Below, one piece after another: positions 1 to 36,901 of a stretch of DNA of 36,901 nt. This stretch comes from Acidimicrobiales bacterium (lineage in GTDB: Bacteria > Actinomycetota > Acidimicrobiia > Acidimicrobiales > JABEUL01). The stretch lies in NCBI GenBank assembly GCA_027371755.1, contig DAHXLF010000008.1, forward strand, positions 1 to 36,901, written 5' to 3'. The notes under the pieces were generated by a model. It was given only the letters and a program-made list of their open reading frames with translations. It was not told the origin of the DNA and did no database searches. The translations under genes and the position numbers were made by a program. The number at the start of each line of letters is the position of its first letter. The first letter of the stretch is position 1.

Positions 1-3000
1 ATCCATAAGGTTGATTAGCTAGAGCTATGGATGGATCAGGATTTATGAATAGACCTACACCTGGGTCATAGAATCTATTTCCCATGATCCAGAAGTGAGT
101 TCCAGGATCGTTATATGCTCCATCATATCCTATTTGGGGTTGAGTTGATGAGGGTGTGCTATTTCCAAATGATCCATAGTTCTTTACGAAACTGACTTCA
201 TTTGAAGTATTTAATCCTGCATCTACTGTGTTGTTATCAGTGGTAATTAAATACTGCTGACTTAAGGCTGTATTTGGTTTGAATGCTTCAACTGGTGTTC
301 CACCTGGACCATAGACATAGTCCCATGTGGAATCAGACAGAATCTGTGAAGTTAACTGGTTGTAGGTAAATGTTGCTAAATTAGATGATCCTGAACTAAT
401 TTGCATTAACTGACCACTACCTGAATAGGAGTAGTTCCAGCCGGTGAAAAATACCGAAAACCCTGTCATTTGACCTAAAGAATTGTAGTAATAGTAAGCA
501 GGTACCTGCTGTCCATTCCATGGGAACATGTAACTAGTTCTATTACCCTGGGAGTCATATGTGAAAGTATTTACAGGTGATGGAGATGCTGAGCCACAAG
601 ACGTAGGAGGTGATAAAAGAGAGTACTGAGAAAGTATTTCTCCTCCAGTTGAAAAACACTGAGAGTAACTGTCATTGGGTGAAACAAGAGGATTTCCTTG
701 ATTGTCATAAGTGTAGGTAGGAGGAGTTGTTGCACCTAATGCAGTAGTGGAAGAATAGGTTAGTTGACCAAGTGAGTTGTAGCCTGTGTTAATTCCAGCC
801 CAGTTGGTAGTAAGCATAGAGGCGGCATTTCTTATTTCAGACTTGGTAGTCGGTCCAGATGGATAGTTAATTGCAAATCCAGTTAATGAGTAATTGGCAT
901 CTACAGTGTTAGTGAGTGTATCTAAGGTATTTGTAGAAGAGTTATCACAAAGGGGTAGTTGCCTAGAAATGAGAGAACCATTTGGGTCATAGGTAAATGA
1001 CAAAGTATCATTTGGTATCTGAGTAGTTCCACAGGAACTAACCCCTGGAGTCATTGGAGTAGTTAGGGAGGTCATCCTGTTGGCTATATCATATTGATAA
1101 TTAACAATTGGATTAGTAGATGATGGAGTACCACTGCAACCTGAAGACATCGTTGCCATCTGATAGCCAACACAAGTAATATTAGAATTATTGTCATAGG
1201 CGTAAGTGGTTATATGTCCTAAATCATCAGTAGCTGCAACTAATCTGCCAAGTGCATCATAGGCATATGTACTTTGTCCCAACTGGTCTGTAGTTGATGC
1301 TATTTTACCCTGCCCATCATAGGTATTAGTTGTGGTATTGAACTGATCTGAAAAGCTTTGACCGCCATTAGAAGTTGGTAATATGTCTCCAGCATTTGCA
1401 CTAGTTGATCCAGCAATTAAACAATTAGTTGTAGATCCACAAGATATCCCACCAACTAAGCTAGTTCCAGGTGGAAGAGTCCCCAAAGAGGTGGAAAATG
1501 ATCCTGAGTTATTAGCAATGACTACTGCAGAAGGGTTAGATCCTGATTTGCCAGTTGCTATACAAGATGTTGCAGATGGATAGCCTGGACAGTCAATTGC
1601 AGAAAGTGACGTCAGAGAACTTGGGGCAGTAGTTGAATCATCAAATGAGGTAGATGGATTGGTGGAGGTTAATATAGAAGCATTAGTCCCACTTTGACCA
1701 ACTGCAACACACTCAGTAGTTGATCCACATGATATTTGATTAAGTGAGGTAGGAAGTGATCCACTACCCGAAATAGATGAAGATGAAAATGTTGAGCCGT
1801 TCCAGGTGTCAATTACTCCAGTTGATGAAGAAGTACCAACTAATGCACAATAAGTTGTTGAAAGACAATATATTGAACTTGGTTCCCAAGTAGGAGGAGT
1901 TCCAGATGCATTAGAAAAACTTAACCCTCCATTTGTAGTTTCAATAACAACTGGAGTAGTTCCAATCTCGCCAGTTGCAATACAAGTTGTAGTAGATGGA
2001 CATGATATAGAAGTAAGTGAAGTTGCTAACGTTGAACTAAGAGTTGTCATAGACCAACTACTTCCAGAGTTACTAGTGTATATAACAACTGCTGAGCCAC
2101 TTGATTCTCCAACCACTTCACAGTTGCTAGAAGACGAACAAGAGATCTGAGATAATGAGGTGATAGAAGAAGGCAGTGTCTCATTTGTCCAGTTGCCAGG
2201 GGATCCACCTATAATAACTGGTAAACCAGTATTTGTACTCCCTACAGTAAAACAATCAGTTGCGTATCCACAAGAAATTGTATTTAGTGATTCTGTATAA
2301 GTGGTGGTACCTGGTGTTGAAGGTACTCCTATAGTTGATCCAGTAAGTGAATTTGCACTATTGTAGCTATATATATTGGAAACACCCGATGAGAGGCTCG
2401 CATCTAGAAGATTCCCTGCAAGATCATATGCGTAATCGGTAGTATTGCCACTGTTAGTAGATCCTGTCAATGTCCCGAATGGCTCACTTTGAGAGATAAC
2501 TTCACCTTTAGAGTTGTAGGTCCAGCTAGTTGTCTCACCACCTGGAATAGTAGAACAAGTTGGATTTGAAACAGCACTTACACTTTCATAACACAAGTTC
2601 CCATCCAAGTTATATGCATAAGTAATTGTTAATGGATTATTAGGTGGTGATGAACAGTTTCGAGACGAAATAGTAGATGTAGTACTAAAGCACAGTTCAT
2701 TTGCAGCGTTATAGGCATAGCTCTTTACAACTGTTGGAGTAGTGGTATTACCTGGGGCATCTGTAGATGTACCAGTGGTTGAAGTTGTTGATAGGGTGTT
2801 TCCATCTGCATCATAAGTATAAGAAGTGGTAGCTGAAACTCCATTAATTGGAGGACCTACAATCTCAGTTGGCTGATCAAAAGCAGTGTAGGGATTGGTA
2901 GTAGATGCATACGTTGTTGTGTAATTTGCACTACATCCACATTGGGGCACATTGCCATCTGGAGTAGTAAAGGTAAGTATTCGACCTATTGAGTCATACG

Positions 3001-5830
3001 TTGCACTTGTTATATCACCGTCAGGATTAGTAGCTGAAATCAAATCTCCACTTGAGTCATATGAATATGTAGTTACTCCACCACCCGGATTTGTTGTACT
3101 CTCAAGTTCACCTAATAAATAACCTCCGGTACAAGTTGAAGATGCACACCAACTATAAGTGGAAGTTGGAGTTGGATTTGTAGATCCACCTCCATAATTT
3201 CCATTTTGTTCAACTTTGGTCAGATCACCAAAGGTTGGATCATAGGAGACAAGAATAGATGAATAACCAGAAGAATCACTTCCAGGGTTTGCTAGATCAA
3301 TTTCTATGGGATCAAAATAAGAAGGGGTTAAAGTAGTTAAGTTAGAGTAAATGAAAGTGGTGGCTATTTTAACTGGATCCTGAAAAGAAGTTAAGCGTCC
3401 TAAAGTGTCATAAGAAAAGTTGTAGACATTTCCATTTGGATCTATAGTCTGTTCAGGCAAAGAATTTAAACCTCTAAAGTATGACGTTTGTGACGGACTT
3501 GAGGTTCCGTAACCTGATATGACTGACTGCAACAATCCCCCTGAGTACATGTAATCGGTTTTATTGCCTAAAGGATCTGTTGCAACAGTAGCTCCAGTCA
3601 GTGTAGAGGGATCTATATGATAGTTAAAGGATGTTTTTTCATTTAATGCATTCGTTTGTGAAGTTACCCATCCAAAATAGGTGTCAGTTGTACTCGTATC
3701 ATCATATGTATTGGTTAGTTGAGTATTTCCATTGGGATCAACCACAGAATCAATTGCATTTAATAAAGAAGTCTCATCGTAATTAAAGCTCCAAGTTCTG
3801 CTAGTCGTATCATTAGTAGAATAAAACGATACTCCAATAAGATCACCAGCAACACAACTAGCGGGTGTTGACGTTGCACAAGTTGAAGTGGCCGTTGCAT
3901 ATGTAAAGCTTTCGGTGTGAATTGAATCTGATACAGAAACCACTTCCCCTGATGGATTTTGGCTTGTACAAGAAGCTGTAACACACACAAGATAAGTTAA
4001 GGCTCTTCCGCTTGGATCTGTAATTGCAACACAATGGTATCCCGTTGCAGAACAACCAGTTCCGCTCGTTGAATCTTGATTTATTACATCAGTATTTGAA
4101 AACTTATCAGCTAGTGAAATAAGTTGACCTTGACTGTAAGAATTACCTTGGTCGCTACATGTAGAAGACATACAGAAAGTCGAAACTTCATATGGTGAGA
4201 ATCTAATAAATGTAGCAGTTGTACCTGAATTTGGTGAAGAAAGAGTTTGGCTATAAAGAGTCGATAACACATCGGGATAAGCACAGAAATATACTCCTGA
4301 TGGATCCAGAGATGAATTTGGATCGATTGCCATTTGTGGAGCCGTACATCCTCCACCGCTTTGTTGAGGATAAAAGGTAACTTGGGATCCATTTTCTTGG
4401 CTTATTGTTATATCGCCACTACTTGGATTATTTATAGAAAGCATCATAAGAGCCCCGTCAGAAAAACCAGGCCCAAGTCCAACAGGTCCATAAACGTTAG
4501 CTTCAGAAGAGTTATAGTTTGGACTAAAACTAACAGATGGACCTCTTCCAACTAATGAAATTGATGGAAGCTGGTAGGAGAAGTTACCATTAGCCGTGTT
4601 GACTGGTAATGCATCAGTCATCTCTGCATCTCCTATTTCAGCTTCTAATTCTGCTGATTGAGATGAAAAAGCTGAACTAACCAGTTTAGAAACTCCTTGG
4701 ATTGCTTGAGTAAAACATCCGCCACATAAAAGAGCAGCATTAAAGGCATCTCCTAGCATTTGTTTAACTGTTAAACCTTGAGGAGGAGGCGTCAAACCAA
4801 ATCCCACCGATAGTACACCTGTTCCTGCACTAAATGAACTACCATTATAATAAACAGTATTGTTATTTCCAAGTAATGCAAATCCATCACCAGATGCAGC
4901 TCCAATAGGATTAACGTTAGAAGGAACGGATCCAATTAGTGAATAGCCACCTGAAGCTACTTGATTTACATCTTGTCCACTTGCAAGAGCTAATGTACTA
5001 TTTTCGTTAATAGCAGTTTCTAATATCTGAGATCCTGGAATATTTACTCCAGTTGAGGAAGTTGTACCATTTAAACCAACAGTTGAAAGTGCACCAGAAG
5101 AAAACATTGCTGTAGGTTTCGATGAACATTGCACTGCAGTTGGTGAACCAGAGATTTGATAGGCTGAGAGATTTCCAGTTGAAGCACCGGTAGCTATAAA
5201 GCCATCTGGAGCACCAAGTAAAGTATCGCCATCTGGACAAAGAGCAAGACTGCTTATGCCGAGGCTATTGGTAAAACTTGGAGTATAGTAGGCAAAGGTG
5301 CCTTTGGAAAGATTAATAACGTATAAGTCAATTTCATTTGGTGCATCTAGACCAACATATGCCCACTTATTATTAGGGGTAATTACAACATCACTTGTAA
5401 CAATGGTTGTATTATCAGTATAATTAGGATCGCTAAGTTCAACATCGGAATTTGTAGTTAAATTAGCAATATCAATCACAATTCCACCACTACTGTTATC
5501 ACCCGTGGCTACAGCAATACGACCATCAGAGCTAAAACCAATAGAACGCATTGTGTACAATGTCCCAAGTTTGATGCTATTTCCAGTAGAGCTTCCGGTA
5601 GTTGGATTATATGAGTTTAGAGATATAGGAGAAAAGAGGCTAGCAGCATTTGCAACCCATATAGAAAGTGGGCTAGCTGATGACGATACATTTTCTACTT
5701 TCGGAGAAGCAACCTTAACTTGAGCTGGGCTTTTCACTACTATTATCATCAAAGACAAAATTAAAAGTGGAACAAGAAATACTTCAAGGACTTTTTGCCA
5801 GCCTAGAAAGCTAAATCGCTTCCTCTTCAT
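1..5830 (-). CDS. RHS/YD-repeat protein, membrane-anchored, 3'-truncated by window edge
   Basis: A single open frame of 1943 codons runs off the window edge with no stop. The N-terminus is basic (MKRKRF) with a hydrophobic segment at about residues 15-33, a signal anchor or uncleaved signal peptide. Residues 50-400 resemble a weak beta-propeller. At about 405-470 lies the typical RHS shell opening (PVNTANGNFSYQLP, later GPVGLGPGF). YD repeats follow at about 680-1160. Then come seven units with the pattern ISC-x5-C-x-x-x-G of about 45 residues each (about 1185-1480), and YD repeats again. The frame ends in the RHS core (NRFYDPGVGLFINPDPS). In this family the shell encloses a C-terminal toxin or effector; that part is outside the window, so no activity can be assigned. 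The start is ATG at 5828-5830. I see no good ribosome-binding site, and an ATATATAT run abuts the ATG, so leaderless translation is possible. Small frames inside it are shadows. Confidence 0.92.
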   Translation of the reverse strand, partial: MKRKRFSFLGWQKVLEVFLVPLLILSLMIIVVKSPAQVKVASPKVENVSSSASPLSIWVANAASLFSPISLNSYNPTTGSSTGNSIKLGTLYTMRSIGFSSDGRIAVATGDNSSGGIVIDIANLTTNSDVELSDPNYTDNTTIVTSDVVITPNNKWAYVGLDAPNEIDLYVINLSKGTFAYYTPSFTNSLGISSLALCPDGDTLLGAPDGFIATGASTGNLSAYQISGSPTAVQCSSKPTAMFSSGALSTVGLNGTTSSTGVNIPGSQILETAINENSTLALASGQDVNQVASGGYSLIGSVPSNVNPIGAASGDGFALLGNNNTVYYNGSSFSAGTGVLSVGFGLTPPPQGLTVKQMLGDAFNAALLCGGCFTQAIQGVSKLVSSAFSSQSAELEAEIGDAEMTDALPVNTANGNFSYQLPSISLVGRGPSVSFSPNYNSSEANVYGPVGLGPGFSDGALMMLSINNPSSGDITISQENGSQVTFYPQQSGGGCTAPQMAIDPNSSLDPSGVYFCAYPDVLSTLYSQTLSSPNSGTTATFIRFSPYEVSTFCMSSTCSDQGNSYSQGQLISLADKFSNTDVINQDSTSGTGCSATGYHCVAITDPSGRALTYLVCVTASCTSQNPSGEVVSVSDSIHTESFTYATATSTCATSTPASCVAGDLIGVSFYSTNDTTSRTWSFNYDETSLLNAIDSVVDPNGNTQLTNTYDDTSTTDTYFGWVTSQTNALNEKTSFNYHIDPSTLTGATVATDPLGNKTDYMYSGGLLQSVISGYGTSSPSQTSYFRGLNSLPEQTIDPNGNVYNFSYDTLGRLTSFQDPVKIATTFIYSNLTTLTPSYFDPIEIDLANPGSDSSGYSSILVSYDPTFGDLTKVEQNGNYGGGSTNPTPTSTYSWCASSTCTGGYLLGELESTTNPGGGVTTYSYDSSGDLISATNPDGDITSATYDSIGRILTFTTPDGNVPQCGCSANYTTTYASTTNPYTAFDQPTEIVGPPINGVSATTSYTYDADGNTLSTTSTTGTSTDAPGNTTTPTVVKSYAYNAANELCFSTTSTISSRNCSSPPNNPLTITYAYNLDGNLCYESVSAVSNPTCSTIPGGETTSWTYNSKGEVISQSEPFGTLTGSTNSGNTTDYAYDLAGNLLDASLSSGVSNIYSYNSANSLTGSTIGVPSTPGTTTYTESLNTISCGYATDCFTVGSTNTGLPVIIGGSPGNWTNETLPSSITSLSQISCSSSSNCEVVGESSGSAVVIYTSNSGSSWSMTTLSSTLATSLTSISCPSTTTCIATGEIGTTPVVIETTNGGLSFSNASGTPPTWEPSSIYCLSTTYCALVGTSSSTGVIDTWNGSTFSSSSISGSGSLPTSLNQISCGSTTECVAVGQSGTNASILTSTNPSTSFDDSTTAPSSLTSLSAIDCPGYPSATSCIATGKSGSNPSAVVIANNSGSFSTSLGTLPPGTSLVGGISCGSTTNCLIAGSTSANAGDILPTSNGGQSFSDQFNTTTNTYDGQGKIASTTDQLGQSTYAYDALGRLVAATDDLGHITTYAYDNNSNITCVGYQMATMSSGCSGTPSSTNPIVNYQYDIANRMTSLTTPMTPGVSSCGTTQIPNDTLSFTYDPNGSLISRQLPLCDNSSTNTLDTLTNTVDANYSLTGFAINYPSGPTTKSEIRNAASMLTTNWAGINTGYNSLGQLTYSSTTALGATTPPTYTYDNQGNPLVSPNDSYSQCFSTGGEILSQYSLLSPPTSCGSASPSPVNTFTYDSQGNRTSYMFPWNGQQVPAYYYYNSLGQMTGFSVFFTGWNYSYSGSGQLMQISSGSSNLATFTYNQLTSQILSDSTWDYVYGPGGTPVEAFKPNTALSQQYLITTDNNTVDAGLNTSNEVSFVKNYGSFGNSTPSSTQPQIGYDGAYNDPGTHFWIMGNRFYDPGVGLFINPDPSIALANQPYG

Positions 5831-6097
5831 ATATATATGATAAATATTTTTCAACTTGAGAGAATTTCTTTATCGGCCATATCGTCATATTAGCTTGACT
5901 TATTACACTATGTCGAAGGAATTTATAAGAACCCATCCATGTCTCCTTTGGAACTTGAAACCGGGATTGAAGATTGAATATAATTTATCTAACTAATTTC
6001 AGCCTGTGAAATGTGTTATTGAAAAGTAAATGACTTAGATGTTTAGGGTGGTAGAACTTTATTGGAGACCACTATGAAAAGAAATGGAGAATAATAA

Positions 6098-6432
6098 AGT
6101 ATTGACAATTTAAATGATAAGCCGAAAAAGGCATTTAAGAAATACGACAAAGAGTTTAAAATTAGAGTTGTTAGCAGGTATCGTGAGCGCTATCTAAAAG
6201 AGTCAGTCACATATGGTTTACTTGCGGCTATTGCTAAGGAATTTGGCATATCTGATCCAACCTTGCGTGATTGGTTCAAGTTGTTTAACAATGGTAATCG
6301 TGTACAATTAATGGACTTAACAATCTTGAAAAAGTAAATATTGAACTGCAAAAGAGGAATTCTGAGCTTGAACGCGATAATGCAACTCTAAAACAAGCTG
6401 CAGTTTTTTTTGCAAGGGAGCTCGCCCCTTAA
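6098..6432 (+). pseudogene. IS3-family transposase OrfA remnant, frameshifted
   Basis: The first frame encodes a helix-turn-helix part (KKYDKEFKIRVVSRYRE, then AIAKEFGISDPTLRDWFK) and stops at 6335-6337. The frame one base over, open from about 6310, continues the same protein (NGLNNLEKVNIELQ, then the leucine-zipper end LKQAAVFFAREL) to a stop at 6430-6432. Together they match the order of IS3/IS911 OrfA, with a frameshift near 6310. No clear start codon remains in the first frame, and no OrfB (DDE domain) follows. It is a dead fragment lying between the RHS gene and the IS607 fragment. Confidence 0.75.
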
Positions 6433-6459
6433 AACTAGTTATAAAGTTCGTAGATATCC

Positions 6460-6699
6460 TTAATCATTTAGGGAGTCGCCTAACACCCATTCAGTGACTC
6501 GTGCTACTTGGCGATCTAAATCTGTCCTTTGATATGCTGAAGACACACGTGCATATACAACACTCTGTCCTTTAGTGGTGATATTAGGTGTATCAATCAA
6601 AATTAATCCACCGATTTTTCGGGCGGTAACTGGTGCTATCCCTTGTGTTTCAGCCCATTCAGCGAGATTTATATCTCTATTATGGCAGACTATTGAGTG
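6460..6699 (-). pseudogene. IS607-type serine recombinase (TnpA) N-terminal remnant
   Basis: An open stretch encodes INLAEWAETQGI, then APVTARKIGGLILID, then VVYARVSSAYQRTDLDRQV, and stops at 6460-6462. This matches the N-terminus of IS607 resolvases: a MerR-like DNA-binding segment, then the start of the catalytic domain with its serine in YARVSS. No start codon is evident. About 15 residues that usually lie between the two halves of the DNA-binding segment appear to be missing. The chain ends after about 67 residues, where intact proteins have about 190-200. No TnpB partner is seen. The nearby IS3 fragment is on the opposite strand. Confidence 0.75.
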
Positions 6700-6769
6700 T
6701 TATGGCGTGCTACTACGGCAACAGTTGACAACCTGGTTTTTGAATTTAACAAAACCCTTTTAAATTATT

Positions 6770-8710
6770 TCAGAGATGTTTAACCGAGTACAATTGGCTT
6801 TTGATATTTTTAAGAATCCATTCCGAAACAAGTAGTCCGTCATAGGAATGAAAGTGTAGACCGTCTGCGCGCATCGTAACCCCGTCTATGTTGTTGAAAC
6901 ACACCTCATCTACGGGACAAAGAAATTTATTAACATCTAAATATGCAACACGAGATCCGGAATTTTCACCTACGCTCTTTAGCACCGTATTTTGACAGGA
7001 GATATAACTATCAGTGTAGCTGGGATCAAATCCCACCAATCCGTTTGAAGATTGATAAGGAGTTGAAATTATTGCCACTCGGCTTCCTCCCTTTAAAAAC
7101 ATATTAACCCCAGAAGCAATTCTCTTTTCAAGTGCGGCGTCGTAAGTCGGATCGCATGCATGTTGCCATCCGCCAGCAAAAAACACAGAATTTATTGGCG
7201 GAAACCCAAACATCATAATCACCACGTTGGAATGAGTCTTTTTGATGCCACGCTGCCAATCCGAAGTACAGTCTGGATGACTGCTCAAAAGTTGTCCAGA
7301 ATAGTTCATTACATTTCCAAGATCATAAATCGGTCCGCAATCAATAATGGCCCAATTTGCCACACTAACATTAAGTCGATTACTGAATTTAGCCATTGCC
7401 GCACCGAGGCTAAATGCTGTTGAATCGCCTACTACCATAACTACCGGAGAATTGGCGGGGCCATTAAAAGTTTGATCAACCGAAGAGGGTAATGCCACAA
7501 CGTCTGCTGACTGGGCCCCAACGGTTACTACAAGCAACATCGCCAGTATTGCAACTGCAGCAGTCGAAACTGAAGCAAGCCCTCTAAGCCCCTTAAACAT
7601 CCGACGTTGCCTAATGGGCTGTTCCACCAAAATATAAGAAGCCACAGCTAAAATTAAGGTAATAGCCACCTCTGCAACAAACAGAACCAAACCATGAATG
7701 ATGTGATTTTTGTAGTTCAGCTCCATATTAAGAACAAGAAATATCGGCCAGTGATACAAGTAAACTCCGTAGCTTATAATACCAAGAGCCCTCAGCGGTG
7801 GCCAACACATAGCTTTACCCAATACTCCTAACCGTGGATTAGCAGCAAGTGCCACCACTGCGGTTGCACCGAGCCCACACAATGCCAGTCCGCCCTCGTA
7901 CGCGAACCCGGATTGACCACTTAAAGTAACCCACGCAGTCGCAAGTCCGCATAAAGAGAGCGCTCCCACGACCTGAAGGGCTATCCAACTTTTACCCTCG
8001 CTATGCTGCTTTTTTATAAGTACATGCCAAATTCCCAAGGCACTTCCGAACAAAAGACTGCTTGCCCGTGTATCCGTTCCATAGTACAGCCTGCTGATCG
8101 ATGCTCCGTTAGCATGTAAAATTATCATTGTGGCAACGGATGCCATCGCTAAGCCAATTGCAACCCCAAAAGCTGTTTTAAGGGCATGGCGAAACTTTAA
8201 AGCCAACATTAACAGTAACGGCCAAACAAGATAAAACTGCTCCTCAATTGCCAAAGACCAAGTGTGCTGTAACGGAGACGGCAATAAAGTATTTTGAAAA
8301 TAGTCAGAATGGCTTCCTATGAGGTACCAGTTAGCCGAATAAAACATTGTTGCAATACCGTTAAAACGAATAGTTTGAAGATCCAACGGAGATGCAAGAA
8401 GCAATGCATAAACCATTACGCCTAAAAACAGAATGATTAATGCCGGCAACAATCGTCGCGCTCGCCTACCCCAAAAAGCTACCAGAGACAAATGCTTCTC
8501 GCCTTTAATCCATTCTTTTATAATCAACGAAGTAATAAGATACCCGGATAATACGAAGAACAGGTCGACACCGAGCCATCCTCCAGTTAAATATCCCCCG
8601 TGGTACAAAAGGACGCCCACAATGGCCAAACCTCTTAACCCATCAAGGGCCGGCATTTTTCTAAGACGAAACGTCTGTCCGATATCGGTTACTTTCTTAG
8701 GGCCATTCAT
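6770..8710 (-). CDS. Membrane O-acyltransferase (OafA/YrhL type) fused to SGNH hydrolase domain
   Basis: 646 residues. The N-terminal part (about 17-390) is an acyltransferase-3 domain with about ten membrane segments. Its hallmarks are LDGLRGLAIVGVLLYHGGY (likely active His37), FFVLSGYLIT and RRARRLLPAL, with QHTWSLAIEEQFYLVWP further on. After a further membrane segment near 385-405, an extracytoplasmic SGNH domain carries GDS at 428-430 (nucleophile Ser430) and a C-terminal DGLH at 616-619 (Asp616, His619). This architecture is known from enzymes that O-acetylate surface polysaccharide or peptidoglycan; the substrate here is unknown. Start is ATG at 8710; Met19 is a possible alternative. 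The gene stands alone, divergent from menH across 591 bases. Decayed IS remnants begin just past its stop. Confidence 0.94.
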   Translation of the reverse strand: MNGPKKVTDIGQTFRLRKMPALDGLRGLAIVGVLLYHGGYLTGGWLGVDLFFVLSGYLITSLIIKEWIKGEKHLSLVAFWGRRARRLLPALIILFLGVMVYALLLASPLDLQTIRFNGIATMFYSANWYLIGSHSDYFQNTLLPSPLQHTWSLAIEEQFYLVWPLLLMLALKFRHALKTAFGVAIGLAMASVATMIILHANGASISRLYYGTDTRASSLLFGSALGIWHVLIKKQHSEGKSWIALQVVGALSLCGLATAWVTLSGQSGFAYEGGLALCGLGATAVVALAANPRLGVLGKAMCWPPLRALGIISYGVYLYHWPIFLVLNMELNYKNHIIHGLVLFVAEVAITLILAVASYILVEQPIRQRRMFKGLRGLASVSTAAVAILAMLLVVTVGAQSADVVALPSSVDQTFNGPANSPVVMVVGDSTAFSLGAAMAKFSNRLNVSVANWAIIDCGPIYDLGNVMNYSGQLLSSHPDCTSDWQRGIKKTHSNVVIMMFGFPPINSVFFAGGWQHACDPTYDAALEKRIASGVNMFLKGGSRVAIISTPYQSSNGLVGFDPSYTDSYISCQNTVLKSVGENSGSRVAYLDVNKFLCPVDEVCFNNIDGVTMRADGLHFHSYDGLLVSEWILKNIKSQLYSVKHL

Positions 8711-9301
8711 AGTGCATTCAATCTTATTATCTGCGATTTTTGCTTTTTAGTCCACGGATTTGCCATGCTGACCGTCGTCAAAACTTTACTCCCCTAAAAC
8801 CATTTTTTTATTTGAGCTTTTATAAGAACACCCATAAAGTACCGGTAACAAATATTCTTATATCTACCGCTATCAAATTCTCAAGAACACGCGGCAGATT
8901 TATTCCAAATCAGTTTTAAACCGATTTGCCTCCCAGGCTGTTCAATCAATTATAGTCAAAATTACAAAATTATTCTTTATCTATTGGTTAAACAATCCTA
9001 AACGATATAAGTCAAAGGCCGTACATAGAGTTATGAAAACAATAACAATCTCTAATTTGAATCCGAATAATCGTCTGATAACAAATCTCTCGCAGACAAC
9101 TTCGGCAAGACAAACCGACGAATTAATGTTTCCCGAAACATATTTAAAATATTGCCGTCTAGCAACCATTATAAGGTAAATCTTGATAGTTTTGAATAGG
9201 ACATAGTTATTTAGCCTGATTTCGGTGTTGGTATTTAGGCTTAGATTTAAGGCTAAATAGAACCCTGTACCAAATAATACTGAAATGATTCGCAATCACA
9301 A
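8711..9301. other. Intergenic region between acyltransferase and menH (591 bases)
   Basis: Both genes are transcribed away from this AT-rich stretch, so it should hold two promoters, but I cannot place them with confidence. It contains a 23-base dyad (8906-8928). A 104-codon frame on the minus strand (8981-9295) starts with TTG six bases from menH and resembles no family; I did not call it. Confidence 0.6.
8906..8928. promoter_or_regulatory. 23-base dyad, possible operator or hairpin
   Basis: CAAATC and GATTTG flank an inner dyad, giving an 11-bp stem with one G-T pair around a single central base. It lies 195 bases upstream of the acyltransferase start. No T-run follows on either strand, so an operator is likelier than a terminator. 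Seen in sequence; function is inference. Confidence 0.3.
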
Positions 9302-10060
9302 ATGTCTGAAAATATAATATTTTTTCACGGATTTACGCAGACAAAAGCATCTTTTAAACCGTTTGTCGAAAGTCTTATACCGAAAATTAATCAAAATTCT
9401 AAAGATGACTTTAATTTAATCACATTTGACCTTCCCGGTCATGGGAATGCCGGGGAAGTTGAATCAAATTTTAATGAGTTAAACAATATTATTGAGACTC
9501 ATCTACCCGCACACTTTCTGGGATATTCGCTAGGAGCAAGGCTGGCTGCCAAATGCGCGATTGACTTGCTTCCCTACGTCAAAACATTGACTTTAATCTC
9601 GTGCAATCCCGGGATAACAGACACATTGGAAAAAGCTGAACGAGCACGACAGGATTTTGCTTTAGCTGATAAATTATCCGAAATGAACGGAGTCGAATTC
9701 AAAACTTTTATCGACGAGTGGGTTCGGCAACCTTTATTTGGGAACCACATACCTAATCAAGATGACCTTAACGCCCGCTACCTATCAAACCCTAAAGGGC
9801 TGGCGGGTTCATTGATCAATTTTGGACAGGGAAACTTTGTTCCCATCTGGGAACAAATGAATATATTTTCTAAGGTTAGCCTTAAGGTCTTGATAGTTGC
9901 GGGTAGCAATGACTTAAAGTATCGGAACATCGCTTATGAAATTGCAAAAACTACAGGTGACACTTCGATGCTTGAATTAGTGGAAGATGCTTTTCACAGT
10001 CCTCATCTGGAAAGATCTGACACCGTAGCTGAATTATATGCCAACTTTTTATTAAATTGA
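9302..10060 (+). CDS. menH: MenH-like alpha/beta hydrolase (SHCHC synthase)
   Basis: 252 residues, the usual length for MenH, which releases pyruvate from SEPHCHC to form SHCHC in menaquinone synthesis (cytoplasmic). Visible features: FFHGF near residue 9 (oxyanion region), FDLPGHG at 42-48, nucleophile elbow GYSLG with Ser76, acid GSND with Asp204, and AFHSPHLE with likely catalytic His232. The MenH name rests partly on neighbours: menA and menB lie directly downstream on the opposite strand. Another small-molecule hydrolase cannot be excluded. The start ATG follows an AT-rich leader with no strong ribosome-binding site. It converges on menA, 60 bases away, with no clear terminator between them. 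Confidence 0.85.
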   Translation: MSENIIFFHGFTQTKASFKPFVESLIPKINQNSKDDFNLITFDLPGHGNAGEVESNFNELNNIIETHLPAHFLGYSLGARLAAKCAIDLLPYVKTLTLISCNPGITDTLEKAERARQDFALADKLSEMNGVEFKTFIDEWVRQPLFGNHIPNQDDLNARYLSNPKGLAGSLINFGQGNFVPIWEQMNIFSKVSLKVLIVAGSNDLKYRNIAYEIAKTTGDTSMLELVEDAFHSPHLERSDTVAELYANFLLN

Positions 10061-10120
10061 TTGTAACCGATTACACGACCTATAGATATTATTGACTCCT
10101 AAACAATTTTATGCAAACCG

Positions 10121-11023
10121 TCATCTAACAAACAGACCTATGGTCAGTAAAATACTATAAACTATTTCAATCATTGCAACCTGTTTTAGTACGGGTATCA
10201 GATCTTTGCCTTTTGCTTTCCTAATCGTTCTAATTAATGGATTTACTGCCACCGCCAATGTCGCTACTGCAATTGATGTCCACATATCATGCAACATGTA
10301 CCCAATTGCAATCGACAGAATAATCCCCATTACCGTTGTAAATACTAAAAGAAAACGAGTATAAGTATCGCCCAACAAAACGGCGAGAGTTCTCTTTCTA
10401 TTTTGCCTGTCTCCTTCAATATCTCTTAGGTTATTTGCAACCAAAATCGAACACGCCAAAAGACCGACCGATAGCCCACCTACAACCGATACGGAGTTGA
10501 TGTGCAGACTTTGAGCATAGAAAGAACCGACTGTAGCCACAAACCCAAAAAAAATAAGCACACTCAGCTCTCCCAGAGCCATATATCCGTAAGGTTTAGG
10601 ACCGCCGGTATAGCCCCAGGCAGCCAATATGCTTACCAAACCTACGGGGATAAACCAAAAGGAAGTTACCAGCGCCAAGATTAATCCGGCAACGGCAGCC
10701 AGCAGTCCGCAAATAAAAGCCGCATACTTTACATATCTGGGCTCTACTAAATTTGAACCCACCAATCGTAACGGCCCCACTCTTTTATCGTCGGTACCTT
10801 TAATGCCATCCGAATAGTCATTGGCGTAGTTAACTCCGATCTGCAGGAACAGTGCCACCGCCAGACACAAAATAAATTTAGCTATCGACAAATCACCGAG
10901 TCGACGGTTCACCGCAATGGCCGAACCAACTATAACAGGAGATACAGCCGCAGGCAAGGTTCTCGGTCGGGCACCCAAATAAAACAGTTTAAGCTTATTT
11001 AAGTTTTGTTGATCTTGACTCAC
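10121..11023 (-). CDS. menA: 1,4-dihydroxy-2-naphthoate polyprenyltransferase
   Basis: 300 residues, a UbiA-superfamily membrane protein with about eight or nine hydrophobic segments. It transfers a polyprenyl chain to DHNA at the membrane, giving demethylmenaquinone. The two Asp-rich Mg/diphosphate motifs are present: [15 protein letters not shown] (Asn68, Asp69, Asp72) and [15 protein letters not shown] (Asp201, Asp205). The opening [14 protein letters not shown] and the [12 protein letters not shown] segment are typical of bacterial, notably actinobacterial, MenA. The GTG start lies inside the menB stop (GTGA, 4-base overlap), so the two are very likely translationally coupled in one operon. 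Confidence 0.95.
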
Positions 11024-11868
11024 GGTCTCTTAGGGTACTTTGAAAAGTCCGGCTTGCGTTTGTCAACATAAGCATTTCTACCCTCCTGCCCCTCTTCGCT
11101 CATGTAGAACAACATTGTCGCATCTCCGGCCAACTGTTGTATCCCCGCCAGCCCGTCATCAGCTGCATTAAATCCAGCTTTAAGCATTCTCAAGGCGATT
11201 GGAGAAAGAGCCAGGATCTCCTCTGCCCATTTTACCGTTTCATTTTCAAGATCATCCACCGGAACGACCTGATTTACAAGGCCCCAATCGAGTGCAGTTT
11301 GAGCATCATACTGTCTGCACAAAAACCAAATCTCCTTGGCTCTTTTTAGGCCGACTGTCCTGGCCAAAAGAGATGCACCGTACCCTCCATCAAAACTTCC
11401 GACTCGAGGACCGGTCTGTCCAAACCGAGCATTATCGCCCGCAACTGTCAAATCGCAAACTAAATGAAGTACATGTCCGCCTCCGATTGCATATCCGGCC
11501 ACCATTGCAATAACGGGTTTAGGAAGTCGCCTGATTTGAATCTGCAGGTCCAGGACATTTAATCTGCCAACTCCGTTTTGTCCGACTGAATCAGATCCGA
11601 CATAACCGTCCTTGCCTCTAATCCTTTGATCTCCGCCACTACAGAACGCAAGTTTGCCTTCTCCCGTAAATATTATGACGCCGACCTCCAAATCATCCCG
11701 TGCGAGATCAAAGGCGGTTTTTAATTCCGCTAATGTCTCAGGCCTAAATGCATTTCTGACTTCAGGTCTGTTAATAGTAATCTTGGCGATCCCATTATAA
11801 GTCTCATATCTAATATCTTGAAAATCAGCAGCGTTTTTCCAAACTATTGACTGTTGTTCATTTCCCAT
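11020..11868 (-). CDS. menB: 1,4-dihydroxy-2-naphthoyl-CoA synthase
   Basis: 282 residues, a crotonase-fold enzyme that closes the second ring of naphthoquinone from O-succinylbenzoyl-CoA. Oxyanion-hole motifs [11 protein letters not shown] and GYAIGGGH are present. The active-site segment is [14 protein letters not shown], with Ser158 and Asp160 matching E. coli Ser161 and Asp163. The C-terminal [20 protein letters not shown] signature is diagnostic of MenB. Residue 153 is Gly, as in E. coli (Gly156), the form known to need bicarbonate; many actinobacterial enzymes have Asp there. It is the first gene of a menB-menA pair. An 8-bp inverted repeat sits 28 bases upstream of the ATG. Confidence 0.97.
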
Positions 11869-12259
11869 TGTTAATCCGCTTTCATTACAACAAACTAATC
11901 TTGTTTCTTAGTCCAAGATTATTGACAAAACTATTCAATACTCTACAAATGCTTATTAGGCAATGCGGGCAATTAAGTTAATACTATATTTTAATTCGGT
12001 ACTACAATTACCCAGACACAAGAACGTAGTCACTCACCGCCCAAGTGTAAACTCTTCGACTTCAAGTCTATGCGGTTTATGGATGCGGTACATTTGTGAC
12101 AAATTAAGCAAGACATCGCCTTTGTATCCGCCTAATTCCCAGTGTTACCTCAAACATCCACATTAAATTAAATTATTGACTTGAAGTTAAAACACCTAAC
12201 TTTAAACTTTTGGTAACATCTATTAACTGAGCGTTCGTTTCAAAATTCAGAACGAATGG
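11869..12259. other. Intergenic region upstream of menB (391 bases)
   Basis: Non-coding and AT-rich, between the stop of the 360-residue gene and menB. It holds a 6-bp hairpin just after that stop (TTCGTT/AACGAA, no T-run), a second 6-bp hairpin (AAGTTA/TAACTT) and the menB-proximal inverted repeat. A separate menB promoter is likely here, but I cannot place its boxes. An opposing 67-codon frame looks spurious. Confidence 0.55.
11896..11921. promoter_or_regulatory. Inverted repeat upstream of menB
   Basis: TAATCTTG and CAAGATTA, a perfect 8-bp inverted repeat with a 10-base loop, end 28 bases before the menB ATG. The position suits an operator or a leader hairpin. No T-run follows it. Confidence 0.35.
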
Positions 12260-13342
12260 CTATCTGAAGCCCATTTCACAATGTGCACTATTTTTAACAT
12301 CCCAGTGCCGAATGAGAATCCATCGGTTCGAAATCTTTTGCTCCAAATATATGTCCGCGTCACCGATTTCAGTATTGACGCATACAGCTTTATGTCCGTC
12401 GGGATCCGTATAGTCTACTGACACACACCTGTTTTCAGGCATGCTAATCCTAACGTTAATCCTATACTGCCCAGATTTACCTGAAATCGACCAATGGTTA
12501 TCAGATTGACGCCCAGGCAACTTAGTCTTAAAAAAAGGAAAGGAAACTAACGGGTTTGAAGGCCAATCTTGGTTTTTATATCTAAGCTGCAGGAACCCCA
12601 AGGGTTTGAGCTTTTCCAGTCCCGGTTTGGTAGAAACGGCAGAAACTACTTCGAGCATATCAGAATCACCCAAATCTACATGCAGCCAGCCCCACCTTTT
12701 AGCATTGCCGTGCCCGTAAATTCGCGACAAAGCCCCCTTAGCATTTGAAATTTTAAAGCTTTGCGAACCAATCTTTATTAAACCGTTGTAATTCAAATTC
12801 GGTCCCCCCACGATTTGGCAGCTCGGCAATATTTCCTTTTCCCAAGCAAGTCTACCGAAAGTAAATACCGGTGGGTCGTGAAATTCGCTGGTTGTCAGTT
12901 CCCAAGTTATATTTTCAGTCTTCCCTTTTCTTACATTGGGTGCAACCATAACGTCACCACATTCAAAAAACGGAGATCTCGACATTGGCAGCGGACCAAA
13001 GCGCTCAAAACCCACGGCGTTATTCAATTTTTTATTTTTACCGTCGAATCTTTGATCCGCTGCGGTTTTTAGATCATTAATAGGTGAGTTAAAAAAGTAA
13101 CCTATCCATCCGTGTACGTAAGGATCACCATCTGTCGGACTAATTAACTCATGATGTATCCAAAAGCCTGCGTTATTGGTATCGTCCGTAAATGTGTCGT
13201 ACCAGACTTCCAGCCTTTCGGTTGACCCCTGAAACCGTTTAGACAAAATATTTTCCTGGGTCGCTGTCTTCGGGCTGTCTTCTGGTTTTGATCTTATTTT
13301 TTGCACATAATTAAAAATAGCCGAGAACAATCGGCAAGTCAA
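12260..13342 (-). CDS. Conserved protein of unassigned function, possibly lipocalin-like (AttH/CrtC-type)
   Basis: 360 codons from a TTG start; no in-frame ATG lies near the N-terminus, and a GTG at codon 13 is an alternative. Soluble, with no clear signal peptide. It is rich in Trp, Gly and beta-prone stretches: RLEVWYDTFTD near 43-53, FWIHHELISPTDGDPYVHGW at about 60-79, IYGHGNAKRWGWLHVDLG near 208-225 and CVSVDYTDPDG near 320. I recall this pattern in actinobacterial proteins of unknown function. The GNAKRWGW-His segment recalls the tandem-lipocalin proteins of the AttH/hydroxyneurosporene synthase group, but I cannot confirm that by eye. It precedes menB-menA on the same strand by 391 bases, so a link to quinone or isoprenoid lipids is only suggestive. 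Confidence 0.75.
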   Translation of the reverse strand: MTCRLFSAIFNYVQKIRSKPEDSPKTATQENILSKRFQGSTERLEVWYDTFTDDTNNAGFWIHHELISPTDGDPYVHGWIGYFFNSPINDLKTAADQRFDGKNKKLNNAVGFERFGPLPMSRSPFFECGDVMVAPNVRKGKTENITWELTTSEFHDPPVFTFGRLAWEKEILPSCQIVGGPNLNYNGLIKIGSQSFKISNAKGALSRIYGHGNAKRWGWLHVDLGDSDMLEVVSAVSTKPGLEKLKPLGFLQLRYKNQDWPSNPLVSFPFFKTKLPGRQSDNHWSISGKSGQYRINVRISMPENRCVSVDYTDPDGHKAVCVNTEIGDADIYLEQKISNRWILIRHWDVKNSAHCEMGFR

Positions 13343-13347
13343 TTTAA

Positions 13348-13381
13348 CGATAATTCAATCATTCAAAACAAGGCATTATCG
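13348..13381. promoter_or_regulatory. Hairpin abutting the start of the 360-residue gene
   Basis: CGATAAT and ATTATCG, a 7-bp inverted repeat with a 20-base loop, end five bases before the TTG start. In RNA it could cover the ribosome-binding region. Alternatively it is an operator, and the true start lies further in. Confidence 0.3.
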
Positions 13382-13495
13382 ATGAAGCTTAACGTGCCAG
13401 CAGATAGAAGATTGGATTTATCGCAATTTAATCTTAAAGACGGATATCTAATTTAAGCTTAAAATTGCAAGACTTTGTTGAAAATTAGCCATATC

Positions 13496-13747
13496 TTATA
13501 TCGACATTTCCACTGAAATAACTATCCAACCCAATGGAACCAATACCGACCTGATGACGTATAGCTCAAACGAATTTGCCTTCAACAATGCTTGGTTAAT
13601 TAGTGAATGACCCACATAGCTATTCATGCCGTGCAAGTTTACCGTACTATCATTTACCACGACTAGCGCCGAAACCCGCATATATACGTCATTTCTAAGA
13701 TGAGTAACACCGCCTAACATTGAGTGATCACGACTAATTTTAGACAT
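13496..13747 (-). CDS. Doubtful 83-codon ORF
   Basis: An ATG-started frame in the gap between the BrkB-like gene and the 360-residue gene, overlapping nothing else. It has no recognisable domain and no good ribosome-binding site. Its C-terminal third is mildly hydrophobic (YVIRSVLVPLGWIVISV). It may be chance in AT-rich DNA. Confidence 0.15.
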   Translation of the reverse strand: MSKISRDHSMLGGVTHLRNDVYMRVSALVVVNDSTVNLHGMNSYVGHSLINQALLKANSFELYVIRSVLVPLGWIVISVEMSI

Positions 13748-14105
13748 TTTTTAGACACAGACTGACTTATTTAGAGGGAGTCTACGGAAATATCGCACCG
13801 GTCCACTACCTATTCCATTGATTAGTTTAAATACATCTTCTTTATATACGCTATATGAATAGAACCATGAATTCAGCATAATCCCGCTCTTAATTATTCG
13901 GACTATTCACCACAGTATGGGTCAAAAGGCGCCTTCAGCTGAGCGTATCGCAAGAGCACTGGATGCTACAAACTGTCAAGTTTTAAAAGGTGGTATCATT
14001 CGGGAATATAAGTTCAAATCCTAACACCTTGTTAATTTCCAATAGTTTCCTCGCTTCAACGACTAATTCAATAAATTAATGATACTGCTTCAAACCCCTG
14101 TATTC
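13748..14105. other. Non-coding gap with a tRNA-like fragment (358 bases)
   Basis: No convincing gene. On the plus strand, 13926-14031 holds tRNA-like words in order (AGCTGAGC, AAGAGCACTGGA, then AAGTTCAAATCC and ACACCTT). However, the T-stem and anticodon stem pair poorly and no CCA follows. At best it is a decayed tRNA. Confidence 0.4.
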
Positions 14106-14999
14106 CTATTGATCCGACATTCTTGCATTCATTTCAGCACCCAAGAATAGAAAGTAAGACGTTATATAAAGCCAGAGCATCATAACAATTATGCTACCGA
14201 ACAAACCATAGGTTTTTGTTGTATTGGAAAAGTGTGTTAAATACAGAGAAAAACCGAATAAGGATATCACCCATGCCACGACAGCTACCAATGATCCATA
14301 AGAAAATAGCGTCTTAATGTTGAAAAAGTCCTTTATTGGGGTTTTTTTTGCCGAACCGAAACTGTAATAAACCGAAAGAAGTATTAACGCTAGCATTATT
14401 GCAACAATCAGCCTTGCGATATCCAAAATACCTCCCAAAAACCCGAAAGTAACCCCTGAATCAATCGAAGTAATATGCCTAATGAGAAAAGTTCCACCAA
14501 TTAAATCAATAAATATCGCTAGGATAAACAACAAAGACACCCCGACCAAGGGAACAGAGCTCAATCTTCTTTTTATAAAGCTTCTATCTTTAGGTATTTC
14601 GTATGCCAAATCAAGTCCGACTTGCATAGACGCTATCGCCCCAGTCAGACTCCAGAGAGCTACAATTGTACCCAAAATCACCTCCAATGTACTTGCTCCC
14701 GTTGCCTCTCTAGTTTTTATTGCACCCGTAACCACCGTTGCCGCCTGAGCGGGCAATATCAACGTAATATAATGCACCACCGTTTCGGTATTTTTTGAGT
14801 TCAACCCCATAAGATGCAAAATGCCGATCAAAGATACGACTGCCGGGAAGAAGGCCAAAACTCCGTGAAAAGATAGTGCAGCCGCACTTACCGTAACTCT
14901 GTCTTTTGAAGATCGTTGTGCAAGTTCATCGACGACACAATAAATTTTAGAATCGCGTAACTTTTTGTACGAAGATTGAGTCTTATTTTTATTCTTCAT
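14106..14999 (-). CDS. YihY/BrkB (UPF0761) family inner-membrane protein
   Basis: 297 residues with about six membrane segments. The family pattern is clear: a cytoplasmic N-terminus, then VSAAALSFHGVLAFFPAVVSLIGIL at about 37-61, a loop with KTREATG, WSLTGAIASMQVGLDLAYEI near 116-135, and closing helices with TYGLFGSIIVMMLWLYITSYFLFLGAEMNA. Members have been annotated as ribonuclease BN, which is now considered wrong for YihY. The biochemical role is unknown; envelope or transport functions are suggested in the literature. It follows the aldo/keto reductase by 126 bases on the same strand and may share its transcript. Confidence 0.9.
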   Translation of the reverse strand: MKNKNKTQSSYKKLRDSKIYCVVDELAQRSSKDRVTVSAAALSFHGVLAFFPAVVSLIGILHLMGLNSKNTETVVHYITLILPAQAATVVTGAIKTREATGASTLEVILGTIVALWSLTGAIASMQVGLDLAYEIPKDRSFIKRRLSSVPLVGVSLLFILAIFIDLIGGTFLIRHITSIDSGVTFGFLGGILDIARLIVAIMLALILLSVYYSFGSAKKTPIKDFFNIKTLFSYGSLVAVVAWVISLFGFSLYLTHFSNTTKTYGLFGSIIVMMLWLYITSYFLFLGAEMNARMSDQ

Positions 15000-15125
15000 T
15001 TACTACATTAACGACTGTCCAACAACAAGCCAATTAAATTCCAGTTTAACGCCGAAGGGTGGACCCGACCTAAAGGACGAAATATCCATCAAATAAATAT
15101 TAAGGTTTTATAACCAGTGCGATTC

Positions 15126-16097
15126 TTAACGGTTAACCGTACCCATATCGAAATATCGATCGCCAACAGGCTTCTTAATGTTATCTGACAGCCAATCTTT
15201 ATCGCTTTGCGTCAGCTCAATTTCCGCTGCGCCAAGATTTTCTTGTAAGTACTTAACTCTCTTGGTTCCGGGAATGGGTACAAAATTATCACCTTGCGCC
15301 AGAACCCAGGCCAATGCAACTTGTCCCGGGGAGGCATTATATTTTGCGGCAATCTGAGCTACGTTTGATGCCAATTGGACATTGGTTTCGAAATTTTCCT
15401 GGGCAAACCGGGGAAATCTTGTCGAACGCGTGTCGTTGGGTCCAAAGTCAGAAATATTTTTGTATGCTCCCGTAAGCATGCCTCTTCCCAGCGGAGAATA
15501 AGGCACCAAACCTATATTCAACTCTTTAATTATAGGAATGATTTCTGCTTCTAAATCTCTCGTGAACAACGAATACTCAGACTGTAACGCCGTAATCTGA
15601 TGCACCTTATTGGCACGTACTATAGTCGCCGCCGACGCTTCGGACAATCCCAGATATTTCACCTTGCCTTCTTTAATCAATTCGGCCATCGCGCCGACGG
15701 TTTCTTCAATTGGAACAGTCGTATCGACCCTATGTTGATAGTAAAGATCTATATAATCGACACCAAGTCTTTTAAGTGAATTTTCACAAGAGGCCTTTAC
15801 ATAGTCAGGTTTACCGTTAACGCCCAAAAAGTTACCGTTTTCGTCTCGTTGATTTCCAAATTTTGTCGCCAGGATAACTTCGTCTCTTCTGCCTGCAATT
15901 GCCTTATTGACTAGAAGCTCATTTTTAAAAGGTCCATACATATCTGCCGTGTCCAAAAAATTACAACCTAAATCAAGAGCTGTCCTTATCGTCTTAATTG
16001 ATTCTTCATCGTCTGTGACGCCATAAAATTCTGACATACCCATACAACCTAATCCGATTGCCGATACTTCCATATTTCCAAGTTTTCTTTTCTGCAT
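15126..16097 (-). CDS. Aldo/keto reductase
   Basis: 323 residues from the chosen ATG, the usual size for this NADPH-dependent (beta/alpha)8-barrel family. The catalytic tetrad, numbered from the longest frame (365 codons), is Asp91 and Tyr96 in DTADMYG, Lys121 in ATKFG and His164 in YYQHRVD. The cofactor-binding end is [26 protein letters not shown] at the N-terminus and [12 protein letters not shown] point to the AKR13/YajO-like group acting on small aldehydes or ketones. The frame stays open 42 codons upstream (to 16223) with an atypical basic extension. I chose Met43 because homologues begin there; Met30, preceded by AAAGGA, is also plausible. It is divergent from menE. Confidence 0.93.
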
Positions 16098-16366
16098 AAC
16101 CTTTATATTAGAGCTAAAATCCCCCCGTTGAAACATTTTGATCCTTTGACTGTACAAATCTGCGGTTGATCTGTCTTTGTTGCGATCTTGTTGTTTTTGC
16201 AGTTTTTTAAAATCTGTGATCATAGATTCAGTATTTTATTTTTATGTTTTCTTAAATATCCTTACATACCGCAATCCGAATTTAATTCCACCTAAATCTA
16301 TTGCCGTCGTTGCCCCACAAGGCTTTTGTATGAAATCGGTAGTTTTAAATTCACTAAAATTTACTT

Positions 16367-17542
16367 GTGTCGAATCTGGTTGCCATCGATTTACCCCAAA
16401 ACAACAAATTCCTTCAAATCATTAAAGAGGTTTGGGATAATGGAGATGCCGTTTTTGTCATAGATCAACGCTTCAGTCCGTCCTTAAAAAGACAGACCAT
16501 TGGGTCTGTTAAACCTAAATACTTAATCGACAAAGACGGCAAAAACACATTACCCGATTCGGTGGGTGTTTCGTCAAACGATGCTTTAATTCAATTAACA
16601 TCGGGCACAACGGGCTATCCAAAATCCGTAATTCATACATTTGACTCCCTAAAAGCCCATGGCGCTATGGTAAACGAATTTCTTAAAGTAAACCCCAAAT
16701 CGGACAGATGGATAGCGTGCCTTCCGCTCAGCCACATCGGTGGCATGGGCGTTGTTATGCGAGCCTATTTTGCGGACATGCCAGTGGAAATCATCGAAAC
16801 GCCCGACAAAACAGAGTTGGAACGTCTAAATGCAAACGGCTACAACATGGTATCTCTGGTTGCCAGCGTTCTTGACAGAATCAACACAAGGTCTTATAAG
16901 GCCGTGGTTATTGGCGGAATGGCCGAACCGGACAACGTTGCCGAAAATATATTTCCGACTTACGGACTTTCCGAATCCGGCGGAGGTGTCGTATATAAAG
17001 GAGAATGCCTTCGTGGAGTTAGAATTAAAATTCAACCCGGGTCCCAACTTATAGAGATCAACTCCCCAACTCTATTAAGAGCCTATCGGAGCATGCATGA
17101 GTCCGCCGTGGGCAAAAATGTGGTTTCCAAAGAGGGTATTTACCCAGAACTAGATAACGGATATTTTGTAACTTCAGATTGCGGATATTTTGAAAACGAC
17201 AGACTAAAAATATTAGGAAGACGAGATGATTTAATAAATACTGGCGGCGAAAAAATTTGGGCCAAAACGCTGGAAGATATCATTTTGTCAATCGATGGAA
17301 TCGATCAAGTATGTGTAGTAGGCCTGAAGGACCAAAAGTGGGGGCAAAAGATTGTTGCAGCCGTAGCAAAGTCAAAGGATTCAAAGGCAACGTCGGAAGA
17401 TATCATTCGGACAGTTAAAGACCGATTGGCAAGTTGGGCAGTACCCAAAGAAATTCAATTCGTAGATGACTTACCAAAAACAGCGATACTAAAGACAGAT
17501 CGAGCGGCTGTAATTAAATGGTTTTACAATCACCAAAATTAA
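16367..17542 (+). CDS. menE: O-succinylbenzoate-CoA ligase
   Basis: 391 residues, an adenylate-forming enzyme that activates O-succinylbenzoate to its CoA ester, the substrate of MenB. ANL-superfamily motifs are in order: the P-loop LTSGTTGYPKS at 78-87, LPLSHIGGMG at 119-128, YGLSESGGG at 199-207, TSDCG with Asp271, GRRDDLINTGGEKI at 284-297, and the C-terminal catalytic lysine region PKTAILKTDR (Lys376). At 391 residues it is shorter than generic acyl-CoA ligases, as MenE often is. With menB, menA and menH nearby, the assignment is strong. The start is GTG; no clear ribosome-binding site is seen. The 5' ends of menE and the longest reductase frame are 143 bases apart. Confidence 0.93.
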   Translation: MSNLVAIDLPQNNKFLQIIKEVWDNGDAVFVIDQRFSPSLKRQTIGSVKPKYLIDKDGKNTLPDSVGVSSNDALIQLTSGTTGYPKSVIHTFDSLKAHGAMVNEFLKVNPKSDRWIACLPLSHIGGMGVVMRAYFADMPVEIIETPDKTELERLNANGYNMVSLVASVLDRINTRSYKAVVIGGMAEPDNVAENIFPTYGLSESGGGVVYKGECLRGVRIKIQPGSQLIEINSPTLLRAYRSMHESAVGKNVVSKEGIYPELDNGYFVTSDCGYFENDRLKILGRRDDLINTGGEKIWAKTLEDIILSIDGIDQVCVVGLKDQKWGQKIVAAVAKSKDSKATSEDIIRTVKDRLASWAVPKEIQFVDDLPKTAILKTDRAAVIKWFYNHQN

Positions 17543-18029
17543 GCAATCCAATAACTATTTTCTGACTATCACCAGGACGGCATTTAAATAACACCCTTAA
17601 AGCTTCTACCTGGGGTTTTGTCTCATGTTCGGGAAACTTGGTTTAGGCATATGTGGCTCCAGCATGCTCGCACATGAAAGAAAAGGAGTAACCCAATGAT
17701 GACATAAACTAGCAATAAGCTCATAACAACCTGCCGGTGAAAGTCTGGTTCTTTAAGATGGCAAGGTCTAAGGTAGCGAAATCTCTAGGCCGAGTTGAAA
17801 AGTTTGCTTTGAAGCGAGATGAATCAAATTAGCAGTCTACAACATTAAGTGAAATATGCTCATAGTAAGTGGCGTTCTACAACAAGCAGACCCAAACTAT
17901 TTAAATTGATTGTGTTATACAAAAAATCAATATGACAACACCTTGATTTACAGAGAATTAACTGTTCATAAGACTTAGGGCTGGTTTACTTAAACACAAC
18001 GCTATGTAATTACCGACTGAAGATGGAGA
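17543..18029. other. Non-coding stretch between menE and the propeller gene (487 bases)
   Basis: No ORF of note. Its middle holds the 23S rRNA-like segment described separately. The menE and propeller genes converge here, yet I see no hairpin with a T-run after either stop. Confidence 0.6.
17728..17910 (+). other. 23S rRNA domain IV-like segment (candidate remnant or structured RNA)
   Basis: It contains GGTCTAAGGTAGCGAAAT (17765-17782), which matches the highly conserved 23S rRNA segment GGTCCTAAGGTAGCGAAAT apart from one missing C. Other conserved 23S words lie in the same order at near-native distances. CCTGCCGGTGA is upstream (17730-17740). GTCT lies about 70 bases and AGTGAAAT (17848-17855) about 80 bases after TAAGG, against about 84 for AGTGAAAT in E. 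coli. CAAGCAGACCC (17883-17893) recalls CAAGACGGAAAGACCC. The bases between are diverged and often shorter. This is comparison from memory; a decayed rRNA piece or unrelated RNA are both possible. Confidence 0.35.
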
Positions 18030-18296
18030 TTAATGATTACTGTGTATTGTTGTGATTCCAACAGGTTCCGGTCCAACATGAATAGTTTTAACTAAAGTTA
18101 CTGAGTTATCGTTAGTTGTTTTAAGTTCTGCGATTAAGCCGGTATTAAACAACGTTACATAAATTGTATTGTCGTTTGAAATAGCAATAGTTATTGGATC
18201 CCCAGGAACATTTAATGTAGATTGTTGACTCAAAGTCTTTAAGTTTATCTCTGATATAGTCGATGACCCAAAGTTAGCGACATAGGCTAATTTGTT
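18030..18296 (-). pseudogene. 3' end of the beta-propeller gene, cut by the palindrome junction
   Basis: This is the mirror copy of only the last 88 codons of the propeller gene at 18300-18872 (from NNKLAYVANFGSS to the stop). It begins abruptly at the arm edge with no start of its own and is joined to the sense strand of the same gene. It is best read as a product of the fold-back, not as a gene. Confidence 0.85.
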
Positions 18297-18297
18297 G

Positions 18298-18604
18298 GCT
18301 TACCACCGATTACGGTTGGCTCAGCTCCATTTGGTATCGCAATTTCTCAACAAAGCAATACTGCTTATGTGTGTGACACGGGTTCCAATGAAATTACACC
18401 TATAGACTTAAGCACATTAAGCCCTGAAGCTCCTATAACAAATATAAAAACTCCGATTGGAATAGCATTGTCATCTAATGCCAAGTACGCATTAGTCACA
18501 GATACTGGATCAAATCAAGTAACTCCAATTGACTTAAAGAAAATGCAGGTCTTATCGCCTATTACTGTAGGATCCCACCCAATAGGCATAGCAATAAGCA
18601 ATAA
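18298..18604. other. Unique 307-base spacer between the palindrome arms
   Basis: This is the only single-copy part of the window. It is coding throughout on the plus strand, carrying the propeller units that precede those in the right arm. Upstream of 18298 the propeller frame enters the inverted copy of its own 3' end and meets a stop at 18288-18290. The spacer's left edge is therefore a breakpoint inside a gene. A 307-nt loop is far larger than a hairpin-telomere loop. Confidence 0.95.
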
Positions 18605-18872
18605 CAACAAATTAGCCTATGTCGCTAACTTTGGGTCATCGACTATATCAGAGATAAACTTAAAGACTTTGAGTCAACAATCTACATTAAATGTTCCTGG
18701 GGATCCAATAACTATTGCTATTTCAAACGACAATACAATTTATGTAACGTTGTTTAATACCGGCTTAATCGCAGAACTTAAAACAACTAACGATAACTCA
18801 GTAACTTTAGTTAAAACTATTCATGTTGGACCGGAACCTGTTGGAATCACAACAATACACAGTAATCATTAA
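18300..18872 (+). CDS. YVTN-type beta-propeller protein, 5' end missing
   Basis: 190 codons remain, open from the fold-back junction, so the true N-terminus (with any signal peptide) is lost. The chain is a series of blades of about 42 residues with the pattern P-I-T-V-G-x-x-P-x-G-I-A-I-S-x-x-x-x-x-A-Y-V-x-x-x-G-S-x-x-I-x-x-I-D-L. They begin at LPPITVGSAPFG, then TPIGIALSSNAKYALVTD, then SHPIGIAISNNNKLAYVAN, then DPITIAISNDNTIYVTLFN, with a partial last blade GPEPVGITTI. Such proteins are usually exported or surface proteins; ligand and role are unknown. A GTG at 18369 gives a 167-codon frame but falls mid-blade and is not the real start. Confidence 0.85.
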   Translation, partial: LPPITVGSAPFGIAISQQSNTAYVCDTGSNEITPIDLSTLSPEAPITNIKTPIGIALSSNAKYALVTDTGSNQVTPIDLKKMQVLSPITVGSHPIGIAISNNNKLAYVANFGSSTISEINLKTLSQQSTLNVPGDPITIAISNDNTIYVTLFNTGLIAELKTTNDNSVTLVKTIHVGPEPVGITTIHSNH

Positions 18873-19359
18873 TCTCCATCTTCAGTCGGTAATTACATAG
18901 CGTTGTGTTTAAGTAAACCAGCCCTAAGTCTTATGAACAGTTAATTCTCTGTAAATCAAGGTGTTGTCATATTGATTTTTTGTATAACACAATCAATTTA
19001 AATAGTTTGCTTCTGCTTGTTGTAGAACGCCACTTACTATGAGCATATTTCACTTAATGTTGTAGACTGCTAATTTGATTCATCTCGCTTCAAAGCAAAC
19101 TTTTCAACTCGGCCTAGAGATTTCGCTACCTTAGACCTTGCCATCTTAAAGAACCAGACTTTCACCGGCAGGTTGTTATGAGCTTATTGCTAGTTTATGT
19201 CATCATTGGGTTACTCCTTTTCTTTCATGTGCGAGCATGCTGGAGCCACATATGCCTAAACCAAGTTTCCCGAACATGAGACAAAACCCCAGGTAGAAGC
19301 TTTAAGGGTGTTATTTAAATGCCGTCCTGGTGATAGTCAGAAAATAGTTATTGGATTGC
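18873..19359. other. Non-coding stretch between the propeller gene and menE (right arm)
   Basis: Mirror of 17543-18029. It contains the right-arm copy of the 23S-like segment, with the two-base difference from the left arm at 19010-19011. Confidence 0.6.
18992..19174 (-). other. 23S rRNA domain IV-like segment, right-arm copy
   Basis: Same segment as 17728-17910, read on the minus strand. Here the word CAAGCAGACCC is CAAGCAGAAGC, so this copy loses the AGACCC match to 23S rRNA that the left copy has. In the native context it lies between the propeller gene and menE, in the menE orientation and downstream of it. Confidence 0.35.
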
Positions 19360-20535
19360 TTAATTTTGGTGATTGTAAAACCATTTAATTACAGCCGCTC
19401 GATCTGTCTTTAGTATCGCTGTTTTTGGTAAGTCATCTACGAATTGAATTTCTTTGGGTACTGCCCAACTTGCCAATCGGTCTTTAACTGTCCGAATGAT
19501 ATCTTCCGACGTTGCCTTTGAATCCTTTGACTTTGCTACGGCTGCAACAATCTTTTGCCCCCACTTTTGGTCCTTCAGGCCTACTACACATACTTGATCG
19601 ATTCCATCGATTGACAAAATGATATCTTCCAGCGTTTTGGCCCAAATTTTTTCGCCGCCAGTATTTATTAAATCATCTCGTCTTCCTAATATTTTTAGTC
19701 TGTCGTTTTCAAAATATCCGCAATCTGAAGTTACAAAATATCCGTTATCTAGTTCTGGGTAAATACCCTCTTTGGAAACCACATTTTTGCCCACGGCGGA
19801 CTCATGCATGCTCCGATAGGCTCTTAATAGAGTTGGGGAGTTGATCTCTATAAGTTGGGACCCGGGTTGAATTTTAATTCTAACTCCACGAAGGCATTCT
19901 CCTTTATATACGACACCTCCGCCGGATTCGGAAAGTCCGTAAGTCGGAAATATATTTTCGGCAACGTTGTCCGGTTCGGCCATTCCGCCAATAACCACGG
20001 CCTTATAAGACCTTGTGTTGATTCTGTCAAGAACGCTGGCAACCAGAGATACCATGTTGTAGCCGTTTGCATTTAGACGTTCCAACTCTGTTTTGTCGGG
20101 CGTTTCGATGATTTCCACTGGCATGTCCGCAAAATAGGCTCGCATAACAACGCCCATGCCACCGATGTGGCTGAGCGGAAGGCACGCTATCCATCTGTCC
20201 GATTTGGGGTTTACTTTAAGAAATTCGTTTACCATAGCGCCATGGGCTTTTAGGGAGTCAAATGTATGAATTACGGATTTTGGATAGCCCGTTGTGCCCG
20301 ATGTTAATTGAATTAAAGCATCGTTTGACGAAACACCCACCGAATCGGGTAATGTGTTTTTGCCGTCTTTGTCGATTAAGTATTTAGGTTTAACAGACCC
20401 AATGGTCTGTCTTTTTAAGGACGGACTGAAGCGTTGATCTATGACAAAAACGGCATCTCCATTATCCCAAACCTCTTTAATGATTTGAAGGAATTTGTTG
20501 TTTTGGGGTAAATCGATGGCAACCAGATTCGACAC
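19360..20535 (-). CDS. menE: O-succinylbenzoate-CoA ligase, right-arm copy
   Basis: Identical to the menE at 16367-17542: a 391-residue adenylate-forming ligase with P-loop LTSGTTGYPKS, YGLSESGGG, GRRDDLINTGGEKI and catalytic-lysine region PKTAILKTDR. GTG start. It feeds O-succinylbenzoyl-CoA to MenB and is divergent from the aldo/keto reductase. It is downstream-convergent with the propeller gene. Probably the same physical gene as the left copy. Confidence 0.93.
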   Translation of the reverse strand: MSNLVAIDLPQNNKFLQIIKEVWDNGDAVFVIDQRFSPSLKRQTIGSVKPKYLIDKDGKNTLPDSVGVSSNDALIQLTSGTTGYPKSVIHTFDSLKAHGAMVNEFLKVNPKSDRWIACLPLSHIGGMGVVMRAYFADMPVEIIETPDKTELERLNANGYNMVSLVASVLDRINTRSYKAVVIGGMAEPDNVAENIFPTYGLSESGGGVVYKGECLRGVRIKIQPGSQLIEINSPTLLRAYRSMHESAVGKNVVSKEGIYPELDNGYFVTSDCGYFENDRLKILGRRDDLINTGGEKIWAKTLEDIILSIDGIDQVCVVGLKDQKWGQKIVAAVAKSKDSKATSEDIIRTVKDRLASWAVPKEIQFVDDLPKTAILKTDRAAVIKWFYNHQN

Positions 20536-20804
20536 AAGTAAATTTTAGTGAATTTAAAACTACCGATTTCATACAAAAGCCTTGTGGGGCAACGACGGCA
20601 ATAGATTTAGGTGGAATTAAATTCGGATTGCGGTATGTAAGGATATTTAAGAAAACATAAAAATAAAATACTGAATCTATGATCACAGATTTTAAAAAAC
20701 TGCAAAAACAACAAGATCGCAACAAAGACAGATCAACCGCAGATTTGTACAGTCAAAGGATCAAAATGTTTCAACGGGGGGATTTTAGCTCTAATATAAA
20801 GGTT

Positions 20805-21776
20805 ATGCAGAAAAGAAAACTTGGAAATATGGAAGTATCGGCAATCGGATTAGGTTGTATGGGTATGTCAGAATTTTATGGCGTCACAGACGATGAAGAA
20901 TCAATTAAGACGATAAGGACAGCTCTTGATTTAGGTTGTAATTTTTTGGACACGGCAGATATGTATGGACCTTTTAAAAATGAGCTTCTAGTCAATAAGG
21001 CAATTGCAGGCAGAAGAGACGAAGTTATCCTGGCGACAAAATTTGGAAATCAACGAGACGAAAACGGTAACTTTTTGGGCGTTAACGGTAAACCTGACTA
21101 TGTAAAGGCCTCTTGTGAAAATTCACTTAAAAGACTTGGTGTCGATTATATAGATCTTTACTATCAACATAGGGTCGATACGACTGTTCCAATTGAAGAA
21201 ACCGTCGGCGCGATGGCCGAATTGATTAAAGAAGGCAAGGTGAAATATCTGGGATTGTCCGAAGCGTCGGCGGCGACTATAGTACGTGCCAATAAGGTGC
21301 ATCAGATTACGGCGTTACAGTCTGAGTATTCGTTGTTCACGAGAGATTTAGAAGCAGAAATCATTCCTATAATTAAAGAGTTGAATATAGGTTTGGTGCC
21401 TTATTCTCCGCTGGGAAGAGGCATGCTTACGGGAGCATACAAAAATATTTCTGACTTTGGACCCAACGACACGCGTTCGACAAGATTTCCCCGGTTTGCC
21501 CAGGAAAATTTCGAAACCAATGTCCAATTGGCATCAAACGTAGCTCAGATTGCCGCAAAATATAATGCCTCCCCGGGACAAGTTGCATTGGCCTGGGTTC
21601 TGGCGCAAGGTGATAATTTTGTACCCATTCCCGGAACCAAGAGAGTTAAGTACTTACAAGAAAATCTTGGCGCAGCGGAAATTGAGCTGACGCAAAGCGA
21701 TAAAGATTGGCTGTCAGATAACATTAAGAAGCCTGTTGGCGATCGATATTTCGATATGGGTACGGTTAACCGTTAA
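20805..21776 (+). CDS. Aldo/keto reductase, right-arm copy
   Basis: Identical to complement 15126-16097: NADPH-dependent oxidoreductase with tetrad Asp, Tyr (DTADMYG), Lys (ATKFG) and His (YYQHRVD). The ATG at 20805 matches where homologues begin. In-frame ATGs at 20766 (with AAAGGA upstream) and 20679 would add 13 or 42 residues. Substrate unknown; 126 bases separate it from the BrkB-like gene. Confidence 0.93.
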
Positions 21777-21902
21777 GAATCGCACTGGTTATAAAACCTT
21801 AATATTTATTTGATGGATATTTCGTCCTTTAGGTCGGGTCCACCCTTCGGCGTTAAACTGGAATTTAATTGGCTTGTTGTTGGACAGTCGTTAATGTAGT
21901 AA

Positions 21903-22796
21903 ATGAAGAATAAAAATAAGACTCAATCTTCGTACAAAAAGTTACGCGATTCTAAAATTTATTGTGTCGTCGATGAACTTGCACAACGATCTTCAAAAGA
22001 CAGAGTTACGGTAAGTGCGGCTGCACTATCTTTTCACGGAGTTTTGGCCTTCTTCCCGGCAGTCGTATCTTTGATCGGCATTTTGCATCTTATGGGGTTG
22101 AACTCAAAAAATACCGAAACGGTGGTGCATTATATTACGTTGATATTGCCCGCTCAGGCGGCAACGGTGGTTACGGGTGCAATAAAAACTAGAGAGGCAA
22201 CGGGAGCAAGTACATTGGAGGTGATTTTGGGTACAATTGTAGCTCTCTGGAGTCTGACTGGGGCGATAGCGTCTATGCAAGTCGGACTTGATTTGGCATA
22301 CGAAATACCTAAAGATAGAAGCTTTATAAAAAGAAGATTGAGCTCTGTTCCCTTGGTCGGGGTGTCTTTGTTGTTTATCCTAGCGATATTTATTGATTTA
22401 ATTGGTGGAACTTTTCTCATTAGGCATATTACTTCGATTGATTCAGGGGTTACTTTCGGGTTTTTGGGAGGTATTTTGGATATCGCAAGGCTGATTGTTG
22501 CAATAATGCTAGCGTTAATACTTCTTTCGGTTTATTACAGTTTCGGTTCGGCAAAAAAAACCCCAATAAAGGACTTTTTCAACATTAAGACGCTATTTTC
22601 TTATGGATCATTGGTAGCTGTCGTGGCATGGGTGATATCCTTATTCGGTTTTTCTCTGTATTTAACACACTTTTCCAATACAACAAAAACCTATGGTTTG
22701 TTCGGTAGCATAATTGTTATGATGCTCTGGCTTTATATAACGTCTTACTTTCTATTCTTGGGTGCTGAAATGAATGCAAGAATGTCGGATCAATAG
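21903..22796 (+). CDS. YihY/BrkB family inner-membrane protein, right-arm copy
   Basis: Identical to complement 14106-14999: 297 residues, about six membrane helices, family signatures ALSFHGVLAFFPAV, WSLTGAIASMQVGLDLAYE and LFLGAEMNA. Role unknown. Same strand as the reductase upstream; no terminator is seen after it. Confidence 0.9.
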   Translation: MKNKNKTQSSYKKLRDSKIYCVVDELAQRSSKDRVTVSAAALSFHGVLAFFPAVVSLIGILHLMGLNSKNTETVVHYITLILPAQAATVVTGAIKTREATGASTLEVILGTIVALWSLTGAIASMQVGLDLAYEIPKDRSFIKRRLSSVPLVGVSLLFILAIFIDLIGGTFLIRHITSIDSGVTFGFLGGILDIARLIVAIMLALILLSVYYSFGSAKKTPIKDFFNIKTLFSYGSLVAVVAWVISLFGFSLYLTHFSNTTKTYGLFGSIIVMMLWLYITSYFLFLGAEMNARMSDQ

Positions 22797-23154
22797 GAAT
22801 ACAGGGGTTTGAAGCAGTATCATTAATTTATTGAATTAGTCGTTGAAGCGAGGAAACTATTGGAAATTAACAAGGTGTTAGGATTTGAACTTATATTCCC
22901 GAATGATACCACCTTTTAAAACTTGACAGTTTGTAGCATCCAGTGCTCTTGCGATACGCTCAGCTGAAGGCGCCTTTTGACCCATACTGTGGTGAATAGT
23001 CCGAATAATTAAGAGCGGGATTATGCTGAATTCATGGTTCTATTCATATAGCGTATATAAAGAAGATGTATTTAAACTAATCAATGGAATAGGTAGTGGA
23101 CCGGTGCGATATTTCCGTAGACTCCCTCTAAATAAGTCAGTCTGTGTCTAAAAA
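22797..23154. other. Non-coding gap with a tRNA-like fragment, right-arm copy
   Basis: Mirror of 13748-14105. The tRNA-like words are on the minus strand at 22871-22976. No gene is supported. Confidence 0.4.
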
Positions 23155-23406
23155 ATGTCTAAAATTAGTCGTGATCACTCAATGTTAGGCGGTGTTACTC
23201 ATCTTAGAAATGACGTATATATGCGGGTTTCGGCGCTAGTCGTGGTAAATGATAGTACGGTAAACTTGCACGGCATGAATAGCTATGTGGGTCATTCACT
23301 AATTAACCAAGCATTGTTGAAGGCAAATTCGTTTGAGCTATACGTCATCAGGTCGGTATTGGTTCCATTGGGTTGGATAGTTATTTCAGTGGAAATGTCG
23401 ATATAA
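23155..23406 (+). CDS. Doubtful 83-codon ORF, right-arm copy
   Basis: Identical to complement 13496-13747. ATG start, no ribosome-binding site, no recognisable domain, weakly hydrophobic C-terminus. Possibly chance. Confidence 0.15.
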   Translation: MSKISRDHSMLGGVTHLRNDVYMRVSALVVVNDSTVNLHGMNSYVGHSLINQALLKANSFELYVIRSVLVPLGWIVISVEMSI

Positions 23407-23520
23407 GATATGGCTAATTTTCAACAAAGTCTTGCAATTTTAAGCTTAAATTAGATATCCGTCTTTAAGATTAAATTGCGATAAATCCAATCTTCTATCT
23501 GCTGGCACGTTAAGCTTCAT

Positions 23521-23554
23521 CGATAATGCCTTGTTTTGAATGATTGAATTATCG
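23521..23554. promoter_or_regulatory. Hairpin abutting the 360-residue gene, right-arm copy
   Basis: CGATAAT at 23521-23527 pairs with ATTATCG at 23548-23554, five bases before the TTG start at 23560. Possible translational hairpin or operator. Confidence 0.3.
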
Positions 23555-23559
23555 TTAAA

Positions 23560-24642
23560 TTGACTTGCCGATTGTTCTCGGCTATTTTTAATTATGTGCA
23601 AAAAATAAGATCAAAACCAGAAGACAGCCCGAAGACAGCGACCCAGGAAAATATTTTGTCTAAACGGTTTCAGGGGTCAACCGAAAGGCTGGAAGTCTGG
23701 TACGACACATTTACGGACGATACCAATAACGCAGGCTTTTGGATACATCATGAGTTAATTAGTCCGACAGATGGTGATCCTTACGTACACGGATGGATAG
23801 GTTACTTTTTTAACTCACCTATTAATGATCTAAAAACCGCAGCGGATCAAAGATTCGACGGTAAAAATAAAAAATTGAATAACGCCGTGGGTTTTGAGCG
23901 CTTTGGTCCGCTGCCAATGTCGAGATCTCCGTTTTTTGAATGTGGTGACGTTATGGTTGCACCCAATGTAAGAAAAGGGAAGACTGAAAATATAACTTGG
24001 GAACTGACAACCAGCGAATTTCACGACCCACCGGTATTTACTTTCGGTAGACTTGCTTGGGAAAAGGAAATATTGCCGAGCTGCCAAATCGTGGGGGGAC
24101 CGAATTTGAATTACAACGGTTTAATAAAGATTGGTTCGCAAAGCTTTAAAATTTCAAATGCTAAGGGGGCTTTGTCGCGAATTTACGGGCACGGCAATGC
24201 TAAAAGGTGGGGCTGGCTGCATGTAGATTTGGGTGATTCTGATATGCTCGAAGTAGTTTCTGCCGTTTCTACCAAACCGGGACTGGAAAAGCTCAAACCC
24301 TTGGGGTTCCTGCAGCTTAGATATAAAAACCAAGATTGGCCTTCAAACCCGTTAGTTTCCTTTCCTTTTTTTAAGACTAAGTTGCCTGGGCGTCAATCTG
24401 ATAACCATTGGTCGATTTCAGGTAAATCTGGGCAGTATAGGATTAACGTTAGGATTAGCATGCCTGAAAACAGGTGTGTGTCAGTAGACTATACGGATCC
24501 CGACGGACATAAAGCTGTATGCGTCAATACTGAAATCGGTGACGCGGACATATATTTGGAGCAAAAGATTTCGAACCGATGGATTCTCATTCGGCACTGG
24601 GATGTTAAAAATAGTGCACATTGTGAAATGGGCTTCAGATAG
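23560..24642 (+). CDS. Conserved protein of unassigned function, right-arm copy
   Basis: Identical to complement 12260-13342: 360 codons from TTG, soluble, Trp-rich and beta-rich, with the HHELISPTDG and GNAKRWGWLHVDLG segments. Resemblance to AttH/CrtC-type lipocalin proteins is tentative. It lies upstream of menB-menA on the same strand, with 391 bases between. Confidence 0.75.
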   Translation: MTCRLFSAIFNYVQKIRSKPEDSPKTATQENILSKRFQGSTERLEVWYDTFTDDTNNAGFWIHHELISPTDGDPYVHGWIGYFFNSPINDLKTAADQRFDGKNKKLNNAVGFERFGPLPMSRSPFFECGDVMVAPNVRKGKTENITWELTTSEFHDPPVFTFGRLAWEKEILPSCQIVGGPNLNYNGLIKIGSQSFKISNAKGALSRIYGHGNAKRWGWLHVDLGDSDMLEVVSAVSTKPGLEKLKPLGFLQLRYKNQDWPSNPLVSFPFFKTKLPGRQSDNHWSISGKSGQYRINVRISMPENRCVSVDYTDPDGHKAVCVNTEIGDADIYLEQKISNRWILIRHWDVKNSAHCEMGFR

Positions 24643-25033
24643 CCATTCGTTCTGAATTTTGAAACGAACGCTCAGTTAATAGATGTTACCAAAAGTTTAA
24701 AGTTAGGTGTTTTAACTTCAAGTCAATAATTTAATTTAATGTGGATGTTTGAGGTAACACTGGGAATTAGGCGGATACAAAGGCGATGTCTTGCTTAATT
24801 TGTCACAAATGTACCGCATCCATAAACCGCATAGACTTGAAGTCGAAGAGTTTACACTTGGGCGGTGAGTGACTACGTTCTTGTGTCTGGGTAATTGTAG
24901 TACCGAATTAAAATATAGTATTAACTTAATTGCCCGCATTGCCTAATAAGCATTTGTAGAGTATTGAATAGTTTTGTCAATAATCTTGGACTAAGAAACA
25001 AGATTAGTTTGTTGTAATGAAAGCGGATTAACA
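24643..25033. other. Intergenic region upstream of menB, right-arm copy
   Basis: Mirror of 11869-12259. It holds a TTCGTT/AACGAA hairpin just after the upstream stop, an AAGTTA/TAACTT hairpin at 24700-24718 and the inverted repeat at 24981-25006. No gene. Confidence 0.55.
24981..25006. promoter_or_regulatory. Inverted repeat upstream of menB, right-arm copy
   Basis: TAATCTTG at 24981-24988 and CAAGATTA at 24999-25006. The repeat ends 28 bases before the menB ATG at 25034. Confidence 0.35.
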
Positions 25034-25882
25034 ATGGGAAATGAACAACAGTCAATAGTTTGGAAAAACGCTGCTGATTTTCAAGATATTAGATATGAGA
25101 CTTATAATGGGATCGCCAAGATTACTATTAACAGACCTGAAGTCAGAAATGCATTTAGGCCTGAGACATTAGCGGAGTTAAAAACCGCCTTTGATCTCGC
25201 ACGGGATGATTTGGAGGTCGGCGTCATAATATTTACGGGAGAAGGCAAACTTGCGTTCTGTAGTGGCGGAGATCAAAGGATTAGAGGCAAGGACGGTTAT
25301 GTCGGATCTGATTCAGTCGGACAAAACGGAGTTGGCAGATTAAATGTCCTGGACCTGCAGATTCAAATCAGGCGACTTCCTAAACCCGTTATTGCAATGG
25401 TGGCCGGATATGCAATCGGAGGCGGACATGTACTTCATTTAGTTTGCGATTTGACAGTTGCGGGCGATAATGCTCGGTTTGGACAGACCGGTCCTCGAGT
25501 CGGAAGTTTTGATGGAGGGTACGGTGCATCTCTTTTGGCCAGGACAGTCGGCCTAAAAAGAGCCAAGGAGATTTGGTTTTTGTGCAGACAGTATGATGCT
25601 CAAACTGCACTCGATTGGGGCCTTGTAAATCAGGTCGTTCCGGTGGATGATCTTGAAAATGAAACGGTAAAATGGGCAGAGGAGATCCTGGCTCTTTCTC
25701 CAATCGCCTTGAGAATGCTTAAAGCTGGATTTAATGCAGCTGATGACGGGCTGGCGGGGATACAACAGTTGGCCGGAGATGCGACAATGTTGTTCTACAT
25801 GAGCGAAGAGGGGCAGGAGGGTAGAAATGCTTATGTTGACAAACGCAAGCCGGACTTTTCAAAGTACCCTAAGAGACCGTGA
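25034..25882 (+). CDS. menB: 1,4-dihydroxy-2-naphthoyl-CoA synthase, right-arm copy
   Basis: Identical to complement 11020-11868: 282-residue crotonase-fold ring-closing enzyme with [29 protein letters not shown] (Ser158, Asp160) and [20 protein letters not shown]. Gly153 predicts bicarbonate dependence. First gene of the menB-menA pair; its TGA lies within the overlap GTGA. Confidence 0.97.
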
Positions 25883-26781
25883 GTCAAGATCAACAAAACT
25901 TAAATAAGCTTAAACTGTTTTATTTGGGTGCCCGACCGAGAACCTTGCCTGCGGCTGTATCTCCTGTTATAGTTGGTTCGGCCATTGCGGTGAACCGTCG
26001 ACTCGGTGATTTGTCGATAGCTAAATTTATTTTGTGTCTGGCGGTGGCACTGTTCCTGCAGATCGGAGTTAACTACGCCAATGACTATTCGGATGGCATT
26101 AAAGGTACCGACGATAAAAGAGTGGGGCCGTTACGATTGGTGGGTTCAAATTTAGTAGAGCCCAGATATGTAAAGTATGCGGCTTTTATTTGCGGACTGC
26201 TGGCTGCCGTTGCCGGATTAATCTTGGCGCTGGTAACTTCCTTTTGGTTTATCCCCGTAGGTTTGGTAAGCATATTGGCTGCCTGGGGCTATACCGGCGG
26301 TCCTAAACCTTACGGATATATGGCTCTGGGAGAGCTGAGTGTGCTTATTTTTTTTGGGTTTGTGGCTACAGTCGGTTCTTTCTATGCTCAAAGTCTGCAC
26401 ATCAACTCCGTATCGGTTGTAGGTGGGCTATCGGTCGGTCTTTTGGCGTGTTCGATTTTGGTTGCAAATAACCTAAGAGATATTGAAGGAGACAGGCAAA
26501 ATAGAAAGAGAACTCTCGCCGTTTTGTTGGGCGATACTTATACTCGTTTTCTTTTAGTATTTACAACGGTAATGGGGATTATTCTGTCGATTGCAATTGG
26601 GTACATGTTGCATGATATGTGGACATCAATTGCAGTAGCGACATTGGCGGTGGCAGTAAATCCATTAATTAGAACGATTAGGAAAGCAAAAGGCAAAGAT
26701 CTGATACCCGTACTAAAACAGGTTGCAATGATTGAAATAGTTTATAGTATTTTACTGACCATAGGTCTGTTTGTTAGATGA
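25879..26781 (+). CDS. menA: 1,4-dihydroxy-2-naphthoate polyprenyltransferase, right-arm copy
   Basis: Identical to complement 10121-11023: 300-residue UbiA-type membrane enzyme with NYANDYSDG and NLRDIEGDR Asp-rich motifs. Its GTG start overlaps the menB stop by 4 bases, implying coupled translation. It converges with menH, 60 bases apart. Confidence 0.95.
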
Positions 26782-26841
26782 CGGTTTGCATAAAATTGTT
26801 TAGGAGTCAATAATATCTATAGGTCGTGTAATCGGTTACAA

Positions 26842-27600
26842 TCAATTTAATAAAAAGTTGGCATATAATTCAGCTACGGTGTCAGATCTTTCCAGATGAG
26901 GACTGTGAAAAGCATCTTCCACTAATTCAAGCATCGAAGTGTCACCTGTAGTTTTTGCAATTTCATAAGCGATGTTCCGATACTTTAAGTCATTGCTACC
27001 CGCAACTATCAAGACCTTAAGGCTAACCTTAGAAAATATATTCATTTGTTCCCAGATGGGAACAAAGTTTCCCTGTCCAAAATTGATCAATGAACCCGCC
27101 AGCCCTTTAGGGTTTGATAGGTAGCGGGCGTTAAGGTCATCTTGATTAGGTATGTGGTTCCCAAATAAAGGTTGCCGAACCCACTCGTCGATAAAAGTTT
27201 TGAATTCGACTCCGTTCATTTCGGATAATTTATCAGCTAAAGCAAAATCCTGTCGTGCTCGTTCAGCTTTTTCCAATGTGTCTGTTATCCCGGGATTGCA
27301 CGAGATTAAAGTCAATGTTTTGACGTAGGGAAGCAAGTCAATCGCGCATTTGGCAGCCAGCCTTGCTCCTAGCGAATATCCCAGAAAGTGTGCGGGTAGA
27401 TGAGTCTCAATAATATTGTTTAACTCATTAAAATTTGATTCAACTTCCCCGGCATTCCCATGACCGGGAAGGTCAAATGTGATTAAATTAAAGTCATCTT
27501 TAGAATTTTGATTAATTTTCGGTATAAGACTTTCGACAAACGGTTTAAAAGATGCTTTTGTCTGCGTAAATCCGTGAAAAAATATTATATTTTCAGACAT
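26842..27600 (-). CDS. menH: MenH-like alpha/beta hydrolase, right-arm copy
   Basis: Identical to 9302-10060: 252 residues with triad Ser76 (GYSLG), Asp204 (GSND) and His232 (AFHSPHLE). MenH assignment is supported by the convergent menB-menA pair; it would form SHCHC in menaquinone synthesis. Confidence 0.85.
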   Translation of the reverse strand: MSENIIFFHGFTQTKASFKPFVESLIPKINQNSKDDFNLITFDLPGHGNAGEVESNFNELNNIIETHLPAHFLGYSLGARLAAKCAIDLLPYVKTLTLISCNPGITDTLEKAERARQDFALADKLSEMNGVEFKTFIDEWVRQPLFGNHIPNQDDLNARYLSNPKGLAGSLINFGQGNFVPIWEQMNIFSKVSLKVLIVAGSNDLKYRNIAYEIAKTTGDTSMLELVEDAFHSPHLERSDTVAELYANFLLN

Positions 27601-28191
27601 TTGTGATTGCGAATCATTTCAGTATTATTTGGTACAGGGTTCTATTTAGCCTTAAATCTAAGCCTAAATACCAACACCGAAATCAGGCTAAATAACTATG
27701 TCCTATTCAAAACTATCAAGATTTACCTTATAATGGTTGCTAGACGGCAATATTTTAAATATGTTTCGGGAAACATTAATTCGTCGGTTTGTCTTGCCGA
27801 AGTTGTCTGCGAGAGATTTGTTATCAGACGATTATTCGGATTCAAATTAGAGATTGTTATTGTTTTCATAACTCTATGTACGGCCTTTGACTTATATCGT
27901 TTAGGATTGTTTAACCAATAGATAAAGAATAATTTTGTAATTTTGACTATAATTGATTGAACAGCCTGGGAGGCAAATCGGTTTAAAACTGATTTGGAAT
28001 AAATCTGCCGCGTGTTCTTGAGAATTTGATAGCGGTAGATATAAGAATATTTGTTACCGGTACTTTATGGGTGTTCTTATAAAAGCTCAAATAAAAAAAT
28101 GGTTTTAGGGGAGTAAAGTTTTGACGACGGTCAGCATGGCAAATCCGTGGACTAAAAAGCAAAAATCGCAGATAATAAGATTGAATGCACT
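27601..28191. other. Intergenic region between menH and acyltransferase, right-arm copy
   Basis: Mirror of 8711-9301. Divergent promoters are expected, with none placed. It contains the dyad at 27974-27996 and an unsupported TTG-started 104-codon frame (27607-27921). Confidence 0.6.
27974..27996. promoter_or_regulatory. 23-base dyad, right-arm copy
   Basis: CAAATC at 27974-27979 and GATTTG at 27991-27996 with an inner dyad, 195 bases before the acyltransferase ATG. Possible operator. Confidence 0.3.
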
Positions 28192-30132
28192 ATGAATGGC
28201 CCTAAGAAAGTAACCGATATCGGACAGACGTTTCGTCTTAGAAAAATGCCGGCCCTTGATGGGTTAAGAGGTTTGGCCATTGTGGGCGTCCTTTTGTACC
28301 ACGGGGGATATTTAACTGGAGGATGGCTCGGTGTCGACCTGTTCTTCGTATTATCCGGGTATCTTATTACTTCGTTGATTATAAAAGAATGGATTAAAGG
28401 CGAGAAGCATTTGTCTCTGGTAGCTTTTTGGGGTAGGCGAGCGCGACGATTGTTGCCGGCATTAATCATTCTGTTTTTAGGCGTAATGGTTTATGCATTG
28501 CTTCTTGCATCTCCGTTGGATCTTCAAACTATTCGTTTTAACGGTATTGCAACAATGTTTTATTCGGCTAACTGGTACCTCATAGGAAGCCATTCTGACT
28601 ATTTTCAAAATACTTTATTGCCGTCTCCGTTACAGCACACTTGGTCTTTGGCAATTGAGGAGCAGTTTTATCTTGTTTGGCCGTTACTGTTAATGTTGGC
28701 TTTAAAGTTTCGCCATGCCCTTAAAACAGCTTTTGGGGTTGCAATTGGCTTAGCGATGGCATCCGTTGCCACAATGATAATTTTACATGCTAACGGAGCA
28801 TCGATCAGCAGGCTGTACTATGGAACGGATACACGGGCAAGCAGTCTTTTGTTCGGAAGTGCCTTGGGAATTTGGCATGTACTTATAAAAAAGCAGCATA
28901 GCGAGGGTAAAAGTTGGATAGCCCTTCAGGTCGTGGGAGCGCTCTCTTTATGCGGACTTGCGACTGCGTGGGTTACTTTAAGTGGTCAATCCGGGTTCGC
29001 GTACGAGGGCGGACTGGCATTGTGTGGGCTCGGTGCAACCGCAGTGGTGGCACTTGCTGCTAATCCACGGTTAGGAGTATTGGGTAAAGCTATGTGTTGG
29101 CCACCGCTGAGGGCTCTTGGTATTATAAGCTACGGAGTTTACTTGTATCACTGGCCGATATTTCTTGTTCTTAATATGGAGCTGAACTACAAAAATCACA
29201 TCATTCATGGTTTGGTTCTGTTTGTTGCAGAGGTGGCTATTACCTTAATTTTAGCTGTGGCTTCTTATATTTTGGTGGAACAGCCCATTAGGCAACGTCG
29301 GATGTTTAAGGGGCTTAGAGGGCTTGCTTCAGTTTCGACTGCTGCAGTTGCAATACTGGCGATGTTGCTTGTAGTAACCGTTGGGGCCCAGTCAGCAGAC
29401 GTTGTGGCATTACCCTCTTCGGTTGATCAAACTTTTAATGGCCCCGCCAATTCTCCGGTAGTTATGGTAGTAGGCGATTCAACAGCATTTAGCCTCGGTG
29501 CGGCAATGGCTAAATTCAGTAATCGACTTAATGTTAGTGTGGCAAATTGGGCCATTATTGATTGCGGACCGATTTATGATCTTGGAAATGTAATGAACTA
29601 TTCTGGACAACTTTTGAGCAGTCATCCAGACTGTACTTCGGATTGGCAGCGTGGCATCAAAAAGACTCATTCCAACGTGGTGATTATGATGTTTGGGTTT
29701 CCGCCAATAAATTCTGTGTTTTTTGCTGGCGGATGGCAACATGCATGCGATCCGACTTACGACGCCGCACTTGAAAAGAGAATTGCTTCTGGGGTTAATA
29801 TGTTTTTAAAGGGAGGAAGCCGAGTGGCAATAATTTCAACTCCTTATCAATCTTCAAACGGATTGGTGGGATTTGATCCCAGCTACACTGATAGTTATAT
29901 CTCCTGTCAAAATACGGTGCTAAAGAGCGTAGGTGAAAATTCCGGATCTCGTGTTGCATATTTAGATGTTAATAAATTTCTTTGTCCCGTAGATGAGGTG
30001 TGTTTCAACAACATAGACGGGGTTACGATGCGCGCAGACGGTCTACACTTTCATTCCTATGACGGACTACTTGTTTCGGAATGGATTCTTAAAAATATCA
30101 AAAGCCAATTGTACTCGGTTAAACATCTCTGA
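28192..30132 (+). CDS. Membrane O-acyltransferase fused to SGNH hydrolase domain, right-arm copy
   Basis: Identical to complement 6770-8710: 646 residues, acyltransferase-3 membrane domain (LDGLRGLAIVGVLLYHGG, FFVLSGYLIT), then an extracytoplasmic SGNH domain with GDS at 428-430 and DGLH at 616-619. Likely O-acylation of a cell-surface glycan; substrate unknown. Confidence 0.94.
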   Translation: MNGPKKVTDIGQTFRLRKMPALDGLRGLAIVGVLLYHGGYLTGGWLGVDLFFVLSGYLITSLIIKEWIKGEKHLSLVAFWGRRARRLLPALIILFLGVMVYALLLASPLDLQTIRFNGIATMFYSANWYLIGSHSDYFQNTLLPSPLQHTWSLAIEEQFYLVWPLLLMLALKFRHALKTAFGVAIGLAMASVATMIILHANGASISRLYYGTDTRASSLLFGSALGIWHVLIKKQHSEGKSWIALQVVGALSLCGLATAWVTLSGQSGFAYEGGLALCGLGATAVVALAANPRLGVLGKAMCWPPLRALGIISYGVYLYHWPIFLVLNMELNYKNHIIHGLVLFVAEVAITLILAVASYILVEQPIRQRRMFKGLRGLASVSTAAVAILAMLLVVTVGAQSADVVALPSSVDQTFNGPANSPVVMVVGDSTAFSLGAAMAKFSNRLNVSVANWAIIDCGPIYDLGNVMNYSGQLLSSHPDCTSDWQRGIKKTHSNVVIMMFGFPPINSVFFAGGWQHACDPTYDAALEKRIASGVNMFLKGGSRVAIISTPYQSSNGLVGFDPSYTDSYISCQNTVLKSVGENSGSRVAYLDVNKFLCPVDEVCFNNIDGVTMRADGLHFHSYDGLLVSEWILKNIKSQLYSVKHL

Positions 30133-30202
30133 AATAATTTAAAAGGGTTTTGTTAAATTCAAAAACCAGGTTGTCAACTGTTGCCGTAGTAGCACGCCAT
30201 AA

Positions 30203-30442
30203 CACTCAATAGTCTGCCATAATAGAGATATAAATCTCGCTGAATGGGCTGAAACACAAGGGATAGCACCAGTTACCGCCCGAAAAATCGGTGGATTAAT
30301 TTTGATTGATACACCTAATATCACCACTAAAGGACAGAGTGTTGTATATGCACGTGTGTCTTCAGCATATCAAAGGACAGATTTAGATCGCCAAGTAGCA
30401 CGAGTCACTGAATGGGTGTTAGGCGACTCCCTAAATGATTAA
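30203..30442 (+). pseudogene. IS607-type serine recombinase remnant, right-arm copy
   Basis: Identical to complement 6460-6699: AEWAETQGI, ARKIGGLILID and YARVSSAYQRTDLDRQV, stop at 30440-30442, about a third of a full TnpA, no start codon, DNA-binding segment apparently shortened. Confidence 0.75.
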
Positions 30443-30469
30443 GGATATCTACGAACTTTATAACTAGTT

Positions 30470-30804
30470 TTAAGGGGCGAGCTCCCTTGCAAAAAAAACT
30501 GCAGCTTGTTTTAGAGTTGCATTATCGCGTTCAAGCTCAGAATTCCTCTTTTGCAGTTCAATATTTACTTTTTCAAGATTGTTAAGTCCATTAATTGTAC
30601 ACGATTACCATTGTTAAACAACTTGAACCAATCACGCAAGGTTGGATCAGATATGCCAAATTCCTTAGCAATAGCCGCAAGTAAACCATATGTGACTGAC
30701 TCTTTTAGATAGCGCTCACGATACCTGCTAACAACTCTAATTTTAAACTCTTTGTCGTATTTCTTAAATGCCTTTTTCGGCTTATCATTTAAATTGTCAA
30801 TACT
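30470..30804 (-). pseudogene. IS3-family OrfA remnant, right-arm copy
   Basis: Identical to 6098-6432: helix-turn-helix and leucine-zipper halves in two frames, with the shift near 30592. No OrfB. It lies between the IS607 remnant and the RHS gene's upstream region. Confidence 0.75.
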
Positions 30805-31071
30805 TTATTATTCTCCATTTCTTTTCATAGTGGTCTCCAATAAAGTTCTACCACCCTAAACATCTAAGTCATTTACTTTTCAATAACACATTTCACAGGC
30901 TGAAATTAGTTAGATAAATTATATTCAATCTTCAATCCCGGTTTCAAGTTCCAAAGGAGACATGGATGGGTTCTTATAAATTCCTTCGACATAGTGTAAT
31001 AAGTCAAGCTAATATGACGATATGGCCGATAAAGAAATTCTCTCAAGTTGAAAAATATTTATCATATATAT

Positions 31072-34000
31072 ATGAAGAGGAAGCGATTTAGCTTTCTAGG
31101 CTGGCAAAAAGTCCTTGAAGTATTTCTTGTTCCACTTTTAATTTTGTCTTTGATGATAATAGTAGTGAAAAGCCCAGCTCAAGTTAAGGTTGCTTCTCCG
31201 AAAGTAGAAAATGTATCGTCATCAGCTAGCCCACTTTCTATATGGGTTGCAAATGCTGCTAGCCTCTTTTCTCCTATATCTCTAAACTCATATAATCCAA
31301 CTACCGGAAGCTCTACTGGAAATAGCATCAAACTTGGGACATTGTACACAATGCGTTCTATTGGTTTTAGCTCTGATGGTCGTATTGCTGTAGCCACGGG
31401 TGATAACAGTAGTGGTGGAATTGTGATTGATATTGCTAATTTAACTACAAATTCCGATGTTGAACTTAGCGATCCTAATTATACTGATAATACAACCATT
31501 GTTACAAGTGATGTTGTAATTACCCCTAATAATAAGTGGGCATATGTTGGTCTAGATGCACCAAATGAAATTGACTTATACGTTATTAATCTTTCCAAAG
31601 GCACCTTTGCCTACTATACTCCAAGTTTTACCAATAGCCTCGGCATAAGCAGTCTTGCTCTTTGTCCAGATGGCGATACTTTACTTGGTGCTCCAGATGG
31701 CTTTATAGCTACCGGTGCTTCAACTGGAAATCTCTCAGCCTATCAAATCTCTGGTTCACCAACTGCAGTGCAATGTTCATCGAAACCTACAGCAATGTTT
31801 TCTTCTGGTGCACTTTCAACTGTTGGTTTAAATGGTACAACTTCCTCAACTGGAGTAAATATTCCAGGATCTCAGATATTAGAAACTGCTATTAACGAAA
31901 ATAGTACATTAGCTCTTGCAAGTGGACAAGATGTAAATCAAGTAGCTTCAGGTGGCTATTCACTAATTGGATCCGTTCCTTCTAACGTTAATCCTATTGG
32001 AGCTGCATCTGGTGATGGATTTGCATTACTTGGAAATAACAATACTGTTTATTATAATGGTAGTTCATTTAGTGCAGGAACAGGTGTACTATCGGTGGGA
32101 TTTGGTTTGACGCCTCCTCCTCAAGGTTTAACAGTTAAACAAATGCTAGGAGATGCCTTTAATGCTGCTCTTTTATGTGGCGGATGTTTTACTCAAGCAA
32201 TCCAAGGAGTTTCTAAACTGGTTAGTTCAGCTTTTTCATCTCAATCAGCAGAATTAGAAGCTGAAATAGGAGATGCAGAGATGACTGATGCATTACCAGT
32301 CAACACGGCTAATGGTAACTTCTCCTACCAGCTTCCATCAATTTCATTAGTTGGAAGAGGTCCATCTGTTAGTTTTAGTCCAAACTATAACTCTTCTGAA
32401 GCTAACGTTTATGGACCTGTTGGACTTGGGCCTGGTTTTTCTGACGGGGCTCTTATGATGCTTTCTATAAATAATCCAAGTAGTGGCGATATAACAATAA
32501 GCCAAGAAAATGGATCCCAAGTTACCTTTTATCCTCAACAAAGCGGTGGAGGATGTACGGCTCCACAAATGGCAATCGATCCAAATTCATCTCTGGATCC
32601 ATCAGGAGTATATTTCTGTGCTTATCCCGATGTGTTATCGACTCTTTATAGCCAAACTCTTTCTTCACCAAATTCAGGTACAACTGCTACATTTATTAGA
32701 TTCTCACCATATGAAGTTTCGACTTTCTGTATGTCTTCTACATGTAGCGACCAAGGTAATTCTTACAGTCAAGGTCAACTTATTTCACTAGCTGATAAGT
32801 TTTCAAATACTGATGTAATAAATCAAGATTCAACGAGCGGAACTGGTTGTTCTGCAACGGGATACCATTGTGTTGCAATTACAGATCCAAGCGGAAGAGC
32901 CTTAACTTATCTTGTGTGTGTTACAGCTTCTTGTACAAGCCAAAATCCATCAGGGGAAGTGGTTTCTGTATCAGATTCAATTCACACCGAAAGCTTTACA
33001 TATGCAACGGCCACTTCAACTTGTGCAACGTCAACACCCGCTAGTTGTGTTGCTGGTGATCTTATTGGAGTATCGTTTTATTCTACTAATGATACGACTA
33101 GCAGAACTTGGAGCTTTAATTACGATGAGACTTCTTTATTAAATGCAATTGATTCTGTGGTTGATCCCAATGGAAATACTCAACTAACCAATACATATGA
33201 TGATACGAGTACAACTGACACCTATTTTGGATGGGTAACTTCACAAACGAATGCATTAAATGAAAAAACATCCTTTAACTATCATATAGATCCCTCTACA
33301 CTGACTGGAGCTACTGTTGCAACAGATCCTTTAGGCAATAAAACCGATTACATGTACTCAGGGGGATTGTTGCAGTCAGTCATATCAGGTTACGGAACCT
33401 CAAGTCCGTCACAAACGTCATACTTTAGAGGTTTAAATTCTTTGCCTGAACAGACTATAGATCCAAATGGAAATGTCTACAACTTTTCTTATGACACTTT
33501 AGGACGCTTAACTTCTTTTCAGGATCCAGTTAAAATAGCCACCACTTTCATTTACTCTAACTTAACTACTTTAACCCCTTCTTATTTTGATCCCATAGAA
33601 ATTGATCTAGCAAACCCTGGAAGTGATTCTTCTGGTTATTCATCTATTCTTGTCTCCTATGATCCAACCTTTGGTGATCTGACCAAAGTTGAACAAAATG
33701 GAAATTATGGAGGTGGATCTACAAATCCAACTCCAACTTCCACTTATAGTTGGTGTGCATCTTCAACTTGTACCGGAGGTTATTTATTAGGTGAACTTGA
33801 GAGTACAACAAATCCGGGTGGTGGAGTAACTACATATTCATATGACTCAAGTGGAGATTTGATTTCAGCTACTAATCCTGACGGTGATATAACAAGTGCA
33901 ACGTATGACTCAATAGGTCGAATACTTACCTTTACTACTCCAGATGGCAATGTGCCCCAATGTGGATGTAGTGCAAATTACACAACAACGTATGCATCTA

Positions 34001-36901
34001 CTACCAATCCCTACACTGCTTTTGATCAGCCAACTGAGATTGTAGGTCCTCCAATTAATGGAGTTTCAGCTACCACTTCTTATACTTATGATGCAGATGG
34101 AAACACCCTATCAACAACTTCAACCACTGGTACATCTACAGATGCCCCAGGTAATACCACTACTCCAACAGTTGTAAAGAGCTATGCCTATAACGCTGCA
34201 AATGAACTGTGCTTTAGTACTACATCTACTATTTCGTCTCGAAACTGTTCATCACCACCTAATAATCCATTAACAATTACTTATGCATATAACTTGGATG
34301 GGAACTTGTGTTATGAAAGTGTAAGTGCTGTTTCAAATCCAACTTGTTCTACTATTCCAGGTGGTGAGACAACTAGCTGGACCTACAACTCTAAAGGTGA
34401 AGTTATCTCTCAAAGTGAGCCATTCGGGACATTGACAGGATCTACTAACAGTGGCAATACTACCGATTACGCATATGATCTTGCAGGGAATCTTCTAGAT
34501 GCGAGCCTCTCATCGGGTGTTTCCAATATATATAGCTACAATAGTGCAAATTCACTTACTGGATCAACTATAGGAGTACCTTCAACACCAGGTACCACCA
34601 CTTATACAGAATCACTAAATACAATTTCTTGTGGATACGCAACTGATTGTTTTACTGTAGGGAGTACAAATACTGGTTTACCAGTTATTATAGGTGGATC
34701 CCCTGGCAACTGGACAAATGAGACACTGCCTTCTTCTATCACCTCATTATCTCAGATCTCTTGTTCGTCTTCTAGCAACTGTGAAGTGGTTGGAGAATCA
34801 AGTGGCTCAGCAGTTGTTATATACACTAGTAACTCTGGAAGTAGTTGGTCTATGACAACTCTTAGTTCAACGTTAGCAACTTCACTTACTTCTATATCAT
34901 GTCCATCTACTACAACTTGTATTGCAACTGGCGAGATTGGAACTACTCCAGTTGTTATTGAAACTACAAATGGAGGGTTAAGTTTTTCTAATGCATCTGG
35001 AACTCCTCCTACTTGGGAACCAAGTTCAATATATTGTCTTTCAACAACTTATTGTGCATTAGTTGGTACTTCTTCATCAACTGGAGTAATTGACACCTGG
35101 AACGGCTCAACATTTTCATCTTCATCTATTTCGGGTAGTGGATCACTTCCTACCTCACTTAATCAAATATCATGTGGATCAACTACTGAGTGTGTTGCAG
35201 TTGGTCAAAGTGGGACTAATGCTTCTATATTAACCTCCACCAATCCATCTACCTCATTTGATGATTCAACTACTGCCCCAAGTTCTCTGACGTCACTTTC
35301 TGCAATTGACTGTCCAGGCTATCCATCTGCAACATCTTGTATAGCAACTGGCAAATCAGGATCTAACCCTTCTGCAGTAGTCATTGCTAATAACTCAGGA
35401 TCATTTTCCACCTCTTTGGGGACTCTTCCACCTGGAACTAGCTTAGTTGGTGGGATATCTTGTGGATCTACAACTAATTGTTTAATTGCTGGATCAACTA
35501 GTGCAAATGCTGGAGACATATTACCAACTTCTAATGGCGGTCAAAGCTTTTCAGATCAGTTCAATACCACAACTAATACCTATGATGGGCAGGGTAAAAT
35601 AGCATCAACTACAGACCAGTTGGGACAAAGTACATATGCCTATGATGCACTTGGCAGATTAGTTGCAGCTACTGATGATTTAGGACATATAACCACTTAC
35701 GCCTATGACAATAATTCTAATATTACTTGTGTTGGCTATCAGATGGCAACGATGTCTTCAGGTTGCAGTGGTACTCCATCATCTACTAATCCAATTGTTA
35801 ATTATCAATATGATATAGCCAACAGGATGACCTCCCTAACTACTCCAATGACTCCAGGGGTTAGTTCCTGTGGAACTACTCAGATACCAAATGATACTTT
35901 GTCATTTACCTATGACCCAAATGGTTCTCTCATTTCTAGGCAACTACCCCTTTGTGATAACTCTTCTACAAATACCTTAGATACACTCACTAACACTGTA
36001 GATGCCAATTACTCATTAACTGGATTTGCAATTAACTATCCATCTGGACCGACTACCAAGTCTGAAATAAGAAATGCCGCCTCTATGCTTACTACCAACT
36101 GGGCTGGAATTAACACAGGCTACAACTCACTTGGTCAACTAACCTATTCTTCCACTACTGCATTAGGTGCAACAACTCCTCCTACCTACACTTATGACAA
36201 TCAAGGAAATCCTCTTGTTTCACCCAATGACAGTTACTCTCAGTGTTTTTCAACTGGAGGAGAAATACTTTCTCAGTACTCTCTTTTATCACCTCCTACG
36301 TCTTGTGGCTCAGCATCTCCATCACCTGTAAATACTTTCACATATGACTCCCAGGGTAATAGAACTAGTTACATGTTCCCATGGAATGGACAGCAGGTAC
36401 CTGCTTACTATTACTACAATTCTTTAGGTCAAATGACAGGGTTTTCGGTATTTTTCACCGGCTGGAACTACTCCTATTCAGGTAGTGGTCAGTTAATGCA
36501 AATTAGTTCAGGATCATCTAATTTAGCAACATTTACCTACAACCAGTTAACTTCACAGATTCTGTCTGATTCCACATGGGACTATGTCTATGGTCCAGGT
36601 GGAACACCAGTTGAAGCATTCAAACCAAATACAGCCTTAAGTCAGCAGTATTTAATTACCACTGATAACAACACAGTAGATGCAGGATTAAATACTTCAA
36701 ATGAAGTCAGTTTCGTAAAGAACTATGGATCATTTGGAAATAGCACACCCTCATCAACTCAACCCCAAATAGGATATGATGGAGCATATAACGATCCTGG
36801 AACTCACTTCTGGATCATGGGAAATAGATTCTATGACCCAGGTGTAGGTCTATTCATAAATCCTGATCCATCCATAGCTCTAGCTAATCAACCTTATGGA
36901 T
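31072..36901 (+). CDS. RHS/YD-repeat protein, right-arm copy, 3'-truncated by window edge
   Basis: Identical to complement 1-5830: at least 1943 residues with an N-terminal anchor at 15-33, RHS shell opening near 405-470 and YD repeats. Seven Cys-pair BNR-like units lie at about 34621-35500, and more YD repeats follow. It stops at the window edge within the RHS core (YDPGVGLFINPDPS). The variable, possibly toxic tip is not in the window. ATG at 31072 directly follows an ATATATAT run. Confidence 0.92.
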   Translation, partial: MKRKRFSFLGWQKVLEVFLVPLLILSLMIIVVKSPAQVKVASPKVENVSSSASPLSIWVANAASLFSPISLNSYNPTTGSSTGNSIKLGTLYTMRSIGFSSDGRIAVATGDNSSGGIVIDIANLTTNSDVELSDPNYTDNTTIVTSDVVITPNNKWAYVGLDAPNEIDLYVINLSKGTFAYYTPSFTNSLGISSLALCPDGDTLLGAPDGFIATGASTGNLSAYQISGSPTAVQCSSKPTAMFSSGALSTVGLNGTTSSTGVNIPGSQILETAINENSTLALASGQDVNQVASGGYSLIGSVPSNVNPIGAASGDGFALLGNNNTVYYNGSSFSAGTGVLSVGFGLTPPPQGLTVKQMLGDAFNAALLCGGCFTQAIQGVSKLVSSAFSSQSAELEAEIGDAEMTDALPVNTANGNFSYQLPSISLVGRGPSVSFSPNYNSSEANVYGPVGLGPGFSDGALMMLSINNPSSGDITISQENGSQVTFYPQQSGGGCTAPQMAIDPNSSLDPSGVYFCAYPDVLSTLYSQTLSSPNSGTTATFIRFSPYEVSTFCMSSTCSDQGNSYSQGQLISLADKFSNTDVINQDSTSGTGCSATGYHCVAITDPSGRALTYLVCVTASCTSQNPSGEVVSVSDSIHTESFTYATATSTCATSTPASCVAGDLIGVSFYSTNDTTSRTWSFNYDETSLLNAIDSVVDPNGNTQLTNTYDDTSTTDTYFGWVTSQTNALNEKTSFNYHIDPSTLTGATVATDPLGNKTDYMYSGGLLQSVISGYGTSSPSQTSYFRGLNSLPEQTIDPNGNVYNFSYDTLGRLTSFQDPVKIATTFIYSNLTTLTPSYFDPIEIDLANPGSDSSGYSSILVSYDPTFGDLTKVEQNGNYGGGSTNPTPTSTYSWCASSTCTGGYLLGELESTTNPGGGVTTYSYDSSGDLISATNPDGDITSATYDSIGRILTFTTPDGNVPQCGCSANYTTTYASTTNPYTAFDQPTEIVGPPINGVSATTSYTYDADGNTLSTTSTTGTSTDAPGNTTTPTVVKSYAYNAANELCFSTTSTISSRNCSSPPNNPLTITYAYNLDGNLCYESVSAVSNPTCSTIPGGETTSWTYNSKGEVISQSEPFGTLTGSTNSGNTTDYAYDLAGNLLDASLSSGVSNIYSYNSANSLTGSTIGVPSTPGTTTYTESLNTISCGYATDCFTVGSTNTGLPVIIGGSPGNWTNETLPSSITSLSQISCSSSSNCEVVGESSGSAVVIYTSNSGSSWSMTTLSSTLATSLTSISCPSTTTCIATGEIGTTPVVIETTNGGLSFSNASGTPPTWEPSSIYCLSTTYCALVGTSSSTGVIDTWNGSTFSSSSISGSGSLPTSLNQISCGSTTECVAVGQSGTNASILTSTNPSTSFDDSTTAPSSLTSLSAIDCPGYPSATSCIATGKSGSNPSAVVIANNSGSFSTSLGTLPPGTSLVGGISCGSTTNCLIAGSTSANAGDILPTSNGGQSFSDQFNTTTNTYDGQGKIASTTDQLGQSTYAYDALGRLVAATDDLGHITTYAYDNNSNITCVGYQMATMSSGCSGTPSSTNPIVNYQYDIANRMTSLTTPMTPGVSSCGTTQIPNDTLSFTYDPNGSLISRQLPLCDNSSTNTLDTLTNTVDANYSLTGFAINYPSGPTTKSEIRNAASMLTTNWAGINTGYNSLGQLTYSSTTALGATTPPTYTYDNQGNPLVSPNDSYSQCFSTGGEILSQYSLLSPPTSCGSASPSPVNTFTYDSQGNRTSYMFPWNGQQVPAYYYYNSLGQMTGFSVFFTGWNYSYSGSGQLMQISSGSSNLATFTYNQLTSQILSDSTWDYVYGPGGTPVEAFKPNTALSQQYLITTDNNTVDAGLNTSNEVSFVKNYGSFGNSTPSSTQPQIGYDGAYNDPGTHFWIMGNRFYDPGVGLFINPDPSIALANQPYG

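What the first reader, a model, noticed from the sequence alone, without database searches (positions are those of the whole stretch)
34600..35530. Block of seven Cys-pair BNR-like repeats inserted within the RHS YD-repeat shell
Seven units of about 45 residues, each with I-S-C-x5/x8-C-x-x-x-G, interrupt the YD repeats at about residues 1185-1480, and the YD repeats resume after it. Such repeats usually form their own propeller-like proteins. In an RHS cocoon this would put a disulfide-bearing propeller into the shell wall or a loop. I do not know this combination as a described architecture.
Basis: partly seen in the sequence, partly recalled or inferred. Interest (0 to 1): 0.55.

Follow-up and report, generated by a model that had tools for sequence, protein, structure and literature searches.

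The report
Disulfide propeller inserted in RHS shell
A giant shell-forming protein of an uncultured actinobacterium carries, in the middle of its shell repeats, an extra propeller-shaped domain whose seven blades are each probably pinned by a disulfide bond; related bacteria carry similar or different propellers in their shells, so this looks like an exchangeable module on a known kind of protein.

Summary
Seven Cys-pair units (34618-35562, residues 1191-1505) interrupt the YD repeats of a 1951-aa RHS protein. A blade profile built only from other proteins of the same genome finds all seven (whole-protein score 45.4 bits; best of 200 shuffles -10.7; five of seven units beat every shuffled domain). 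AlphaFold2 folds the block, in one of five models, as a propeller closest to seven-bladed YCF48; each Cys pair spans the turn between a blade's first two strands. The end of blade 7 is low-confidence.

The combination is not unique. Two congeners have the same block with all 14 Cys, and 11 of 33 YD-bearing ORFs from 15 selected relatives have such blocks inside their shells. Another relative has a propeller of a different blade family just before the equivalent shell strand. One clade for all RHS blocks is rejected (p-AU 2.7e-5).

Propellers inserted in RHS shells are published (Tc toxins, mosquito SGS1), so this is a new variant of a known kind: a disulfide-stapled, BNR/YCF48-like propeller on Acidimicrobiales RHS shells. 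Its role as an outward binding module is inferred. The C-terminal tip lies beyond the contig end, and the contig is a near-perfect palindrome, probably an assembly artefact.

The parts
31048..36900 (+). RHS/YD-repeat protein ORF, 1951 aa, runs off the contig end
   Evidence: PF05593 E 1.7e-34, DUF6531, Rhs_assc_core
31075..31182 (+). N-terminal basic plus hydrophobic stretch, signal/anchor (by eye)
   Evidence: sequence; no signal predictor was run
31402..31806 (+). N-terminal WD40-like stretch (residues 119-253), possible first propeller
   Evidence: phmmer to CFAP52 (8g2z) E 2.8e-5
32296..32529 (+). DUF6531, start of the RHS shell
   Evidence: residues 417-494, 27.2 bits (cut-off 24.1)
33490..34572 (+). 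YD repeats before the block (residues 815-1175)
   Evidence: the A2 profile columns here match solved Rhs structures
34618..35562 (+). inserted block of seven Cys-pair blades (residues 1191-1505)
34618..34749 (+). blade 1 (C1195-C1201), 17.3 bits
34750..34884 (+). blade 2 (C1239-C1245), 28.4 bits
34888..35007 (+). blade 3 (C1285-C1291), 28.9 bits
35023..35148 (+). blade 4 (C1330-C1336), 4.2 bits, not above shuffles alone
35161..35298 (+). blade 5 (C1376-C1382), 19.0 bits
35299..35445 (+). blade 6 (C1422-C1431, x8 spacing), 7.9 bits, not above shuffles alone
35449..35583 (+). blade 7 (C1472-C1478), 14.5 bits; envelope overlaps the first returning YD strand
   Evidence: second half below pLDDT 50
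35578..36717 (+). YD repeats after the block (residues 1511-1890)
   Evidence: only about 1506-1640 is confidently modelled
36724..36873 (+). RHS-associated core, partial (residues 1893-1942)
   Evidence: TIGR03696, 30.4 bits against cut-off 32.5
1340..2284 (-). mirror copy of the block on the other arm of the palindrome

Best explanation
The block is a seven-bladed beta-propeller of the BNR/YCF48 type, set between two consecutive YD strands of the RHS shell about two thirds of the way along it. Each blade carries one Cys pair at the turn between strands A and B, so seven disulfides would ring one face. The protein is most likely exported by Sec with an N-terminal anchor, oxidised outside the membrane, and displayed as an RHS shell. 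The propeller hangs on the outer wall as a ligand-binding or adhesion module that helps the shell dock on a target cell, polymer or partner before the C-terminal payload is released. Shown here: seven units, homology to repeats of stand-alone proteins, a propeller prediction, Cys placement in that prediction, conservation in two congeners, recurrence inside RHS shells of relatives. Inferred: disulfide formation, export route, outside location, binding role, payload.
For: Seven blades; whole score 45.4 bits against at most -10.7 in 200 shuffles. AF2 best model: 10-residue mean pLDDT 59-88 over window residues 1191-1480, pTM 0.68, four strands in six of the seven blades. Foldseek top hit YCF48 5ojp_B, E 6.7e-9, TM 0.71 by target, 302-residue chain. 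VIA Z 28.7 to CylK, 308 residues, 3.0 A; further rows are WD40, virginiamycin B lyase and Gbeta chains, which I recall as propellers. All 14 Cys lie in or next to the ends of the A and B strands (element list). All 14 are conserved in both congeners at 38-40% identity. Of 80 loci with RHS ORFs from a scan of named genomes, 77 have no YD-bearing ORF with three or more blade motifs. In L137 the best matches of the pre-block and post-block pieces meet (72-285 and 281-672). The own genome encodes a VKOR, 91.4 bits. Relatives with intact ends show a DPxG motif after the RHS core and a C-terminal tail.
Against: Only one of five AF2 models folded (63.8; the others 31-37), on a four-row alignment; the second half of blade 7 is below pLDDT 50, so ring closure is not firmly modelled. 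In the 1200-residue model the block is low-confidence, 667 of 1200 residues are below 50 and pTM is 0.46, so the outward placement is not shown. A broad empty-site test failed its control: 53 ORFs have the two shell pieces collinear within 60 residues, but 33 to 70 ORFs do so at offsets of +318, +200, -200, -318 and -400 too, since YD repeats match each other; with best matches only, 9 of 83 ORFs fall within 60 and 3 of 83 in an equally wide bin near +318. Disulfides, display and ligand are untested. The tip is not visible. Published inserted propellers (TcB, SGS1 propeller 2) cap or gate a shell end, a different role.
Confidence: 0.57

Rival explanations
1. The inserted propeller is a gate or cap of the RHS cavity, as in TcB toxins and SGS1 propeller 2, and controls payload release rather than target binding.
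For: Propellers of Tc toxins act as gates (PMC8765631 passages) and SGS1 propeller 2 extends the shell's chamber (PMC9935623 passages). Blade disulfides could be a redox switch.
Against: By residue count the site is about 64% along the shell (DUF6531 at 417, site at 1188, core to 1942), not near the N-terminal opening. No SpvB domain was found at E 0.01. In relatives the positions of the blocks vary, which suits decoration better than a gate.
Confidence: 0.15
2. A neutral or selfish insertion: Cys-blade arrays are very common in this genome and recombine into any extracellular repeat protein; the block has no role of its own.
For: 34 blade matches besides the window's two copies in the own genome; one clade of all 13 RHS blocks is rejected (p-AU 2.7e-5).
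Against: Frame, all 14 Cys and the flanks are kept in three species at 38-40% identity. A propeller of another blade family lies just before the equivalent shell strand in L075, which suggests selection for a propeller there.
Confidence: 0.17
3. The block is not a separate propeller but a diverged stretch of YD shell, or an open array of hairpins.
For: Only one of five AF2 models folded and its last blade is incomplete; blades and YD repeats are both short beta-hairpins.
Against: The blades match stand-alone non-RHS proteins and the fold matches seven-bladed propellers.
Confidence: 0.07

Closest known systems
SGS1 of Aedes mosquitoes (PMC9935623; PDB 8fjp)
   Same: Rhs/YD shell with domains, among them a beta-propeller, inserted into the shell sequence, plus a seven-bladed propeller at the N-terminus (passages)
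   Different: Its inserted propeller is nine-bladed, distorted and at one end of the shell; animal protein. Here seven blades with Cys pairs, about two thirds along the shell by residue count
TcB subunit of Tc toxins (TcdB2, YenB)
   Same: RHS shell with a propeller in the same chain (passages of PMC8765631; PMC3482391)
   Different: SpvB plus integrin-like propeller that gates the cocoon and binds TcA; no SpvB found here at E 0.01
Teneurins and bacterial teneurin-like proteins (PMC13018210)
   Same: YD shell with a propeller (passages)
   Different: Six-bladed NHL propeller with FN-plug before the shell, not inside the YD repeats
YCF48 (PSII_BNR, PF14870; PDB 5ojp, 2xbg)
   Same: Closest solved fold of the block by Foldseek
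   Different: Stand-alone photosystem II assembly factor; Pfam score of the block below cut-off; whether YCF48 has per-blade Cys pairs was not checked
Stand-alone Cys-blade proteins of the same genome (L031, L032, L035, L037 and others)
   Same: Same blade profile: built from them, it reports all seven units
   Different: No RHS; 4 to 14 motif hits per ORF; L032 and L035 also have a TIG domain

Membership tests
RHS/YD-repeat proteins | tandem YD repeats | tested here: met
   PF05593 117.9 bits, cut-off 22; TIGR01643 94.2 bits, cut-off 15.8
RHS/YD-repeat proteins | DUF6531 at the start of the shell | tested here: met
   27.2 bits, cut-off 24.1
RHS/YD-repeat proteins | RHS-associated core | tested here: inconclusive
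   TIGR03696 30.4 bits, just under 32.5; the match stops at model position 51 of 76 near the contig end
RHS/YD-repeat proteins | DPxG autoproteolysis motif and C-terminal tip | not testable with these tools
   contig ends first; motif present in relatives such as L073, L075, L080
seven-bladed beta-propeller, BNR/YCF48 type | propeller fold | tested here: met
   by prediction only, one of five models; Foldseek and VIA matches
seven-bladed beta-propeller, BNR/YCF48 type | complete closed ring of seven four-stranded blades | tested here: inconclusive
   six blades have four strands; blade 7 has three and its second half is below pLDDT 50
seven-bladed beta-propeller, BNR/YCF48 type | Pfam PSII_BNR profile above cut-off | tested here: not met
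   11.5 bits, cut-off 27; PDB Ycf48 by profile A2 E 0.04
seven-bladed beta-propeller, BNR/YCF48 type | Asp-box (S-x-D-x-G-x-x-W; motif recalled) | tested here: inconclusive
   degenerate forms by eye (TSNSGSSW, TTNGGLSF, TSNGGQSF); not scored
Tc toxin TcB | SpvB domain plus integrin-like propeller | tested here: not met
   no SpvB or integrin-like family among hits at E 0.01
Teneurin-like proteins | teneurin YD-shell profile and NHL propeller before the shell | tested here: not met
   no TEN_YD-shell or NHL hit at E 0.01; FN-plug not separately tested
disulfide-stapled propeller | disulfide within each blade | not testable with these tools
   inferred from Cys placement, conservation and VKOR

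The most novel reading that the evidence does not exclude
Acidimicrobiales RHS shells have set wall sites at which whole propellers of different blade families (Cys-stapled BNR/YCF48-like, or YVTN/YncE type) are gained and swapped, one or two per shell. The shell would then be a chassis with exchangeable surface heads, in addition to the known exchangeable C-terminal tips.
Probability: 0.38. Interest if true: 0.62.

Novelty: new variant of a known kind. Interest (0 to 1): 0.42.

Why it matters
RHS proteins are known for swapping their C-terminal toxins. If propellers are likewise swapped at set places of the shell wall, the targeting side of these proteins is modular too, and their ligands become testable one propeller at a time. 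It also gives a bacterial parallel to the inserted propeller and lectin domains of mosquito SGS1. The Cys-blade repeat is widespread in the class (56 of 395 genomes, own included, match profile A2 at E 1e-8; most listed matches cover the block rather than YD), yet no Pfam family reached its cut-off on the window block or on the blade parts of three stand-alone proteins scanned.

Tried and rejected
Chance origin of the motif array: rejected by the whole-protein score against shuffles. My first reading of the shuffles (best domain 4.7 bits) came from the three best whole scores only; over all 200 shuffles it is 10.2. Block as diverged YD: disfavoured by the blade profile and the fold search. Uniqueness: rejected.

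Broad empty-site test: rejected as evidence. 53 ORFs are collinear within 60 residues, but a control at other offsets gives comparable or larger numbers (70 at -318, 66 at -200, 61 at -400, 39 at +200, 33 at +318, 23 at +400, 14 at +600; 83 ORFs from 76 loci have both pieces). Only L137, where the single best matches meet, is kept, as a weak example; short pieces of L137 also match in several other registers. I lowered confidence from 0.60 to 0.57 and the novel reading from 0.40 to 0.38 for this.

Single-protein scan of genome contigs: 31 pattern hits, no relative; the alignment scan kept 80 loci. Scan of viral contigs: 6 loci (L203-L208), not inspected for the block. Plasmids: no match. Solved-structure search with the block alone: best E 0.11. 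Alignments A4 (non-insert rows fell into block columns) and A5 (C-terminal rows misplaced) were not used for folding. The 1200-residue fold did not place the propeller and its superpositions are poor globally (TM about 0.1).

Common origin of the blocks at the window's site: not rejected for seven blocks (p-AU 0.262), rejected when the second block of L076 is added (0.0006). That addition was made after seeing the tree, and L076's place is ambiguous: its post-block match at 1592 (E 6.6e-11) nearly ties with another at 998 (E 8.5e-11). L201 is weak evidence for a shared site: a 47-residue match to L075 after its YVTN repeats is 60% identical, but another place in L201 scores better. Beyond the genus, the window block is not closer to other RHS blocks than to stand-alone arrays.

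Literature: the lists (10 of 17 papers listed) showed no paper on this block in RHS shells; the library lacks most subscription journals. Papers were seen as passages only (PMC8765631, PMC13018210, PMC9935623, PMC2447325, PMC3482391); others only in listings.
Full report
What is there. The gene at 31048-36900 (+) encodes at least 1951 residues of an RHS protein: a basic plus hydrophobic N-terminus (by eye), a WD40-like stretch (CFAP52, E 2.8e-5), DUF6531 at 417-494, YD repeats, and the start of the RHS core at 1893-1942. Between residues 1191 and 1505 the YD repeats stop and seven units spaced 44-50 residues follow, each I-[SYD]-C-x5(8)-C-x3-G. The contig ends before the place where the DPxG motif would be expected, so the tip cannot be seen.

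More than chance. A blade HMM was built from 63 blades of eight other loci of the same genome, leaving the window out. It reports seven domains in the block, 4.2 to 28.9 bits, total 45.4. Over 200 shuffles the best total is -10.7 and the best single domain 10.2 bits; five of the seven blades exceed that, blades 4 (4.2) and 6 (7.9) do not. Besides the window's two copies the genome has 34 matches to the block, in 11 open frames on 10 contigs, one of them interrupted by stops. Ten of these ORFs were read: they have 4-14 motif hits each.

Fold. AlphaFold2 on residues 1141-1560 with a four-row alignment gave one folded model (mean pLDDT 63.8, pTM 0.68; 10-residue means 59-88 over residues 1191-1480) and four poor ones (31-37). 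The second half of blade 7 is below 50. Foldseek's best match is YCF48 (E 6.7e-9; 594 chains at E 0.001 or better). VIA gives Z 28.7 over 308 residues at 3.0 A. Each of the seven Cys pairs spans the turn between strands A and B of its blade (element list). A 1200-residue model with 30 rows is confident only near the block: 10-residue means 61-95 for about 1002-1181 and 55-94 for about 1502-1640, with 667 of 1200 residues below 50. It does not model the block or place it (pTM 0.46). Its Foldseek matches are led by RHS shells, RhsA first (E 1.6e-20, poor superposition). A profile of the three orthologs against PDB sequences matches Rhs proteins in its flanks and, weakly, Ycf48 in its block (E 0.04).

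Is it an insertion? RHS ORFs were found in all 80 loci; 77 of the 80 have no YD-bearing ORF with three or more blade motifs. The exceptions are L097, L098 and L165. L097 is identical to L071, the congener G002; its public title is Acidimicrobiales bacterium clean376, which places the window's genus in that order. L098 is labelled Candidatus Dormiibacterota. L165 has three scattered hits that I did not count as an array. I also tried to show an empty site by matching the shell pieces before and after the block separately. The count of 53 collinear ORFs failed its control, because YD repeats match one another at many offsets. With best matches only, 9 of 83 ORFs have the pieces adjacent and 3 of 83 have them about 318 apart. 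L137, an actinobacterial MAG, is the clearest (72-285 and 281-672). So the insertion is clear from the domain change and its absence in most other shells, but the exact empty site is not proven.

Conservation and recurrence. In congeners G002 (L071) and G001 (L072) the orthologous protein has the block at the same place with all 14 Cys. Among 99 genomes (own plus 98 relatives), 29 match the 660-residue query and 39 have RHS repeats. I took 15 of the 22 relatives that had both kinds of match (the other seven had one to six matches each) and fetched the stretches with RHS_repeat hits. Of 33 YD-bearing ORFs, 11 have Cys blades with YD on both sides (L071, L072, L073, L074, L076, L077, L079, L080, L179, L180, L189; for L180 the YD evidence is by motif only), from 7 of the 15 genomes. 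One ends in blades at a contig end (L178); one is the first ORF of the split L079 gene; 6 have blades only before the YD repeats; 14 have none. This is a selected sample, not a rate for the order. A class-wide scan of 395 genomes, in which at most three candidates per genome were scored, matched 56; one further ORF shows YD, block and YD in order, G343:C130.

Different propellers at one site. The shell piece that follows the block (window 1506-1640) has its clearly best match just behind a propeller in L071, L072, L073, L075, L077, L079 and L189: 7 of the 14 ORFs tabulated, L076 being ambiguous. In L075 (G053) that match starts at 1988 (E 1.5e-18) and what lies before it is a propeller of another blade family (TIGR03866 best stretch 1649-1779, YncE 1675-1782; sequence); the YVTN repeat model also hits L075, best at 945-984. 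L077 has YVTN-type repeats between an earlier pair of YD runs and Cys blades at the window's site. L073 and L076 carry two Cys blocks each. A tree of 35 blocks (13 RHS, 22 stand-alone) rejects one clade for the 13 (p-AU 2.7e-5) but not for the seven Cys blocks first assigned to the window's site (0.262); adding the second block of L076 gives 0.0006. The starred branches force at least two changes between RHS and stand-alone; these may be gains or losses.

How it most likely works. The anatomy suits an exported shell with an outward propeller. The own genome encodes VKOR, which fits extracytoplasmic disulfides. By residue count the insertion lies about 64% along the shell, which favours side decoration over an end cap (inference). 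A ligand-binding or docking role follows from what propellers are proposed to do in SGS1 and elsewhere and is not shown here. That the protein ends in a toxin tip is inferred from relatives with intact ends.

Known or new. An RHS shell with an inserted propeller is a known kind (SGS1, TcB). The Cys-stapled blade family in an RHS shell, its position, and the apparent exchange with YVTN-type propellers were not found in the paper searches listed under Tried and rejected. I rate it a new variant of a known kind, interest 0.42.

Noticed in passing
window 1-36901: The contig is a near-perfect palindrome: 36674 of 36901 positions equal its reverse complement, with a spacer at about 18298-18604; likely an assembly artefact, so nearly every gene appears twice.
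   Followed up: partly
L075 residues ~1630-1985 (G053:C18): Propeller of another blade family (YVTN/YncE type) just before the shell strand that follows the Cys block in the window; L201 may be similar.
   Followed up: partly
L098 1924-5556: RHS protein labelled Candidatus Dormiibacterota with one Cys-blade block before the shell and one that seems to split DUF6531.
   Followed up: partly
L031, L032, L035, L036, L038: Large proteins with Cys blades plus, by eye, three copies of a domain with motif ICDTR...QCN, not identified; TIG found in L032 and L035.
   Followed up: no
L034 and L039 (+ strand ORF): Cys blades followed by a tail that by eye resembles the SGNH domain fused to the acyltransferase of window 28192-30132.
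   Followed up: no
L071, L072 and the window RHS gene: All three orthologs are cut by contig ends in the C-terminal part, so the tip of this family is unseen.
   Followed up: no
L079 (G001:C205): An RHS gene with two Cys blocks is split into two overlapping ORFs in different frames; not mended.
   Followed up: no
window 19360-27600: Menaquinone genes menE, menB, menA and a menH-like gene near the RHS locus.
   Followed up: no
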